From Pyrinomonas methylaliphatogenes (GTDB lineage: Bacteria; Acidobacteriota; Blastocatellia; Pyrinomonadales; Pyrinomonadaceae): a DNA stretch of 64,000 nt. A model generated the notes under the pieces. That model was not told the origin of the DNA. It worked only from the letters and a program-made list of their open reading frames with translations, and did no database searches. Below, in pieces: positions 1 through 64,000 of the stretch; within the stretch, counting starts at the first letter, position 1; each line of letters begins with the position of its first letter. The stretch covers positions 186,001 through 250,000 of the forward strand of contig NZ_CBXV010000005.1 of assembly GCF_000820845.2 (NCBI RefSeq). Reading direction: 5' to 3'. The position numbers were made by a program, and so were the translations under genes.

Positions 1-548
1 TGTAACATATCAGCATATTCGGCGACCAGATCGACATCCTCGGTGCTCATCACTTCGGTGACCACGGGAAGACCGGTCTCATCGCGCGCTTCCTTCAGCA
101 AGCGCAGAGCTTCCACGCCGAGCCCTTGGAAATCATAGGGCGAAGTGCGCGGCTTGTAAGCGCCTCCGCGCAACATGTGCGCGCCCGCCGCACGAACCGC
201 GCGCGCCGTAGTCAATATTTGATCGCGCGATTCGACCGAACACGGTCCGGCGATGACGATGACTTCTGGCCCGCCGATTTGCACGCCGCTGACGTTGACG
301 ATCGTCTGTTCTCGCTTGAATTGGCGGCTGACGAGTTTGAACGGGTGCGTGATCGGCATGACATCTTCGACGCCCGGCGCGGCCCGCAACGCTTCGAGTT
401 CATGGCGCCGCCCGCTGCTCCCTATGGCGCCGATGACGACCCGTTCGGCGCCGCGGCTGATGTGCGCGCGGAATCCACACTCTTCGACCCTTTCGACGAC
501 ATGTTGGATCTCTTCTTCAGTCGCATCGATCGACATCGCGATGATCAT
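1..548 (-). CDS. aroF: 3-deoxy-7-phosphoheptulonate synthase (DAHP synthase), 3' end beyond window
   Basis: Condenses phosphoenolpyruvate and erythrose 4-phosphate, the first step of the shikimate pathway. About 182 residues are visible and the frame is open at the window edge. Residues 1-70 form the small ferredoxin-like/ACT-like N-domain of Thermotoga-type enzymes (start [17 protein letters not shown]). The barrel follows with AGPCSVES at 100-107 and [17 protein letters not shown] at 126-142, both family signatures. The ATG at 548 was chosen over an in-frame ATG at 572 because AAAGGA lies just upstream and the N-terminus then matches the family. It is the last visible gene of the aroQ-pheA-aroF operon, 33 bp after pheA. 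Confidence 0.93.
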
Positions 549-581
549 GGCTGTTCCTTTCGACTCCTTCATAGTTGAATC

Positions 582-1439
582 TCAGAATCTCTCCTTCTCC
601 GTTCTTTGAGCGGAACGATAACACCCCAAGAAACGAACTTCGTCGGCGCGCTCGCGCAGCTGCGCGAGCGCTGCGTCCAGTTCCGGATCGCCCATCTTCG
701 CTTGCAGGTCGAGATAGAAGCGGTATTGCCAGGGTTGACCGGCGACGGGACGGCTTTCGATCTTGAGCAGATTGATCGCGCGACGCGCGAAAGGCTCGAG
801 CGCGTAGTAGAGCGCGCCCGGTCGGTGTTTCAAACGCACGACGAGCGATAGTTTGTCCCCATCGGCGACGACGCGCGGTTCGCTTGAGAGAAGCACGAAC
901 CGTGTGTAGTTCTCATGATGATCTTCCAGATGTTCGCGCAAGATGCGCCCGCCATAGACGCGCGCGGCGCGTTCACCGGCGATCGCCGCGTAAGCTGGAT
1001 CACCGCGCTCGATGACGCGACGCACGCTGCCGGCTGTATCTTCAGCCACGACGCGCTTGATGTGCGGATGTGCGGCGAAGAAACGCTCACACTGCGCGAG
1101 CGCGACCGGATGTGATTCGACGACGCGAACATCATCGAATGAGGCTTGCGGACATCCGATCAGATGATGGGCGATGGGGATGATGGTCTCAGCGATGATG
1201 TGCAGCGTCCGTTCGAGAAGCAGATCGTAGGTGCGATGCACTGATCCGGCGAGGCTGTTTTCGATCGGCGCCAGGATGTAATCGCTCGCGCCCTCGTCTA
1301 TGCTCGTAAAGAGCGCTTCGAAAGTGGGGCGTGGCACCAGCTCGATCTCCTCGCCGAGCAGTTTGATAGCCGCTTCTTCGCTGAAAGCTCCGCGCTCGCC
1401 CTGGAAAGCGACTCGTACTCTTTCGTTCGCCGCTCTCAT
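582..1439 (-). CDS. pheA: Prephenate dehydratase
   Basis: Converts prephenate to phenylpyruvate, the committed step to phenylalanine. It has 285 residues, the usual size of a monofunctional dehydratase. The catalytic part covers about residues 8-185 with PIENSLAGSVH (58-68) and the NYTRFV motif (177-182), whose Thr is catalytic in the family. A C-terminal ACT domain (about 197-275) carries PGALYYAL (207-214) and ESRP (228-231), the phenylalanine-binding elements, so feedback inhibition by Phe is expected. Its ATG overlaps the stop of the chorismate mutase gene (ATGA), implying translational coupling. Confidence 0.96.
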   Translation of the reverse strand: MRAANERVRVAFQGERGAFSEEAAIKLLGEEIELVPRPTFEALFTSIDEGASDYILAPIENSLAGSVHRTYDLLLERTLHIIAETIIPIAHHLIGCPQASFDDVRVVESHPVALAQCERFFAAHPHIKRVVAEDTAGSVRRVIERGDPAYAAIAGERAARVYGGRILREHLEDHHENYTRFVLLSSEPRVVADGDKLSLVVRLKHRPGALYYALEPFARRAINLLKIESRPVAGQPWQYRFYLDLQAKMGDPELDAALAQLRERADEVRFLGCYRSAQRTEKERF

Positions 1440-1735
1440 CTGACCGTTTCGCGATGGGCTTCATCGGCGGCGACGCGCTGGATCGCCGTGCGTCTGGATT
1501 CGCGAATGATGCGCTTGAATATTTTGATCATGGCCGCTTCATCCAACGGCCCGCGATTGATTTGGCAAACGCGCGCGATCACCCGGCGTTCGCGCTCATG
1601 ATCGTGGATCGGCAGCCCGATCGCTCGTTTCAACACCCCTATCTCTATCGCCAAGCGCGCACGTTCGTTGAGAAGGCGCACCAGTTGCTCATCGATCGCA
1701 TCGATCTCCGCGCGCCAGTCGTCGATGTTGCCCAT
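1436..1735 (-). CDS. aroQ: Chorismate mutase, AroQ class
   Basis: A 99-residue all-helical AroQ-type chorismate mutase (chorismate to prephenate). The N-terminal pattern RAEIDAIDEQLVRLLNERAR is the typical helix 1 with the active-site Arg residues. The start at 1735 is preceded by AAAAAGGAG at a suitable distance; an in-frame extension to 1795 would run into the attenuator terminator and is rejected. First structural gene of the aromatic operon: it supplies prephenate to the dehydratase encoded immediately downstream. Confidence 0.92.
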   Translation of the reverse strand: MGNIDDWRAEIDAIDEQLVRLLNERARLAIEIGVLKRAIGLPIHDHERERRVIARVCQINRGPLDEAAMIKIFKRIIRESRRTAIQRVAADEAHRETVR

Positions 1736-1771
1736 CGGTTTCGCATCTCCTTTTTGGCAGTTTCGAGTGCC

Positions 1772-1820
1772 GTATAACAAAAGAGCCGACCGCAACCTTT
1801 TCGGGAGGTTGCGGTCGGCT
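1772..1820 (-). terminator. Attenuator terminator hairpin of the aromatic operon
   Basis: On the minus strand a perfect 15-bp stem (arms 1820-1806 and 1798-1784, 7-nt loop) is followed by CTTTTGTTAT, an intrinsic terminator placed about 37 bp before the aroQ start. Its 5' arm can instead pair with 1892-1875: seven pairs (1892-1886 with 1802-1808), then five (1883-1879 with 1811-1815, one a G-U), then three (1877-1875 with 1817-1819). That alternative pairing would block the terminator. Confidence 0.9.
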
Positions 1821-1853
1821 TTCGCTTTCGATCTCGCTACGCTCTGTCTCGCT

Positions 1854-1943
1854 TCACTTGAGCGCGCGCGCCTCGCCTACCACGCCCTCCCGTCGGGAGC
1901 GGCGGTACGTAAAGGCGAAGTAATAAAACCAGAAGTGACGCAT
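1854..1943 (-). CDS. Aromatic leader peptide (29 residues) of the aroQ-pheA-aroF attenuator
   Basis: A 29-codon frame, ATG at 1943 to TGA at 1854, too short for usual gene calling. Residues 4-13 read FWFYYFAFTY: four Phe, three Tyr and one Trp in ten codons. An in-frame TAA lies just upstream, so this ATG is the only possible start; no strong Shine-Dalgarno is seen. The last aromatic codon (Tyr13, 1907-1905) starts the segment that can fold as the anti-antiterminator (1907-1895 with 1891-1878). A ribosome stalled for charged aromatic tRNA would therefore mask that segment. Analogous to the enterobacterial pheL and trpL leaders. Confidence 0.88.
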   Translation of the reverse strand: MRHFWFYYFAFTYRRSRREGVVGEARALK

Positions 1944-1984
1944 CGCGCTACTTTAGGCCAAGCCTTGAAATCGCGAGAGGCAAA

Positions 1985-2013
1985 AATATAACTGGACGCG
2001 CAAGGCTTGTCAA
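1985..2013 (-). promoter_or_regulatory. Sigma-70-type promoter of the aromatic operon
   Basis: TTGACA at 2013-2008, a 17-bp spacer and TATATT at 1990-1985, followed by TTTG. The predicted start near 1978 leaves about 35 nt before the leader-peptide ATG. Confidence 0.85.
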
Positions 2014-2052
2014 GACTGAAGTTGCCTGAGAGTTCGACGGCGCGCCATCAGC

Positions 2053-2148
2053 CCTAGCTTCGATTAAGGGATCGTTGATCCCAGAGTTTGGGCTTGCTCT
2101 GCTGTGGAGTTCTTCGGGCTCCTAGCTTCGATTAAGGGATCGTTGATC
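2053..2148. repeat. Two-copy direct repeat, 28 bp, 68-bp period
   Basis: An identical 28-bp sequence (beginning cctagcttcgattaaggg) lies at 2053-2080 and 2121-2148. The second copy contains the stop codon (2132-2134) and last codons of the membrane protein gene that ends here; the first is 68 bp downstream of it. One of a series of such pairs in the first 34 kb. Confidence 0.9.
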
Positions 2149-3661
2149 TCCTGGCGCTTTGGTGGTGACGCGCTACATAAAGGATCAGTTCGACCCCGGG
2201 GCGCAAAACATACTCGCCCGCTCGCTCGTAGTTGCTTTTGAACGAGGTCGGCAACTCCCTCTCTTGAGCTGGCGAGATGATGAGCATTTGGTCGGCAGTC
2301 AACGTCGTTCTGCCGTAATATCCGACACGTTCGTAATCGCGCAGATACCAAGGCAGCGGCCAGTAATCGGGCGATAGAACGGCGATGCTCGTTCGTTTAC
2401 CGGTGCCGAGTCGCGATGCTTGGCGTGCGATCTCGTCTACGAGACGGAAAATGTCGCGTTGTGTGTGGACGTAAACGTATGGATAGCTCTCGTCATCGTA
2501 GTGGTAGAAATTAAGCGCGACGCTCTGATAGAGGCTGATGAGCGGGGCGACGATCAGGATCGCGATCGCTAACGGGGCTCGAAGTCGCCAGATCTCTTCA
2601 AGGGCGAAACCGCCGAGGAGCGCCAGCGGGATGATGATGTTCAACGTGAGCCACGGGGTTTTGTAGGGGATGAGCGAATAGGCGAGGAAGATCCCACAGG
2701 CCCAGAAGAGCGTAAACCAAGCCAGCGGATCGCGCCTCCGCCATAAGATGAACGTCGATCCGGCGATGCCCAACGCGAGGGAAGGGGCCTCTTCCTGCGC
2801 CAACCAGATGAGATAGGTCCAGAAAGGTTTGACGTGATCGGTGCGACCGGTTCGACTCCAGATCTTGAAGCTCTCGAGAGCATCCGTGACGCCTCGCGGA
2901 TTGGTGAAGAAAGATGAATAAAAGAGGATGGCGAGCGCGATGAAGATGATGAGCGCGGTGATCGAGGGCCAGAGGAGTTCTCTCCTCTTACCCTTCAAGG
3001 CCGCAGTGGCAAGCCCATTTTCGCTCTTCGATCCGAGCAGGCGTGGGAAGATGAGCGCCAGTATAAGGGCGATGAGTAACACGCCAGCGGTGATGAAAGC
3101 GGTCTCCTTCGTCGCAAAGAGCATCGCTGAAGATGCGGCGGCGAGATAAAGGTAGGCATTAAGCTTCGTCTCCGCAAAGCGCAAGAAGGCGACGACCGCT
3201 CCGAGCGTGAAGAAGACGAAGAGCGTTTCATGGATGAAATAGCGCGCGTAGAAGACGGCCCCCGGCGAGACGGCGATCAGAGCGGCAGCCGCCAGCGCGC
3301 CGATCTCTCCCACCCTATTTTTGAGGCGAAGCGCGAGCCAGACCATAAACACGCCAAATAACGCGGTCGTCGCCCTGATCGCCCAAGTGTTCAATCCGAA
3401 GAGCTTCACGAGCGGGAGCGCCAGATAGTAGAGCGTCGGCCCGTGGTAGTTGCTCGGGTCGTACCGATATACGCCTTCGCGGACGAGTCGCGTGAGGAAG
3501 AAACCGTTGACTCCCTCATCATGGTGAAGCGGTTTGCGCGTAAGATAGAGAAAACGCAGCAACGCGGCGACGATGATGATAGCTGCGCTCGCCATCGGCC
3601 ACGTGCGGGTTGAAGTGGTTCGGGCGTCCCGTTTGGCGCGCTCCCTTTTCGCTCGGCGCAT
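2132..3661 (-). CDS. TIGR03663/Agl23-like polytopic membrane protein (GT-C/GT39-like)
   Basis: About 509 residues with many hydrophobic segments. Near the N-terminus, after a basic stretch (MRRAKRERAKRD), comes TRKPLHHDEGVNGFFLTRLV and then YHGPTLYYLALP. This acidic HHDEGVN loop after the first membrane span is typical of the TIGR03663 family, annotated in archaea as flippase-associated Agl23, and resembles GT39-type mannosyltransferases using lipid-linked sugars. ATG 3661 was preferred; the longer frame starts with TTG inside a duplicated repeat. The next gene upstream, also GT-C-like, suggests a joint role in envelope glycan or polyprenyl-sugar handling. The substrate cannot be read from the sequence. 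Confidence 0.75.
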   Translation of the reverse strand: MRRAKRERAKRDARTTSTRTWPMASAAIIIVAALLRFLYLTRKPLHHDEGVNGFFLTRLVREGVYRYDPSNYHGPTLYYLALPLVKLFGLNTWAIRATTALFGVFMVWLALRLKNRVGEIGALAAAALIAVSPGAVFYARYFIHETLFVFFTLGAVVAFLRFAETKLNAYLYLAAASSAMLFATKETAFITAGVLLIALILALIFPRLLGSKSENGLATAALKGKRRELLWPSITALIIFIALAILFYSSFFTNPRGVTDALESFKIWSRTGRTDHVKPFWTYLIWLAQEEAPSLALGIAGSTFILWRRRDPLAWFTLFWACGIFLAYSLIPYKTPWLTLNIIIPLALLGGFALEEIWRLRAPLAIAILIVAPLISLYQSVALNFYHYDDESYPYVYVHTQRDIFRLVDEIARQASRLGTGKRTSIAVLSPDYWPLPWYLRDYERVGYYGRTTLTADQMLIISPAQERELPTSFKSNYERAGEYVLRPGVELILYVARHHQSARRSTIP

Positions 3662-3664
3662 GGT

Positions 3665-3760
3665 CTTTAACGCGATACCTTGCAAAGCTTGTAAACGTTC
3701 GATGAAAACAGACTCGCCGAAAAGGACGAGCTTTAACGCGCTACCTTATAAAGCTTGTAA
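3665..3760. repeat. Two-copy direct repeat, 30 bp, 66-bp period
   Basis: Copies at 3665-3694 and 3731-3760 are identical at 27 of 30 positions (both begin ctttaacgcg). The second copy contains the last codons and stop of the membrane protein gene ending at 3733; the first lies in the intergenic gap before the next gene and creates a spurious N-terminal extension of it. Confidence 0.88.
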
Positions 3761-5694
3761 TCTCCGCTTCGCGCGACCAACTGGTAAGAGGTCGCAAACC
3801 AGTCGCCGCCGGACATCATCTCCCTTTCGTCTGGGCCGACGACGATGTAGTCTATGTCCTCGTGCCGCAAGATCTCGCGCCCCTCGCGGCGTGAAGCATA
3901 AACGCGCTGCAATCTATCCTCGCGCTCCTCATAGCGTAATCCGTGCGTCCAGAGATGGCCGACAAAGCCCATGTAAGAAAGCCGCCCAGTCAAACGCATG
4001 GCGTGATTGTAAGTCGGGGCGTGCAGGATGATCGAACGAGGCGGAGTCCGTTCCTCGATCAAACGCGCGAACGCGATCTTCTGCCGATCGAAGAGCTGAT
4101 ACTCGGAGGCGCGCGAGATTACGCGCCATACGTCCAACCCGCCAGCTAAAATGAGCGAGAGGAAGAGCAGGAGTACGAGGGGGCGCCATATCCATCCGCC
4201 GCGCCACCATCTTGCTAAGAGCAAGGCGACGAGCGGCGTCGAGGCCACATACCAGTAGAAGAGCACCTTGATATTATCCCAAACCCACGGGGCGAGTTTG
4301 ATGAGGTTCGGGATGAGGAAACAGAGGATGAATGGGGCGTAAAAAAACAGCAGCTTTTTGTCAACGAGTGCGCGTTGGCCGCGCCATAAAAGGGCGGCGA
4401 CGAGCAGCGGGATGAACGCTCCCGTGTTCTTCAGCCAGAACCAGAAGAAGTTCTGCCCGCGATTGTCCCAGCCGAGGCTCCAGCCGATGAAGCGCTCCGA
4501 TTCGATCGCGCTCCCGCGCATCATCCACAGCACTTGCGGCGACGCGATAAGTATCGCCGCGCCGAAAAAATAGAGCCATAAACGCCAGCATCGCGACAGG
4601 ATCGCAAGGACAAAACTGGCTCCGATGACGACCAGAAAGCTGTGCGCATGGGCAAATGGCAGTAGTCCGGTGATGATCCCCGCCGCGATCATCCGGCGTC
4701 GCCCGTTGACCTTCGCCTCGGCAGGGCGTCTAGTGTGTTCCGCGCCTCTCGTCCCATCGATTTGCCGGATTTCAACCGCTTGCCACCAGAGCGAAAGGAC
4801 GATGACGACGAGCGGTAGGCCGAGCAGAAAGCTCCGTTGCGTGACGAGCAGGGCGGTGATCGCGTTCCCCCAGCGGATCATCCCGTCAGGGGTGATCGTG
4901 TAGTCATGCGGCAGCTTCCACAAAAGACCGCTCAGCCCATCGGGCGAGCGACGAGCTTCGTCGGACAACAGCCACCATCCCAATCCCCCGTTCAATAGGA
5001 CCAGCGCCGGCGTCATCGTTGCCGCTAACCAATCGTTGGTCCAGCGACGCGCCCATTCGTAGAGCAAAAAGATGAGCGCGATGGAAAGCGTGAGGTTTTC
5101 GTAAAACATCGCGTCGCGTATGCTCGCCCCAGCGCGAACGAAGATGGCTGCGATGAAGTCCGCCAAAAACGGATAGGTCAAGCGCGCCCCGGCAAGTTCG
5201 GGGTGCTCCGGAGGGAAGTTGCCACCAGTTGCGAAGCTTTGAATGATGCTCAAATGGAGCGGCAGATCGCCCAAGTTATTCTCCACACCGGTGTAGATGC
5301 CGTCGGCGCGCACGATCATCGCACGATCGAAGACGGCCCAGAAGACGAGCGCGGCGCCGAATGTGAGAGCGGCTAGCGAAATCGTGCGCGGTGTGGGACG
5401 AAAGAGGGCATGGCGTAAGCTTCGTCTCAATGAGCGCCAGTCGGCGCGAAGGCGCTCACGCCCCGTGCGCCAAAAGAACCAAAGGCTTGCCGCCAGGACG
5501 ATCGCCGTCGCTAGCGCGATGCTCGAAGAGCCGAGGCCGAAGAAGGAGGCGAGGACGAAACAGGTCAGCCCGAGGGCGCTCAACCCAGTGCACGCTCCAA
5601 TGCATATCCGCATCGGAAGCGAAGATTCTTCGTCGTATGCGTAGGTCAAAAGCGCGCCGCTCACGATGGCGCTCAATAACGGAATCGAGAACAT
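3733..5694 (-). CDS. Large polytopic membrane protein, GT-C glycosyltransferase-like, unassigned family
   Basis: 653 residues with a dozen or so predicted membrane spans beginning at residue 3. The segment DGIYTGVENNLGDLPLHLSI after an early span, then NFPPEHPELAGARLTYPF, resembles the first periplasmic acidic loop of GT-C enzymes, where an Asp/Glu binds a metal or the lipid-phosphate donor. A soluble C-terminal part ends in DYIVVGPDEREMM and DWFATSYQLV, as in many dolichyl-phosphate-sugar transferase-like proteins. It is followed by the Agl23-like gene on the same strand (71-bp gap), likely one operon. The exact family was not recognised; the transferase role is an inference. Confidence 0.72.
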   Translation of the reverse strand: MFSIPLLSAIVSGALLTYAYDEESSLPMRICIGACTGLSALGLTCFVLASFFGLGSSSIALATAIVLAASLWFFWRTGRERLRADWRSLRRSLRHALFRPTPRTISLAALTFGAALVFWAVFDRAMIVRADGIYTGVENNLGDLPLHLSIIQSFATGGNFPPEHPELAGARLTYPFLADFIAAIFVRAGASIRDAMFYENLTLSIALIFLLYEWARRWTNDWLAATMTPALVLLNGGLGWWLLSDEARRSPDGLSGLLWKLPHDYTITPDGMIRWGNAITALLVTQRSFLLGLPLVVIVLSLWWQAVEIRQIDGTRGAEHTRRPAEAKVNGRRRMIAAGIITGLLPFAHAHSFLVVIGASFVLAILSRCWRLWLYFFGAAILIASPQVLWMMRGSAIESERFIGWSLGWDNRGQNFFWFWLKNTGAFIPLLVAALLWRGQRALVDKKLLFFYAPFILCFLIPNLIKLAPWVWDNIKVLFYWYVASTPLVALLLARWWRGGWIWRPLVLLLFLSLILAGGLDVWRVISRASEYQLFDRQKIAFARLIEERTPPRSIILHAPTYNHAMRLTGRLSYMGFVGHLWTHGLRYEEREDRLQRVYASRREGREILRHEDIDYIVVGPDEREMMSGGDWFATSYQLVARSGDYKLYKVAR

Positions 5695-6006
5695 GGCTCA
5701 AGGGTTTTCCACCAAGGGAAATCGCGGAGAGCAAGAACGATCTCATCACCCCACGCGCCGGGAGCGTTCGATGGGCTCTGCCGTCGGCGAGAAGGTCACG
5801 CGCCTCATCACCCCACGCGCCGGGAGCGTTCCGCAAAGTTCCCACGAGGATGAATTGCGATTATAGGCAAAATCGTTCTCGCCGTCACAAGGCGGATCGC
5901 CCGATCGCCGCTGGACAGCGGAGCAAGCCTGTTGTATTCATAAAAGTTTCGCTTGTCGTGAAACGATCGTTTCCGTAAGCGGTACCAATTCGGAGAGTAA
6001 AACAAC
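5695..6006. other. Divergent intergenic region with a two-copy repeat
   Basis: 312 bp between the divergent membrane protein and ychF. Besides the repeat at 5742-5831, the only visible element is GGAGAG shortly before the ychF ATG. No small gene is convincing. Confidence 0.6.
5742..5831. repeat. Two-copy direct repeat, 28 bp, 62-bp period
   Basis: Identical 28-bp copies (beginning ctcatcaccccacgcgccgg) at 5742-5769 and 5804-5831, with 34 bp between them. Unlike the pairs at 2.1 and 3.7 kb, this one is in a divergent promoter region and not at a gene end. Confidence 0.9.
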
Positions 6007-7107
6007 ATGCTTCGCGTAGGCATCGTCGGACTCCCAAATGTGGGGAAGTCAACGCTCTTCAATGCGCTCACCGCACAAACGGCGGCGCTGGCGGCAAACT
6101 ATCCTTTCGCGACCATCGAACCGAACGTCGGCGTCGTCCCCGTGCCCGATGAGAGGCTGGAACCGCTCGCCCGCCTCGTCAAAACGGAGACGATCATCCC
6201 GGCCACAATAGAGTTCGTCGATATCGCCGGTTTGGTGCGTGGCGCGTCGCGCGGCGAAGGACTGGGGAATCAATTCCTCGCCCATATCAGAGAAACGGAT
6301 GCGATCGTGCATGTCGTCCGCTGCTTTGAAGATGAAACGATCACGCACGTCGAAGCTTCGATCGATCCGGCGCGCGATATAGAGACGATCAATATCGAAC
6401 TTGCGCTCGCCGATTTGGCGACGGTCGAACGGCGGCGCGAAAAGACGCAAAAAGCAGCTAAGACGGGAGATCCGCACGCTCAAGCTGAACTCGCCCTGCT
6501 CGATCGATTGTTGCCGGCGCTTAGCGCTGGGCAGCCGGCGCGCGCCGTCACCCTCGCCCCGGAAGAGCGCGAGCTAGCGCGCGGCCTCTTCCTGTTGACG
6601 CTCAAGCCGGTGATTTATGCGGCGAACGTTGATGAGGAGACGCTCAGCGAGCCGGAAGCGAACCCGCACGTGCAAACGGTCCAACGCCTCGCCACGCAAG
6701 AAGGCGCCGAGTGCGTCGTCATCTGCGCTCAACTCGAAGCAGAACTCGTCGCGCTTAACCCAGAAGAGCGGCGCGAATATCTCTCTTCGCTCGGAGTCAC
6801 AAGCAGCGGCGTCGATCGCATGATCAAAAGCGCCTACCGCTTGCTCGGCCTCATGTCATTCTTGACCGCAGGCGAAAAAGAGGTGCGCGCTTGGACCATT
6901 CCACAGGGAACGCGCGCGCCGCAGGCCGCTGGTTGTATCCATTCGGATATGGAACGCGGGTTCATCCGCGCCGAAGTGATCAGCTACGAGGAGTTGATGC
7001 GCGCCGGATCCTTCGCCGCCGCGCGCGAGCGGGGGCTGATCCGATCCGAAGGGAAGGACTACGTGATGCGGGATGGCGACGTCGTGCATTTCAGATTCAA
7101 CGTCTGA
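6007..7107 (+). CDS. ychF: YchF/Ola1-type ribosome-associated ATPase
   Basis: 366 residues, the standard length. G1 is GLPNVGKSTLFNAL (residues 8-21), the switch region EFVDIAGLVRGASRGEGLGNQFL follows, and the G4 position reads NVDE in place of NKxD, the substitution linked to ATP preference in this family. A C-terminal TGS domain ends with YVMRDGDVVHFRFNV. It binds 70S ribosomes and is linked to stress control of translation. Stand-alone gene between the divergent membrane protein and the pilus cluster. Confidence 0.96.
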   Translation: MLRVGIVGLPNVGKSTLFNALTAQTAALAANYPFATIEPNVGVVPVPDERLEPLARLVKTETIIPATIEFVDIAGLVRGASRGEGLGNQFLAHIRETDAIVHVVRCFEDETITHVEASIDPARDIETINIELALADLATVERRREKTQKAAKTGDPHAQAELALLDRLLPALSAGQPARAVTLAPEERELARGLFLLTLKPVIYAANVDEETLSEPEANPHVQTVQRLATQEGAECVVICAQLEAELVALNPEERREYLSSLGVTSSGVDRMIKSAYRLLGLMSFLTAGEKEVRAWTIPQGTRAPQAAGCIHSDMERGFIRAEVISYEELMRAGSFAAARERGLIRSEGKDYVMRDGDVVHFRFNV

Positions 7108-7151
7108 CGCCTGATCGGAGAGCAATGTCAAATTGACAGCCAACTTCCATC

Positions 7152-7180
7152 TTGACATCGCGTGTGTTAAACATTAACAT
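7152..7180 (+). promoter_or_regulatory. Promoter of the pilB-pilC cluster
   Basis: TTGACA (7152-7157), 17-bp spacer, TAACAT (7175-7180). It is followed by an 8-bp stem hairpin (AAACGGTG/CACCGTTT, about 7188-7209) in the 5' leader before pilB, which could be a weak attenuator or just a leader structure. Confidence 0.7.
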
Positions 7181-7252
7181 GCATCCACAAACGGTGTTTT
7201 TCACCGTTTCGGTCGTCTTTTTGTGCCCTTGCCCCCTCGTGAGACGCGCCAG

Positions 7253-9043
7253 ATGTCAGCAAAACTAGGCGAAATCCTCGTTCGCGAAAAGATCCTGACG
7301 CCGCAGCAGTTGCGTGAGGCGCTCGATTACCAACGCGAGCACGGCGGGCGGCTCGGCTACAACCTGGTCAAATTGGGGTTCGTCTCGGACGACATGATCA
7401 CCGCCGTCCTGTCGCGTTTGTATGGTGTGCCGAGCATCAATCTCGACCTTTTCGAGATAGACCCGCAGGTGATCAAGCTCATCCCGCGCGAAGTCGCGGA
7501 AAAATATTCGGTCCTTCCGCTTTCGCGCGTCGGGGCGACCTTGACGTTAGCGATGGCCGATCCGACCAACGTCTTCGCCATGGACGACATAAAGTTCATG
7601 ACGGGGCTGAATGTCGAACCGGTCATCGTATCGGAGGCGAGCCTGCAGGAGGCGATCGAGAAGTATTACAGCTCTTCGCGCGAGATCGAGCTCGCCGAAC
7701 GCATCGAACCGGGCGGCGGTCGGGCCAATGGGAACGGCCACAACGCCGGCGGCGACCTCCTTTCGTTGGACCAGTTGAACATCGATCTCGGCGAAGAGCT
7801 CGGCGAGGGATTGGAGCTCGTCCAAGAAGAGGACGAGATAGACATGTCCAATCTCGAGCGGATGAGCGAGGAAGCGCCCGTCGTGCGTCTGGTCAACGCC
7901 ATTCTGGTCGACGCTTTGCGACGCGGCGCCTCGGACATTCACGTCGAACCCTATGAGAAGGAGTTTCGCGTTCGCTTCCGCATCGATGGCGTTCTCTACG
8001 ATGTGCTTCATCCGCCGCTCAAACTGCGCGACGCTCTGATCTCGCGCCTGAAGATCATGGCGAAGCTCGACATCTCCGAAAAGCGTCTCCCGCAGGATGG
8101 GCGCATCAAGTTGAAAATCAAGGCCGATGGTCGTTCGCGCGAGTTGGATTTCCGCGTCTCGACTCTGCCGACGCTTTTCGGCGAAAAGGTCGTCTTGCGC
8201 ATTCTCGACAAAGAGCGGTTGATGCTCGACATGACCAAATTGGGGTTCGAGCCGGAATCGCTCGTCAAATTTCAGCGCGCGATCAACAAGCCATATGGCA
8301 TGGTCTTGGTCACCGGACCGACGGGATCGGGCAAAACTAACACGCTCTATTCGGCGATTCAAGCGTTGAACAAGCCGGAGACCAACATCATGACGGCGGA
8401 GGACCCCGTGGAGTTCAACCTCCCCGGCATCAACCAAGTGCAGATCAAAGAGCAGATCGGATTGAACTTCGCCGCGGCTCTGCGCGCTTTCTTGCGTCAA
8501 GATCCGAACATCATTCTGGTCGGCGAGATTCGCGACTTCGAAACGGCTGAGATCGCGATCAAGGCCGCTTTGACGGGGCATCTCGTGCTCTCCACGCTCC
8601 ACACCAACGATGCGCCGTCGACCATTTCGCGCTTGATGAACATGGGCATCGAGCCGTTCCTCGTCGCGACGAGCGTCAATTTGATTCAGGCTCAACGCTT
8701 GGTGCGTCGCATCTGTGAGGATTGCCGCGTCGAATGCCCGATGCCGCCCGAGGCGCTCATCGAAGTTGGTTTCTCGCCCGAGGAGGCGAGGCAGATAAAG
8801 ACCTATAAGGGGCGCGGCTGTCGCGCCTGTAATGGGACAGGATATCGCGGGAGGATCGGCTTATATGAAGTCATGGAGATGACCGATGAACTTCGCGAAT
8901 TGATCCTCGTCGGGGCTTCGGCTCTGGAGTTGAGACGTAAAGCCATCGAGGATGGGATGATCACTTTACGCGAATCGGGTCTGCACAAGATCAGAAACGG
9001 CATCACTACCGTGGAGGAGGTTGTGCGCGAAACGGTCGCGTGA
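7253..9043 (+). CDS. pilB: Type IV pilus extension ATPase PilB
   Basis: 596 residues from ATG 7253; a GTG at 7223 would add ten residues, but MSAKLGEILVREKILTPQQL is the usual family N-terminus. An MshEN-type N-domain is followed by a linker (about 160-200), then the secretion ATPase with Walker A GPTGSGKTNTL, the Asp box AEDPVEFNLPGINQVQ, Walker B ILVGEIRDFETAEIA and the His box LSTLHTNDAPSTISR. A zinc tetracysteine (CEDCRVEC... GCRACNGTGYRGR) marks it as PilB rather than PilT. It powers pilin polymerisation at the inner membrane with PilC, encoded downstream. Confidence 0.96.
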   Translation: MSAKLGEILVREKILTPQQLREALDYQREHGGRLGYNLVKLGFVSDDMITAVLSRLYGVPSINLDLFEIDPQVIKLIPREVAEKYSVLPLSRVGATLTLAMADPTNVFAMDDIKFMTGLNVEPVIVSEASLQEAIEKYYSSSREIELAERIEPGGGRANGNGHNAGGDLLSLDQLNIDLGEELGEGLELVQEEDEIDMSNLERMSEEAPVVRLVNAILVDALRRGASDIHVEPYEKEFRVRFRIDGVLYDVLHPPLKLRDALISRLKIMAKLDISEKRLPQDGRIKLKIKADGRSRELDFRVSTLPTLFGEKVVLRILDKERLMLDMTKLGFEPESLVKFQRAINKPYGMVLVTGPTGSGKTNTLYSAIQALNKPETNIMTAEDPVEFNLPGINQVQIKEQIGLNFAAALRAFLRQDPNIILVGEIRDFETAEIAIKAALTGHLVLSTLHTNDAPSTISRLMNMGIEPFLVATSVNLIQAQRLVRRICEDCRVECPMPPEALIEVGFSPEEARQIKTYKGRGCRACNGTGYRGRIGLYEVMEMTDELRELILVGASALELRRKAIEDGMITLRESGLHKIRNGITTVEEVVRETVA

Positions 9044-9061
9044 ATTCGGGAGGGCAGATCG

Positions 9062-9868
9062 ATGTTTCGAACGGTCGTGTTATCGCTTTCGTTGCTCTTT
9101 TCAGTGATCGCCTCGCTGCCGTTGACGGCGACGCTCGTCGAGTGGACCGCCGATGCCGCCGTCAGTAAGAAGAAGAGCTATCGTCGTCATTCGTCCGCCT
9201 ATTGGAGAAGGCGGCGCGCCTTGTGGCGGCGGCGGCAAGCCCTTTTGCGTCGACGGCGCGCCGCGCTTCTGGCCCGCCGACGGCGTCTGGCGCGCCAGCG
9301 GGCGGCGGCTCTCGCGCGTTTGTCGAGCCAGCCGAGCTTGTCCAACGCCGTGATGACGCGAGCCTCGTTAGATTTTCCGTTGCCCGTGCGCTGGTCCAGC
9401 GTGACCTCTTCGGGCGGCGATCAAACGCGCTACGTCGTGCGCGCGCCGAGCGGCGCGATCATGGGGACGGTCTCGATCTCGCAAGTCACGCCCCGCGCGC
9501 CAGTGGATATGCCGCCATCGTTTGCGACGCGCCGCAAAGTTTTAGGCGGAGCGCCGCTGGTGAGTTTGCGCCGCATCGTCATCGATCGCATGATCGAGGA
9601 AGGGGGATGGGTGGTTAACGACTGGGAGCAGGAGATCGGCGGTCGTCGCGTCTATGTCGTCTTAGCGCAGGCGGGCAGCGCCTCGACGCCAGCGGTCGCC
9701 AATCGTTTCTGGAACTTCTATTTCGTCGAGGCGGGTGGGAACATCTACAGCCTCGTCGTCAATGGGCCGGTGGAATTCGCCAATCCGCTCGCCTTTGAGG
9801 CAGAGCAGGCGCTCGCTTCGCTTCGCTTGCCCGCGACCCAGACGCTCACCGCGCGCTCTCTCAAATGA
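9062..9868 (+). CDS. Secreted protein with arginine-rich N-terminal region, unknown function
   Basis: 268 residues. An N-terminal hydrophobic segment (about 4-26, ending near ADAAV) looks like a signal peptide, followed by about 60 residues dominated by Arg (YWRRRRALWRRRQALLRRRR and on to about residue 90). The C-terminal 170 residues form a compact domain (RYVVRAPSGAIMGTVSISQV, RRVYVVLAQAGS, FWNFYFVEAGGNIYSLVVN) like proteins that test whether a short fatty or lipid-binding fold is intact, but no family was recognised. It starts 18 bp after pilB and precedes pilT, so a pilus-linked role is likely. The Arg tract could bind a polyanion such as DNA or acidic polysaccharide. Confidence 0.72.
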   Translation: MFRTVVLSLSLLFSVIASLPLTATLVEWTADAAVSKKKSYRRHSSAYWRRRRALWRRRQALLRRRRAALLARRRRLARQRAAALARLSSQPSLSNAVMTRASLDFPLPVRWSSVTSSGGDQTRYVVRAPSGAIMGTVSISQVTPRAPVDMPPSFATRRKVLGGAPLVSLRRIVIDRMIEEGGWVVNDWEQEIGGRRVYVVLAQAGSASTPAVANRFWNFYFVEAGGNIYSLVVNGPVEFANPLAFEAEQALASLRLPATQTLTARSLK

Positions 9869-9880
9869 ATAACTCTTGAT

Positions 9881-9917
9881 GGAAGGCGAAATGAGGTGCA
9901 CCCCCATTTCGCCTTCC
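9881..9917 (+). terminator. Hairpin between the Arg-rich gene and pilT
   Basis: Perfect 13-bp inverted repeat (GGAAGGCGAAATG / CATTTCGCCTTCC) just after the stop codon, with no clear T-tract. Probably a weak terminator or an RNA-stability element inside the pil operon. Confidence 0.5.
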
Positions 9918-9948
9918 CGATCTCGCCGCTTTGCTGAGGGAAGATCTT

Positions 9949-11124
9949 ATGCCCATTCACGAGCAGCCTTCGCAACTCTCTTTGTCCGATATGCTACGCA
10001 AGCTCATCGAGATCGGCGGCTCGGATCTACACATCACGACCAACTCGCCGCCCATCGCTCGCGTCGACGGACAGTTGCGCCCATTAGAGGGCTTTCGCGT
10101 CCTCACTCCCGCCGACACCAAAGCGCTCGCTTACAGCGTATTGACCGATGCGCAGAAGCATCGGTTCGAGGAGAATCTGGAGCTCGACTTCTCGTTCGGC
10201 ATACGCGGCCTGTCGCGTTTTCGCGCGAACATCTTCAATCAGCGCGGGGCGGTGAGCGCCGTCTTCCGCGCCATCCCGTACGAGATCAAATCTTTCGAGC
10301 AGCTGGGATTGCCGCCCATCGTCTCGCAGCTATGCGAGCGGCCCCGCGGATTGATCCTCGTCACTGGACCGACGGGTTCAGGCAAATCGACGACGCTCGC
10401 CGCGATGCTCGACAAGATAAACCGTGAGCGGCGCGAGCACATCCTGACGATCGAAGATCCGATCGAGTTCCTGCACAGCCACAAGAATTGCCTCGTCAAT
10501 CAACGCGAGGTCGGATCCGACACTCACGGATTCGCCAATGCGTTGCGCACGGCGTTGCGCCAAGATCCAGATGTCGTGCTCATCGGTGAGATGCGCGATC
10601 TTGAAACGATCGAATCCGCTTTGCGCATCGCGGAGACCGGCCATCTGACCTTCGCCACGTTACATACGAACTCCGCCGCTTCGACGATCAACCGCATCAT
10701 CGACGTCTTCCCGCCGAATCAACAGGCGCAGGTGCGCGCGCAACTCAGCCTCGTGCTCGAAGGCATCTTGTGTCAGGCGCTTTTGCCGCGCGCCGATGGG
10801 CGCGGACGGGTGATGGCGCTTGAGATCCTAGTGCCGAATGCCGCCATTCGCAACCTCATCCGTGAGGATAAGGTCCATCAGATCTATTCGATGATGCAAG
10901 CCGGACAGGAGAAATATGGGATGCAGACGTTCAATCAGTCTTTAGCGACTCTTTATCATAAACGTCTGATCACGCTCGAAACTGCCATGCAACGCTCCCC
11001 GAATCCAGAAGAACTGCGCGATCTCATCGAACGCGGTTCCGGGGTGAACACCGGATGGGGAAACAATATGCATGGGTTCAGAGGAGGTCAACCGTCAGCC
11101 GAGGCTGAGATGAGGGCCAAGTGA
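9949..11124 (+). CDS. pilT: Type IV pilus retraction ATPase PilT
   Basis: 391 residues from ATG 9949, which has GAGGGAAG upstream. It shows the PilT signatures DMLRKLIEIGGSDLHITTNS near the N-terminus, Walker A GPTGSGKSTTL, Asp box IEDPIEFLH, Walker B VVLIGEMRDLETIESALRIAETGHL and the TLHTNSAASTINRIIDVFP His box. No zinc tetracysteine, as expected. It depolymerises pili for twitching motility. The C-terminal 40 residues after the core fold are low in complexity (NNMHGFRGGQ). Confidence 0.96.
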   Translation: MPIHEQPSQLSLSDMLRKLIEIGGSDLHITTNSPPIARVDGQLRPLEGFRVLTPADTKALAYSVLTDAQKHRFEENLELDFSFGIRGLSRFRANIFNQRGAVSAVFRAIPYEIKSFEQLGLPPIVSQLCERPRGLILVTGPTGSGKSTTLAAMLDKINRERREHILTIEDPIEFLHSHKNCLVNQREVGSDTHGFANALRTALRQDPDVVLIGEMRDLETIESALRIAETGHLTFATLHTNSAASTINRIIDVFPPNQQAQVRAQLSLVLEGILCQALLPRADGRGRVMALEILVPNAAIRNLIREDKVHQIYSMMQAGQEKYGMQTFNQSLATLYHKRLITLETAMQRSPNPEELRDLIERGSGVNTGWGNNMHGFRGGQPSAEAEMRAK

Positions 11125-11159
11125 TAGTGAGGATGATCTAGCGAGGAGAAAGTACTGCC

Positions 11160-12389
11160 ATGCCGACATACGTTTTCAAAGGTCGCAATCGTCTCGGTGA
11201 AGTGATCGTCGGAGAGCGCGTCGCCGATAATCGCGAAGCCCTTCGCCAACTGTTGCGGCACGAGCAGATCATGCTCACCTCGGTCAAGGAGAAGGGACGC
11301 GAGATCGCCGTCCCGAAACTGAGCAAGCAAGGCCGAGTGAAGGACAAAGAGCTGGCGATCTTCACGCGCCAATTCTCGGTGATGATCGATGCGGGGCTCC
11401 CGCTGGTCCAGTGTCTGGATATCCTCGCCGAGCAGCAGGAGAACAAATTCTTCCAGCAGACGATCGCCCAAGTGCGGCAGGATGTCGAGGAAGGTTCGAC
11501 GCTAGCCGCGGCGTTGGCGCGCCACCCGAAGGTCTTCGACGCGCTCTACGTCAACATGGTAGAAGCGGGCGAGACGGGCGGTATTCTGGATCTCATCTTG
11601 CAGCGTTTGGCGACCTACATCGAGAAGATCGTGAAGTTGAAGCGCGATGTCATCTCCGCTTTGATCTATCCGGCGGCGGTCATCGCGATCGCCATCGTCG
11701 TCATCGCTGTGATCATGGTCTTCGTCATCCCGCAATTTGAGGGGATCTTTCTCGGCCTGCTCGGACCGGGGGAGCAATTGCCGCTTCCGACCCGAATCGT
11801 CGTCGGCATCAGCCGTTTTCTCGCCGGCTGGGGAGGGCTTTCGATTCTTCTAGCGCTCATCGGCCTCGGTTTAGCGGTTCGCTACTATTACCGGACGCCG
11901 CAGGGGCGCCATCAGATAGACGGGCTTCTGCTCAAGTTGCCGGTCCTCGGCATAATCTTGCGCAAGATCGCCATCGCGCGATTCTCGCGCACCCTCGCGA
12001 CGCTGCTCTCTTCCGGAGTCCCCATCCTGCAGGCTCTGGAGATCACGGCGCGCACAGCCGGTAACGTCATCATCGAGGAGGCGATCATGAAGATCCGCGA
12101 CGCGATCGAGCGCGGCGAGACCTTCGTCGAACCGCTCAAGGCGACCGAAGTCTTCCCGAATATGGTCGCGCAGATGGTCGGCATCGGCGAGCAGACGGGC
12201 GCGCTCGACGCAATGCTCGGCAAGGTCGCCGACTTTTACGAGCAGGAAGTGGATGCCGCGATCGCCAATTTGCTGACTTTGATCGAACCGGTGATGATCG
12301 CGTTCTTGGGCGTCACGATCGGCTCGATCGTCATCGCCATGTACATGCCGCTATTCACGCTGATCGGCAAACTGGCCCAACAACACTGA
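11160..12389 (+). CDS. pilC: Type IV pilus inner-membrane platform protein PilC
   Basis: 409 residues, two T2SSF domains. The N-terminal MPTYVFKGRNRLGEVIVGE and the repeated pattern FTRQFSVMIDAGLPLVQCLDIL / FSRTLATLLSSGVPILQALEI are the two homologous halves, each followed by membrane spans (around 170-195, 220-240 and 375-400). It couples the PilB and PilT motors to the pilus. It closes the pilB-X-pilT-pilC cluster. Confidence 0.95.
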   Translation: MPTYVFKGRNRLGEVIVGERVADNREALRQLLRHEQIMLTSVKEKGREIAVPKLSKQGRVKDKELAIFTRQFSVMIDAGLPLVQCLDILAEQQENKFFQQTIAQVRQDVEEGSTLAAALARHPKVFDALYVNMVEAGETGGILDLILQRLATYIEKIVKLKRDVISALIYPAAVIAIAIVVIAVIMVFVIPQFEGIFLGLLGPGEQLPLPTRIVVGISRFLAGWGGLSILLALIGLGLAVRYYYRTPQGRHQIDGLLLKLPVLGIILRKIAIARFSRTLATLLSSGVPILQALEITARTAGNVIIEEAIMKIRDAIERGETFVEPLKATEVFPNMVAQMVGIGEQTGALDAMLGKVADFYEQEVDAAIANLLTLIEPVMIAFLGVTIGSIVIAMYMPLFTLIGKLAQQH

Positions 12390-12869
12390 TCTCTAGGGCG
12401 CAAGCGGAATTCACACAGGTTCAGCCATCATAGATGGCGATCTCATTCGTCGCACCTTGCGCGGCTTTTCAGCTGCTCCAAGCCGCACCTTATAACTCGC
12501 ATGGCCCGCCCTGAAGGGCCGATTCGGCGTTGTTGGCTTGATGGCGCAGGTTCTTAAGGCATGAGCGCGCTTGGCCCAAATCGGAAGCGGAAGGGCCTGG
12601 CATCATCTTCCTATCGGCTTTACGGTAACAGAAACAGCATCCTGACTGGTCCAAAACGCCGTTCGCTGGGCCACTAGTGACGACCTCGGGCCACCTTGTT
12701 CGATCGCCAATTGTAATCTAACGGCTACCATGACCGCTTTTAAAACTCCGTAAGCGACTGCCGCCGACGATTCCCGAACTCAGGCTCCCATGAAATCTGC
12801 TGCTCCCGCGTCTCCTTCATCTTGTGTTAGGCTACTCTGGCCGAATCCGAGGTGTGAAGAGAGGGCAGC
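12390..12869. other. 480-bp intergenic region without a recognisable gene
   Basis: No frame here has a start, ribosome-binding site and family-like protein. There are several small GC hairpins (for example gcccgccctgaagggc near 12506). Read on the minus strand there are only short disconnected frames, which may be decayed sequence. No pilin gene (GFTLIE motif) is present. The pilS start lies at the right edge with GAGAGGG upstream. Confidence 0.55.
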
Positions 12870-14519
12870 ATGAGGGGATCGAACTATGCTCCTTTATGGC
12901 GCCTCATCATTGGGAGGCTGGGGCTCGCTTCTTTATTGCTGATCTTGGGGCTTTTCATCCCACAAGGGTGGACCGGGGGAAACGGCTCTTGGTTGTTCGG
13001 CACGCTCCCTGTCATCATCGCTGTCTCTTTGCTCTCGCTAATCTATGCGGCCCTTTTACGTTTCTCGGCGCTAGCGCTACGCGCCCAAGCGGCTTGGCAA
13101 TTTGCGCTCGATGCCTTTCTGATCACATGGCTCGTCTGGGCGACGAATGGGATGAGCTCGCCTTACACGGCGCTTTACATCGTCGCCATCTCATTTGCCG
13201 GAGCGTATCTTGGGGCGCGCGGTGCGCTGTTGATGTCGGTGGGATGTGCTTCCCTGTACACGGCGAGCATGTTGGCGCTCATCTACGATCTCATTCCATC
13301 CAATGGGGCGACTGAGAACGCTAGACCGATCGTCAATTCGATTCAGATCGTCGGCTTCAACGACATCGCGATTCTGGTCGTCGGTCTTCTCGCCGCGCGT
13401 TTCGCTGAGCGTCACTCGCGGTCCGAAGAGGCGACACATGCGCTTGCGCATTTGCGGGCTTTGCATCAGCGCATCGTCGAATCGATCCGGTCGGGAGTGG
13501 TGACGACAGATCTTGAAGGGCGTATCTACACTTTCAATCCGGCTGCCGAAGAGATCACGGGATATCGTGCGAACGAAGTACGCGGTCGCGACGCTTCGTT
13601 CCTCTTCGGCGATCTGCGCGAGAAGATAGATCTAGCGGTGCGCGCTGCTAAAGAGGGGGCGCACATCCAGCGTTACGAGGCCGATACGGAGACAGCCGAA
13701 GGTTTTCGTTTGCGTTTGGGATATAGCATCTCGCCGCTTTCAGATGAGGCGGGAGAGACGACCGGGCTTGTCATCACTTTTCAAGATTTGACCGAAGTTC
13801 GCGCGCTCGAAGAGAACGCGCGACGTCAGGATCGGCTTGCCGCTGTCGGGCGTGTGGCTGCCGGCATCGCACATGAGATACGAAATCCGCTCGCTTCCAT
13901 GCGCGGCGCGATTCAAGTGTTGCGTAGCACTTGGAACGGCGATCCGGCGGAAGCTGAGTTGATGGAGATCATCCTCCGCGAGTCTGATCGATTGGATCGT
14001 ATCATCACCGATTTCCTCGCTTATGCTCGCCCGCGCCCTGTCACGCTTATCGAAACGGATCTACGCGAGCCTTTGCGCGAAACTTTCGCTCTGTTGCGCC
14101 ACAACCCGGAAACTCGCCCGGACCATTCGCTCGAGATCATCGCGCCCGATCAACCCGTCATCGCTCTGGTTGACGCGGAGCAGTTGCGCCAAGTCTTCTG
14201 GAATCTCGCGCGCAATGCGCTGCGCGCGATGCCTGACGGGGGAAGGCTGAGCGCGGAGCTAACGCCTCTCGAGGATGGACGTGTGCGCATCACTTTTACG
14301 GATACAGGGTGTGGGATGACGCCTGAACAGGTCGAACAGCTTTTCGAACCTTTCACCTCATGGGCCCCCGGTGGAACGGGTCTGGGCCTTTCGATCGTCT
14401 ATCAGATAATTCGCGATCATGGCGGCACGATCAACGTCTACAGTCGCGAAGGGCGAGGGACGACGGTGCGGATCGAGCTGCCGTGGAGGAGGGGGCCGGA
14501 AAAGAGCGAGAGCGCATGA
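12870..14519 (+). CDS. pilS: PilS-like membrane sensor histidine kinase
   Basis: 549 residues. Up to six N-terminal membrane spans lie within residues 10-175, then a PAS domain (about 200-320; IVESIRSGVVTTDLEGRIYTFN), an H-box with the phospho-acceptor His in AAGIAHEIRNPLASMRGAI, an N-box FWNLARNALRAMPDGG, G1 DTGCGMTPEQ and G2 GGTGLGLSIV. Layout and position next to pilB-T-C match PilS, which with PilR controls pilin transcription. No response regulator gene follows; a Crp/Fnr gene on the other strand comes next. Its stop codon lies in the first copy of a two-copy repeat. Confidence 0.88.
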   Translation: MRGSNYAPLWRLIIGRLGLASLLLILGLFIPQGWTGGNGSWLFGTLPVIIAVSLLSLIYAALLRFSALALRAQAAWQFALDAFLITWLVWATNGMSSPYTALYIVAISFAGAYLGARGALLMSVGCASLYTASMLALIYDLIPSNGATENARPIVNSIQIVGFNDIAILVVGLLAARFAERHSRSEEATHALAHLRALHQRIVESIRSGVVTTDLEGRIYTFNPAAEEITGYRANEVRGRDASFLFGDLREKIDLAVRAAKEGAHIQRYEADTETAEGFRLRLGYSISPLSDEAGETTGLVITFQDLTEVRALEENARRQDRLAAVGRVAAGIAHEIRNPLASMRGAIQVLRSTWNGDPAEAELMEIILRESDRLDRIITDFLAYARPRPVTLIETDLREPLRETFALLRHNPETRPDHSLEIIAPDQPVIALVDAEQLRQVFWNLARNALRAMPDGGRLSAELTPLEDGRVRITFTDTGCGMTPEQVEQLFEPFTSWAPGGTGLGLSIVYQIIRDHGGTINVYSREGRGTTVRIELPWRRGPEKSESA

Positions 14520-14590
14520 AGGTCGCTGGACCGGTTGGCCCAGCCCAATTCGCAGACCCCCCCCCAGAAAAGATCGAGAACACATGAAGG
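14499..14590. repeat. Two-copy direct repeat, 24 bp, 68-bp period, over the pilS stop codon
   Basis: Copies at 14499-14522 and 14567-14590 match at 21 of 24 positions. The first holds the pilS stop codon, the second lies 68 bp downstream. A run of nine C residues (14557-14565) sits immediately before the second copy. Confidence 0.7.
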
Positions 14591-14667
14591 ACTCCCTTCG
14601 CGGAGCGTTAGTGGACCGAGAATGACGAGTTAGCTTGATCTAAGATTTTATGCTTGAAGGCGAAGAT

Positions 14668-15381
14668 TCAATCTAGATCAAGGCTAGGAAGGATTGAGTC
14701 GGAATCAAATCCTTTCCAATCCCGGTTCGGTTGATTGGGGATATATAGCCGTCGAACGTTGTGGATGAACAACCACTCTTTGCGGCGACTGAGCAGACCT
14801 TCCTCGTACAGTTCTTTCCATAAACGGCTTAGGTGTTCAGGCGTTACGCCTATCAATTCAGCCAGTTCGTATTGCTTCAACGGTAACTTGATTCGCGTTT
14901 CGGATCCCGTTCTCGCTGGCTCCAAGGTTTGGGCGAAGATCCACAACCATCTCCTCAGTCGTAAGCGCGCCGGCAGGGCCATGACTTCGATGGTGCGAGA
15001 GAGTTGATCGAGGACCTCTAGGCTATGGATTTGGTGTAAATAGGTGGATAACGAGGTGCGCTTGGCCAGCGCATCGCGAAATAGATCGACCGAAATGGGG
15101 CGGAGCAGGCATTCGGTCAACGTGATTGCCGTAACTGGAGAGGATCTGTTCGCGATCGCCAAGGCTGCGCCGACAATCCAACCTGGGAATCTAAGCGCGA
15201 TGATCCTTTGCCGGCCAACGCCGTCAAGATGCGTAAGCTTAACAAGCCCGTTTTCGATCACATAGACGTTCTGAGCTGCTTCCCCTTGAGCGAAAAGCTT
15301 CGTCTCTGCGCGATAGCGGCGCGCAACTGTTATCCCTTCGATCTCCTTCAAGATCTCCGAGAAAAGAGTGTGTTGAGACAT
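14668..15381 (-). CDS. Crp/Fnr-family transcription regulator, ExxSR type
   Basis: 237 residues: cyclic-nucleotide-binding-like beta-roll (about 15-125), dimer helix, and winged HTH near residues 170-215. The recognition helix reads GVTPEHLSRLWKEL; the E-x-x-S-R order is that of FNR, which binds TTGAT-N4-ATCAA. There is no N-terminal Cys cluster, so oxygen sensing through an Fe-S cluster is unlikely and the ligand is unknown. A perfect FNR palindrome lies at 19286-19299 in front of a gene of the same block. It is a paralogue of the regulator at 24130-24795 (both share the pattern TAIT-TEC-LRPI). Confidence 0.9.
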   Translation of the reverse strand: MSQHTLFSEILKEIEGITVARRYRAETKLFAQGEAAQNVYVIENGLVKLTHLDGVGRQRIIALRFPGWIVGAALAIANRSSPVTAITLTECLLRPISVDLFRDALAKRTSLSTYLHQIHSLEVLDQLSRTIEVMALPARLRLRRWLWIFAQTLEPARTGSETRIKLPLKQYELAELIGVTPEHLSRLWKELYEEGLLSRRKEWLFIHNVRRLYIPNQPNRDWKGFDSDSILPSLDLD

Positions 15382-15530
15382 TGCCGAGACTCCGTTCTCG
15401 TTCTGCTCATCCCGCGCGACTTCGATACATCAAGAGACAGTTGGCGGATGTGAGGCCATGGCGGCTTAATCATCACAAGTTCCTCGAGAGATCAATCCTT
15501 CACAGCATTCGCGAGAAAACCGTTCGCCGA

Positions 15531-16547
15531 TTATAGACCTGGGGAATCGAGCTTGATCGCATATATGCTCGATGAGCGAGTGTCGAGAAGCAAAAGACGG
15601 TTCGATCTCTCTTCTGCCGCTAAGCTGATGAACAGCCTCTCATTGCTGTCTGGCAACTGAAGTTTGAACTCTTTAAGGATCGTTCCATCTCTACCTAACT
15701 TTATGAGGACATGGCCGTTCAGCAGAATATATCCGCTGTTGCGAGTCGCCGTGATTGAGTGCACGAGTAAGGGGAGCACAAACGAAGCTTCGGGATGTTT
15801 CTCAAAAAATTCCAATGAATAGTTCTTCGATGCCGCTTCATCCATCAAAGCGGATGGGATTCTGAATGAGCTTTCGGCGATCAGCTTCCCAAAGCGAGTA
15901 TACTTTCTGATCAACGGCCAAGAGCGAAACGCGACGAGCAGGTTGTCTTGCCGATCGACCGCGAGCTTTACTCGGTTGATCTCTTGAGGCAATCTCCCTT
16001 CTGCCGCGACGAGCCTTTTCCCGATCGAGCGTAGATATCTGCCGTCTTTCGAAAAGACGTAAATCAACGGCCCATTTTTGGCGGTCACTGGAGCGAGGAA
16101 GATCTCACCCTTAGTGTTCACAGCCACGTTGTCGGCGATAAAGGGTAGCCGGAAGCTTCTGATGAATCTGCCGTTTGAGTTGAAGATTTGGACTTTCGGA
16201 TCGATGGGATCGAGGACATATATAGTTTCGTCTTTATCAACGGCTAGCGCGTCGCTCAGCCCTCCTGATCGAATACGACCTGCGCGGTTCTCTGGACCGC
16301 CAAATTCACGGATGAACCTACCTGCTCTATCGAGCTTGACGATCCTCGAATTCCCGCCATCGAACACATAGACATTGCCTGAAGGAGAGACGGCTAAGGC
16401 CGTGGGCGAAGCAAGTTTGTGAGCCAATCTCTTTTGATTAGCTGAAGCGTAGAAGGGCTCGAGCTTGATCGAGATGGCCGGGACCGGACCGATAACCTGC
16501 GTGGAGAGATGAACGGAGAGTAAGAAGAGGCCCAAAGCGCTTCTCAT
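15531..16547 (-). CDS. Secreted NHL-repeat/6-bladed beta-propeller protein
   Basis: 338 residues with an N-terminal signal-like segment (MRSALGLFLLSVHLSTQVIG). Propeller blades recur as SPTALAVSPSGNVYVFDGGNSRIVKLD, DALAVDKDETIYVLDP, DNVAVNTKGEIFLAP and VKLAVDRQDNLLVAF, spaced about 45 residues. Such proteins act as binding scaffolds outside the cytoplasm; the ligand is unknown. It lies between the 93-residue frame and the Crp/Fnr gene on the same strand, probably co-regulated. Confidence 0.82.
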   Translation of the reverse strand: MRSALGLFLLSVHLSTQVIGPVPAISIKLEPFYASANQKRLAHKLASPTALAVSPSGNVYVFDGGNSRIVKLDRAGRFIREFGGPENRAGRIRSGGLSDALAVDKDETIYVLDPIDPKVQIFNSNGRFIRSFRLPFIADNVAVNTKGEIFLAPVTAKNGPLIYVFSKDGRYLRSIGKRLVAAEGRLPQEINRVKLAVDRQDNLLVAFRSWPLIRKYTRFGKLIAESSFRIPSALMDEAASKNYSLEFFEKHPEASFVLPLLVHSITATRNSGYILLNGHVLIKLGRDGTILKEFKLQLPDSNERLFISLAAEERSNRLLLLDTRSSSIYAIKLDSPGL

Positions 16548-16583
16548 CGGTTATCCACCTCGTACCACAGAAATGATGGAACC

Positions 16584-16865
16584 TCATAGTTGAGTATAAG
16601 ATACGGCTAGCGGTTGGGAGTTACTAGGAGCATAAAGGTAGATGTAATCGAAGCAATCGGGCACTTTGAATGATTTGGAGATCTTATTTTCTCGGTCAAA
16701 GCGAACTCTCCAGCATACCGCGTAGGGAGCGGACGCTTTGAATGATTTGGAGATCCTATTTTCTCGGTCAAAGATGACGGGAGGAAGGATGGAAAATTCT
16801 CTCTCCAGATCAGCGATATTTTCCGCTGTTCTGATCATACTAACCTGCATGATTTGCGATTTCAT
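16584..16865 (-). CDS. Small protein (93 residues) with internal 24-residue duplication, unknown
   Basis: Its ATG overlaps the stop codon of the preceding 586-codon gene (ATGA), which suggests translational coupling. The protein holds FDRENRISKSFK and FDRENKISKSFK exactly 24 residues apart, produced by the DNA repeat at 16664-16773. No family was recognised and no signal peptide is obvious. It could also be non-coding sequence left open by chance, although the 72-bp period keeps frame. Confidence 0.4.
   Translation of the reverse strand: MKSQIMQVSMIRTAENIADLEREFSILPPVIFDRENRISKSFKASAPYAVCWRVRFDRENKISKSFKVPDCFDYIYLYAPSNSQPLAVSYTQL
16664..16773. repeat. Two-copy direct repeat, 38 bp, 72-bp period
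   Basis: Copies at 16664-16701 and 16736-16773 differ at one base. Each unit begins CTTTGA and ends TCAAAG, so its ends are inverted relative to each other, as in many CRISPR repeats. There are only two units and no cas genes, so it is not called a CRISPR. Confidence 0.92.
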
Positions 16866-18622
16866 TTGTTAATCGCCACCAAGTAGCGTCTGATCGCAGC
16901 CCATGTTGCCCACGACCTGAGGAGTTTGTTCTGCAACGATCCGCATAGCTCCAAGGTTCTGAAGTAATCCGCTTCGCTCATTCGATCTAGCAGGGAGAAA
17001 AGACTGGCTGAGTCATCGCTCACGTACAATTCGTTCATGAGATCGTGAACGCTGATCTTGAACGTGATGGCCGATCTGTCGATCTTGAACTCTTCCATCT
17101 TGTTGATCTCTTGGATCGCCGTTTTCGCTTCTTCGAAACCGCGATTGGCATCCAATAGCATCCAAGTTTGAGCGATGATAATCTTCGATTGGACGCGATC
17201 CTGCGCATCTTGTACTCGGGAGCTTTCAGAGATGGCTCGGTCAAGCGTTTCGGAGGCGCGAGCTAGATCGTTTCGCTTGGATGCCACTTTCGCTAGTTCA
17301 CAAAACAGGATGGTCTTCAGTATTGGCTCTTCTATTTTGTCGATGGCATCGTCTTCAAGAATGAGCTCATCGTTGCGTTTAAGCTTCTCTCGAATTTCCC
17401 AAAAGTTGAGATAATCTGTGACCTCCCGTCGCAAAGTCGGATCGCTGATCTTGTCGGCGAGGCGGCGGGCGGCGACGAAATCCTTCTTCGCCAGAAGATG
17501 GGCTTGGATGATGGTGAAGTACTCCAAATCACGCCTTCTAGCGTCAGCGATCTTATCCGCTCGCTGCGCCCTCTCTTCCCATAGCTCTTCGCCTTCTAGG
17601 GATTGGCGTTCGCTCTCGCGCCGCAAGCGGTCTTGTAGCTCGGCTTCCGCCCGCGGCACGTCGGGCAACAGGCTGCTCAGCCTCGCTTGGACCTCCGTTG
17701 CTAAGTCTGGGGTCAAAGCTTGGAATTGTGGGAGGAGGTTTTTGAGCGCGAAATAGATGACCGGTGCTGGGATGTCTTGGCTTGTGGTAAGTTTGTTGAA
17801 AGCGAAGAAGAGGAATCGCCGGGCTAGGGACTCGTTCTTCGGCGGGGCGGAAAGATTGCCGTTGACGTTAGCGGCGTTGTATTGGCCAACGAGAGTGTAG
17901 ACGATTCGCGGCTGTGGCGAGAATAAGTAGGAAGCCAAAATCATCGCCTCGTTCGCCTCATGGAGCGGTCGCAGACTCAGGACCTCGATCGCGTTTGTAA
18001 ACAGATGATCGGCTTCGTCAGGTGACTTCTCGCGAAGCTCAGCGAGAAAATAGTAATGCCGAGGCAAAACGTACTGGCGCACGCTCTCGCGAAAAAGGTA
18101 TGCTCCTGCGAGTTTATCCTTTTGGAACGCTTGAAGGGCAGAGATGAGAAGCAGCTCCGATCGCTCGCTAGAGCCTTGTTGGTTGAGCCTCGCTTTAGAA
18201 TCATCGCCGCTTTTCCCGCTCCACCCATCCAAAAACTCGCGCGCTAGCTTCGGATCGTGTTTGGCCGCGATGCTGATGATCTGTCGAAGAAGTGGGGTGG
18301 CGCGTTTGGAATCTTCGATCCTCTGTTGATCAGAAATGGCATCGAACGCTTGTCGCAGCGTTTGTCGCGCAAAGGTTTCGTCTCTTTCCCACAGCGCATC
18401 GGCAATTGCGGTCAGTAACCTGATTCGCTCTTCGAGCGGTTCGAGCGTGGAGACTTCAACAGCAATCCGCTTGGCGCGGAAGAGCGCATCCTCCTCTTTG
18501 ACTTTGGCTTCGACGATTTCGGGCGTTCGATCGGCTTTGGGACGACTGCGTTGGGCATGACAGAAGGGCGCCGCGATGAGGCTCAACCAAACACCGATCG
18601 CAATCAACAGTGGCGCCCTCAT
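16862..18622 (-). CDS. Secreted alpha-helical repeat protein (paralogue of 21474-23294)
   Basis: 586 residues. N-terminal signal peptide (MRAPLLIAIGVWLSLIAAPFCHAQ), then an almost wholly helical sequence of TPR-like units (for example RIRLLTAIADALWERDETFARQTLRQAFDAI, YFALKNLLPQFQALTPDLATEVQARLSSLLP). Matching units occur in the 606-residue protein (FFALRRLLPFFQQYLPDKLPAVQAQMNLLA). No catalytic motif is visible; probably a periplasmic scaffold. The pair belongs to a family seen in Acidobacteriota but not functionally known. The 93-codon frame follows by ATGA overlap. Confidence 0.82.
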   Translation of the reverse strand: MRAPLLIAIGVWLSLIAAPFCHAQRSRPKADRTPEIVEAKVKEEDALFRAKRIAVEVSTLEPLEERIRLLTAIADALWERDETFARQTLRQAFDAISDQQRIEDSKRATPLLRQIISIAAKHDPKLAREFLDGWSGKSGDDSKARLNQQGSSERSELLLISALQAFQKDKLAGAYLFRESVRQYVLPRHYYFLAELREKSPDEADHLFTNAIEVLSLRPLHEANEAMILASYLFSPQPRIVYTLVGQYNAANVNGNLSAPPKNESLARRFLFFAFNKLTTSQDIPAPVIYFALKNLLPQFQALTPDLATEVQARLSSLLPDVPRAEAELQDRLRRESERQSLEGEELWEERAQRADKIADARRRDLEYFTIIQAHLLAKKDFVAARRLADKISDPTLRREVTDYLNFWEIREKLKRNDELILEDDAIDKIEEPILKTILFCELAKVASKRNDLARASETLDRAISESSRVQDAQDRVQSKIIIAQTWMLLDANRGFEEAKTAIQEINKMEEFKIDRSAITFKISVHDLMNELYVSDDSASLFSLLDRMSEADYFRTLELCGSLQNKLLRSWATWAAIRRYLVAINK

Positions 18623-18800
18623 GGCCGACCTCAGGTCAGGAGATCAGAATCCTGCGTAAACTGTTAGTTCGGTTCGGAGATTCGGGATCTTACCTCAATT
18701 CCTTTACAGTTTGAAACGGTAGACATCGCACCGCGAAGCTTCCGTCGAAGCGGAAGCCTGCGTTGCGCCCAACGTCACTATTTCAATATTTTGAGAGGTG

Positions 18801-18893
18801 GTTGATCAAATGCTCATTTCACTCGCGTGAGACAAACGGACCAAGCTCCCCGCCGGGCAGATGATAGTTGACCGAATGCTCATTTCACTCGCG
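18801..18893. repeat. Two-copy direct repeat, 27 bp, 66-bp period
   Basis: Copies at 18801-18827 and 18867-18893 match at 25 of 27 positions (core aatgctcatttcactcgcg). They lie between the 586-residue gene and the Cys-rich gene, the second copy 22 bp beyond the stop of the latter. Confidence 0.88.
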
Positions 18894-18915
18894 AGCATTT
18901 CTAAGCCGAAGGCGC

Positions 18916-19206
18916 TCAGGGAAGAATTGGGCCCGGACCGGGCGAGACCCTCTCCCCGCAAGAGGCGCTTCCTGCCGGTCTGATGATGCTCGGATCATTA
19001 GGATCGCTAACGTAACATTGAACCGAGCATCCAGCATAAGAAGCGTATTCGCCATCGCACCCGGCATCAAACTGGCAAAAGATCCCATCTTGTCTGTTGA
19101 TCCTGCAACTAAACCACGACGCGCGAGTGGCGGATGTTTCAGCGATCAAAATCATTAACAAGCAAAAGCCGAGAGGGGCAAATAGGCGAAAGACGGCACG
19201 TCTCAT
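18916..19206 (-). CDS. Small secreted cysteine-rich protein (96 residues), unknown
   Basis: Signal peptide-like N-terminus (MRRAVFRLFAPLGFCLLMIL) followed by a short domain with Cys residues in SCRINRQDGIFCQFDAGCDG, AGCSVQCYV and ASCGE, likely disulphide-bonded outside the cytoplasm. GAGGG lies eight bases before the ATG. A perfect FNR-type palindrome is 80 bp upstream. A different frame of 67 codons (18885-19088) overlaps but lacks these features. The Cys-rich C-terminus of the 199-residue protein at 23399 is a possible analogue in the second module. Confidence 0.7.
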   Translation of the reverse strand: MRRAVFRLFAPLGFCLLMILIAETSATRASWFSCRINRQDGIFCQFDAGCDGEYASYAGCSVQCYVSDPNDPSIIRPAGSASCGERVSPGPGPILP

Positions 19207-19285
19207 GACATTACCCTCGTAGCGAATTTTGGAATAGTTTCTTCCGAGTTTTTCGAGACGTTAAACTCCGCCGTTCTGTTCGTCA

Positions 19286-19299
19286 TTGATCTAGATCAA
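19286..19299. promoter_or_regulatory. FNR-type operator TTGAT-CTAG-ATCAA
   Basis: Perfect 14-bp match to the FNR consensus TTGAT-N4-ATCAA, 80 bp before the start of the Cys-rich gene. TTTAAC (19265-19260 on the minus strand) lies 20 bp further on, close to the spacing of an activator site at about -40. The candidate regulator is the ExxSR Crp/Fnr protein at 14668-15381. Confidence 0.7.
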
Positions 19300-19402
19300 G
19301 TCGATTCTGGATTCAATCTCATCAAGTGAGCGGGCCAACGCATCCGAACGTTTGACGCGCACCTCGATGCGACGAAACGCCTCTTCTTGGGCCGAAGATA
19401 AG

Positions 19403-19512
19403 GCGGGAAAGGTAAGCGGCAAAAGGCCGATAATGTTAGGTAAGTCGCGCTTGCTCGCTCAAATAATCGTTGTAAGCGGGGAAGGTAAGCTGAAAGGGGC
19501 TGATAATGTTAG
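19403..19512. repeat. Two-copy direct repeat, 37 bp, 73-bp period
   Basis: Copies at 19403-19439 and 19476-19512, about 85 percent identical, sharing the end gataatgttag. They stand directly before the VWA pseudogene remnant. Confidence 0.85.
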
Positions 19513-19808
19513 ATCACATCAAGGGGAACCAATCGGACTCTCCGACGCGCGCGCGTTGCGTATCCCCATCGGCGCGGCGACCGCTGCCCCGTTCAACCCT
19601 TATGTGCAGATGATCGAAGCATTGCGCCGCTTTTCAAGGCACGGGCGCGCCCGTGAGCATCGCGCCTTTCTTGCGCGAGATCGGCGCCTCGCTGCAACGT
19701 CAACTCGCCATCACCTATCTTTCGACGCACTCGAATCGAGGCTTTCACCGAATAGGGATCCGGGCGGAGGGCCTCGAATTGCGCTATCCGCCCGGTTACA
19801 CCAGATAG
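19513..19808 (+). pseudogene. 3' remnant of a VWFA-related secreted protein gene
   Basis: One frame reads RIPIGAATAAPFNPYVQMIEAL and, after a single-base frame change near 19640, another reads GAPVSIAPFLREIGASLQRQ, QLAITYLSTHSNRGFHRIGI and ends LRYPPGYTR at TAG 19806-19808. The tail (..QLAITY...H.I.I...) resembles the C-terminus of acidobacterial VWFA-related proteins, for example DIAAQYLITYTPRR...RHIEIAPRR in the intact gene at 49625-50737. There is no start or 5' part. Confidence 0.6.
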
Positions 19809-19835
19809 GTTGCTTCCGGCGCCTGAGCGCTTGCG

Positions 19836-20855
19836 TCACGCTTCGTCCGCGCGGCGTTTGGGAAACGCGAGCGACAATCCGACCGACGCCACGATGACGG
19901 CGAGGATGATGCCGAGCGACCACTGAATGGGGAGCTTGCCGCCGTAAAAGTCGTTGAGCCAAGCCATCTTGAGCCCGACGAAGATGAGCACCGCGGCCAA
20001 CCCGTAGCGGAGCAAGTGGAACTTGTCGACGGCGCCAGCGAGCAGAAAGTACATCGCGCGCAGACCCAGAATGGCGAAGACGTTCGAGGTGAAGACGATC
20101 AGCGGTTCGTCCGTCAAGGCGTAGATGGCCGGCACCGAATCGACGGCGAAGATGATGTCGCTCGTTTCAACAAAGAGCAGCGCGATGAAGAGCGGCGTCG
20201 CGTGCCAGACGCCGTTCAGTTTGACGAAGAAGCTCTGCCCGTGAAATTCCGGGGTGATGGGAAACAAGCGGCGAAAGAGCTTGATTATGGGATTGCCGCT
20301 CGGATCGATGCCTTTGTCCGGCGCAAAGAGCATCTTGATTCCGGTGAAGATGAGGAACAGTCCGAATAGCACCACGATCCAGTGGTACTGCAGCAACACG
20401 GCTCCGAGCGCGATGAAGATGGCGCGAAAAACGAGCGCTCCGATGATGCCGTAAAAAAGGATGCGGTGCTGGTATTTCGCCGGGATCGCGAAATAGCTGA
20501 AGACCAGCACGAAGACGAAGATGTTGTCAACGGAGAGCGATTTTTCGACGATGTACCCGGTGAGAAATTCGAGCGCCGTTTGCCAAGCGGCCGCTTGCGG
20601 ATCGAAACCGGGGATGGACATCAAGCGCGCATCTTGCGCAAACTTCCAGAGCGCATAGCGGTAGAGAAGAAGATTGAACGCCAGCGCCAGCGCCACCCAA
20701 ACGATGCTCCAGATGGTCGCCTCGCGGAATGAGACCTCGTGCGCTTGGCGGTGAAAGACGCCGAGGTCGAGCGCGAGCAGGAAAAGCACGAAGCCGACAA
20801 ATGCGGCATAGAACCACCAGTATTCGACGAACGGGAAAAGCTCTACAGTCATCAT
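19836..20855 (-). CDS. TerC/Alx-family membrane protein, likely manganese exporter
   Basis: 339 residues, the long Alx-type form, with about nine membrane spans. Family residues include ALDLGVFHR near residue 30 and the conserved acidic pairs VEKSLSVDNIFVFVLVFSYF and LFVETSDIIFAVDSVPAI in membrane spans, which bind metal in the family. Alx/TerC proteins relieve manganese stress and help metallate exported proteins. The yybP-ykoY riboswitch upstream supports Mn-dependent control. Two possible start codons (20855 and 20852) lie side by side. Confidence 0.92.
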   Translation of the reverse strand: MMTVELFPFVEYWWFYAAFVGFVLFLLALDLGVFHRQAHEVSFREATIWSIVWVALALAFNLLLYRYALWKFAQDARLMSIPGFDPQAAAWQTALEFLTGYIVEKSLSVDNIFVFVLVFSYFAIPAKYQHRILFYGIIGALVFRAIFIALGAVLLQYHWIVVLFGLFLIFTGIKMLFAPDKGIDPSGNPIIKLFRRLFPITPEFHGQSFFVKLNGVWHATPLFIALLFVETSDIIFAVDSVPAIYALTDEPLIVFTSNVFAILGLRAMYFLLAGAVDKFHLLRYGLAAVLIFVGLKMAWLNDFYGGKLPIQWSLGIILAVIVASVGLSLAFPKRRADEA

Positions 20856-20924
20856 CTGTTAATTCGGTCCTTTCGCTTTCGTCTCTGACGTCGAGGCCGA
20901 TTGGCCTTCGGTCCAACGAGCGCG

Positions 20925-20973
20925 CGAAAAGACGAAAGACCTTTTGCGCGCTCGTCGCGCGGCAAAAGGTCTT
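20925..20973 (-). terminator. Expression-platform terminator of the terC riboswitch
   Basis: Perfect 12-bp stem (AAGACCTTTTGC with GCAAAAGGTCTT, at 20973-20962 and 20947-20936) followed on the minus strand by TCGTCTTTTCG. It lies between the aptamer and the terC start, fitting a transcription-terminating riboswitch. Confidence 0.75.
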
Positions 20974-20984
20974 GATCGTCGAAC

Positions 20985-21085
20985 CCTACTGGTTCTTACC
21001 GGTAGGCCGGATCGCGCATTGGCGACCGTCTTGACGACCTTACCGGACCACCTTGCGGGGTGATCTACTCCCCTTTTGGGCGAAG
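20985..21085 (-). ncRNA. yybP-ykoY (Mn2+) riboswitch aptamer
   Basis: The minus strand carries AAAAGGGGAGTAG (GGGGAGTAG at 21073-21065), the hallmark of this class, followed by a hairpin GATCACC-ccgcaa-GGTGGTC and then the second conserved part ending CCGGCCTACCGG. It starts just after a consensus promoter and precedes a terminator and a TerC/Alx gene, the commonest partner of this riboswitch. Identified from motif and context; no covariance model was run. Confidence 0.85.
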
Positions 21086-21090
21086 CAGAG

Positions 21091-21119
21091 ATTCTACGGA
21101 GCGACGCCAGGTGGGTCAA
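21091..21119 (-). promoter_or_regulatory. Promoter of the riboswitch-terC unit
   Basis: TTGACC (21119-21114), 17-bp spacer, TAGAAT (21096-21091). The predicted start near 21084 is directly before the riboswitch. Confidence 0.8.
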
Positions 21120-21242
21120 GCTTTTCGCGCCGCGGACGGTGAGACGACCGGTTTCGGCGAAAGCCGACGTCCTCGCTCGGTTAGCTCGATCTCGCGGTTC
21201 AGCCCGCTACTCTGCAACCTTCACGCGCACGAACCTAGTTGG

Positions 21243-21338
21243 TCGCTTGACGCGCACTTCGATGCAGCGAGACTCATACGAGTACGCCCTATACAAGGTT
21301 TCAATCCCACGCTTGACGCGCACTTCGATGCAGCGAGA
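21243..21338. repeat. Two-copy direct repeat, 30 bp, 66-bp period
   Basis: Identical 30-bp copies at 21243-21272 and 21309-21338 (core cttgacgcgcacttcgatgc). A diverged third relative lies at 19350-19390, on the other side of terC, and similarity runs on past the repeat (ttcttgg...ccgag). GTTTCAATCCC, reminiscent of some CRISPR repeats, occurs once between the copies. Confidence 0.88.
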
Positions 21339-21473
21339 CGCCACTTCTTGGATTGCCGAGAAAGCAGCGAGAGGGCAAAAAAGATGACGTTGGCCGCGGC
21401 AACGCCTTGCCGACGACGATCATGCTGGCCTCGCTTGAAAGAAACTGTTCAGAGCGCTCGTCGGTTCTGTCGA

Positions 21474-23294
21474 TCATCCCTTTTTCAGTTGACTCGCTGC
21501 GACTGCAAGCAACGACAGTGATCTTTGTTGCTCGTCTTTGATGTTCCTCGCTAAACTGGTCGCTTGGTACAGATCATCGAGCGCAAGTTGCGCAAACAGC
21601 GCGGCCAAGCTCAAGCTCGGCGCCTTCAATTTGTAGATCGAGATTTCGTCATCGGTCTTCGTCAGAATCGAGATTTCGGGCTCGACCTTGAAGAAGGTTG
21701 CCGCGTTAGCCGTTTCCACCGCTTCGGCGGCGATCTGCCAAGCCCGCAGTTTGTCATAACCGAAGTAGGCGTTAGCGATCGCGCTCAGGGCCGGAGCTTT
21801 CCATTGTTCCTCGCGGCTCGCTTTGCGCGCTTCGGCGAGGGCCATCTCCAGCAGTTCGCGCGCTTCCAGTCCTCTCTCTTTGCCGAGCAGCGTCGCGATC
21901 TCGGTCAGGAACCAGATTCGATGTAGTGGCGCGATGTTGGCTTTCCTGAGCAGTTCCATCGCCTTGTCGGGCTGGCGTTGTTCGATGAGTTTGCTGATGA
22001 GCGCCACCTCGACGAAAGCCAATATCTGTTCCTTCAAAGAAGGATCGGAGATCTGTTCCGCGAGCTCGCGAGCCTTCAGCTCTCCTTTCATCGCGGCGGC
22101 ACGCGCCGCCCGCGAGCGGGCAAGATCAGCCGCGCGAACGCCGTCGGTTTCGGTGGAGTTCGCGTCGCTCTCCGGTTTGATCCCTTCTTCAGCGAACTGT
22201 TCCGTTCTTTCGCGCGCGCTCGACGATGCGTTCTGCGCAAGCAGGTTCATTTGCGCTTGCACGGCGGGGAGTTTGTCGGGCAGATATTGCTGGAAGAAAG
22301 GTAGCAGCCGTCGGAGCGCGAAGAAAGCGCTGGAGATCTCGGCGGTCGTCATCGTTTGCGGCGGGCGCAAGAGGATTTGCGCTGCGGCCAGCAGAAAGTC
22401 GCGCCGCAATCCTTCGGGTATGTTCCAGTTCTCCTGCGGACGGTCGAGTTTCTGGACGATTGTGCCGTTGGCGGTCACCGCCGCGAGCACGTTGGGAGTG
22501 AAGACATAAGAAGAGAGCAGAGAGAGCGAAGCGGCATCCGCCATCGGATCGGACAGAAGCCTTTTGACGAGCGCTGAAAAGCGCGCATCCGCGGCGGCTG
22601 GCGCAGCCTTTCGCAGCGCGATCAAGAAGATCACGCCTTGCATTGTCGGTCTGGTCAAGGCCGGATCGGCAACCGCCACGGCACGCTCGGTCTCGCCCTT
22701 CTCCAGCAGATACAGGGCCAGCTCCAGCCTTCGCTCGGTCGCCAAGTCGGGATCGGTCGGATCGAAACTTCTATTACTCTGCTCCTCTTCTTCCGGGGTT
22801 TTGTTCTCTAGGCTCGCGAGCAATTCTTCGGCCAGTTTTCTGTCGCGCAGCGCAACCGCTTGCAGGATCTCACCGCGCAAGTTGGGCGGCAGCGGAATGA
22901 AGCCGATCTTGCTTTCTCCGGAGAAGAACTTCTTTTTCTTCTCTTCGATCGCCTGCCGCTCGGCATCTTCGATCTCGGTCGCCATCTTCCAAGCTCGACG
23001 GAAGATGGCCCGTGATCTTTCCGGATCGGCTTCCCATAGCAGATCGGCAGCCTTAATTTGCACGCGGACGCCGATAACGCGATCCTCGTATTTCACCGCT
23101 TCGTCCGCCAGCGAGACGATCAGTGAAAGCGCGAAATCGCGCTTGGCGCGTCGTTCGAGTTCCTGCGCAGAAGGAGGAGCCTTCTGCCTTTCGGCGGATC
23201 GAGGGGGCTGCTTCGGGGTGGCGGTCGTTTGACCGAGCGCGACTTGGGCAAGAGGGGAGAAGATCGCTGCCATGATCAGATACCAAACGCGCAT
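21474..23294 (-). CDS. Secreted alpha-helical repeat protein (paralogue of 16862-18622)
   Basis: 606 residues with a signal peptide (MRVWYLIMAAIFSPLAQVALGQ), a charged linker and many helical units such as VQIKAADLLWEADPERSRAIFRRAW and ELAEQISDPSLKEQILAFVEVALI. The last can be aligned with RLADKISDPTLRREVTDYLNFWEI in the other paralogue. The function is unknown; a periplasmic or lipoprotein-like scaffold is plausible. It follows the 199-residue secreted protein and a Crp/Fnr gene on the same strand, repeating the gene set of 14.7-19.2 kb. Confidence 0.82.
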   Translation of the reverse strand: MRVWYLIMAAIFSPLAQVALGQTTATPKQPPRSAERQKAPPSAQELERRAKRDFALSLIVSLADEAVKYEDRVIGVRVQIKAADLLWEADPERSRAIFRRAWKMATEIEDAERQAIEEKKKKFFSGESKIGFIPLPPNLRGEILQAVALRDRKLAEELLASLENKTPEEEEQSNRSFDPTDPDLATERRLELALYLLEKGETERAVAVADPALTRPTMQGVIFLIALRKAAPAAADARFSALVKRLLSDPMADAASLSLLSSYVFTPNVLAAVTANGTIVQKLDRPQENWNIPEGLRRDFLLAAAQILLRPPQTMTTAEISSAFFALRRLLPFFQQYLPDKLPAVQAQMNLLAQNASSSARERTEQFAEEGIKPESDANSTETDGVRAADLARSRAARAAAMKGELKARELAEQISDPSLKEQILAFVEVALISKLIEQRQPDKAMELLRKANIAPLHRIWFLTEIATLLGKERGLEARELLEMALAEARKASREEQWKAPALSAIANAYFGYDKLRAWQIAAEAVETANAATFFKVEPEISILTKTDDEISIYKLKAPSLSLAALFAQLALDDLYQATSLARNIKDEQQRSLSLLAVAASQLKKG

Positions 23295-23398
23295 CGTTTT
23301 CTGCTCTCTTGAGCGGGTCCAAGTGGACCGAAATATGGGAAGGCGGTTCTCCGTTGTTCGTAAATTTTACCCGATCTCCTGGAAGAAATAGCAAAAGA

Positions 23399-23998
23399 TT
23401 ATCTGCCAATCACGCAGACTATTCCGCAGTCTCCATACCTTATACACCTGTTAGGGTCTGGGCAGCATACTGTGTTGCCATACGAGCCGCAACCGGGAAT
23501 TTGGACGGTAGCCGAAATCTTCTCAAACGGATCGTCGGCGTAGTTCCTTCTAGCCCCAACGATTTTGAGCATTAACGGCGCTTCGTTCGCCTTTCTCTTT
23601 AGACCAATGAGCTGAGAAAGATCGAGCGTTTCGCCGCGATTAAGCACGCGAGAAAAAAGAAGTCTCCTCGGAAGCGTATTCAAATCCGAGCAACGCTCGA
23701 CTTTGCCAATATCGCCGAAGATGGCTGAAACTTCTACTCTGACGCCGTCGCTCTCAGCTATAGGCAGAATCTCCAATCCTGATACTTTCTCGGAGTTTAG
23801 TTCACCTTTTTCGACTCTGATGATTCCAATCAGCTTTTTGTCTCCTGTAGCAGCAGGAAGATAGAAGGCGTTAGCGAGATTGATTTCGATGCCCAATGGG
23901 CGATGGTCTTGCCTATTTGCAGGGTCTTGCGCTTTCGACCATCCGATAACGAACAGAAGCGCAACCAGTAGCGACGCAAGCAGCCTTCTGATCGCCAT
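23399..23998 (-). CDS. Secreted protein with Cys-rich C-terminus, unknown
   Basis: 199 residues from ATG 23998, which has GGAGG eight bases upstream; GTG 24007 would overlap that site. Signal peptide MAIRRLLASLLVALLFVIGWSKAQ. The middle is a beta-rich domain (IGIIRVEKGELNSEKVSGLE). The last 30 residues hold six Cys (GCGSYGNTVCCPDPNRCIRY, GDCGIVCV). No family was recognised. Two tandem FNR-like boxes lie 73-108 bp upstream, so control by the neighbouring Crp/Fnr protein is likely. Confidence 0.72.
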   Translation of the reverse strand: MAIRRLLASLLVALLFVIGWSKAQDPANRQDHRPLGIEINLANAFYLPAATGDKKLIGIIRVEKGELNSEKVSGLEILPIAESDGVRVEVSAIFGDIGKVERCSDLNTLPRRLLFSRVLNRGETLDLSQLIGLKRKANEAPLMLKIVGARRNYADDPFEKISATVQIPGCGSYGNTVCCPDPNRCIRYGDCGIVCVIGR

Positions 23999-24070
23999 TT
24001 TCAACACCTCCCGTGGATTCAGAGATTCTCTCGCCAGTGAGCTTCTTACACCGATGCTTTTCTCCGGTCA

Positions 24071-24106
24071 TTGCACTGGTACAAGTCCGTTTTTGATCTA
24101 GTGCAA
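24071..24106 (-). promoter_or_regulatory. Two FNR-like boxes spaced 22 bp centre to centre
   Basis: On the minus strand TTGCA-CTAG-ATCAA (24106-24093) and TTGTA-CCAG-TGCAA (24084-24071). Both are near-palindromes built on TTG-N8-CAA, exactly two helical turns apart, in front of the 199-residue secreted protein gene and just after the gene for the SxxSR-type Crp/Fnr regulator. Confidence 0.55.
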
Positions 24107-24129
24107 TTCGCCGCATGCGCCGCTGGTTT

Positions 24130-24795
24130 TCAAAGACCCGGAACTTCCTGATGCCAGAGTCTCTGCGGATCGAAGACGACGATCCAGCCCATTCTCCTTT
24201 GAATGAGGCCCTGTTGCTCCAACCTTTTGAGCATCCGGCTGAGATAAGAGGGCGTCACCGCGATCAACTGCGCTATCTCCTCTTGTTTCAAGGGAAATTG
24301 AAGGCGAATGCCGCGAGACGTCTCGATGCTCTCCGTCTGTGAGATTAGGTCCCAAAGCAATTGTTCGAGCCGTTGTTGAGCCGTACATTGACTCAGTTGA
24401 ATCGTGCGGTCAATCTGCTCGTAGACTTCGCGGCTGAGCATCTCAAGAAGGTAACGCGAGATGGCGACATTGGTCTCGATGAGCCGGAGCAAGAGCCTGG
24501 CGGGGATCGGGCGCAATCGGCATTCCGTCGCGGTGATGGCCGTCACCGGAGATGGCAGCCGCAGAATCACCGATGCGGCGCCGAGCACCCAGCCCGGAAA
24601 GCGCAACGCGACAGTCACTTCTTGTCCGCGATCGCCGAAACGGACGAGTCGGATCAAGCCTTGTTCGATCAAGTAGGTTTCGTTGACCGCCGACGCTTGC
24701 CCGAAAAGTTCCGTTCCAGCGCGATACCTTTGCGCTGGCTTCACCCCTTCAACCGCACGCCAAATCCTCAAAAATTCGAGCTTCTTCGCTGGCAT
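24130..24795 (-). CDS. Crp/Fnr-family transcription regulator, SxxSR type
   Basis: 221 residues from ATG 24795, preceded by CAGGAG; the longer open frame upstream overlaps the next gene and is not used. Beta-roll sensor domain, dimer helix, and HTH with recognition helix AVTPSYLSRMLKRLEQQG, where Ser replaces the Glu of FNR. No Fe-S Cys cluster. The protein is a clear paralogue of the regulator at 14668. The changed helix agrees with the altered half-sites (TTGCA instead of TTGAT) found immediately downstream. Confidence 0.9.
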   Translation of the reverse strand: MPAKKLEFLRIWRAVEGVKPAQRYRAGTELFGQASAVNETYLIEQGLIRLVRFGDRGQEVTVALRFPGWVLGAASVILRLPSPVTAITATECRLRPIPARLLLRLIETNVAISRYLLEMLSREVYEQIDRTIQLSQCTAQQRLEQLLWDLISQTESIETSRGIRLQFPLKQEEIAQLIAVTPSYLSRMLKRLEQQGLIQRRMGWIVVFDPQRLWHQEVPGL

Positions 24796-24835
24796 GGCGA
24801 GGGCTCCTGCGTTTCGGCTCGTTGGATGAGCGAAT

Positions 24836-27800
24836 TTACGGGATTGTTGGATTGGCGCGTTTCGGCGAGACGTTCGATGTCGAACCGTTGCGCCGAAAAT
24901 CGCGCGCGTTGTCGTTCGTATCGGCACCATCGGGGCTGCGTATGAGATCATTGGTCGCGCCGCTCGTGAACGCGAAGATCGCCCCTTCGCCGTAAGAGTT
25001 GAACGGCGCGGCGGGCGGCGAGCTGCCGCCTTGATAAGCGAAACCATCGAGTTTCGTGCCGCCGATTTCGATCTTGATGGCGCCGGTCGTTCCGTTCAGG
25101 TCCAGATTGCCCGCGCCCGCGTTGTAATCAGCCGCGACGCCGAAAGTCTCCGCGCCGTTGACGACGAGGAAGTAGCTGCGCGGTCCGATGATGACCGTGC
25201 CGCTGCCGACGCTGCCGGGAAGCTGCACGGTCGCAGGCGCGTTGCCCGCGCCGCTCGATCGGAAGGTGATCGTCAAACCGCTGATGTCGAGCGGTTGGTC
25301 CGTCTTGTTGAGCAGTTCGATGAAATCGTTCCGCGTTTCAGCGGTCGAAGAAGAGAACGCGACCAACGCTTCGTTGATGACGATTTGGCCTGGAGCAGGA
25401 ACCGCTGGGCCAGCAGCGCGCACCGTCAGCGCGGACGAGTCCTCGAGCACCGCGCCGTCGTCCGGGCGAGTGTAACGCGCGACGACGTTCACGCTTCCGA
25501 CGCGATCTGCGCGCACAGTGATGGTGTCGGCGGTTTGCGCGATGACGGTCGCGACGCCCGCCGGTTGCGCGTCGCGCAGACTGAAATCGAACGCGATGCC
25601 GGGAACTTCGCGCCCTTGCGCGTCGCGCGCCGTCGCCGTGAAGGTGACGCTGTTGCCGATGCCGACTGTCGCCGCGTCGGGGTTGAGATCGACGCTGGCG
25701 ACCACAGGGGTGATCGTCAAAGTCGCTACCGCCTCTTGACCGCCCGCACGCGCGCGAATCGTCACCGTGCCAGCAGCGAGCGCCGTCGCGGTCGTGCTCG
25801 GACCAGCGGTCGGCGCGAGATCCGCTCGATTTGCGTCGCTCGCGCTCCAGATGAACGAGACATTCGAAAGCTCTCTCTCCGCGCCGTTCGCGACCGTGAA
25901 AGCGCGCGCCATGAAAGTCGCGCTTTGGCCGGTGCGTGCGGAAGCGGAAGCAGGGATGATTTCGATGCGCGCGATCGGCGGTGAGCCGAAAGGCGTCCCA
26001 TCAGCGCGCGTGCCCGGCGAAAAGAGGCGGCCTTGCGCGTTGACCGCATTAGCGTGCGCGGTGAGTTCGCCGCCTGCCGAATCGATGCTCGCATCGGGCG
26101 AGCGCGTGAGCGATTGATCGGATGGCGCGACTGGCCCACCGCTCGACCCGTAGCTTTGCGAAGCGACCGTCACGTCTGCGCCGCCAACTCGCAAGCGGAC
26201 GTGCACCGCATCGCCGCCGTCGTTCAAGCCGAGCGAGTTAGCCGTGAAGATGAGCGCGCCGCCGAAAGCCGGATCGTTCCTCGGCGCTGCGCCGCCGCCA
26301 AAGATCACCGCGGCGCGTCCGGCATCGAGCCGCGTGTTCGCCGGGAAAGTGAAGCGCGTGGCGGTTGAATCGGAGATCGTGACGTTCGAGATGTCGACCG
26401 GCTCGCTCGACGCGTTCACAAGTTCGATGAATTCGTCATCGGCGCTGTTGCGCGTGCCGTCGCGGTTCGCATCGCCTTCGATGTTGCGCGTCGCCGGATC
26501 GTCGGGTGGAACGTCGGCCAGAATCTCGTTGATGACGAGCGGAAGACGGACTTCGAGCGTCGCTTCGTCCGAGATTGTGCCGCCCATACCATCGGGCGCG
26601 CTCACGCGCACTTTCACGCGCCCGACACCGACGCCGCGCGCCTCGCCTTGCGTGTTCGCCGTCGCAATCTCGGCATCGGTGGTGGACCAGTCGAAACGCA
26701 CGCCGGTGATCTCTTCGCCCCGTTCATTGAAAGCGCGCGCCGCGAACTGCCGAACGTTTCCGCGATTGACGCTCGCTTGTTTCGGTTCGATCTCGAGACG
26801 TGTGACGCGCGGCGGAGCGGGCGCGACCGAGACCGTCGCTGCGCGCGTGATGGTCGTCGCGCCATCGCTTGCCGTGAGCGCGAGTTGCGCCGTCCCAGCG
26901 CGAAGCGCGCGCACGGTGGCCGTCGCTTCCGCCCCGACGACGTTGACCGCGGTGACGGTCGCGATCGCGTCATCGCTCGATGCGAAAGCGAAACTGGCGC
27001 GTTCGAAGGGGCGTCCGTACTGGTCCAGCGCGCGCGCCGTCAAAGTCGCCGTCTGCCCTTCGACGAGGGCGAGCGCGGGTGGTTCGAGGCTCACGCTCGC
27101 TAGGCTCGCGGCGCGCGCGATGAAGAACGAACCGTCGGCGCGCGTGCCGGGCGAAAAGCGCCTTCCCGCCGCTCCTTGCGCCGAAAGGTGGCGCACGAAC
27201 GCGCCCGCGATATCGGGCGAGCGCGTGACCGATTGGTTGATGCCGCTTCCGGCGAAATCATCCTGCGGCGTGCCGTAGGCGAACTCGTCGATGATGGCGC
27301 CGGTTGCGTCGCGCACGGTGATGAGCGCGCCGCTGTTGTTGAGCGACAGGTTGCCCGCAGATGCGGCGACGACTTGCGCGCCGCCGAAGGCAGGGTTGCG
27401 CGCATCGAAATTGCCGCCGCCGAAGACGACGATGGCATCGCCCGCCGCGAGTTGCGTCCCAGCGGCGAACACGTGGCGCACGCTCGCCCGCGCGTCGCCA
27501 GCGGCGCGCACTTCTACGGTCCAATTGCTCAGATCGAGCGCGTCGCCCGACGCGTTGACGAGTTCGATGAATTCGTCATCGCTGCCGCTGCGCACGCCGT
27601 CGCGATTGGCGTCGCCTAGCGCGCCATCCGGCGGATCGAAAAGCACTTCGTTGATGACGAGCGCGGATCGTCTCGCGCCGGAGAAGGTGATGGTCGCGCG
27701 GTTGCTATTTCGCCCGTCGGCAACGATTTCCACCGTCGCTGGTCCAGCGGGTCGCGCGTCGAGCGCGACGTTTATCTGGTCCAATCCGGGAAGGCTTGGG

Positions 27801-29512
27801 ACGGGAACGAGGGTCTCGATCGGCGCGGGCCGTCCGTTCAAGAGGACGGCGAACGATCCGGCGCGTCGCACGCCGGTCGCAAATATCGCCAGCCGCCGCG
27901 TCATCGGTCCGAAGGGGGAGCGCAAGAAGGTATCGGCATCGAGCGCGATCGCTTCGCCACTCCGATCCGTGAACAGGGCGGGAAGCGTGCGGATGATGTT
28001 TGCCATGACGCGCGTTTGAAAGCCGTCTGGATTGGTGACGACGATCTCTGCCGGACCGATCTCGGTTTCGGCGGGCACGTGAAAGTTCACCTGCGTCGGC
28101 GAGACGTAAAAGAGCTGCGCCGGTCGCCCGTTGACCGTGACGGTCACGCCGCCTAAGTTCAACGGGAAAGATCCGTCCGGTTGGCGTTGCGCTTGCAGGG
28201 CGTCGAAAGCGAAATTGTTCCCGGTGGCGATGGCGATGGAATCCGGCGCGAGCAGATTGACTGGACCGCTGCCGAGCAGCGGCGCGCTCGTGATCGTTGC
28301 ATCGGTCGAAAAGGGCGGGCGCGCCGGAAGCGTGGCCGTGTAGATTTCGCTGTTATTCGCCAACGCAGCATCGGACACTGGACCGGAGAGGAGGCGCGCG
28401 AAATTGAAAGCGATGATGGTGCCGTCATCGCTCAGAGATGAAATGACTTCGGCGGCGGCGCCGGACGGCGCGCGCGTGACGGGGAACGCGCTTCGCGTCG
28501 GAAGGTCATAGACGTAGAGCTCCACGCTCCCATCCGAATTGAATCCGCCGAAGTTGCGCCGCGTCGCGAAAGCGATGCGCGATCCATCGCCGCTGATGGT
28601 CGCATTGAACGGGACATCGTTTTGGCGTGCGGTCAAAGAGGTGATCTGGCGCGTCAATCGATTGCGCCCGTCGAAAAGAAAGACTTGCGTCGCGCTGCCC
28701 ATTCGAGCTTCATAGACCATGCGCCGCCCGTCGTCGCTGATGGCGCGTCCGCGCGTGAGCGCGAGCCCTTCGAGGTTGGCGGCGATCGTCTCTTCTTCGC
28801 CGCTGGCGAGATCACGAAGCACGAGATCGCATGCCGCGGCGCTCGTGCCTTGCGGGGCGAGATCGCGCACGTAGGCGAGATGCGATCCGTCGCCGCTCAA
28901 TTTCGGTTCGAGCGAGCCGCGGACGCCCGCCGTGTTTGTTAGCTGCGAGAGGCTTTGCGTCGCCGCGTCGTAGATGAAGATCTCGAAGTTCATGTCCGGA
29001 TTTTGGCCGGTCAGATCGCGGTTGGAATAAAAAGCGATGAGCCGCCCGTCGTCCGAGATTGAAGGGGCGAAACAGCCTTCTTGCGTGCGGCGCGAAACGT
29101 CTGTTGGCGATGTGTGGGTGATTTGGCGAAGTTGTGAACCGTCAAATAGAAAGATCTCCAGATTGCGATCCCTGTTTTGGCCCAGCGGATCATCAGCGGT
29201 CGAAAATGCCACGCGCCGCCCGTCCTCTGAAACCGCCGGAGTGAAAGCGCGCGTGGCGGCTATCTGACTGAAGGCGCCGTTCGCGCGTATGACGCGAAAA
29301 CTTGGCGGACCGCCAGCGCCAGCGATATCCGCGGACGATTCGAAGACGATCGTCTTCCCGTCACCGCTCAACGTCGGGTTGAGGTTGAGAGCCGTTTCCG
29401 GAGTCGAAGTGACGCGCCGTATCGCGATCTCGGTTTTGAACTCCAAAGTTGGCGTCTGTTGGAAGCTGGCCCACAATAGGACAAAGATGAGGAAAGGTCC
29501 GATGTGAGGCAT
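24836..29512 (-). CDS. Giant secreted protein: beta-propeller, TIGR03437-like, three lamin-tail and several Ig-like domains
   Basis: 1558 residues from ATG 29512 (AAAGGAG upstream), with signal peptide MPHIGPFLIFVLLWASFQQ. Residues about 40-430 are TolB/PD40-like propeller blades (NPTLSGDGKTIVFES, PSISDDGRLIAFYSNRD). A TIGR03437-like segment follows (VTVNGRPAQLFYVSPTQVNF). Three lamin-tail (LTD) domains begin LVINEVLFDPPDG, LVINEILADVPPDD and IVINEALVAFSS; the first two carry an EF-hand-like GDANRDG loop. Between them are bacterial Ig-like (Big_2) domains (LEIEPKQASVNRGNVRQFAARA). Probably a cell-surface adhesin-like or matrix protein. It sits alone on its strand. Confidence 0.85.
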   Translation of the reverse strand: MPHIGPFLIFVLLWASFQQTPTLEFKTEIAIRRVTSTPETALNLNPTLSGDGKTIVFESSADIAGAGGPPSFRVIRANGAFSQIAATRAFTPAVSEDGRRVAFSTADDPLGQNRDRNLEIFLFDGSQLRQITHTSPTDVSRRTQEGCFAPSISDDGRLIAFYSNRDLTGQNPDMNFEIFIYDAATQSLSQLTNTAGVRGSLEPKLSGDGSHLAYVRDLAPQGTSAAACDLVLRDLASGEEETIAANLEGLALTRGRAISDDGRRMVYEARMGSATQVFLFDGRNRLTRQITSLTARQNDVPFNATISGDGSRIAFATRRNFGGFNSDGSVELYVYDLPTRSAFPVTRAPSGAAAEVISSLSDDGTIIAFNFARLLSGPVSDAALANNSEIYTATLPARPPFSTDATITSAPLLGSGPVNLLAPDSIAIATGNNFAFDALQAQRQPDGSFPLNLGGVTVTVNGRPAQLFYVSPTQVNFHVPAETEIGPAEIVVTNPDGFQTRVMANIIRTLPALFTDRSGEAIALDADTFLRSPFGPMTRRLAIFATGVRRAGSFAVLLNGRPAPIETLVPVPSLPGLDQINVALDARPAGPATVEIVADGRNSNRATITFSGARRSALVINEVLFDPPDGALGDANRDGVRSGSDDEFIELVNASGDALDLSNWTVEVRAAGDARASVRHVFAAGTQLAAGDAIVVFGGGNFDARNPAFGGAQVVAASAGNLSLNNSGALITVRDATGAIIDEFAYGTPQDDFAGSGINQSVTRSPDIAGAFVRHLSAQGAAGRRFSPGTRADGSFFIARAASLASVSLEPPALALVEGQTATLTARALDQYGRPFERASFAFASSDDAIATVTAVNVVGAEATATVRALRAGTAQLALTASDGATTITRAATVSVAPAPPRVTRLEIEPKQASVNRGNVRQFAARAFNERGEEITGVRFDWSTTDAEIATANTQGEARGVGVGRVKVRVSAPDGMGGTISDEATLEVRLPLVINEILADVPPDDPATRNIEGDANRDGTRNSADDEFIELVNASSEPVDISNVTISDSTATRFTFPANTRLDAGRAAVIFGGGAAPRNDPAFGGALIFTANSLGLNDGGDAVHVRLRVGGADVTVASQSYGSSGGPVAPSDQSLTRSPDASIDSAGGELTAHANAVNAQGRLFSPGTRADGTPFGSPPIARIEIIPASASARTGQSATFMARAFTVANGAERELSNVSFIWSASDANRADLAPTAGPSTTATALAAGTVTIRARAGGQEAVATLTITPVVASVDLNPDAATVGIGNSVTFTATARDAQGREVPGIAFDFSLRDAQPAGVATVIAQTADTITVRADRVGSVNVVARYTRPDDGAVLEDSSALTVRAAGPAVPAPGQIVINEALVAFSSSTAETRNDFIELLNKTDQPLDISGLTITFRSSGAGNAPATVQLPGSVGSGTVIIGPRSYFLVVNGAETFGVAADYNAGAGNLDLNGTTGAIKIEIGGTKLDGFAYQGGSSPPAAPFNSYGEGAIFAFTSGATNDLIRSPDGADTNDNARDFRRNGSTSNVSPKRANPTIP

Positions 29513-29516
29513 GGAC

Positions 29517-29617
29517 TGATCTCCTTTCGACCCATGGCGGAAGGCGATACCCGACCCGGGCTTCGGCGAGTGTCGCCTGCTGATCCCCTTTCGACTCGTA
29601 GCGCGGAAGGCGATGCC
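29517..29617. repeat. Two-copy direct repeat, about 35 bp, 64-bp period, at a gene 5' end
   Basis: Copies at 29517-29551 and 29581-29617 (second with a 2-bp insertion) share tgatc-cctttcgac and gcggaaggcgat-cc. The first copy contains the ribosome-binding site of the giant secreted protein. Confidence 0.85.
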
Positions 29618-29750
29618 TTGCGCTCTCCGGTGAAGATGCGCCGCCCATTCTAGCTCTTTTTCGCGCGAAGGCAAGAGACTTCTGCCGCGGAAAAGGAGGA
29701 TGGCTGCTTGTTGTTTAGAGCGGGCCTAAGCGCTGGGTGGTGGAAAATGA

Positions 29751-29780
29751 TAAGGGGTGCAAAACGTTTTGCACCCCTTA
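29751..29780. terminator. Perfect 30-bp palindrome, likely terminator
   Basis: Arms taaggggtgcaaaac / gttttgcacccctta, downstream of the 84-codon gene; on the minus strand it is followed by TCATTTT. It may act in both directions. Confidence 0.65.
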
Positions 29781-29818
29781 ACGGTTCCGAATGGATGATT
29801 GCACGGAAAGAATAGTCG

Positions 29819-30073
29819 TTATGCCGCGTAACGGTCATCCAGAGTTTCGGCGAAAACGCGCCGGCCATTCAAGGCATCGTCGATGATCTCGCGCACTGCG
29901 GCTACGTCCGGATTGACGTCCATCCGATCGCAGGCGCGCAGATGACGAAGGATCCCTTCCGTCGCGATTTCGCGCGCGACTCCGGTTAGCTTGGCATAAC
30001 GACGGGCTTGGATATGATCTATCTTCTTCAATCGCTCTTCGAGCGAGATAGCAGTTGCTGCACCGATGCTCAT
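29819..30073 (-). CDS. Small conserved-looking protein (84 residues), possible regulator or antitoxin
   Basis: Starts at ATG 30073 with AAGGAG upstream; the longer 168-codon frame is not supported. Mostly helical and charged (SLEERLKKIDHIQARRYAKL, REIIDDALNGRRVFAETLDD). The ATG overlaps the stop of an upstream 66-codon frame (ATGA), an arrangement frequent in toxin-antitoxin pairs, but neither protein matches a family I recognise. A terminator palindrome follows 40 bp downstream. Confidence 0.6.
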   Translation of the reverse strand: MSIGAATAISLEERLKKIDHIQARRYAKLTGVAREIATEGILRHLRACDRMDVNPDVAAVREIIDDALNGRRVFAETLDDRYAA

Positions 30074-30270
30074 TTTTGCTCCTTCCTCAAGAGTTTGAGT
30101 TCTGCCGCTTCTAAGAAGCGGCGATGGTCTAGATCTTCGAGATAAAGATAGATGCATGAAATCCGCTTCGGGATGTGTTTCCGTTGCGATTCCACAAAAA
30201 ATCGCGCAATCCGACCGCACATTGGGGATTGGAAGCGCACCCAGATGTTTCGGGGGATTGCAGAAAACAC
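30070..30270 (-). CDS. Short frame (66 residues) coupled to the 84-residue gene, unknown
   Basis: Ends with KEQK and a TGA overlapping the next ATG. Contains ARFFVESQRKHIPKRISCIY and LEDLDHRRFLEAAELKLLRK, basic and helical. No good ribosome-binding site for its own ATG. It is kept because of the overlap; it may be a truncated gene. Confidence 0.35.
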   Translation of the reverse strand: MFSAIPRNIWVRFQSPMCGRIARFFVESQRKHIPKRISCIYLYLEDLDHRRFLEAAELKLLRKEQK

Positions 30271-30273
30271 TAA

Positions 30274-30510
30274 ATGCTAGCAGAAAGTCGGCGAAAATGC
30301 TAGAGGAAAAAGCCTCTTTTTTCACCCGACCCCCTCCTTGAGGTGGGCTAAGTTATTGGTGGTTTGAGATTTTTCCCTTTGCCGGCGGGGCGGGAGGGTA
30401 ATTTGTCTAGGTTCAAAACAATTCCCGCTCGCTTTGGTGTTGGCGTGATTCGGTCTATTGATGTGCTTAGGTGAGGAGATGTTCGAGGGAAGCTCGGTAT
30501 CGCGCGAATT
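30274..30510. other. Intergenic stretch between the HU terminator and the 66-codon frame
   Basis: No gene or RNA recognised; moderately AT-rich, with a polypyrimidine stretch around 30325-30340. Confidence 0.5.
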
Positions 30511-30556
30511 AGCGCGCCATTCTCCCTCGATTCGCTCCGAGGGAGGATGGCGCGCT
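30511..30556 (-). terminator. Terminator of the HU gene
   Basis: 19-bp arms (30511-30529 and 30538-30556) with one mismatch and an 8-nt loop, starting 17 bp after the HU stop codon. The U-tract on the minus strand is poor. Confidence 0.65.
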
Positions 30557-30572
30557 TTATGTGTTGTTCGTC

Positions 30573-30881
30573 CTATTTTTTCGGCACCACGGCGTCTTTC
30601 ATCGCCTTGCCGATACGAAACTTAAGCGTCGTCTTGGCAGGGATGTGGATCGGCTCACCGGTCTGCGGGTTCCGCCCTTCGCGCGCCTTGCGTTGCGACA
30701 GGACGAGTTTGCCGAATCCCGGCAGAACGAATTCGCCGCTGCGCTTGACCTCGCGCGTCGCCAAGTCGGCCAACTCTTGGAAGAAGGCCTTCGCCTCGGC
30801 GCGCTTCATCTCGAACTTCTCGGCGAAGTGGTTGATGATCTCGGATTGAGTCATGCGCTTCTTAGCTGCTTTGGTCGCCAT
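30573..30881 (-). CDS. hup: HU-family DNA-binding protein
   Basis: 102 residues with the full HU/IHF fold: helices QSEIINHFAEKFEMKRAEAKAFFQEL, then the signature GFGKLVLSQRKAREGRNPQTGEPIHIPAKTT with the Arg-rich beta arm and the Pro that intercalates DNA, ending FRIGKAMKDAV. A short Lys/Ala N-terminal extension (MATKAAKKR) precedes it. Nucleoid architecture. Single gene with its own terminator. Confidence 0.95.
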   Translation of the reverse strand: MATKAAKKRMTQSEIINHFAEKFEMKRAEAKAFFQELADLATREVKRSGEFVLPGFGKLVLSQRKAREGRNPQTGEPIHIPAKTTLKFRIGKAMKDAVVPKK

Positions 30882-31071
30882 CTTTGGTCTTCTTTACCTC
30901 CAGTGGATTCGTAAAGTTTCAGAGTAAAACTTGCGAGAAGGACATATACCATAAGGGAGGCTCGCGCGTCTCGGAAAAACGTGCAAAAAAGCCGAAAATT
31001 TGCAAAAAAATCTCTCCGCCCTGTCGATCGGGGAGCAGCCCCGGGCTTCGTCCGGCCAATTCACGCAAAGG

Positions 31072-31237
31072 GGATCGAAAACGACCTTCACTGTCGCCGG
31101 TAAGCGGATTGGGTTTCTCAAAGTGGGGCGGGGCGCGGCGCAGGATCGAAAACGACCTTTGCCGTCGCCGGTAGACGGAAGATAACAAGCTCTCGCGCGC
31201 CCTCTGCGAGATTGAAAATGACCCTTGCTGTCGATAG
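31072..31237. repeat. Three-copy degenerate tandem repeat, 66-71-bp period
   Basis: Copies at 31072-31107, 31143-31178 and 31209-31237; the first two share ggatcgaaaacgacctt and gtcgccggta, the third is more diverged (agattgaaaatgacccttgc). Located in the divergent HU/XapX gap (30882-31428), where no gene is visible. Confidence 0.85.
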
Positions 31238-31428
31238 GGCGATCTTCGAGCTTACCGGCCTCATGACGTGGCGTTTGATCTGATATACTGCTCTTGCGTG
31301 CGCTTTGCCTCATTGGGAAGCGTGGGGCGCGTGTGCGGCGTGTGGGCGATGGCCGATCCTTGCCCCTGCGCGTCGCGACGGCGTTAGGGTAGTTTGCGCG
31401 CTCGCTTGAAGGAGAGTCAAATTCGAAT

Positions 31429-31662
31429 ATGATCAAGATGATCATCGCACTGGTTATCGGATTTCTGATCGGGGCTGCATGTCGCTGGTTCGATATTCCC
31501 GTTCCGGCGCCGCCGCAACTTCTCGGCGTCTTCCTGATCATGTCGATTACGGTCGGCTATTTGCTCACCGATAAGTTCATCGCTGCGCGTGCGGCGGCCA
31601 GATCGGCCATGCGGGGCGCAGATCGGATCGAGCTCTCGACGAAAGAGCATAATAGGAACTGA
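31429..31662 (+). CDS. XapX-domain small membrane protein
   Basis: 77 residues, two membrane spans (about 3-20 and 31-46) separated by the conserved IPVPAPPQLLGVFLI motif of the XapX (DUF1427) family. GAAGGAGAG lies upstream. Function unknown in the family. The basic C-terminal tail (AARAAARSAMRGADR) would be cytoplasmic. Confidence 0.85.
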   Translation: MIKMIIALVIGFLIGAACRWFDIPVPAPPQLLGVFLIMSITVGYLLTDKFIAARAAARSAMRGADRIELSTKEHNRN

Positions 31663-31704
31663 TCGCAGTTCATCGCCATTGGCGCGGGCTTTCAATCGGG
31701 CATC

Positions 31705-33054
31705 TCAAGCGCCCAACCAGGAAGCGAGCGCGGAGTCTCGGGTGATGATAGTCTGATTGCGTTCTGGCCCGGTTGAGATGAGGCCGATCGGGACGCCGAC
31801 TTCATCTTCGAGGAAGGCGATATATTGCCGGGCCCTTTCGGGCAACTCTTCCCAGTTGGTTACGCCGAGCGTGGACGTTTGCCAACCCGGAAGCGTCGTA
31901 TAGATCGGTTCGACGCGCCGCAGATCCTGTGCGACGGCGGGGAAGGAGTCGAGTTCGCGGCCATCGAGTCTGTATCCGATGCACACTTTGATCTTATCGA
32001 GCGCATCGAGGACGTCGAGTTTCGTCAGAGCGATGGTCGTAAATCCGTTGATCTCTGCGGCGTAACGGGTAGCGAAAGCGTCGAACCAGCCGCACCGACG
32101 CGGGCGCCCCGTCGAGGCTCCGTATTCGCGCCCTCTTTCACGGATCAGGTTGCCGATCGCCATCTCTTCGCCCACCATCTCGGTGGGGAAAGGGCCTTCG
32201 CCGACGCGCGTCGTGTAAGTTCGAACGATGCCGAGCACGCCCGTAATGCGATGTGGCGCTAGGCCCGAACCGATGCATGCGCCACCTGCTGTCGTGCTCG
32301 ACGATGTGACGAAAGGATAGGTCCCGTGATCGACGTCGAGCAGCGTCGCCTGTGCGCCTTCGAGCAGAATCGAACGCCCTTCGCGCGCGGCGCGATTAAG
32401 GAAGGCGGTCGTATCGGTGACAAATGGCGCCAGATGTTGCACGGCGCGCCAAGTCTCTTCGAAGACTTGATCGGCGCTCATCGCTTGGCGGCCATATGCG
32501 ACGATGATGCGGTTCGCATCTTCGAGGTTGCGCTCGATGCGCGCGCGCAGCACCTCTGGATTCAAGGCATCGGCGGTGCGTATGCCGCGCCGCCCGGCTT
32601 TGTCCTCATAGGCTGGCCCGATGCCGCGCAGCGTCGTCCCGACCCGTTCATTACCGAGCCGCTCTTCACTCGTGTGGTCCAACACGCGGTGGTACGGGAG
32701 GATCAGATGAGCCCTGGAGCTGACGAGAACCCTTTCAGGCGTCACCTTCAACCCTTGAGCGCGCAGCCTTTCGGCCTCTTCGAAGAAGGCTTGCGGATCG
32801 ATGACCATCCCGTTGCCCAGCACGCAGGTTTTATCGGGATGGACGATCCCCGAAGGCAGAAGGTGGAGGACGTATGAGCGCGATCCGATCTGAACCGAAT
32901 GACCGGCGTTATGGCCGCCCTGGTAGCGGACGACGATGTCGAAACGCTCGGCCAGCAGATCTACTATTTTGCCTTTCCCTTCGTCGCCCCATTGGGCGCC
33001 GACGACGACGATGATGCGCGATCCGTTTTCGGGAGGGCGAGCGGCTCTTTTCAT
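31705..33054 (-). CDS. purA: Adenylosuccinate synthetase
   Basis: 449 residues. GTP-dependent joining of IMP and aspartate in AMP synthesis. Signatures: VVGAQWGDEGKGKIVDLLAE (P-loop) near residue 20, QGGHNAGHSV, GIGPAYEDKAGRRGIR, TYPFVTSSSTTAGGACIGSGL and STGRPRRCGWFD. The first 13 residues are an extension (MKRAARPPENGSR). Its ATG directly follows the stop of the Cys-cluster gene. Confidence 0.97.
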   Translation of the reverse strand: MKRAARPPENGSRIIVVVGAQWGDEGKGKIVDLLAERFDIVVRYQGGHNAGHSVQIGSRSYVLHLLPSGIVHPDKTCVLGNGMVIDPQAFFEEAERLRAQGLKVTPERVLVSSRAHLILPYHRVLDHTSEERLGNERVGTTLRGIGPAYEDKAGRRGIRTADALNPEVLRARIERNLEDANRIIVAYGRQAMSADQVFEETWRAVQHLAPFVTDTTAFLNRAAREGRSILLEGAQATLLDVDHGTYPFVTSSSTTAGGACIGSGLAPHRITGVLGIVRTYTTRVGEGPFPTEMVGEEMAIGNLIRERGREYGASTGRPRRCGWFDAFATRYAAEINGFTTIALTKLDVLDALDKIKVCIGYRLDGRELDSFPAVAQDLRRVEPIYTTLPGWQTSTLGVTNWEELPERARQYIAFLEDEVGVPIGLISTGPERNQTIITRDSALASWLGA

Positions 33055-33390
33055 CTATGACTCCAAAGAAGATCTATTCATCAGTTCGACTTGGACCGGA
33101 CGTTCGACGAAGTGGTAGCTACATCTGCCGCGCACTTCCTCTAAGTCGCGCCAATCGATCGGGAACAGGCGGCATTGGTTGGGCCGATCGCTGTAGATCC
33201 CGCAGCTTGTCGTCCCATCCGCATGGCGGCGCAAGAAGGGACATTTGAAAAGGATCTCGCAGCATGCGCCACAACGATTGCATTCGCCGCGCCGACCGCT
33301 CGTCCGCGGAAATGGGCGTTGACGAATCGGCGCAACTTGCCTTGAGCTTGACGCGCGCGGAATTTCGCATCCCCGATGGCGCGCAACCAT
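33055..33390 (-). CDS. YkgJ-family cysteine cluster protein
   Basis: The family motif CNRCGACCEILFKCPFL followed by CGIYSDRPNQCRLFPID and a final Cys (GRCSYHF) gives the zinc- or iron-sulphur-binding pattern of YkgJ/UPF0153 proteins. The start is uncertain: ATG 33390 gives 111 residues; ATG 33450 and an earlier start at 33573 are in frame. Directly precedes purA with no gap, so co-translated. Function unknown. Confidence 0.78.
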   Translation of the reverse strand: MVARHRGCEIPRASSSRQVAPIRQRPFPRTSGRRGECNRCGACCEILFKCPFLRRHADGTTSCGIYSDRPNQCRLFPIDWRDLEEVRGRCSYHFVERPVQVELMNRSSLES

Positions 33391-33582
33391 TTTACTGCGA
33401 CCGGCCTCATTTCGAGGGCGCCGTGCGATGAGCGAATCCGTCCTTCTCATAAGCTTTAGCGCGCCTGGCGATACCGCGGGCACATCCGCGCGGCACGCGC
33501 TTGCCGGTCCGCGTCGCGCTCGGATGTCGCGTAACAAAGCTGTGGCGTGGACGGTTTGCCGATCCCACGCCACATGACGACT

Positions 33583-33924
33583 TTAGGTGTTGGCCGGTGC
33601 TAGGTGTTTTTCGATCAGACGTGATATCGCCTCTTTCGAGACTGCGCCGACGACGCGCTCCTCCTCCTTGCCGTTCTTGAAGAGGATCAACGTCGGGATG
33701 CCCTTGATGCCGTAACGATGCGGCGTGTTGGGATTATCGTCCACATTCATCTTGACGACCTTCGCGCTGCCCGCGTATTTTTCCGCGATAGCGTCGATCG
33801 TCGGGGCGAGCATCCGGCACGGCGCGCACCACTCAGCCCAAAAATCGACCAATACGGGTTTATCTGATTGCAGAACGTCCTTTTCGAAGCTGCTATCGGT
33901 TACCTCTGTCACGTGGTCGCCCAT
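33583..33924 (-). CDS. trxA: Thioredoxin
   Basis: 113 residues with the thioredoxin fold: [20 protein letters not shown], the active site WCAPC (Ala where E. coli has Gly), the buried Asp in VDFWAEW, and the cis-Pro in [14 protein letters not shown]. Disulphide reductase of the cytoplasm. AGGAGAGAG precedes the ATG. Confidence 0.94.
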
Positions 33925-33961
33925 GATTGCTCTCTCCTAGATCAAATTATTCAGATTAACC

Positions 33962-34048
33962 GTCAAGGATCGAAGGGGAAAGCCTCCCCTTCGCCTCTTC
34001 GCGTTGTCGCTTCGGTCCTCAGTCAAATATCGCTGAAAAGCCTCCCGG
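33962..34048. repeat. Weak two-copy repeat with 60-bp period and glgA terminator hairpin
   Basis: gtcaaggatcg...gaaagcctcccc at 33962-33990 recurs loosely as gtcaaatatcg...gaaaagcctcccgg at 34022-34048. The first copy folds as a hairpin (cgaagggg 33971-33978 with ccccttcg 33986-33993), a possible terminator for glgA on the minus strand. Confidence 0.45.
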
Positions 34049-34083
34049 AGCGCAAGTCGCCGCGTTTGGACTCGAAGCCCGCC

Positions 34084-35511
34084 TCAGCCGACGATCGCGC
34101 GATAAAGGTCTAGGTACCGCTGCGCGGCAGCTTCCCACGAGTTGTTCTGGCGCATCCCGTTGATCTGGATCGCGCGCCACAGATCCCGTTCGGCGTAACA
34201 GTAGAGCGCCTCATAGAGGCTTTCGAGCATCGCCTCGGCCCGGTAGTCTCTGAACTTGAACCCAGTCCCGGTCCGGCGCGCGCGATCGAACTCTTCGACC
34301 GTATCATCGAGCCCGCCGGTGGCGCGCACCACGGGCACCGTCCCGTAGCGCATGCTGTACATCTGATTCAAGCCACAAGGTTCGTAGAGCGAGGGCATTA
34401 GAAAGATATCGGCGCCGGCTTCGATTTGATGGGCCAAGGCTTCGCTCGCGTAGCCGATATAGACGCCGACTTGTTGCGGGGCGCGATCGCGTAGGCTCTG
34501 CAGGAATTCCTCGTATTCGCGTGCGCCCGCTCCCAAGGCGATAAAGTAGGCTCCGGTCTCGAGGAGCGCGTCTGCCGCCTCGCGTATCAAGTCATACCCC
34601 TTCTGCGCGACGAGCCGCGAGATGATCGCGATAATGGGACGCGACGGTTCGAGAGGAAGGCCGAAACGGCGCAGCAAATCTACCTTACACGCGCTCTTGC
34701 CCGTCAGATCCGCCGCGCTGTAGTGAGCGGCGATGAACGGATCGGTCTCAGGGTCCCAAACTTCGTAGTCGATGCCGTTGGTAATGCCGACCAAGCGGTC
34801 GCGGCGCGCGCGCAGCAGCCAATCTAGGCCATAGCCCTGTTCGGGCGTTTGGATCTCAAGGGCGTAGCGGCGGCTTACGGTCGAAAGCCAATCGGCGGCC
34901 ATCAGACCAGCTTTCAAGGCCGAAGCGGCGCCGTCTTTCAAGAAGAGATCGATCGTCTGCTGATCTTGAAAGCCGAGCTTGGGCAACAGGCTGGCGTCGA
35001 AGATGCCTTGGTAGGCGAGGTTGTGAATCGACAGCAGCGTGCGCGTTTGGGCGAAGAAGGGATCGTGCGCGCGCCATCGGCTGAGTTCAACGACGGCGAA
35101 AGCGCAGGGCCAATCGTTGCAGTGCAAAATATCCGGCGGCCCTCCCAGGAGTTTGAGCGACACAAGCGTCGCATGCGAGAAGAAGGCGAAGCGCTCGTGA
35201 TCATCGCCGTAGCCGTAAATGCCGGGGCGCGCGAAATAGTCGGGAAGATCCAGCAGAAAGGTGGGAGCGCCTGAGGCTTCGCTATACCAGACTTTGACGA
35301 TGTAGCGCCTACCGGCCCATTCGACTTCCAAGCCTTCAAATACAACCTTATCAAGCAGCGACCGTTCGACGCGCTCATAGAGCGGCACGAAGAGCGCGAC
35401 ATCGGCCCGGCCCGTTCGACGCAACGCTTTTGTCAACGCGCCAGCGACATCGCCCAGCCCACCCGTTTTAGAGTAGGGAACGGCTTCCGGCGAAAGGACG
35501 GCAACGCGCAA
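34084..35511 (-). CDS. glgA: Glycogen synthase, GT5
   Basis: 475 residues. KTGGLGDVAGALTKAL (residues 15-30) is the ADP-glucose-binding KTGGL motif. HCNDWPCAF, ITNGIDYEVWDP, and the C-terminal PSLYEPCGLNQMYSMRYGTVPVVRATGGLDDTV with the catalytic E-x7-E follow. Elongates alpha-1,4-glucan from ADP-glucose. The catabolic partner glgP is 17 kb away. Confidence 0.96.
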   Translation of the reverse strand: MRVAVLSPEAVPYSKTGGLGDVAGALTKALRRTGRADVALFVPLYERVERSLLDKVVFEGLEVEWAGRRYIVKVWYSEASGAPTFLLDLPDYFARPGIYGYGDDHERFAFFSHATLVSLKLLGGPPDILHCNDWPCAFAVVELSRWRAHDPFFAQTRTLLSIHNLAYQGIFDASLLPKLGFQDQQTIDLFLKDGAASALKAGLMAADWLSTVSRRYALEIQTPEQGYGLDWLLRARRDRLVGITNGIDYEVWDPETDPFIAAHYSAADLTGKSACKVDLLRRFGLPLEPSRPIIAIISRLVAQKGYDLIREAADALLETGAYFIALGAGAREYEEFLQSLRDRAPQQVGVYIGYASEALAHQIEAGADIFLMPSLYEPCGLNQMYSMRYGTVPVVRATGGLDDTVEEFDRARRTGTGFKFRDYRAEAMLESLYEALYCYAERDLWRAIQINGMRQNNSWEAAAQRYLDLYRAIVG

Positions 35512-35573
35512 AAGTCTCCTGCTCCCTTCGACTCAAGGTAATCAAAGTCCTACCGGAGTTTAAAGGGGTCCGC

Positions 35574-35608
35574 AGAAGGGGCGCAAAAAAGCTCTTTGCG
35601 CCCCTTCT
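35574..35608 (-). terminator. Terminator downstream of rho
   Basis: Perfect 14-bp stem (agaaggggcgcaaa / tttgcgccccttct) with a 7-nt loop, 12 bp after the rho stop codon. The transcript has T-rich loop sequence but no long U-tract. Confidence 0.75.
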
Positions 35609-35619
35609 TAGGCCAGTGA

Positions 35620-37071
<1,452 letters not shown>

Positions 37072-37271
37072 AGGTTCTATTCTCGCCTAGTGTGGTGAGC
37101 GCCCACTCAGAGCGCCCAGTTTGATTCTGTCAATCTTCCTTCTCTTGTTTTTGGGGAACTCGCGCGTGCATGGACGCGCAAAGGGAAGCTGTCGAAGTTT
37201 CGAAGACTGGACTGACTCGTCCGCGCCCCTAGAGCGTCAAGCGTGTTTTCATAACACACAAAGGACGTTGA

Positions 37272-37300
37272 GAGCTAGCAGACGATGCGCCCAATGTCAA
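37272..37300 (-). promoter_or_regulatory. Probable rho promoter
   Basis: TTGACA (37300-37295), 17-bp spacer, TAGCTC (37277-37272), right after the engB terminator hairpin. The -10 match is modest. Confidence 0.5.
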
Positions 37301-37311
37301 GCGATTGAACC

Positions 37312-37339
37312 GTGGGATCGCTTTATCGTTCGATCCCAC
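37312..37339 (-). terminator. Hairpin between engB and rho
   Basis: 9-bp perfect stem gtgggatcg / cgatcccac with a 10-nt loop; no U-tract. Probable terminator of the engB transcript. Confidence 0.5.
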
Positions 37340-37470
37340 AATCAACTTCGAGATCTTATGGCCGCTGTTCCATTCGCCTTAGATGCGCGAGGCGTTGCTT
37401 GCGTCGCCTAAATCCGACCCAGCCCTTCTGTTTCGATTCGCCCATGCCCCTCGCCGAATCATAAGGAGCG

Positions 37471-38046
37471 TCATTTGGCCAGCGCCCTCTCGATCGCTCG
37501 CCAGACTTCGTTGTACCCTTGTTTGGTCAGCGCCGAGTACGGGATGATCTCCTCGGCACCCAGCTTTCGTCGAATGCGCTCGATGTTCCGCCGCAGTTCG
37601 TTTTGCGAAAGCTTATCGGATTTAGTAGCGACCGTGATCTGCGGTTTCTCGTGGTACTCGAGCCACTCGTGAAGCTGCAGATCTAATTCAGTGGGGTCGT
37701 GGCGCGAATCTACAATGTGAATTGATAGCACAAGCTCCCTTCTTTTGGCAAGGTAGGTTGTCGCCATTTCGCCCCACGACCGGCGCACTCGTTCTGGCAC
37801 GCGCGCGTAGCCGTATCCCGGCAGATCGACGAACCGGAAGCGCCCGTTGATGAGGAAGAAGTTCAAGGTCTGCGTGCGGCCCGGCGTCGCGGAGGTGCGC
37901 GCCAGACGCCTGCCGAGCAGCGAGTTGATCAAGCTCGACTTGCCGACGTTGGAGCGCCCTAGGAAAGCGATCTCCGGCAACGAGGGTGTCGGCCAATCGC
38001 GCTCGCTCGCGGCGCTGCAGATGAATTCGGCGCTCGTGATCTTCAT
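37471..38046 (-). CDS. engB: Ribosome biogenesis GTPase EngB/YsxC
   Basis: 191 residues. G1 GRSNVGKSSLINSLLGR, G3 FVDLPGYGYARVP and G4 TKSDKL are all present with the EngB-specific PGRTQTLNFF switch. Assists assembly of the 50S subunit. Divergent from smc. Confidence 0.96.
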   Translation of the reverse strand: MKITSAEFICSAASERDWPTPSLPEIAFLGRSNVGKSSLINSLLGRRLARTSATPGRTQTLNFFLINGRFRFVDLPGYGYARVPERVRRSWGEMATTYLAKRRELVLSIHIVDSRHDPTELDLQLHEWLEYHEKPQITVATKSDKLSQNELRRNIERIRRKLGAEEIIPYSALTKQGYNEVWRAIERALAK

Positions 38047-38257
38047 CCGCTGCGATTCACTTCGCTAAAATAGCGGGATCGCCCGCCCGCGGGCAAGCTT
38101 CTGGAGTGCGCGTCGCGACCCGAGACAGAAGATCGGGAGGGAGAGACGGCGCGCTACGTCGAGTTTGACATCGGGAGAGCGACTACATATAGTGGGCCTT
38201 CCCCTATGATCATCTAGCGGCTGTGTTTGGCACCGCGGATCGGGGACGCAAAGACGG

Positions 38258-41200
38258 ATGTTCAAAATACGGCGCTTAGAGATCACCGGCTTCAAGTCTT
38301 TTGCCGACCATACCGAGATCGTCTTCACGGATGATGGCATCACTGCCATCGTTGGCCCCAACGGATGCGGCAAATCGAACATCGCCGAAGCGATCGCTTG
38401 GGTGCTCGGCGAGCAGCGCGCCAAAAGCCTGCGCGGCGGCGAGATGAAGGACGTGATCTTCCAGGGCACGCGCTCGCGCCCGCCAAGCGGTATGGCCGAG
38501 GTCGTACTCCATCTGGTGCGTGATGAACGGGCGACCGACGGCGATGAGATCAGCGAGATAGACGAGGCGCTCGCGGAGATAGACGAGCGGACTCAATCCT
38601 CCCTAGTCGGAGAGAACTCCCCGGATCCTGCTGATCCTCAAATGATGGAACCGGGTGCCGCGGAGGCTGCGCAGAAGGAGGACGGTGAGCGAAGACCGCG
38701 CCACTGGCGTCCGCGACGCTTCGCCTTGGAGTTCGCCCCGGGCGAGAGCGTGACGATCGCACGTCGCCTCTATCGTTCGGGCGAGAGCGAGTATCTGTTG
38801 AACGGGCGGCCCGTCCGTCTACGCGACATTCAAGACCTCTTCTCCGGAACCGGGCTCGCGGGCACTCATTACGCCATCATCGAGCAGGGGCGCATCGGGC
38901 AGATCCTTTCCGCTAAACCGATGGAGCGGCGCGCGCTTATCGAAGAGGCGGCTGGGATCACGAAGTTTCGCGTGCGACAACGGGCGGCTGAAGCGCGTTT
39001 GGAGACCGCCCGCGCCAATCTCGCGCGCGTCTCCGACATCATCGCTGAGATCGAGCGACAGGTGAACAGTCTGCGTCGGCAAGCGGCCAAAGCCCGTCGT
39101 TACGAACAAGCCCGCGCCGAATTGCGCGAGCATCTGCGGCGCGTCTATAGCGCTGATTTCCGGTCCTTAAGCGAAGCGCTCCGGGGATTGAACGAGCAGT
39201 TGCACGTCGCCGACCTCGAAGCACAAGAGCTCAGCGGGGAGTTGGCTCGGGTTGAAGCGGAAGCGCAACGGGCGACGGCGCAGGCGCGCGCTTGCGAGGA
39301 AGAGTTGGCCGCTCTGCGCGCGAAGATCGCGGAGGCCGAATTGCAGCACGACCGCTGTGCACGTGAGCGCGCCTATCAGGAGGAACAGATCACCGCGCTC
39401 GAAAGGCGGAGCGCGGAGCTTGAAGCGGAGATCGAGGCCTTGCGTTCGCGCTTAGCCGAGGTCGAGGCCGAACGCCTGGCGCTTGCGCAAGACGAAGAGC
39501 AAGTGCGGGCGACGAGCGAAGAGTTGACCGCGGCGCTCGCTGAGGCCGAACGCGCCTATGCCGCTTCGATGAACGAGGTGGCTGCTGCCGAGGCGCGCAT
39601 CGAGGCGGCGCGGGCCGATCTGTTGACGCACACGGCGGTCGCTGAGCGATTGTTCGAGATCGGTCGGCAGCTCGAAGCCTCGCTCGAGCGTCTCGCGCAA
39701 CAGGCTGAAGGGCTCATTCACGAGCAGGCGCGCGCTTCTGCCGCTCATTTGGCCGCTAAATCCGAAGCCGAGAAGGTCGAACGCGAAGTTGCGGCGGCGA
39801 AGGGGAGATTAGGCGAATTGCGCGCCGAGCGCGAAGAGGTGGCGCGCAGCCTCGCCGAGGCGCGCGCGCTCGCTCACGAAGCCGCAACGCGCACGCGCGA
39901 TTTGCGCGAGCGGCACGCGCGCGTGCAGCATCGCCTCGATACTTTAACCGAGTTGGATGCGCGGCGTGCGCTTTATTCGGAAACCGTACAGCGAATCTTC
40001 GCCTCTGACCAAGCGCGGCGCGAGTTCCATTTCATCGGAACGTTGGCCGATGCTTTGCGGGTCGAGCCGCAGTGGGAGCAGGCGGTCGAAGCTGTTTTGG
40101 GGCCGTACCTGCAGGCGGTGATCGTCCCAACGCCGGAAGATGCCGTGCGGGCCTCGAAGTGGTTGAGGGAGAATGATGCTGGGCGCGCGCTCTTCCTCGT
40201 CGCCGGTTTGCGCGGCGCCAGCCTCGAAGGCGACGAAGCGGCGAGCGCGACGGTCGTCGCAGAGACGCTCGGCCTGGGCGCATTGCTCGGTGTGTCGCCC
40301 GAACTGCGCGCGACGCTTGAGCGAGCGCTCGCGCGCGAGATGCAGACGCGCATCGCTGATGACATAGAGCAGGCCGTGGCCCTTTCGCTGGAGACGCAGG
40401 CTCCGTATGTGACGCCCGAAGGCGATTGGGTCTGTGGCGGCACGCTCCTGAGCGCCGGCGTGGAGCGCCAGACGGGAGAGAGCCTGCTCGCCTTCAAGCG
40501 CGAGATGCGCGAGCTCGAGGCTCGTGCGGCGAGGCTCAGCGAAGAGGTCAAAGCTGCCGAGCTCGCCGAGCGTGAAGCTCAGGTGCGGGTTGGCGAGTTA
40601 GAGGAGAAGAGTAAACAGCTCGACGAAGCGATCGGACGCGCTGAGCGTGAGCTGGTCGCGTTGGAGATGAACGCGGCGCAGTGGGCACAGGAGATCGCGC
40701 GCACAGAGCGGCACATGCGCGTCGTCGCCGATGACTTGGAGCGTTTGCTCGAAGAGCGTCGCGATCTGGAGGCGCGGCGGACCAAAACGGCGCGCGACGC
40801 TGAGGCGGCAGAGCAGGCGCGCGCGCGCGCCGCACAAGAGGTGGCTGCGGCTACAGACGAGTTGGCGGCGGTCCGCCGCGTGGCCGAAGAGGAGAACGCC
40901 CGTTTGAGCGAACGGCGAGCCGTCGTCGCGGCGGTCGGCGAGCGGAGACGCGCCCTTTCCGCTGACCTGCGCCGTCGAGAGAACGAGATCGCCGATCTTC
41001 GCGCGCGGCTCGAGCGTCACGATGGAGAACTCGCCGAAGCGCAGGCGAAGTTAGAGGCTCTGCGCCGTTCAGTGCTCGATCTGGCGCAAAGCGTCGAGAC
41101 GATCGAACGCGAGCGCGCCGCGCACGCGCGTGCCGTCGAAGAGGCTGGCGAAAAGTTGGCCGCTGCGCGCGCGCATGCTGATCGTTTGACTGCGTCTTTA

Positions 41201-42013
41201 GCGGAGTTAAATCGGAAAGCGGCGGCGGCGCGTGACGCGCGCGCCGCTTTGGAAGTGCAGCGCGCTGAAGTGGCCGCGCGTTTGAACTACCTGCGCGAGT
41301 CATGTGTCGCCGAATTGGGCCAGTCGCTTGAGGAGATAAGCGCGGTTGAGATCGAGGATGGATTCGATCTCGAGGTTGCGCGGGCGCGCGTCGAAGAGTT
41401 GCGCGCGCGATTGGAGAACTTCGGCGCCGTCAACATGATGGCCCTCGAGGAGTTGAGCGAGGCCGAAGCGCGCCTGCAATTTCTGACCTCGCAGCGGCAG
41501 GACATCTTAGATGGCATCGCTTCGACAGAGGAGGCCCTGCGCGAGATCAGGCGCCGCTCGCGCGAGCGCTTTCGCGAAGCCTTCGCCGAAATCAATCGCC
41601 ATTTCGGCGAACTCTTCGTCGAACTCTTTGGCGGCGGTCACGGCGAAATGAATCTGATCGACGCTGATGATCCGCTCGAATCCGGGATCGATATCATCGC
41701 ACAGCCGCCGGGGAAGCGACTGCAGAACGTGCTGCTCCTGTCGGGCGGGGAGAAGGCGATGGTCGCCCTTGCCCTGCTGCTGGCGATCTTTCGCTATCGC
41801 CCTTCGCCCTTCTGCTTGCTCGACGAGGTTGACGCGCCGCTCGATGAGGCGAACATCGGGCGGTTCACGGAGAAGATCGTCGAGATGTCGGCTGACACGC
41901 AGTTCATCGTGATCACGCACAATAAGCGGACGATGGAGGCGGCGCGCGCGCTTTACGGCGTGACGATGGAGGAAGCTGGCGTCTCGAAAGTCGTTTCGGT
42001 CAGATTCGCTTGA
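38258..42013 (+). CDS. smc: Chromosome segregation ATPase SMC
   Basis: 1251 residues. N-terminal ATPase half: RLEITGFKSFADHTEI and Walker A GPNGCGKSNIAEAIAW. Long coiled coils about 240-560 and 730-1070 flank a hinge near 590-700 (FIGTLADALRVEPQWEQAVEAVLG, EGDWVCGGTLLSAG). The C-terminal half has the signature LLLSGGEKAMVALALLLAIF and Walker B PSPFCLLDEVDAPLDEANIG. A charged, Asp/Glu/Pro-rich insert near residues 90-145 separates early strands of the head. Condensin core for chromosome organisation; scpA and scpB are not nearby. Confidence 0.97.
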   Translation: MFKIRRLEITGFKSFADHTEIVFTDDGITAIVGPNGCGKSNIAEAIAWVLGEQRAKSLRGGEMKDVIFQGTRSRPPSGMAEVVLHLVRDERATDGDEISEIDEALAEIDERTQSSLVGENSPDPADPQMMEPGAAEAAQKEDGERRPRHWRPRRFALEFAPGESVTIARRLYRSGESEYLLNGRPVRLRDIQDLFSGTGLAGTHYAIIEQGRIGQILSAKPMERRALIEEAAGITKFRVRQRAAEARLETARANLARVSDIIAEIERQVNSLRRQAAKARRYEQARAELREHLRRVYSADFRSLSEALRGLNEQLHVADLEAQELSGELARVEAEAQRATAQARACEEELAALRAKIAEAELQHDRCARERAYQEEQITALERRSAELEAEIEALRSRLAEVEAERLALAQDEEQVRATSEELTAALAEAERAYAASMNEVAAAEARIEAARADLLTHTAVAERLFEIGRQLEASLERLAQQAEGLIHEQARASAAHLAAKSEAEKVEREVAAAKGRLGELRAEREEVARSLAEARALAHEAATRTRDLRERHARVQHRLDTLTELDARRALYSETVQRIFASDQARREFHFIGTLADALRVEPQWEQAVEAVLGPYLQAVIVPTPEDAVRASKWLRENDAGRALFLVAGLRGASLEGDEAASATVVAETLGLGALLGVSPELRATLERALAREMQTRIADDIEQAVALSLETQAPYVTPEGDWVCGGTLLSAGVERQTGESLLAFKREMRELEARAARLSEEVKAAELAEREAQVRVGELEEKSKQLDEAIGRAERELVALEMNAAQWAQEIARTERHMRVVADDLERLLEERRDLEARRTKTARDAEAAEQARARAAQEVAAATDELAAVRRVAEEENARLSERRAVVAAVGERRRALSADLRRRENEIADLRARLERHDGELAEAQAKLEALRRSVLDLAQSVETIERERAAHARAVEEAGEKLAAARAHADRLTASLAELNRKAAAARDARAALEVQRAEVAARLNYLRESCVAELGQSLEEISAVEIEDGFDLEVARARVEELRARLENFGAVNMMALEELSEAEARLQFLTSQRQDILDGIASTEEALREIRRRSRERFREAFAEINRHFGELFVELFGGGHGEMNLIDADDPLESGIDIIAQPPGKRLQNVLLLSGGEKAMVALALLLAIFRYRPSPFCLLDEVDAPLDEANIGRFTEKIVEMSADTQFIVITHNKRTMEAARALYGVTMEEAGVSKVVSVRFA

Positions 42014-42035
42014 TCGGGGATGGGGAAGCGACCTG

Positions 42036-42800
42036 ATGGGTGATAGCGCCATGCGAAATGGTCCGAGAAGGCTTATCGCGCTTTCATTCGCGCTCTTTTC
42101 CGCGTTGGCCTTTTTGTCCTTCGTCTGCGCGCAGACGCGACCGAACGCGAAGCAGAACGCGCGTCAGATCGCGCCTGAAGCGCCCGCTAAAAGCACCGGA
42201 GAGTTCGCCGCCGGACCCGTCTTTATCTACGAATTCACGCAGCCTGAGTTCTACGTCCGCCACATCATCATCGAGCACGATGTGACGGGTAAAGGGAAGA
42301 TCTCCTTCGAGCGCAAGGATGTCGATGATGTCCTCAGCGATCAATTGGAGCTTTCGCCGGCGGCGCTTGCGCGCATCAACGCTCTGTGGCAGGCGCTCGG
42401 ATATCTCGAATCGCGGACCAGTTATCAGGCGAAGAAACAATTTGCGCATCTCGGCACGATCAAACTCTGCGTCAAGCGCGACGGGAAGGAGAAATGGACG
42501 ACCTTCAACTGGACCGAAGATAAAAGCGCCGCGGCGCTGGCGACCGAGTATAGGCGGCTTGCCGATCAAGCGATACTCGTCTTCGATCTGAAGGTCGCGC
42601 GCGAAAATCAGCCGCTCGCCACTCCGAAGCTGCTCGATACGCTCGAACATCTTCTCGCGCGCAACGAACTTGCCGACCCGCCGCAACTGGTCCCGTTGTT
42701 GCGGGATCTGGCGATGGACGAACGATTGCCGCTCATTGCGCGCAACGCGGCGACCCGGGCGCTCAAGAAGATCGAGCGAATGGAGAGGGCTGAAAAGTGA
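42036..42800 (+). CDS. Secreted protein of unknown function
   Basis: 254 residues. Signal peptide (MRNGPRRLIALSFALFSALAFLSFVCAQ if the inner ATG at 42051 is counted; 42036 has GGGGAAG upstream). A domain with FIYEFTQPEFYVRHIIIEHD and KGKISFERKDVDDVLSDQLELS follows, then helical units including NELADPPQLVPLLRDLAMDE that look HEAT-like. It starts 22 bp after smc, but no link to SMC function is evident. Not recognised. Confidence 0.75.
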   Translation: MGDSAMRNGPRRLIALSFALFSALAFLSFVCAQTRPNAKQNARQIAPEAPAKSTGEFAAGPVFIYEFTQPEFYVRHIIIEHDVTGKGKISFERKDVDDVLSDQLELSPAALARINALWQALGYLESRTSYQAKKQFAHLGTIKLCVKRDGKEKWTTFNWTEDKSAAALATEYRRLADQAILVFDLKVARENQPLATPKLLDTLEHLLARNELADPPQLVPLLRDLAMDERLPLIARNAATRALKKIERMERAEK

Positions 42801-42889
42801 GCGGTGCTCGAAGCCTCTTTGCGCGAAGACGGGCGAATCCTAACTCTCGATAGCCTGCGAAGCGCCCACGACGCTCTCAGCTTGAACTT

Positions 42890-44212
42890 TCAAGCGGTGG
42901 CCTCGCTCTTTGTCTGAGGGGCGAGCGGGATCAGGCGGACGCGACGTATGCGCCGGTGTTCGACGCGCTCGACCGTAAACCGCGCGCCATCGTATTCGAC
43001 CGATTCGCCTGGGCGCAGCAGCCGCCCGGCTTTAGCGAGCAGGAAACCGGCGAGCGTCGTGTAACCGGCATCTTCCGGAAGCTTGAGGTTCAGCTTGCGA
43101 TTGACGTCGCGGACGGCGATCATGCCATCTAAGACATAAGTCCCGTGCTCTTCGACGATTTGTGAGCGCACTTCCTCATCATACTCATCGCTGATCTCCC
43201 CGACGATCTCTTCGAGCAGATCCTCGAGCGTGACGATACCTTCGACGCCGCCATGCTCGTCCACGACGAAGGCCAGATGGGTTCGCGCCGCTTGCATCTG
43301 CTTGAGGACGGAGCCCAGACGCGCCGTCGCTGGGACGAAGAGCGGAGGATGGAGCAGCTCTTCGATCTTGAACTCTTTGGCGTCCGTCGGGCGAAAGCAT
43401 GGGATGAGATCTTTCATGAAGAGCACGCCGACGATCTCGTCGAAGCGTTCGCGGAAGACCGGGAGGCGCGAGTAGCCGGTGGTGCAGAAGACCTCTTGCA
43501 CTTCTTCGAGCGTCGCGGTAATGGGCAACGCGACGACCGCCGTGCGCGGGACCATCGCTTCGCGCACCTCGGCGTCGGAAAATTCGAAGATGCGATTGAT
43601 CAGTAGTTGCTCTTCGGGTTGCAGGTGGCCGCTGCGGCGCGAAGCGTCGATCACTTGGCGGATCTCCTCTTCGGTGTAGATCGAAGCGTGAGTGGGCGAT
43701 GGGCGCAAGCCGAGAAGGCGAACCGTGCTTGTGCCGGCCCAGTCGAGCGCTCTGATCGGCCAGTAGAAGATCTTGTAAAAGATCTGCATCGGCCACGAGA
43801 CGATGAAGGCGATCCGCTCGGCCATTTCTAACGCGATCGTTTTAGGCGCGAGTTCGCCGAGGACGATGTGCAAGAAGGTGATGAAAGAGAAGGCGAGCGC
43901 AAATGAGATGGCGTGACGGGCGGGATCCGAAACGTAACCTTCGAGCGGGGCGGCAAGCAGATAGGCGACGGCGGGTTCGCCAATCCAACCGAGGCCGAGC
44001 GAAGCCATCGTGATGCCAAGTTGCGTCGCGGAGATGTAAGCGTTTAGATCGTTCAGCAGTTCGAGCAATCTTTGAGCGCGACGGTTCCCGCCAGACGCTA
44101 ACGTCTCGATTCGCGAGCGGCGCACGCTGACCAACGCGAACTCAGCCGCGACGAAGAAGCCGTTGGCGAGGACGAGCGCTATGACGGCGATGATTTTAAA
44201 GAACGTGCCCAT
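42890..44212 (-). CDS. CNNM/CorC-HlyC family membrane protein with CBS pair
   Basis: 440 residues. Four N-terminal membrane spans (DUF21/CNNM; ANGFFVAAEFALVSVRRSRIE, ITMASLGLGWIGEPAV), two CBS domains (about 215-335; MVPRTAVVALPITATLEEV, HLAFVVDEHGGVEGIVTLED) and a C-terminal CorC_HlyC domain (YVLDGMIAVRDVNRKLNLKL). The family exports Mg2+/Co2+ or senses adenine nucleotides. Often labelled hemolysin without evidence. Confidence 0.93.
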   Translation of the reverse strand: MGTFFKIIAVIALVLANGFFVAAEFALVSVRRSRIETLASGGNRRAQRLLELLNDLNAYISATQLGITMASLGLGWIGEPAVAYLLAAPLEGYVSDPARHAISFALAFSFITFLHIVLGELAPKTIALEMAERIAFIVSWPMQIFYKIFYWPIRALDWAGTSTVRLLGLRPSPTHASIYTEEEIRQVIDASRRSGHLQPEEQLLINRIFEFSDAEVREAMVPRTAVVALPITATLEEVQEVFCTTGYSRLPVFRERFDEIVGVLFMKDLIPCFRPTDAKEFKIEELLHPPLFVPATARLGSVLKQMQAARTHLAFVVDEHGGVEGIVTLEDLLEEIVGEISDEYDEEVRSQIVEEHGTYVLDGMIAVRDVNRKLNLKLPEDAGYTTLAGFLLAKAGRLLRPGESVEYDGARFTVERVEHRRIRRVRLIPLAPQTKSEATA

Positions 44213-44316
44213 TTGAAGGGATTGTCCTCTGCGCGTTCAAACGCGCTAAAATCTCGTCAGTTCGATGACGCCGATGCGAACATTATACAACAGAATTAAC
44301 TCCCATCACCGATCTT

Positions 44317-45408
44317 TCACCTCGAATGGTTCGCGTACTGATGCAACAGTCGGCAGAAATCCACGATCCGATTCTCCGCCCACCAGCGATCTTCGCCTCC
44401 ATTGGGCGTGGCGAGAAAACCGACGTGTCCGCCGGAACGCGGGGCGAGCATGATGATGTGGGGATTGCTTTTGATCGCTTCGTGTGGGAAGGAGTCGAAG
44501 GGGACGAGCGGATCATCTTGCGCTTGGATGATGAGCGTTGGACGACGTATGCGCGAAAGATGATCTTTGGCGCTCGTCATCGCATAGTACTCGGCGGCGC
44601 TGCGATAGCCTCCGTGCGCGGTCGTGTAACATTCATCGAAATCGCGTATCGTACGGACTTGGCGCAAAGGGCGAAGATCATAAAGCTCAGGGTGCAGACG
44701 GTGCTTAAGGCGCATGCGACGACGCAGGCTGTTCAAGAAGCTCCACTGATAGAGTCTGTTCGCACGGCGTTCGATCGCGTCAGCGCACGCGCTCAAATCG
44801 AGCGACGGAGAGACGGCGACGATGCCGAGAAGCTCGGGAAACTCCGTCGCTCCGTAATCCGCCACTAGTCGCAGCGCCATGTTGCCGCTCATGGAGAACC
44901 CGACGAGGAAGAGTTGGGCCAATCGGTCGCGTTCGCGCAGTTCGCGAAGGACGCGGTCGAAATCGCGCGTCTGCCCGCTGTGATAGAGCGTCGGCGTCAG
45001 ATGCTCCGTGCCGCCGCAAGTGCGCATGTTCAGACGCACGACGTTGAACCCCGCGCGAAAAGCCTTCTCCGCCGTGCCGAGCATATAGACGGACGAGATC
45101 GAGCCTTCGAACCCGTGCACGAGGACCAACGTCGGATGCGCCCGACGATCGGGCTGCCAGCGACACCGCGCAAGCAGATGGACGTTCGGTTCGACTTCGA
45201 AGAGGCGAATCGGGTCGCGTCGCTGCGCGCGCAATGTGAAGCGGCGCGGCCATAGATAAGCCGCAAGCGTCTGCGCGTGGCCGCCGGCGAAGAGCGGATG
45301 AGGGCGAAAAGGGCGTAGGCGCAATTGATGTTCGATCTCAACCAGAGCCTCTTTCAAATTCGGCGAAGCGATGAGATTGGTCGTCAAGCTCTCCGCACCT
45401 TCGCTCAT
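44317..45408 (-). CDS. YheT-like alpha/beta hydrolase
   Basis: 363 residues from ATG 45408. Conserved family start FRPHPLFAGGHAQTLAAYLW, oxyanion segment LVLVHGFEGS, RLNMRTCGGTEHLTPTLYHSG, nucleophile elbow LVGFSMSGNMALRL, acid Asp near IIQAQDDPLVPFDS and the catalytic His in GGHVGFL. The substrate is not known. The start overlaps the stop of the Pro-rich frame upstream (ATGA), so the two may be co-translated. Confidence 0.9.
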   Translation of the reverse strand: MSEGAESLTTNLIASPNLKEALVEIEHQLRLRPFRPHPLFAGGHAQTLAAYLWPRRFTLRAQRRDPIRLFEVEPNVHLLARCRWQPDRRAHPTLVLVHGFEGSISSVYMLGTAEKAFRAGFNVVRLNMRTCGGTEHLTPTLYHSGQTRDFDRVLRELRERDRLAQLFLVGFSMSGNMALRLVADYGATEFPELLGIVAVSPSLDLSACADAIERRANRLYQWSFLNSLRRRMRLKHRLHPELYDLRPLRQVRTIRDFDECYTTAHGGYRSAAEYYAMTSAKDHLSRIRRPTLIIQAQDDPLVPFDSFPHEAIKSNPHIIMLAPRSGGHVGFLATPNGGEDRWWAENRIVDFCRLLHQYANHSR

Positions 45409-45689
45409 ACGACTTGCCAAATCGAACGGGAATTAAGGGATCTCGTTTGAGGCGGAGCGAAACGCGCGATACGTTTCCTCTCCGGCGGCGGTGGCTCTTC
45501 GATCGGAGGAGGGGAGCCGGGTTCGGTGATGGGAGCCGGAGGTTCGCGATCAGGCGTCACGGGACGATCTGGATCGTCCGGCTGCGGTTCGGGGCAATCG
45601 GGCGTGCGCTTTCTGTCCATCTGATTCCCCATGTCGCCGTAATCGATCAAATGCAGTATCATCTTGGCTTGGACGGCTGCCTTCGTCAA
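45405..45689 (-). CDS. Proline-rich small protein coupled to the YheT-like gene
   Basis: Up to 94 residues; more than a quarter Pro in CPEPQPDDPDRPVTPDREPP and PGSPPPIEEPPPPERKR. Starts are ambiguous: TTG 45689 has GGGGGAG upstream, ATG 45662 and 45632 are in frame. The TGA overlaps the next ATG, which supports translation. No domain recognised; disordered. Confidence 0.42.
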   Translation of the reverse strand: MTKAAVQAKMILHLIDYGDMGNQMDRKRTPDCPEPQPDDPDRPVTPDREPPAPITEPGSPPPIEEPPPPERKRIARFAPPQTRSLNSRSIWQVV

Positions 45690-45727
45690 GACTCCCCCTC
45701 ATCCTTGAAGATTCGAAGCGGATCGGC

Positions 45728-46357
45728 ATGGGAACTGAGCTAGGAGCGCGAGAGAATAAACGCCTGTTAGGGCGCGAGTGGCGGGCGCGCACCAAGCGCG
45801 ATCTGATCATCGAGGTGTGGGAAGCCCTCGATTGCGAATCGGTGGGCGCAAAGGAGCTTGAGGCGATCGCCGAAGTCGTTCGCGCGCGTTTCGGCGAAGG
45901 CGCGGTCGAAAGTCCCGCCGCCATGGCCCGCATCTTGGCCGAGGAAGGGGCTGATCTACGACACGCCGAAGTCTTGGAGTGCGATGTGCGTTGGCGATTG
46001 CGCGATCCTTACGCGCCGATGTTTCGCCATATCTTGAAATTCGGCACTTTCGCACAAGCCGCCGCTTCAATCCGCCAGCTCGAGAATTTGCGCCGGAAGT
46101 TCGCGCGCGCGCGCGATCGCGAAGGATTGCGCCGTGTGCGCGAAGTCGGGATCAAAGGGAAGCGCCGCGCCGAGATGATCGCGCGCAATCGGAAGGTCAA
46201 TGCGCAGAAGCGGGCGGAGAAAGAGGAGATCGCGCGTTGGTTCGCCGTCTGGTTGACGACGCCAGAGATATTCGAGCGATGGCTCGAGCTGCGCTTGAAC
46301 TCCGAAGAGTTTCGCGCCCGTTTCGGCGCGGAGAGGGCGGTTGAAGAGGAGCGCTAG
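45728..46357 (+). CDS. Conserved-looking cytoplasmic protein, unknown
   Basis: 209 residues, mostly helical and rich in Arg/Glu (TKRDLIIEVWEALDCESVGA, GIKGKRRAEMIARNRKVNAQ, WLTTPEIFERWLELRLNSEE). No signal peptide or catalytic motif. Not recognised; an RNA- or DNA-associated role is possible from the basic middle. Its 3' end forms one arm of a terminator shared with the convergent EF-G gene. Confidence 0.72.
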   Translation: MGTELGARENKRLLGREWRARTKRDLIIEVWEALDCESVGAKELEAIAEVVRARFGEGAVESPAAMARILAEEGADLRHAEVLECDVRWRLRDPYAPMFRHILKFGTFAQAAASIRQLENLRRKFARARDREGLRRVREVGIKGKRRAEMIARNRKVNAQKRAEKEEIARWFAVWLTTPEIFERWLELRLNSEEFRARFGAERAVEEER

Positions 46358-46372
46358 GAGCTTCAACCGCCC
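46335..46372. terminator. Bidirectional terminator between convergent genes
   Basis: Perfect 12-bp stem gggcggttgaag / cttcaaccgccc with a 14-nt loop; the left arm is inside the last codons of the upstream gene. Confidence 0.7.
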
Positions 46373-46392
46373 CGTCTGTGTCACCGGCCCAT

Positions 46393-48495
46393 CTATTCTT
46401 CCTCTTCGGCGCGGATGCGGCCTTCGGCTTTGGCTTGCTCGATGATCTTTTGCGCGATGTTGGCCGGCACGACGTCGTAGTGGGAGAACTCCATGTGATA
46501 TGAACCGCGCGCGGCGGTCAAAGAGTTGAGCGTTGATTGGTAGTTGAGCATCTCGGCGAGCGGCACTTGTGCCTTGATAACTTGGTTTTTGCCGCGCATC
46601 TCCATCCCTTGAACGCGCCCGCGTCGCGCGTTCAGATCGCCCATGATGTCGCCGCTGCACTCTTGCGGGACGGTGACCTCGACGTTCATGATCGGTTCGA
46701 GGAGCGTCGGCTTCACCTTCTCAATTGCGGCGCGGAAAGCTTTCCGTCCGGCAGCGCGGAAACTATATTCATCCGAATCGACCGGATGCGTTTGACCGTC
46801 GATGAGGATCGCTTTGAAATCGACCACCGGATAACCTGCGATCGCTCCCTGTTCGGCGGCTTCGAGGATCCCTTTCTCGACCGCCGGACGGAACTGTTGG
46901 GGGATCGCCCCGCCGAAGATGCGATCTTCGAAGACGAAGCCTTGTCCGCGCGGCAGCGGCTCGAAGATGACCTTGCAATCGCCGAATTGGCCGCGCCCGC
47001 CAGTCTGTTTCTTATGTCGGCCATGCACTTCGGCGCGCGCCGTGATCGTCTCTTTATACGGGACTTTGGGCGGTTTGAGGTTCACTTCGACGCCGTAGCG
47101 CTTCTTCAGTTTATCGACGACGACTTCGACATGAAGTGGCCCAGTGCCCGAAAGCAAGAACTCTTTGGTTTGCGGATCGCGCGTAAAGCGCAGCGCCGGA
47201 TCCTCTTCGAGGATCTTGTGGATCGCGGCGTTGATCTTCTCTTCATCTTGCCGCGCTTTGGGTTCAATCGCAAAGGCGATGGCCGGTTCCGGATACTGGA
47301 CCGGATCGTAGACGATCGGCGCCGCTTTGTCGCAGAGGGTGTCGCCCGTTTGCGTGTCCTTCAGTTTCACACAGGCGATGATGTCGCCCGCTAGCGCTTC
47401 GTCAACCTTTTCGAGCTGTTTGCCCTGCATGACGTGCAACGCGCCGAGTTTCTCTTGCGTCCCGCGCGTCGAGTTGAGGACAACCATCTCGGGTTTCACA
47501 CGCCCGCTGATGACCTTCAGCAGATTAATGCGACCGGCGAAGGGATCGGCGATGGTGCGAAAGACGTAGGCGGAGAAAGGCTCGTTTGCATCGTAACGGC
47601 GTAAGATGGGTTGGCCGTCCATATCCGCTGGGGCATGCCCTTGCTCGGCTTCATGATAGTTCGGCGCGGGCGCAAACTCGATGATGCCTTCGAGGAGATT
47701 TTGCAATCCGACCAACGTCAAGCTCGATACGGCGTAGACTGGGCAGAGACGACTCGAAGCGATCGCCTTTGTGATGTTCGGCAACAAATCCTCTTCGCCG
47801 AGCGTCCCTTGTTCGAAATATTTCTCGAGCAACGAGTCATCGGATTCGGCGATGACTTCGATCAGCTTCTCGCGCGCCGCGTCGACGATCTCGCGCCCTT
47901 CGGTCGGGATGGCGCATTCGCGCGCTTTGCCGTTCTCATCGAACTCGTAAGCCTTCATGCGCACGACATCGACGACGCCGCGGAAATCTCTCTCTCTGCC
48001 GATCGGCAAGGTGAACGGGATGATTGCGCGACTGAAAGCTTCGCGGGCTGAATCGAGCGCCGCGCCGAAATCGGCTCGCTCTTTGTCGAGCTTGCTGATG
48101 ACCATAAAACGCGGGACCATGAACTCATTGGCGTAACCCCATGTCTTTTCCGTCTGAACTTCGATGCCGTTTACGCCATCGACGACGACGAGCGCACAAT
48201 CGGCAACGCGCAGCGCCGGACGCGCATGGGCGACGAAACCGGCAAAACCGGGCGTGTCGAGGAAGTTGACCTTCGTCTCTTTGTGTTCGAGGTAAGCGAC
48301 GGAGATATTCAGCGTGATTTTGCGCGCGATCGCATCTTCGTCGTAGTCTGTGACCGTCGTGCCTTCGTCAACTTTGCCCCAGCGCGGCGTAGTGCCCGCA
48401 AGATAGAGCAGCGAGCTGATGAGTTGCGTTTTGCCGGCATGGCCGTGCCCGATAACGGCGAGGTTGCGGATGTGCTCGGTCGGATAGACTCTCAT
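46393..48495 (-). CDS. Elongation factor G paralogue (EF-G2-like)
   Basis: 700 residues from ATG 48495. G1 reads GHGHAGKTQLI instead of the AHIDAGKTT of canonical EF-G, switch I is DYDEDAIARKITLNISVAYL, G3 DTPGFAGF and G4 ISKLDKER. Domains II-V follow, with the domain IV segment TGGRGQFGDCKVIFEPLPRG and the C-terminal TAARGSYHMEFSHYD. The altered G1 places it in the EF-G-like group whose role is translocation side functions or recycling; the main fusA is not in the window. Confidence 0.9.
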   Translation of the reverse strand: MRVYPTEHIRNLAVIGHGHAGKTQLISSLLYLAGTTPRWGKVDEGTTVTDYDEDAIARKITLNISVAYLEHKETKVNFLDTPGFAGFVAHARPALRVADCALVVVDGVNGIEVQTEKTWGYANEFMVPRFMVISKLDKERADFGAALDSAREAFSRAIIPFTLPIGRERDFRGVVDVVRMKAYEFDENGKARECAIPTEGREIVDAAREKLIEVIAESDDSLLEKYFEQGTLGEEDLLPNITKAIASSRLCPVYAVSSLTLVGLQNLLEGIIEFAPAPNYHEAEQGHAPADMDGQPILRRYDANEPFSAYVFRTIADPFAGRINLLKVISGRVKPEMVVLNSTRGTQEKLGALHVMQGKQLEKVDEALAGDIIACVKLKDTQTGDTLCDKAAPIVYDPVQYPEPAIAFAIEPKARQDEEKINAAIHKILEEDPALRFTRDPQTKEFLLSGTGPLHVEVVVDKLKKRYGVEVNLKPPKVPYKETITARAEVHGRHKKQTGGRGQFGDCKVIFEPLPRGQGFVFEDRIFGGAIPQQFRPAVEKGILEAAEQGAIAGYPVVDFKAILIDGQTHPVDSDEYSFRAAGRKAFRAAIEKVKPTLLEPIMNVEVTVPQECSGDIMGDLNARRGRVQGMEMRGKNQVIKAQVPLAEMLNYQSTLNSLTAARGSYHMEFSHYDVVPANIAQKIIEQAKAEGRIRAEEEE

Positions 48496-48525
48496 AGTCG
48501 TGTGTCGTGCCCCCTTCAGATCCAA

Positions 48526-49100
48526 GGTTTGCGAACGCGATCGCCAAGGTCTGCGACCAGGCGCGTTTTGTCAACGTGGGATTGAACTTCAGGCAAGAGC
48601 TTAATTTATCCGAGCGCGCGGGCGAAAAGCAAGCATGATCTTGTGAACGATCCGCGTGCGGCGACCGAACGCCGTGGATTGTGAGATGAGCGACTCGCCA
48701 AGCGCGTTAGGCTCGATTACGCTATGAACGCAGGGCCCTGCGCGAGTTCTATCGTCGCGGCACGCTGGCGTATGAGCCGCAGGGCCTTGCCGAGTGTGTG
48801 CTATACTCTGGTTGATTTCGAGCGATGGGCGCGCAGCCTGACGGGCGGTATGAAGTCTCCGGCACCTTCGTGATGGTCGGACTGCGCTAAGCTTTTCGAA
48901 GCCCCCACGCGCCGCTGGGCCGAAGAGGGATGGGATTCGGCTGCCTCAAGGATCGAAGCAAGACCGGAAGAGAGTTGAAAAAGCGCGCCGTGGTTGGTCG
49001 AGATTCCGCCGACAGGTTAAACGAAACTATCGAGCTATCAAGCATTAATCCGAGCGAAGACGAATGGCGCTTGAAGGCGGAGCTTCGGAGAGAAGGGGCG
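48526..49100. other. Intergenic region with possible gene remnant
   Basis: About 575 bp. No complete gene. A short frame at about 48821-48890 ends RYEVSGTFVMVGLR and a stop, resembling a protein C-terminus without its body. Repeated gcagggcc occurs near 48731 and 48779. Confidence 0.45.
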
Positions 49101-49508
49101 ATGAAGCTTTTAGAAGCTTACGTTGACGGAGATTGCGCGCTATGTCGGCGCATGCGCGCTGCGGTCGAGCGACGAGATCGCGCTGGTTGCATCGAATGGC
49201 TCGATCTTCGGGATCAGGCCGCATTGGCTCGCGCAACGCCGTTAAAGCGCGAGGAGCTCGCCGCGCAGATGCATGTGCGGCGGCTTCATGACGGAGTGTG
49301 GTTCAGAGGTTTCGATGCTTGGCTCGAAATCTTAGATGTGCTGCCGCGTTGGAGGGCGGTGGCGCGATTGCTCTCTTTTCCTCCCTGTAGAGCGATTGGC
49401 CGCGCGCTCTATCGTCTCATCGCGCGCCATCGGTACGGTTTTGGCGCGATGGGATGCGCTAACGGGGCATGCGGGCCGAAGGTTAAAAGCTCACTACATC
49501 AACCATAA
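49101..49508 (+). CDS. DCC-family (DUF393) thiol-disulphide-like protein
   Basis: 135 residues from ATG 49101 (GAGAAGG upstream). The DCC signature YVDGDCALCRRM is at residues 7-18, followed by IEWLDLRDQAAL, MHVRRLHDGVWFRGFDAW and a Cys-containing C-terminus (MGCANGACGP). The family adopts a thioredoxin-like or membrane-associated fold with a putative redox CxxC. Stand-alone gene with its own terminator. Confidence 0.85.
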   Translation: MKLLEAYVDGDCALCRRMRAAVERRDRAGCIEWLDLRDQAALARATPLKREELAAQMHVRRLHDGVWFRGFDAWLEILDVLPRWRAVARLLSFPPCRAIGRALYRLIARHRYGFGAMGCANGACGPKVKSSLHQP

Positions 49509-49535
49509 AGTGGCGCAGCTTGGAGACTGACCGTG

Positions 49536-49567
49536 AAAAGCTCGCGGCCACGTAGCGAGCTTTTATT
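49536..49567 (+). terminator. Intrinsic terminator of the DCC gene
   Basis: 10-bp stem aaaagctcgc / gcgagctttt with a 9-nt loop, ending TTTTATT. Confidence 0.85.
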
Positions 49568-49624
49568 CGGGAAGAAGATCGAGTGAATCAGCGGACCGCG
49601 CCGTAGGGCCTCTTCGCGGTGCGC

Positions 49625-50737
49625 TTAGCGGGCGACGGCGTTCTTGGCGATCGTCACAAAGCTACGGCGCGCTTTGAGCTGTAGCCCTATACGCCGCGGC
49701 GCGATCTCGATGTGTCGCACTTCGCCTGCGGGAGCGGAAGCGAGCGCGCGGCGTGGCGTGTAGGTGATGAGGTACTGCGCCGCGATGTCGCGAGCTACGC
49801 GTTCGGTCTGCGTTTTCAACTCGGCGGTGGAATCAGGGAAGAGCGCCAGCCCGCCCGTTCGTTCAACCAATCCGCGCAAGCGCTCCGTGCCCGAGCGCAT
49901 CGCCTCTTCGTAATCTTCGATGAGTTTCCGCCTTTTGCGATCGAGATCGATCGTGATGCCGCCGGGCGTTCTATAGATCGGTTGCGATTGTGGCGGCAGT
50001 TCACGGATCACCTCTTCGGGCACGTTGCTTCGCGTGCGCGGTCGCACCACGGCGCTCTCTCTTTCGAGCGCCTTCTGACTGAAGCGAATGTAGCTGATCA
50101 AATGGACGGTCGCGCCGGTTTGTGTTAAGCGGCGAGCCGCCTCCTCATACGAGATCTGACTCTTCCCAGTCTCGGCACCGTCGGAGATGAGAACTGCGTG
50201 CCGATTGGCGTTAGGGCTTTCGGTCAAGTAGGTTGCCGCTTTCGCCAGCGCATCGGAAAGGAAGGTGCGCCGTCCGGAGAAGAGTCGCTCGATGATGGCG
50301 CGCGCCGCCGCTTTCTTATCGGTGGTCCAATCTTGAATGATCCTCACGTCATCGTTGACCTGCATGATGGCGATCTGGTCGTCGGGGCGCAGTTGCTCGA
50401 TGAGGTCGATAGCGACATGACGGGTGGTTTGCAGCGTTTTAGCCGGATTCACCTCGCCGCCCGTATCGAGCACGAGCAGCACGCTGGCAGGTAGGCGACG
50501 GACGCTGCGGACTTGTTGCGGCACGCCATCTTCGAGCAGCAGTATATCGTCGGGTTCGAGAGTCGGATCCGGGCGTCCGAGTTCATTGTATGCGACGATG
50601 GGAACGAGCACCTCTTCGGTGAGCACGGTGATCGGTTCCTGTTCTTCGCGCGGCGGGGTCTGTCCCTGTGCGATGAGCGCTCCGCCGAACGCGGCGAGAA
50701 GCAGAGACGAGGCGAGGAGAGCGCGCCCATTGATCAT
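49625..50737 (-). CDS. VWFA-related secreted protein
   Basis: 370 residues from ATG 50737 (GGAGG upstream); the longer frame to 51208 overlaps the macro-domain gene and is rejected. Signal peptide MINGRALLASSLLLAAFGGALIAQGQ. The VWA fold has VLLVLDTGGEVNPAKT at the MIDAS position (D-x-G-x-x, weak), RHAVLISDGAETG and a C-terminal strand domain ending SFVTIAKNAVAR. Acidobacterial families of such proteins are exported; the role is unknown. Its 3' relative is the pseudogene at 19513-19808. Confidence 0.88.
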   Translation of the reverse strand: MINGRALLASSLLLAAFGGALIAQGQTPPREEQEPITVLTEEVLVPIVAYNELGRPDPTLEPDDILLLEDGVPQQVRSVRRLPASVLLVLDTGGEVNPAKTLQTTRHVAIDLIEQLRPDDQIAIMQVNDDVRIIQDWTTDKKAAARAIIERLFSGRRTFLSDALAKAATYLTESPNANRHAVLISDGAETGKSQISYEEAARRLTQTGATVHLISYIRFSQKALERESAVVRPRTRSNVPEEVIRELPPQSQPIYRTPGGITIDLDRKRRKLIEDYEEAMRSGTERLRGLVERTGGLALFPDSTAELKTQTERVARDIAAQYLITYTPRRALASAPAGEVRHIEIAPRRIGLQLKARRSFVTIAKNAVAR

Positions 50738-50908
50738 GCTGTTTCGACCTCCACGCCAGATTTGATGATGGCATAGACCATTTTCGGTTGCACGGGCTTC
50801 TCCGCATAGCTTGTCCGGCAGCGGAATGATGGCCTTCGGTGGCGTTGTTGGGGCGCCCGGCGATGCGTATGATTTAAAAGCCATCTGTTCGTTAGGAGGC
50901 GAACGTTT

Positions 50909-51472
50909 ATGGGCGACGATCCGATCAAAACGTTCCTCGATGGGCGGGTCACGGTCTACGTTGGCGACATTACGGAGCATGATGTCGAAGCGATCGTCAA
51001 TGCCGCTAATTCGTCTTTGATGGGTGGAGGCGGCGTGGATGGCGCGATCCATCGTCGAGGTGGGCCGCAGATCCTCGAGGAATGTCGTGAGATAAGGCGC
51101 ACTCGCTACCCTCAAGGATTGCCGACTGGCGAAGCCGTGATCACGAGCGGTGGACGCCTGCCAGCACATTACGTCATACACACCGTCGGTCCGATCTACG
51201 GGCGACATGATGGACGCGAAGCCGAGCTTCTCGCCAACTGCTACCGCAACTCGCTCGCTTTGGCTGTCGAACGCGGACTGCGCACCATCGCCTTCCCTTC
51301 GATCTCGACCGGAGCGTACGGTTATCCGCGTGATGAAGCGGCGCGCGTGGCCTCACAAGCGATCAAGGAGTTCCTCGCGCGGGACGCTTCGTTACGCGAA
51401 GTGCGCTTGGTCTTCTTCTCGCCGGACGATGCGGAGATATTTTTGAAGCATCAGCTCTTCGAAAACGCTTGA
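50909..51472 (+). CDS. Macro-domain protein (O-acetyl-ADP-ribose deacetylase-like)
   Basis: 187 residues with YVGDITEHDVEAIVNAANSSLMGGGGVDGAIHRRGG, the ADP-ribose-binding loop, and IAFPSISTGAYGYPRDEAARV. It likely removes ADP-ribose or deacetylates O-acetyl-ADP-ribose (YmdB-like). TAGGAGG precedes the ATG. It stands 64 bp before glgP, probably in the same transcript. Confidence 0.94.
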   Translation: MGDDPIKTFLDGRVTVYVGDITEHDVEAIVNAANSSLMGGGGVDGAIHRRGGPQILEECREIRRTRYPQGLPTGEAVITSGGRLPAHYVIHTVGPIYGRHDGREAELLANCYRNSLALAVERGLRTIAFPSISTGAYGYPRDEAARVASQAIKEFLARDASLREVRLVFFSPDDAEIFLKHQLFENA

Positions 51473-51536
51473 CGGAGCATAAGGTTCCGATCTGCTCTTG
51501 ACGAAGTCGGTCGGTCCAGTGTGCAATTACGCGGCT

Positions 51537-53714
51537 ATGATCGTCGAAGAGAAGATTGAGCGAGGCGAAGAACTGATCAAAGAGGGGCGCCAGTTGCCGC
51601 CGACGCTACGCGCGCTGGCGCGCCTCATGTGGAACTACTGGTGGAGTTGGAGCGAAGATCCTTCGATATTTCGCGATCTCGACCCCGGTATGTGGGAGGA
51701 GTGCGGACACAATCCGCGCCAATTGTTGCGCCAGGTTTCGCCATTTCGCCTTTGGCAACTGGCGACCGATCCCGGCTATGTCGCGCGCGTTCAGAAGTTG
51801 GCGGAAAGCTTCGATCGCTACATGAGCGGAGCGGAGAGTGGGGCAAGCAGACGTCTTAAGAAGTTTGGTTGGGAGCATCCGGTCGCCTATTTCTGCGCCG
51901 AGTACGGGTTGCATGATAGCTTGCCGATCTATTCAGGAGGATTAGGGATACTGGCGGGCGATCACTTGAAGTCGGCCAGCGATCTCGGTCTTCCGCTCAT
52001 TGCCGTAGGTCTCTTCTACCGCTACGGCTATTTTCGTCAACGTATTCGGTCCGACGGCTGGCAGGAGGAGTATTACGGGGAGTTGCGCCCCGATCTTCTC
52101 CCGTTCCAGCCGGTGCTGGATGAGACGGGAGCGGCGGTGACGATCGAGGTGGCGATTCGCGGTCGCTTGGTGCGCGCGCGCGTGCATCGTGTGATGGTTG
52201 GGCGTGTGCAATTGCTGCTGCTCGATTCGAATCTCGAAGAGAACGATCCGACGGATCGTTGGATCACCGGCCATCTCTATGGCGGCGATCGCGAGACGCG
52301 CATCGTGCAGGAGATGTTGCTGGGGATCGGCGGCGTGCGATTGTTGCGCAAGTTGGGGATCGAGCCGGCAGTCTATCACTTGAATGAGGGCCATTCGGCT
52401 TTCCTCACGCTCGAGTTGGCGCGCGAGTTGGTCGCGCAAGGGATGAGTTTCGCTGAAGCCGCCGCGCGCGTTCGGCAGATGTGCGTCTTCACGACGCATA
52501 CGCCGATCGCCGCTGGCAACGACGAATTCGATCCCTCTTTGGTCGAGCGCTGCTTCGGCGAAATCTACTGGCGCGAGCTCGGTTTAACGCGCGAAGAGTT
52601 TCTCGGCCTCGGTCGCGTTCATCCGGAAGATACGAGCGCGCCGTTTGGGATGACGCCGCTCGCCATCAAGATGAGTCGCGCGGCCAATGGCGTCAGTCGC
52701 AAACATGGCGAGGTGACGCGCGCGTTATGGCGTGAACTATGGCCGGAGAAGAGGATCGAAGAGGTGCCGATCGGGTATGTGACAAACGGCGTGCATGCGC
52801 CGACATGGGTCGCCCCGTTCATCCGTTCGATCTACGAGCGAAGAGTGGGAAGACGTTGGACCGAAGCGATTCGGCATCCGAAACGGTGGGCGCGCGGCGT
52901 GGAGCGGATCGCGGATGAGGAGTTGTGGGAAGCGCATCTGCTGCTTAAAGAGCGCCTCATCGCTTTCATCCGCGAGCGCCTGAGGCGCGCCTGGACCGAA
53001 CGCGGCGAAGCGCCATCGCGCGTAGAGCTGGTCCATAAGCTGCTCGATCCGCGCGCGCTGACCATCGGCTTTGCGCGGCGCGTCGCCGGCTACAAACGTT
53101 GGGGATTGCTCTTGACCGATCCGGAGCGCCTCTTGCGGTTGGTGAGCGATGCTGAAAGACCCGTGCAGTTTGTCTTCGCTGGTAAGGCGCATCCGCAGGA
53201 TCTTGAAGCCAAACTCGCGCTGCAACGGGTGGCCCAGTGGCAGGCGGATTCGCGCGTCATGTTTCGCGCCGTCTTCTTGGAGGATTACGATCAGGAGATC
53301 GCGCGGCAGTTCGTCCAAGGCGTTGACGTATGGTTGAACGTCCCGCGTCCGCCGCTAGAGGCTTCGGGGACCAGCGGGCAGAAGGCCGCGATGAACGGCG
53401 CTCTGAACCTCTCGGTATTGGATGGCTGGTGGATCGAAGGTTACGACGGGACAAACGGTTGGGCGATCGGCGATCCGCACGTCATGCAGGCTTCCGCTGA
53501 AGATGATCTGCGGCACGCCGAGGCGCTCTATCGTTTGCTCGAGACCGAGGTCGTGCCGCTCTATTACGAACGCGACTCCGCAGGCATCCCGCGCCGTTGG
53601 GCGTGGATGATGAAACGCGCGATCGCCACCTTGGCGCCGCGGTTCAACAGCGATCGGATGGTCTCTGAATACGCGGAGAAGATCTATGCAGCGGCGCGTG
53701 CGCCCGTCGCCTGA
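51537..53714 (+). CDS. glgP: Alpha-glucan phosphorylase, GT35 (DUF3417-type)
   Basis: 725 residues from ATG 51537. N-terminal DUF3417-like segment LARLMWNYWWSWSEDPSIFRDL, then FCAEYGLHDSLPIYSGGLGILAGDHLKSASDLG. The PLP-binding region SGTSGQKAAMNGALNLSVLDGWW contains the Schiff-base Lys. Matches the short phosphorylases of Thermotoga and Archaea (TIGR02094). Releases glucose 1-phosphate from glycogen or maltodextrin. Confidence 0.95.
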   Translation: MIVEEKIERGEELIKEGRQLPPTLRALARLMWNYWWSWSEDPSIFRDLDPGMWEECGHNPRQLLRQVSPFRLWQLATDPGYVARVQKLAESFDRYMSGAESGASRRLKKFGWEHPVAYFCAEYGLHDSLPIYSGGLGILAGDHLKSASDLGLPLIAVGLFYRYGYFRQRIRSDGWQEEYYGELRPDLLPFQPVLDETGAAVTIEVAIRGRLVRARVHRVMVGRVQLLLLDSNLEENDPTDRWITGHLYGGDRETRIVQEMLLGIGGVRLLRKLGIEPAVYHLNEGHSAFLTLELARELVAQGMSFAEAAARVRQMCVFTTHTPIAAGNDEFDPSLVERCFGEIYWRELGLTREEFLGLGRVHPEDTSAPFGMTPLAIKMSRAANGVSRKHGEVTRALWRELWPEKRIEEVPIGYVTNGVHAPTWVAPFIRSIYERRVGRRWTEAIRHPKRWARGVERIADEELWEAHLLLKERLIAFIRERLRRAWTERGEAPSRVELVHKLLDPRALTIGFARRVAGYKRWGLLLTDPERLLRLVSDAERPVQFVFAGKAHPQDLEAKLALQRVAQWQADSRVMFRAVFLEDYDQEIARQFVQGVDVWLNVPRPPLEASGTSGQKAAMNGALNLSVLDGWWIEGYDGTNGWAIGDPHVMQASAEDDLRHAEALYRLLETEVVPLYYERDSAGIPRRWAWMMKRAIATLAPRFNSDRMVSEYAEKIYAAARAPVA

Positions 53715-53810
53715 ACTCTCCGCCTGGCGGATTTCGGGCTTTGTTTCGCCTGCCGTTCCGTCGTAAAATCGAGCAGCGTCATGGTCCGCGGCGATTGAGG
53801 AGTGGCGAAG

Positions 53811-54560
53811 ATGAGTTTCCGATTAGCCAAAGATGCCCGCCCGCAAGCGCGCACGCTTCTACTGGTGACAGCCTTGAGCATCGCTCTATGGTTCGTCCCG
53901 TATGCGGAGATTGTGACCTATCCGTTCCGCCTTTTCGTCACCTTCATTCACGAAGGCGGGCACGCTCTGGCCGCCGTATTGACGGGGAACGCCGTCTACG
54001 GTCTGCGCATCATGTCAAGCGGAAGCGGCGTGACGTTGACGACCGAAAACGGATTGCTTTCCGGTCTCATCATTTCGAGCGCCGGTTATCTGGGCGCGAT
54101 GCTCTATGGGGCGTTGCTTCTGCTTTTGATCCGCCGCGCCGTCGTCGCGCGCCGCGTGCTCATACTCTCCGCCGCGCTCATCCTGACGTTGACGGTGGCC
54201 TACGGGTTGACCAGCCTTTTCACCGTCATCGCTGGAGTGATCATCTCTTCGGGATTGCTTCTGGCCGCGCTCTTCTTCAGCCCGCAGGCGGCGACCTTTT
54301 TGATCAACTTCTTGGCCGCGCAATGCGTGCTCAACGCTCTTCTGGATCTGAAGACGGCGCTTTTCTTGTCCTCTCCGTTCGCGCCGCGCGTGCCGACCGA
54401 CGCCATGAACATGGCCGAGGCGACGGGCATCCCAGCCTTTCTCTGGTCGATCATCTGGATCGCGCTCGCGTTGATGATACTCTTCTATGCGCTCCGTTCG
54501 TTTGCGGAGAAGAGGACGCCAACTCAACCGGACCTGCCATTTGACGATGAATTGGACTGA
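53811..54560 (+). CDS. M50-type membrane metalloprotease-like protein
   Basis: 249 residues from ATG 53811 (GAGGAG upstream). HExxH-type zinc motif HEGGHALAAVLTG in the second membrane span, and several more spans (about 80-110, 120-155). The compact form resembles the M50B family; a second metal ligand near NALLDLKTALF is plausible. Substrate unknown. The 100-codon gene overlaps its end. Confidence 0.85.
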   Translation: MSFRLAKDARPQARTLLLVTALSIALWFVPYAEIVTYPFRLFVTFIHEGGHALAAVLTGNAVYGLRIMSSGSGVTLTTENGLLSGLIISSAGYLGAMLYGALLLLLIRRAVVARRVLILSAALILTLTVAYGLTSLFTVIAGVIISSGLLLAALFFSPQAATFLINFLAAQCVLNALLDLKTALFLSSPFAPRVPTDAMNMAEATGIPAFLWSIIWIALALMILFYALRSFAEKRTPTQPDLPFDDELD

Positions 54561-54849
54561 GCGCAGCCAGAAGAAGGTGGCTTGCTTCTCATGCCAAGAA
54601 AGGCCGTCGCTGTTGAGCGAGTTGCCGGTTGGGGCGCGGCTTCTCGTCCGCTGTCGCGCTGATTGGCGCGAAGCGAGCGTGGCGAAGAAAGGATCCGCGC
54701 ATATCACGCTTGTCGTGAGCGCTCCTTCGGGGCGCGCCTATCGCCTACGTCGCGCGGGCGATCTCGCCTTGTCGTATGATGGCGAACTGCCGTTGCTCGG
54801 CGCTGGCGAGTGGCGCGCGCATTTGGTGCGCGCTGACCTCCGTTGGTAG
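54547..54849 (+). CDS. Small protein (100 residues) overlapping the M50 gene, unknown
   Basis: ATG 54547 lies inside the last codons of the M50-like gene. Contains a CxxC (VACFSCQERP), then a beta-rich stretch (ARLLVRCRADWREASVAKKG, GRAYRLRRAGDLALSYDGEL) that suggests a small barrel. No family recognised. The receiver-like gene follows after 13 bp. Confidence 0.55.
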   Translation: MNWTERSQKKVACFSCQERPSLLSELPVGARLLVRCRADWREASVAKKGSAHITLVVSAPSGRAYRLRRAGDLALSYDGELPLLGAGEWRAHLVRADLRW

Positions 54850-54862
54850 GAAGGGAAGGATT

Positions 54863-55252
54863 ATGGCTGAGGGAATCATCGCCGTCGTGGACGATCTCTT
54901 CTTCGCGGCCAAAATCAAGGGTGCGGCAGAAGCGCTCGGCGTCGCGCTGAGGGTAGCCAAAGATGTTGACAGCGCGCTGGAACGGAGCGCGGAGGAAAAG
55001 CCGCGACTCTTCATCATCGATCTTCAAAGCGTGAAGTTCGATCCCTTCGCTTTAATCGAGCGGTTGAAAAGCGACGCCGCCTTGCGCGACGTGCCAGCGC
55101 TCGGCTTCTTCTCCCATGTGCAAGTGGAGCTCGCGCGGCGGGCGAAGAGCGCGGGCTGCGATCTGGTGCTGCCGCGGTCCGTTTTCGTAAAAAGTTTGCC
55201 GGCCATCTTATCGGGCGAGCTTCCATCTTCGGAAAACCCTTCTGGATTTTGA
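54863..55252 (+). CDS. Stand-alone receiver-like protein with altered switch residue
   Basis: 129 residues from ATG 54863 with GGAAGG upstream. Receiver fold: acidic pair VVDD near residue 10, the phospho-acceptor Asp in LFIIDLQS (about 52), hydroxyl position in GFFSH, but the conserved Lys is replaced by Arg (LVLPRSVF). Phosphorylation signalling may be weakened. Converges with flhB (2 bp apart). It might work with the flagellar or another system; not known. Confidence 0.7.
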   Translation: MAEGIIAVVDDLFFAAKIKGAAEALGVALRVAKDVDSALERSAEEKPRLFIIDLQSVKFDPFALIERLKSDAALRDVPALGFFSHVQVELARRAKSAGCDLVLPRSVFVKSLPAILSGELPSSENPSGF

Positions 55253-55254
55253 GG

Positions 55255-56325
55255 TCATTCGGCAGGCGGCTGCGCCTTCCGTTGACGGTAGACGTAGGCG
55301 AGCACTTCGGCGACGGCGCGGAAGAATTCCGGCGGGATCATGCGTCCGACATCGACGGCGCGATAAAGGGCGCGCGCAAGCGGCGGATTCTCGATGATGG
55401 CGACCGAATGCGCGCGCGCGATTTGACGTATTCGCTGGGCCAGATAGTCGACGCCTTTGGCGACGACGACCGGCGCGGCATCTCGCGTCCTGTCGTATCG
55501 TAACGCGACAGCGTAATGCTGAGGATTGACGACGACGACATCGGCGCGCGGCACTTCGACGGCGATCCGTTTTTGCAAAAGCGCGCGCGCGGCGCGTCGG
55601 CGTTGCCCTTTGATCAGCGGATCGCCTTCCTGTTCGCGCAACTCGTCCTTCAGTTCCTGCTTTGTCATGCGGAGCGAACGTTCGTGTTTGAGCCATCCAT
55701 AACCGTAATCGAGCGCGGCGAGGATCAGCATGGCGAGCCCGGCGCGTAGGGCAAAGTCAAAAGCGGAGGAGCCGAGTTTGGCGAGCGTTTGCGCGGCTGG
55801 CGAACCGACCAGCTCAGCCACGTGGGCGATAGTTTGAGCGAGGATCAGATAGCTGATCGAACCGAGGGCGGCGAGTTTCAAGACGCTCTTTAGCGCCTCG
55901 AACGGAGCGTTGCTGAAAGTCCGGCGGAGATTGGCGGATGGATTGAAACTTTCGGCGCGCAGTTTCAACACTTCGGGAGCGAAGATCCATCCGCCCTGAA
56001 CGACGTTCCCGGCGATTCCGCCCGCAAGCGCGGCGGCGATGGCGGGTGCGGCGAGCAACGCGAGATCGGTCAGCGCATCGATCACGATCTGGTGAAGATC
56101 GTTGATCGAAAAAGGAGAGGCCGCGGCCCTTTCGACTAGGCGCGTGTTGTTGATGAAGAGGTTGGCGGCCCGCTGGCCCAGCCCGTCGCCAGTGGCGCGC
56201 AGCGCCGCGAGGGCGGCGAGAAAGGCGATCGCCGCCGCGAACTCCGGACGCCGCGCGATCTGTCCGCGTTTCCTCGCCTCTTCGCGCCTTTTCGGCGTAG
56301 CTCGTTCTGTCCGTTCGCCCGACAC
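55255..56325 (-). CDS. flhB: Flagellar export gate switch protein FlhB
   Basis: 356 residues, GTG start with GAAGAGGAAG upstream. N-term SGERTERATPKRREEARKRG, four membrane spans within 35-210, and the C-domain with VVVNPQHYAVALRYDRTRDA. The usual autocleavage motif NPTH reads NPQH here. FlhB controls the switch from rod/hook to filament export. Last gene of the flagellar run; flhA does not follow. Confidence 0.93.
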   Translation of the reverse strand: MSGERTERATPKRREEARKRGQIARRPEFAAAIAFLAALAALRATGDGLGQRAANLFINNTRLVERAAASPFSINDLHQIVIDALTDLALLAAPAIAAALAGGIAGNVVQGGWIFAPEVLKLRAESFNPSANLRRTFSNAPFEALKSVLKLAALGSISYLILAQTIAHVAELVGSPAAQTLAKLGSSAFDFALRAGLAMLILAALDYGYGWLKHERSLRMTKQELKDELREQEGDPLIKGQRRRAARALLQKRIAVEVPRADVVVVNPQHYAVALRYDRTRDAAPVVVAKGVDYLAQRIRQIARAHSVAIIENPPLARALYRAVDVGRMIPPEFFRAVAEVLAYVYRQRKAQPPAE

Positions 56326-56357
56326 AGCTTCTTCCTCTTCAACCGATCAGGCGAAAG

Positions 56358-57137
56358 CTAGATCGCGTTTATCGCGCGCAGCAGGTTCGCGCGCATCGCC
56401 GTAAATGCTGTGCGCACGGCGCCCGGAAGAAAGTAGAGCGTCGCGCCGATGACCCACAGACCGACGGCGATCTTGATCGGGAAGCTGAGCATGAGGATCT
56501 GAAGTTGCGGCGCGACGCGCCCGGCGATCGCCAGCGCGAACTCGACCAGAAGCAGAGCGATGAAGACCGGCGCCGCAAGAGCGATGCCGATGGCTAGTGA
56601 ATCGGCGGAGAGGCGGATGAGCATCTCGGCAAGTTGCGGTGTGACGCGCGGCATCGCAGGGGCGGCGATGTTGAAGCTACGCACGGTCGCGATCAGAAAC
56701 CAGTGATGCCCATCGGCGGCGAGCAGTACCATCAGGCCGAGCAGATGAGCCAGAATGCCAAGCGCCGTCGTTCGCGCGCGCGTCGCCGGATCGATCGTGC
56801 TCGCCAGCGAAAGCCCGAGTTGAAAGGTGATCACTTCCGCCGCCACTTGAAGGCCATTCATCACCATTTGCCCGACGATGCCGAGAGCGCAGCCGATGAG
56901 CAGTTCGCGCGCGATGATGAGCGTGAAAGCGATCGGATCCATCGGCGGCGAAGGCAGGTGCGGGATGACGATCGGCGCGACGCAAAGCGCCAGAACGAAG
57001 GCTAAAAACGCCCGCACGCGCGGTTGAATCGCGTCATGGCTCCAAAACGGGGCGAAGGTGACCAGCCCGCCGACGCGCGCGAGCACGATCGCGAAAAGCA
57101 GTACGGGGCGCAGCGGAATGGTGATCTGGTCGAGCAC
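56358..57137 (-). CDS. fliR: Flagellar export gate protein FliR
   Basis: 259 residues, six to eight membrane spans; LLFAIVLARVGGLVTFAPFW and LALCVAPIVIPHLP at the N-terminus and PVFIALLLVEFALAIAGRVAPQL later are family patterns. Part of the FliPQR gate. Ends 32 bp before flhB. Confidence 0.94.
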   Translation of the reverse strand: MLDQITIPLRPVLLFAIVLARVGGLVTFAPFWSHDAIQPRVRAFLAFVLALCVAPIVIPHLPSPPMDPIAFTLIIARELLIGCALGIVGQMVMNGLQVAAEVITFQLGLSLASTIDPATRARTTALGILAHLLGLMVLLAADGHHWFLIATVRSFNIAAPAMPRVTPQLAEMLIRLSADSLAIGIALAAPVFIALLLVEFALAIAGRVAPQLQILMLSFPIKIAVGLWVIGATLYFLPGAVRTAFTAMRANLLRAINAI

Positions 57138-57150
57138 GATTTCAAGTCGC

Positions 57151-57420
57151 CTACCTGATGTATGGCGTAAAATCGCTGAAGAGCGCTTGCGTGAAGGTGA
57201 TCAGTACACGCAACGCCCAAGGGAAAGTGACGAGAAAGACGATGAAGATCACGGCGACGCGCGGCGCGAAACTGAAGGTTTGATCTTGGATCGAGGTGAG
57301 CGTCTGGATCAAGCTCACGACGACGCCGACGACGATCGCCGCCGCGAGCATGGGCGCCGTGATCCACATCAGCGTCTCCAGCGCGCGTTGCATGAGCGTT
57401 AGAACGAGTGCGTCAGACAT
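57151..57420 (-). CDS. fliQ: Flagellar export gate protein FliQ
   Basis: 89 residues from ATG 57420. Two membrane spans with LMQRALETLMWITAPMLAAA and VVGVVVSLIQTLTSIQDQTFSF, the FliQ signature. A longer frame to 57489 is only upstream sequence. Confidence 0.94.
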   Translation of the reverse strand: MSDALVLTLMQRALETLMWITAPMLAAAIVVGVVVSLIQTLTSIQDQTFSFAPRVAVIFIVFLVTFPWALRVLITFTQALFSDFTPYIR

Positions 57421-57446
57421 ATCCGAGAAGCCTTCTAACCCTTTGG

Positions 57447-58211
57447 TCACATTACGCTCCTGACGAGCGATCCGACGATCAAATACCACCCATCAACCAT
57501 GACGAAGAGCAGAATCTTCAGCGGCATGGAGATGATGACGGGCGGAAGTTGCATCATGCCCATCGAGAGAAGGACCGAAGAGACGGCCATATCGATGATG
57601 AGAAACGGGATGAAGAGCACGAAGCCGATCTGAAAGGCCGTCTTCAGCTCCGAGATCATGTAGGCCGGGACGAGCGCCGTCGTCGGTACGTCATCCGGCG
57701 TGCGCGGGCGCGGGCTGCCCGAAAGCTGGATGAAGAGCGCCAGATCGCGTTCGCGCGTATGTTTGAGCATGTAGGCGCGCAACGGGACGAGGGCGCGCGT
57801 GAGCGCTTCCGTGTGCGAGATCTGTCCGGCCATCAGCGGCGCAAGCGCTTCCGTGTGGACGCGGGCGAAAACGGGTCCCATGACGAACATCGTCAGAAAG
57901 AGCGCTAGCCCGAGGAGCACTTGATTGTTCGGCGCTTCGGTCGTGCCGAGCGCTTGGCGTAAGAAGTGGAAGACGACGATGAGCCGCGTAAAGCAGGTCA
58001 TCGAAATCAGGATGGCGGGGATGAAGCTGAGGAGCGTGAGGATGAGGACGATCTGAATCGGCAGCGATAGCGCGTTGTTTTGCGTCAGATTCAACTGCGG
58101 GTTCGGATCGGTCGCGGCGGCGAGGCAGGAGAAGGGAAGGACGAGCGGCAGAAACGCCAACGCGAGCGGTCGGCTGAGGCGGAGCGGCAAGTTCTGATCT
58201 CTCGTGCTCAT
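57447..58211 (-). CDS. fliP: Flagellar export gate protein FliP
   Basis: 254 residues with a cleavable signal peptide (LALAFLPLVLPFSCLAAAT), then LLSFIPAILISMTCFTRLIVVFHFLRQALGT and, near the end, MAVSSVLLSMGMMQLPPVIISMPLKILLFV, both diagnostic. Core of the export pore. Confidence 0.96.
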   Translation of the reverse strand: MSTRDQNLPLRLSRPLALAFLPLVLPFSCLAAATDPNPQLNLTQNNALSLPIQIVLILTLLSFIPAILISMTCFTRLIVVFHFLRQALGTTEAPNNQVLLGLALFLTMFVMGPVFARVHTEALAPLMAGQISHTEALTRALVPLRAYMLKHTRERDLALFIQLSGSPRPRTPDDVPTTALVPAYMISELKTAFQIGFVLFIPFLIIDMAVSSVLLSMGMMQLPPVIISMPLKILLFVMVDGWYLIVGSLVRSVM

Positions 58212-58234
58212 GACGGGCGATTCAAATCGATCAC

Positions 58235-58789
58235 TTAAGAAAGTCCATCAGGTCCGCGCGCGACGAGCGCGTCGGCGCGTTCTAATTCGGCGGCGAAATC
58301 CTCGTTGAGCAGATCGGCGACCGATCCGACCGGAGCCGGCTCTTCGCTCACCTCTTCGGTGAGCAGCGTCACGGCATGCGGCGTCGATCCGATAAGCAAG
58401 GTGCGCGAGCCGAAACGCACGACCGAAAGGCTGCGCTCGCGTCCGAGCGTGACCGAGGAGAGCACGACCAGTTCCGGCGCGTCGCCCATCGTCGGACTTG
58501 CCTTGGCGAGGCCGAATCGGCGAAGAAGGATGGAGCCGCCGATGATGAGGCCGAGGATGATGATCAACGAACCCATGGTGCGCGCTATGAGGTTGAACGT
58601 CTCCGGTTGGTCGGGCGCTCCTGCCATTCGCTCATCCAGGAACGATCGCCCTTCGGAAGGCGGCGCAGGTTGCGAGGCTTGCGGCGGCGTGCTCATCTGC
58701 TCGCCCGTCTGCGCGCGCGCCTGTAAGACGCTCGACAGGATGAGAGCGAGCGCTAAGGCGACGAAACGGAATGTGACGCGACCTTTCAT
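58235..58789 (-). CDS. fliO: Flagellar biosynthesis protein FliO
   Basis: 184 residues. Signal-like N-terminus, disordered Pro-rich part, then one membrane span (LIARTMGSLIIILGLIIGGS) and a FliO domain (ELVVLSSVTLGRERSLSVVR, TLLIGSTPHAVTLL). Helps assemble FliP. Seven bp after fliN, 23 bp before fliP. Confidence 0.87.
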   Translation of the reverse strand: MKGRVTFRFVALALALILSSVLQARAQTGEQMSTPPQASQPAPPSEGRSFLDERMAGAPDQPETFNLIARTMGSLIIILGLIIGGSILLRRFGLAKASPTMGDAPELVVLSSVTLGRERSLSVVRFGSRTLLIGSTPHAVTLLTEEVSEEPAPVGSVADLLNEDFAAELERADALVARGPDGLS

Positions 58790-58796
58790 CTTTCGA

Positions 58797-59126
58797 TCAC
58801 CTCGGTTCGGGGCCGATGATCTCGTTGATGCGCACGCCTGTGCGATCTTCGATCATCAGTATTTCGCCGCGCGCAAGGCAACGGTCGCCAGCCAGCACAT
58901 CCACGCCCTCGCCGGTTGAACGCGACAGTTGGATGATGCTTCCCGGCTCAAGCTCGAGCAGCGCGCGCACGGTCATCCGCGTGCGCCCGAGTTCCATGAT
59001 GAGCGGCACTTGCAGGTCGAGGAAGTCTCGCCATGCTTCTAGATCGGCGCGATTCGCCGCTTGGAGTTGCTCGGTCGTCATTGGAAGTTCCGGTTCGAGA
59101 GATGGAATCTGGCGCCAGCGCGTCAC
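58797..59126 (-). CDS. fliN: Flagellar switch protein FliN (SpoA domain)
   Basis: 109 residues; the C-terminal SpoA domain has VPLIMELGRTRMTVRALLEL, GSIIQLSRSTGEGVDVLAGDR and ARGEILMIEDRTGVRINEII, the classical FliN pattern. It forms the C-ring. The usual neighbour fliM, between fliL and fliN in many clusters, is absent: the gap to fliL is 44 bp. Confidence 0.92.
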   Translation of the reverse strand: MTRWRQIPSLEPELPMTTEQLQAANRADLEAWRDFLDLQVPLIMELGRTRMTVRALLELEPGSIIQLSRSTGEGVDVLAGDRCLARGEILMIEDRTGVRINEIIGPEPR

Positions 59127-59170
59127 GAGCTGAATGGTCGTTCGTCATCTTCGCTGGTCCAGTGATCGGA

Positions 59171-59743
59171 TCATAATTGAACGATGAAATCCGTGATATA
59201 GATGGCGCGCACTTCGGGTTCGGGAACCGCGGCGCGCGCGGCGCGCAGAAGCTCTTTGCGCAGTTCAGCTTTACCTTCGGGCGTCAAGATCTCGTCGGAA
59301 GTTTTGGTCGTCAAAACGGCGAGCATGGCGTTACGCACTCGCGTGACGAAGAGCGGATCGGGTTTGTCTTTCTCCAGCCCTTCGCCCAACCCTATGCTGA
59401 CGGTCATCCGTAGGTAGCGCGCCTCGCCTTTATCGGCGAGGTTGACGATGAACGGCTGAAGTTCGATGACCTGCTTGACATCGCTATCATCGGGCAGATT
59501 CATCTCGACGACCTTGGCGTTGCCAGCTCTCTTTTCGGCTCCGCTCTCGTCTGCGGCCTCTTCATCCGACGCTCGCTGACGCTTGCTCTTCTCGGCGGTG
59601 TTCTTGCTCGCGGCGCGGCTGAAATAGAAGTATCCGCCTCCGCCGCCAGCGGCGAGCGCGAGGAGAAGGGCGATGACGGTGATGATCAGTCCTCTTTTGC
59701 TCTTCTTCGGCGGAGCGGGCGGGGTTTGCGGTGCGTCACTCAT
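59171..59743 (-). CDS. fliL: Flagellar basal-body-associated protein FliL
   Basis: 190 residues: Pro-rich cytoplasmic start, membrane span RGLIITVIALLLALAAGGGG (about 16-38), a charged Lys/Glu linker and a periplasmic domain with LQPFIVNLADKGEARYLRMTVSIGL. Surrounds the stator and supports torque. Confidence 0.88.
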   Translation of the reverse strand: MSDAPQTPPAPPKKSKRGLIITVIALLLALAAGGGGGYFYFSRAASKNTAEKSKRQRASDEEAADESGAEKRAGNAKVVEMNLPDDSDVKQVIELQPFIVNLADKGEARYLRMTVSIGLGEGLEKDKPDPLFVTRVRNAMLAVLTTKTSDEILTPEGKAELRKELLRAARAAVPEPEVRAIYITDFIVQL

Positions 59744-59913
59744 AGCGACCTCCCAGCGTGATCAATGCGAGAACTGTGCCAAAATGGTTGATGCGGGAAA
59801 GTGGCTTCGTGGGCCGATCAAACGTCTGTTGATGAACTTCTTCGACGCCGATTCGACGCTCGTTTCGTCGGGAATCCGACACTTCGCGGCAAAGAGAGCT
59901 AGAGCGCGTCCGA

Positions 59914-60762
59914 TCAGCGGTCGCCAGGTTTCGCTTCGCCAGCGACGTTAACTGAACGTTCCGCCTGCGGTTCCCCTTCGCCCGATGATGTCTCGCTTTG
60001 CTTTTGTCCATGGAGGCGAAGGACCGTGATGCTGATGCGCCTGTTGGCCGCGGCGTAAGGGTCTTCGGGAACGAGCGGCTGAGTGTCGGCGTAACCGACG
60101 ATGCGGCGGATCTGCTCCGGGCGGACGCAATTGGCTTCGAGTTCGCGGCGCGCGGCGTTGGCCCGATCAGCCGACAGCTCCCAGTTCGTGTAGGTCGAAC
60201 CCGGAGGGAAGTGGTGGCGATCGGTGTGACCGCCGACGACGATTGGGTTCGGCAACCCGCAGATGGCGCGCGCTATTTCGGCTAGAATGGCACGCGCGTC
60301 AGGCGTCAGTTGCGCGCTGCCCGAGCTGAACGAGACGCGCTCGGCCTTGTCGAGTATCTGAATGCGCAGCCCCTCTTCGGTGATCTCGATCTTGATCTGA
60401 TCTTTGTACTTTGAGAATTCCGGGCGCGTTTCGAACTCCTTGCGCAGCAGCGTCGCCGCGCTAAAAAGCGCTTGCTCTTCGTCTTTCGATTCGAGCGAAG
60501 TCGGAGCTTTGCTCACCTTTCGTGGTCCCGTGAGGATACCGCCGGTGAGCGTATCGAAGACTCCGGGCGATCGGAAGTAGTTGGCGATGGCCTGCTTCAA
60601 CTTGATGTCGGCTTGCGAAACGAGCCACAGGACGAGAAACAGCGCCATCATCGCGGTCACGAAATCGGCGTAAGCGACCTTCCATGCGCCGCCGTGGTGA
60701 CCATCATGCGCCTTGACCTTCTTGATCCGCCGACGCGGTTTCTTCTCCGGTTCTTTGACCAT
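59914..60762 (-). CDS. motB: Stator protein MotB
   Basis: 282 residues. A basic N-terminus, then a single span AYADFVTAMMALFLVLWLVS containing the ion-carrying Asp, and a C-terminal OmpA-like peptidoglycan-binding domain (VVGGHTDRHHFPPG, NWELSADRANAARRELEANC, NRRISITVL). Twenty-one bp after motA. Confidence 0.93.
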   Translation of the reverse strand: MVKEPEKKPRRRIKKVKAHDGHHGGAWKVAYADFVTAMMALFLVLWLVSQADIKLKQAIANYFRSPGVFDTLTGGILTGPRKVSKAPTSLESKDEEQALFSAATLLRKEFETRPEFSKYKDQIKIEITEEGLRIQILDKAERVSFSSGSAQLTPDARAILAEIARAICGLPNPIVVGGHTDRHHFPPGSTYTNWELSADRANAARRELEANCVRPEQIRRIVGYADTQPLVPEDPYAAANRRISITVLRLHGQKQSETSSGEGEPQAERSVNVAGEAKPGDR

Positions 60763-60783
60763 GCTCGAAGAAAGTTTGCCAAA

Positions 60784-61644
60784 CTATCTGGGCTTGATTT
60801 CGCGCAGTTGCGTTTCGATCTCCGCGCTCGGCGGACGAACGAAGCTATAGATGGTCTTGCGCGCGAATTCGACCGCCGTGATCGGCGCCGCGCCATTAGC
60901 GAAGGCGACCAGCCCGGCTTTGATACAGGCGAAATAGCGCGCCTCTTCGTGTGCCAGATTGTTGATGTTGTTCGCCAGCGGCGCGACGATCCCGTAGCAC
61001 AAAAGGAGCCCGAGGAAAGTGCCGACGAGCGCCGCGGCGATGTGGTGGCCCAGTTCTTCCGGCGGCCCATCCAGATGTTGCATCGTGACGACGATGCCGA
61101 GAACAGCCGCGACGATGCCAAGTCCGGGCATCGAGTCGGCGGTGCGCATCAAGATGGAGGGGACGAGCGAATTCTCTTCGTGATGCGTCTCGATTTCGGC
61201 TTCCATCGCCAATTCGAGCTCTTCGGATTGCGCCGCGCCATTGACCAGAAGCTTCAAAGCATCGCAGAAGAACTCGACGGCGTGATGATTGGCGAGAAAC
61301 GAAGGGTACTTGGAGAAGATCGAAGAGGTGGCTGGCGAATTCACGTCCTCTTCGAGCGAGAGCATGCCGTTCTTCTTCGCGTTGACGTAGATCTCGTATT
61401 GCAGCCGCAGCAGTTCGGCGAACGCCTCTTTGCTATACGGTGACCCTTTGAGCGCGGCGGGGATCTTTTTGGCCATCAGCGCCAAAGTCTTCGGCGGAGT
61501 CGAGGTGATGATCGAGCCGAGCGCGGCGCCGCCGATGATGAGCAACTCCGACGGTTGAAACAGCACGACCAGCGGCCCGTTGACCAAAAGATAGCCGCCG
61601 ATGACGCTTGATAAGACGATAACTATTCCGATGATGACGAACAT
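60784..61644 (-). CDS. motA: Stator protein MotA
   Basis: 286 residues, four membrane spans (N-terminal pair and about 175-225). TADSMPGLGIVAAVLGIVVTM and AALVGTFLGLLLCYGIVAPL are the Pro-containing segments of the ion channel. The pattern fits a proton stator. A hairpin at 61702-61740 separates it from flgE. Confidence 0.94.
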   Translation of the reverse strand: MFVIIGIVIVLSSVIGGYLLVNGPLVVLFQPSELLIIGGAALGSIITSTPPKTLALMAKKIPAALKGSPYSKEAFAELLRLQYEIYVNAKKNGMLSLEEDVNSPATSSIFSKYPSFLANHHAVEFFCDALKLLVNGAAQSEELELAMEAEIETHHEENSLVPSILMRTADSMPGLGIVAAVLGIVVTMQHLDGPPEELGHHIAAALVGTFLGLLLCYGIVAPLANNINNLAHEEARYFACIKAGLVAFANGAAPITAVEFARKTIYSFVRPPSAEIETQLREIKPR

Positions 61645-61701
61645 AAGGAAGACCTACCCACACTCCCTTTTCGGCAGCGACGGCGCGAAACTTTAAAGGT
61701 G

Positions 61702-61740
61702 GCTTCGGGCTCCGAAACGCCTTCGTTCGGGGCCCGAAGC
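61702..61740 (-). terminator. Hairpin between flgE and motA
   Basis: 9-bp stem gcttcgggc / gcccgaagc extended inward by ccgaa/ttcgg; a likely attenuator or processing site in the flagellar operon. Confidence 0.5.
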
Positions 61741-61750
61741 TGGATTTCGG

Positions 61751-63022
61751 CTAGATGATCTGCATCAGATCCTGCAGCGTTTGGTTGATCGTCGTAATCA
61801 CGCGGGAGTTGGCTTGAAAAGCTCGCTGCGCGATGATCAGTTCGGTGAATTCGGTCGCGATGTCAACGTTGCTCTGTTCGAGCGCGCTGCCGACGACCTC
61901 GCCGCGCCCTCCCGTCAAAGCCGGCCCGATCGAAGGTTGTCCGGAAGCGGGCGTTTCGCCGAACAGGTTGTTCCCCAGATGGCGCAGCCCATCTTGCGAG
62001 TTGAAGGAGGCGAGGGCAAACTGCGCTAGAGCGCGCGTCTGGCCGTTGCTGAAGATGCCGTAGATCGTCCCCGTGCTGTCCGTCGAAATGGAGATGCCGT
62101 TGAGCGATCCGGCGGCGAATCCGTTCTGATCGGTCGAGCCGACCGCTGATGGGCCGGCATAGTTGGTGAAGTTCGATGGACCCTGCGATCCATCCGGGTT
62201 TTGGCGATAGAGCTCGAGGTCGATCTGCGGCAAGGTCGCGCCATCGAGCTTCGTTTGATCGGGAAGGATGGCGAGCGAAGTGGTCGGAAATTGCAGGAGA
62301 CCGTTCGAATCGAAGCTGAAGGTCACCTGATTGCTCGCCGCGCCGCCATCGGCGCTCAATTGCGCCGCGTTGCCGTCGAGCGTCGCCGTGACGTCGTATT
62401 GGCCGTTGCCCTGTTTGGTGAAGGTCAGATCGAGCGTGTGCGCGACGCCGCGCGAATCGAAGACTTGCACGGGGGCGTGAAAGACCGTCCCGACCGGCGC
62501 GCTGCTGTCGAGATTGGCGCGCAAGGTCGCGCGCGTCGTCATGGCCGGCGGGATGATCTCGCCGAGCGGGACTTTGATCGGCGCAAGAGGCGTGCCGGGT
62601 TGGATCTTCCCATCGACGGCCATATAGCCGAGCACACGATGTCCGCCCGAGGTTACGAGGTAACCTTCGCGATTGAGGACGAAATCGCCGGCGCGCGTGA
62701 AGGCGCGAAAGCCGGCTTCATCCTCGACGATGAAAAAACCGTTGCCTTGAATGGCAGCGTTAGTCGCCGAAGCCGATTCATTGATGTTGCCCTGCGCGAA
62801 GTTCGTGCGCGTGGCTGCCGTGCGCACACCGTTGCCGAATTGTATGACGCCGCCCGCGCCGTTGATGCGCGTCCCTGAAGCGCTGGCAAACACGTCGGCG
62901 AAGCTGATGGAGCTGCTCTTGAAGGCGACGGTGTTCGCGTTGGCGATGTTGTTCCCGGTCGTCGAAAGCGCGTCGGAGCTTGCGCGCAGGCCCGAGATCG
63001 CAGTCGAGAACGAAAAGGGCAT
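61751..63022 (-). CDS. flgE: Flagellar hook protein FlgE
   Basis: 423 residues. Rod/hook N-terminal helix (ISGLRASSDALSTTGNNIAN) and C-terminal heptad helix (LIIAQRAFQANSRVITTINQ) flank the variable D1/D2 domains. Hook polymer. Thirteen bp after flgD. Confidence 0.95.
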   Translation of the reverse strand: MPFSFSTAISGLRASSDALSTTGNNIANANTVAFKSSSISFADVFASASGTRINGAGGVIQFGNGVRTAATRTNFAQGNINESASATNAAIQGNGFFIVEDEAGFRAFTRAGDFVLNREGYLVTSGGHRVLGYMAVDGKIQPGTPLAPIKVPLGEIIPPAMTTRATLRANLDSSAPVGTVFHAPVQVFDSRGVAHTLDLTFTKQGNGQYDVTATLDGNAAQLSADGGAASNQVTFSFDSNGLLQFPTTSLAILPDQTKLDGATLPQIDLELYRQNPDGSQGPSNFTNYAGPSAVGSTDQNGFAAGSLNGISISTDSTGTIYGIFSNGQTRALAQFALASFNSQDGLRHLGNNLFGETPASGQPSIGPALTGGRGEVVGSALEQSNVDIATEFTELIIAQRAFQANSRVITTINQTLQDLMQII

Positions 63023-63035
63023 AACTACCTCCTAG

Positions 63036-63329
63036 CTATTTAGTGGTTGTATTGTTGGTTGAACCCGCTTGCGCGGACTTGCTCTGCGCGAGCAGTTGTT
63101 CGAGATTGTGGTTGATGTTGATCAGTTGATCGAGCGAGTTAAACTGCGCCAATTGCGAGACGAATTGCATCCCGTCTTGCGGCGCGAGCGGATCTTGGTT
63201 CTTGAGCTGCGCGATGAGCAGTTTCAAAAACATGTCGCGGTCAGCCGTGCCGCTGTTCTGCGGTTTCTGCGTTTGCGAGGCGGTTGTCGATCCGTTCAAA
63301 GGAAGCACGTTGGTTATCGTGTTGCTCAT
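63036..63329 (-). CDS. flgD: Minimal hook-capping protein FlgD
   Basis: 97 residues: only the N-terminal FlgD segment (RDMFLKLLIAQLKNQDPLAP, MQFVSQLAQFNSLDQLININ) followed by a short low-complexity tail. The Fn3/tudor C-terminal domain of proteobacterial FlgD (about 220 residues) is missing; short forms occur in Firmicutes. Confidence 0.88.
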   Translation of the reverse strand: MSNTITNVLPLNGSTTASQTQKPQNSGTADRDMFLKLLIAQLKNQDPLAPQDGMQFVSQLAQFNSLDQLININHNLEQLLAQSKSAQAGSTNNTTTK

Positions 63330-63350
63330 TGGCTATCTCCTCGTCGGGTT

Positions 63351-64000
63351 TCAAGCTCGTAAACTGATGAGTCTGTCATCGGTCGTAGCGTTCGACGATT
63401 CGGTCTTTTCAGGCGAAAGCGAGTCCTTGCGGTAAAAGTAGTCGGTCGATCGGCGTTCCTCCTTGGGCTGCTGTTGTTCGGGCGAGGAGTAGGAGGGCGC
63501 GCTCATGACGACTTCGATCCGATCGGTGTTGATGCCGGCCTGCTCCAAAGCGTGCCGAAGCTCCTCGACGCCGGAATTGAGCGCGTGGTGCGCCGATTCG
63601 GTCTCGACGGTGAGAGTTGCGCTCAAGCGCCCCTCTTCATCGCGTTGCAGAACGGCGTGTACTCTGCCGAGTTCTGCCGGATGCAGTTGAATCTCGAGCG
63701 AGCGTGGCCGTGTTTGGATGGTTTCGCGCGCAGCGGCGACGATCTGCGCGGCGATCTGCTGACCGGGATTGATCTCTTTCACGCTCCCTCGACCCGTGAG
63801 GTCGCTGGCATCAATCCGGCGGTCGGCGAGGGCCGGCCCGGAATTCTCGAACGAGGCGCGTTGTTCATCTGGCGATTCGTGAGAGGCGAAACCTTGCTGT
63901 TGAGCCTCGCTCGATGACGCGAGCTTTGCGCTTCGTTCGAACGCATGCGATGTCGCTTCAGCGGTGGCCGCGAGCATCGCTTTGATTTGCGAGATGGTGA
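63351..64000 (-). CDS. fliK: Flagellar hook-length control protein FliK, C-terminal part
   Basis: The frame is open at the window end; at least 216 residues. The C-terminal Flg_hook domain reads LEIQLHPAELGRVHAVLQRD, LSATLTVETESAHHALNSGV and LRHALEQAGINTDRIEVVMS. The preceding part is Ser/Glu-rich and disordered. Starts the visible flagellar run, 21 bp before flgD. Confidence 0.88.
   Translation of the reverse strand, partial: TISQIKAMLAATAEATSHAFERSAKLASSSEAQQQGFASHESPDEQRASFENSGPALADRRIDASDLTGRGSVKEINPGQQIAAQIVAAARETIQTRPRSLEIQLHPAELGRVHAVLQRDEEGRLSATLTVETESAHHALNSGVEELRHALEQAGINTDRIEVVMSAPSYSSPEQQQPKEERRSTDYFYRKDSLSPEKTESSNATTDDRLISLRA

Follow-up and report, generated by a model that had tools for sequence, protein, structure and literature searches.

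The window analysed here is a 64,000-nt stretch of the Pyrinomonas methylaliphatogenes genome (NZ_CBXV010000005.1, positions 186,001 to 250,000). It holds two gene sets, A and B, each comprising a Crp/Fnr regulator, a helical repeat protein and a Cys-rich protein. The open reading frame list has all genes of both sets as open frames on the minus strand, at the places given in an earlier note on this DNA, and the features are as follows.

14668..15381, minus strand: Crp A, regulator of the Crp/Fnr family with a single Cys, 237 aa; passes the Pfam cut-offs for cNMP_binding and HTH_Crp_2; recognition helix TPEHLSR
15531..16547, minus strand: NHL beta-propeller protein with a signal-like N-terminus; Pfam NHL above cut-off
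16584..16865, minus strand: frame of 93 aa that overlaps Helical A at its end (frame list); no family match
16862..18622, minus strand: Helical A, predicted exported helical repeat protein; no Pfam or NCBIfam family; paralogues in the genome
18916..19206, minus strand: Cys A, small predicted exported Cys-rich protein, 96 aa (frame list)
19286..19299, minus strand: Fnr-type palindrome TTGATCTAGATCAA, a perfect single box centred 86 nt before Cys A
21386..21406, minus strand: terminator-like hairpin 3' of Helical B
21474..23294, minus strand: Helical B, predicted exported helical repeat protein; AlphaFold2 model with mean pLDDT 83, almost all helix
23399..23998, minus strand: Cys B, predicted exported protein with a Cys-rich tail, 199 aa (frame list), or 202 aa from an alternative GTG start at 24007
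24071..24106, minus strand: putative tandem operator, degenerate, upstream of Cys B; its boxes TTGCACTAGATCAA and TTGTACCAGTGCAA are spaced 22 bp apart and TGAC follows
24130..24795, minus strand: Crp B, regulator of the Crp/Fnr family with two Cys, 221 aa; passes the Pfam cut-offs for cNMP_binding and HTH_Crp_2; recognition helix TPSYLSR
24836..29674, minus strand: large PD40/LTD/Big_2 protein (Pfam), upstream of Crp B; a neighbour outside the module

Set A runs Cys, helical, 93-aa frame, NHL propeller protein, Crp, and set B runs Crp, Cys, helical; a TerC gene (Pfam) separates them. A rearrangement was observed in G481, from a second Pyrinomonas species. The NHL protein is 50% identical to an equally placed NHL protein of L209. 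The 93-aa frame, in which a 53-nt unit recurs at a distance of 72 nt (repeat D4), may not be a real gene. Its reading as a thioredoxin gene remnant gained no support from a profile comparison, in which the profile included the L209 helical–NHL intergenic frame by construction. That L209 frame looked thioredoxin-like by eye, and was set aside when Pfam recognised nothing in it and BLAST matched it to neither L053 nor L067. The hairpin 3' of Helical B is weak evidence, since 11 such sites occur in the region and 12.9 are expected.

Crp A and Crp B both carry the cNMP-binding-type domain and Crp-type helix-turn-helix of the Crp/Fnr family (Pfam). They are 43% identical over 207 residues (E 5e-56) and, together with same-genus fragments, cluster in a tree of 23 regulators (SH-aLRT 85), confirming that they are sister paralogues, as first proposed. 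The 4Fe-4S cluster of Fnr requires four Cys; with one and two, respectively, Crp A and Crp B therefore cannot hold such a cluster and fall outside Fnr proper, the oxygen sensor. The NCBIfam model for Crp (cAMP receptor protein) scores them at 36 and 48 bits; its cut-off is 266. A profile (A2) made from four regulators, all beside helical genes, yielded 19 new loci, several of them short contig ends; a helical match was found only in L138, L140 and the same-genus fragment L135.

Helical A and Helical B are related but distant (24% identity, E 2e-14), and in a tree of 69 helical rows they lie in different parts. The earlier description of a clearly paralogous pair thus holds for family membership, but not for close kinship. 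At least four copies occur in the genome, two further ones on other contigs. Among the 396 phylum genomes sampled the family was seen only in this class, with counts that are lower bounds because three candidates were scored per genome; a first scan of named genomes with Helical A as query gave no matches. Signal-like N-termini are the rule (60 of 69 rows, by a simple hydropathy rule that tries several starts, used in place of a trained predictor), in keeping with the proposed secretion. Also as proposed, these proteins have no described function, in that no Pfam or NCBIfam model covers the helical or Cys-rich proteins of the window. The AlphaFold2 model of Helical B is a two-part alpha solenoid. 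Its matches to other solenoids reach Z 10.8, a value that may be generic among helical repeats, and Foldseek returned one match at E < 0.001, a designed repeat protein.

The Cys-rich proteins behave differently. Cys A and Cys B show no similarity (best E 0.93) and are thus not a paralogous pair. Relatives of Cys A lie directly before helical genes in L209, L089 and L093; beside those of Cys B (L207 and L208) there is neither a helical nor a Crp gene. Several unrelated Cys-rich families adjoin the one helical family, and Cys spacings vary between groups. A front part followed by a Cys-rich tail is found in Cys B, L067, L137, L138 and L140. Searches of NCBIfam and Pfam gave no bacteriocin, toxin or metal-binding family match for these proteins. 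Membership in the bacterial CS-alpha-beta defensins gained no support: 0 of 22 Cys proteins fit the published Cys pattern (PMC11561630). A single-sequence structure of Cys B (pLDDT 43) was useless. Duplication of one whole set is ruled out by the Cys mismatch and by the helical tree; given these, the differing gene order and the disagreement between trees, the term paralogous modules applies to the regulators and, weakly, to the helical proteins.

How often do these genes keep company elsewhere? A small, predicted exported Cys-rich frame lies upstream of 12/69 helical frames versus 15/483 control genes (p 2e-5), and the association persists without the window (10/67, p 3e-4). This count leaves out L048, judged a shadow frame, on the helical side alone, and includes the Cys frame of L067 although it is broken by a frameshift; an earlier count of 15/72 included three loci that came via the Crp search. 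Crp/Fnr genes are rarer neighbours. In the helical search they occurred within 4 kb of 4 of 69 frames, two of the four in the window, and no Crp relative was seen at 39 named-genome helical loci (mostly one clade, many on short contigs). Crp/Fnr is therefore only an occasional partner of the helical family. These counts rule out tight coupling: the earlier note, which tied the two together, had named homologues mostly lacking Crp/Fnr neighbours as its refutation, and 65 of 69 lack one. The combination it described, a subfamily regulator beside an exported frame rich in Cys and a helical gene, does recur in the order Crp, Cys, helical in L053, L067, L138 and L140, the last two also having relatives of the PD40/LTD protein upstream of Crp. 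A thioredoxin-fold gene (Pfam AhpC-TSA) scores above cut-off in L053 and L067 and below it in L006, L065 and L095. Pfam and profile searches identified none in the window sets, and frames and Pfam revealed no processing or export genes beside them.

The box TTGATNNNNATCAA is the binding site of the Crp/Fnr regulators Fnr, FixK and DNR. The intact box before Cys A has a decayed second box 22 bp upstream of it (19308-19321). It is one of 15 exact TTGATN4ATCAA sites genome-wide, and one of the three outside called genes; the other 12 lie in genes called by the analysis's own gene caller, one of them at a gene's very end. In set B, the better box of the tandem scores 8/10, which is not significant alone (p 0.13). 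The window contains three near-matches to TTGATCTAGATCAA versus 0.18 expected, every one within the two sets. Across the regulator subfamily, an exact 10/10 box was found in the 250 nt that follow the crp gene at 4/17 loci versus 1/820 control genes (p 6e-7), and a box score ≤7 in the same interval at 11/17, Crp A included. TGAC follows the boxes in set A, set B, L067, L137, L139, L141 and L136, and L067 and L137 have a -10 element where the class II rule would put it. Clear boxes are absent from L138, L140 and L053 despite their regulator, Cys-rich and helical genes, and the predicted targets in L141 and L145 are not Cys-rich.

With up to three mismatches allowed, a tandem pattern derived from sites already known in L067, L137, L139 and L141 hit nine sites, spread over seven of the 160 class genomes; a control pattern hit none. 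The window sites do not match at this threshold, the set B boxes being degenerate and set A having one intact box. Finds beyond the source loci were G366, G384 (two contig ends), G430 (first box already known) and G275:C34. A Crp relative lies upstream at six of the nine sites (G366, in broken pieces, G312, G305, G430, G275:C4 and G505) and is absent from the available sequence at three (G384 twice and G275:C34); at G275:C34 no exported neighbour was recognised. The two G384 sites, both at contig ends, are probably one. Taken at the sequence level, these data show that regulators of this subfamily tend, in several genomes, to have a putative operator of their own just past the crp gene and in front of a gene for an exported, often Cys-rich protein; its full form is two Fnr-type boxes 22 bp apart ending in TGAC.

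The reading we favour, at a little under an even chance, is that Blastocatellia have an envelope module under local control: the regulator would turn on the gene for an exported protein, probably rich in disulfides, whose partner would be the solenoid. The Crp/Fnr regulator would bind the adjacent operator and activate the neighbouring gene. The Cys-rich protein would be exported and form disulfides, possibly helped by the thioredoxin-fold protein where present, and the HEAT/TPR-like helical protein may bind, shield or present it. This module is a direct fit for the order in set B, which is Crp, operator, Cys B, Helical B; in set A the operator precedes Cys A and Crp A stands at the far end. 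The regulatory half is fairly well supported; the role is an inference. A stronger version seems improbable: a private Blastocatellia cassette in which regulator subfamily, tandem operator and solenoid are constant, the disulfide-rich cargo is exchangeable, and the solenoid serves as a dedicated envelope chaperone or immunity partner.

Two other functions are each unlikely. The Cys-rich proteins could be Sec-exported, fast-diversifying antimicrobials, with the helical protein protecting the producer or keeping them inactive; the diversity of Cys-rich groups beside one helical family, the recurring front-and-tail architecture and a regulator specific to its neighbourhood are consistent with antagonism, whereas the missing bacteriocin or toxin matches, the misfit to a published defensin pattern and the want of recognisable processing or export genes beside the window sets argue against it. 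Alternatively, they could bind metals or take up oxidising equivalents under a regulator answering redox, nitric oxide or metal stress. The Fnr-type box, the Cys content and the thioredoxin-fold neighbours at some loci point that way, but Cys spacings differ from group to group, no metal-binding family matches, and the regulators lack the number of Cys that an Fnr-type cluster needs. Least probable is that the helical protein has an unrelated envelope job and is merely often found beside Cys-rich genes: no Cys-rich frame precedes 57 of the 69 helical frames, most lack a Crp neighbour and the neighbour label switches at least 11 times across the helical tree, but the enrichment of Cys-rich neighbours, the recurring gene order and the consistent placement of Cys A relatives directly before helical genes speak against it.

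Among the matching papers listed, titles and abstract openings contained nothing on these gene sets. With the envelope module, an uncharacterised family of exported proteins from Acidobacteriota of soil and hot soil acquires a context that can be tested, namely an operator, a target and a partner, all predicted, and very probably within a cultured type strain. If the cargo view is true, it would reveal a new group of exported proteins rich in disulfides, and this in a phylum for which little is known about dealings with other microbes.

Three known systems invite comparison. Halocin C8-type proteins have a Cys-rich tail, and Cys B, L067, L137, L138 and L140 resemble them in joining one to an exported front part. 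The Cys-tail proteins here differ in being bacterial, in having a regulator close by and, in many cases, a helical partner as well, and in having no NCBIfam or Pfam match, although these libraries may hold no halocin C8 model; neither halocin C8 nor defence-system membership gained support. Helical B resembles TPR/HEAT scaffolds in its modelled two-part solenoid, but the window helical proteins have no Pfam repeat, Helical B has no specific structural relative, and the family was seen in only one class of the phylum sample. With Fnr, FixK and DNR the window regulators share both Pfam domains and, in Crp A as in the L067 regulator, the E-x-x-S-R recognition helix; the exact box before Cys A and the degenerate tandem before Cys B are candidate sites of the kind these proteins bind. 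The window regulators differ in scoring far under the NCBIfam cut-offs of named members, in their one or two Cys, and in a box that precedes the adjoining exported gene and, in relatives, is tandem, 22 bp apart.

The two gene sets and the TerC gene between them all lie on the minus strand, within 14668-24795 of the window.

Genes of sets A and B, in the direction of transcription
24795-24130, minus strand, Crp B, Crp/Fnr regulator (set B)
23998-23399, minus strand, Cys B, exported Cys-rich protein (set B)
23294-21474, minus strand, Helical B, exported helical repeat protein (set B)
20855-19836, minus strand, TerC gene, between set B and set A
19206-18916, minus strand, Cys A, exported Cys-rich protein (set A)
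18622-16862, minus strand, Helical A, exported helical repeat protein (set A)
between Helical A and the NHL gene, minus strand, 93-aa frame (set A)
16547-15531, minus strand, NHL propeller protein (set A)
15381-14668, minus strand, Crp A, Crp/Fnr regulator (set A)

The genome totals 3,788,560 bases; in the accessible portion of its description (PMC4644332), Pyrinomonas methylaliphatogenes K22 is a thermophile and an obligate aerobe. The TerC gene is flanked on both sides by a 43-nt repeat that occurs three times in the genome, once before Cys A (19348-19390) and twice after Helical B (21243-21285 and 21309-21351). A 27-nt direct repeat lies between Cys A and Helical A (18801-18827 and 18867-18893, 66 nt apart).

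The earlier note described the sets as paralogous modules. This holds for the regulators, which share 43% identity and cluster together (SH-aLRT 85) in a tree of 23 regulators. It fails for the Cys-rich pair, as Cys A and Cys B gave no match when compared. The helical pair belongs to the same family (24% identity, E 2e-14), but its members sit in separate parts of a tree of 69 helical rows. Two further helical copies are encoded on contigs C3 and C1; the genome yielded four Crp relatives, none of them adjacent to these two copies. Judged from sequence, the sets share a kind of composition and do not stem from a single duplication. In a genome of the same genus (G481; loci L135 and L136), set A apparently replaces the core of set B, as seen from two contig ends, with window junctions at 24353/19311 and 14346/21816. 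In the junction region their identity to the window is 96-99% (73% at Cys A), versus 68-84% for the rest of G481, so transfer, contamination and misassembly are all possible.

A helical profile built from the genome's four copies was searched in 396 Acidobacteriota genomes. It matched 34, all among the 49 Blastocatellia (class by listing), and none of the 347 outside that class. In named genomes, a scan identified 39 helical loci, labeled Pyrinomonadaceae, Blastocatellia, Chloracidobacterium or just Acidobacteria. Locus L101 (3355-8755) has a run of three helical genes. By a simple rule, 60 of 69 helical rows have a signal-like N-terminus. The predicted structure of Helical B is nearly all helix (mean pLDDT 83, 31-row alignment); HEAT-like chains match residues about 45-370 and TPR-like chains 380-606, with scores that may be generic. 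Neither the helical nor the Cys-rich window proteins matched a Pfam or NCBIfam model, or PADLOC, at the thresholds used.

Neighbors were counted for the 69 helical frames (63 loci) of the helical search, scoring small, exported, Cys-rich frames on the same strand and ≤800 nt upstream. Such frames precede 12/69 helical frames versus 15/483 control genes (p 2e-5; the count is 13 with L048, dropped as a shadow frame), and 10/67 when the window is left out (p 3e-4). The Cys-rich proteins form several groups, with no detectable kinship between groups. Cys A has relatives at L209, L089 and L093, each immediately upstream of a helical gene, and a same-genus fragment in L136. L209 copies the set A order (Cys, helical, a frame without assignment, and an NHL protein that shares 50% identity with the window's), with no Crp gene within the 12 kb examined. 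Relatives of Cys B, at L207 and L208, adjoin neither a helical nor a Crp gene. Thioredoxin-fold genes clearly adjoin helical genes at L053 and L067, and candidates at L006, L065 and L095 fall under the Pfam cut-off. The thioredoxin-like L065 protein (1482-2213) carries extra cysteines at its end, resembling a fusion with a Cys tail. A Crp/Fnr gene lies within 4 kb of 4/69 helical frames: both window frames, L053 and L067.

A Crp profile search matched 26/160 class genomes at E 1e-25. With one or two cysteines each, neither Crp A nor Crp B can hold an Fnr-type cluster. At L138 and L140, which belong to a different genus in the same family, set B recurs together with its upstream neighbor, in the order PD40/LTD relative (38% and 47% identical to the window protein), Crp, Cys-rich exported protein and helical protein. 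No clear Fnr-type palindrome (box) was found at L138, L140 or L053. Their recognition helices (TPTYLSR, TPTYLCR and TPQYVTR, respectively) differ from TPEHLSR, so these regulators may read another sequence. At L053, the set is preceded by a Crp gene fragment (7626-7898) and followed by a complete Crp gene of almost the same sequence (11813-12544), as though copying had placed the regulator on both sides. The L142 locus (9445-14176) groups a Crp from the wider subfamily with a radical SAM gene, a Cys-rich frame (12063-12233, 51 aa or longer) and an ABC transporter, which together look like a modified-peptide cluster.

Upstream of Cys A is a perfect palindrome, TTGATCTAGATCAA, centered 86 nt from the start. 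Before Cys B lie two degenerate boxes at a spacing of 22 bp; taken alone, the stronger of them (8/10) is not significant. At L067, two intact boxes with the same spacing, the second centered at -85, precede a frameshifted Cys peptide, and similar pairs with small departures lie past the crp gene at L137, L139 and L141. TGAC follows the second box at these four loci, and likewise in the window and L136. Ten-of-ten boxes occur ≤250 nt past the gene at 4/17 subfamily loci versus 1/820 control genes. Class II activators need a -10 element at a fixed place relative to the box; that position holds such an element in L067 (TATAAT) and L137 (TACAAT), and reads TAACGT and TAAGAA in the window.

The full tandem pattern (two boxes 22 bp apart, then TGAC), searched with up to 3 mismatches in 160 class genomes, gave 9 sites in 7 genomes; the reversed control gave 0. 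The window's genome has no site within 3 mismatches. A Crp relative lies upstream of 6/9 sites.

Genes downstream of tandem sites
L067, Cys peptide
L137, exported Cys-tailed protein
L246, broken relative of the L137 Cys-tailed protein (two frames, E 2e-15 and 2e-11)
L248, protein 50% identical to a different exported protein from L067, with the Cys stretch falling in a second frame
L145, cupredoxin-propeller protein
L141, exported frame, not Cys-rich

Nothing was recognized downstream at L249, and the L139 sequence stops too early to show the gene. L247 represents the opposite end of the site in G384, and the operators at the L247 and L248 contig ends are probably one site. At L247, the position expected for Crp is taken by a frame that looks transposase-like by eye, and the search detected no Crp relative on that side.

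The composition of the sets, the signal-like N-termini, and the putative operators and their positions are established at the sequence level. The regulator would activate the exported gene adjoining its operator, the helical protein would be an envelope partner of the Cys-rich protein, and either a thioredoxin-fold protein or general enzymes would set the disulfides. The final purpose may be antagonism, or it may be thiol or metal buffering. The accessible portions of the literature yielded nothing on these gene sets. The regulator and its box are already known in kind; what is new is the combination of a tandem operator with adjoining exported cargo that varies and a putative solenoid partner.
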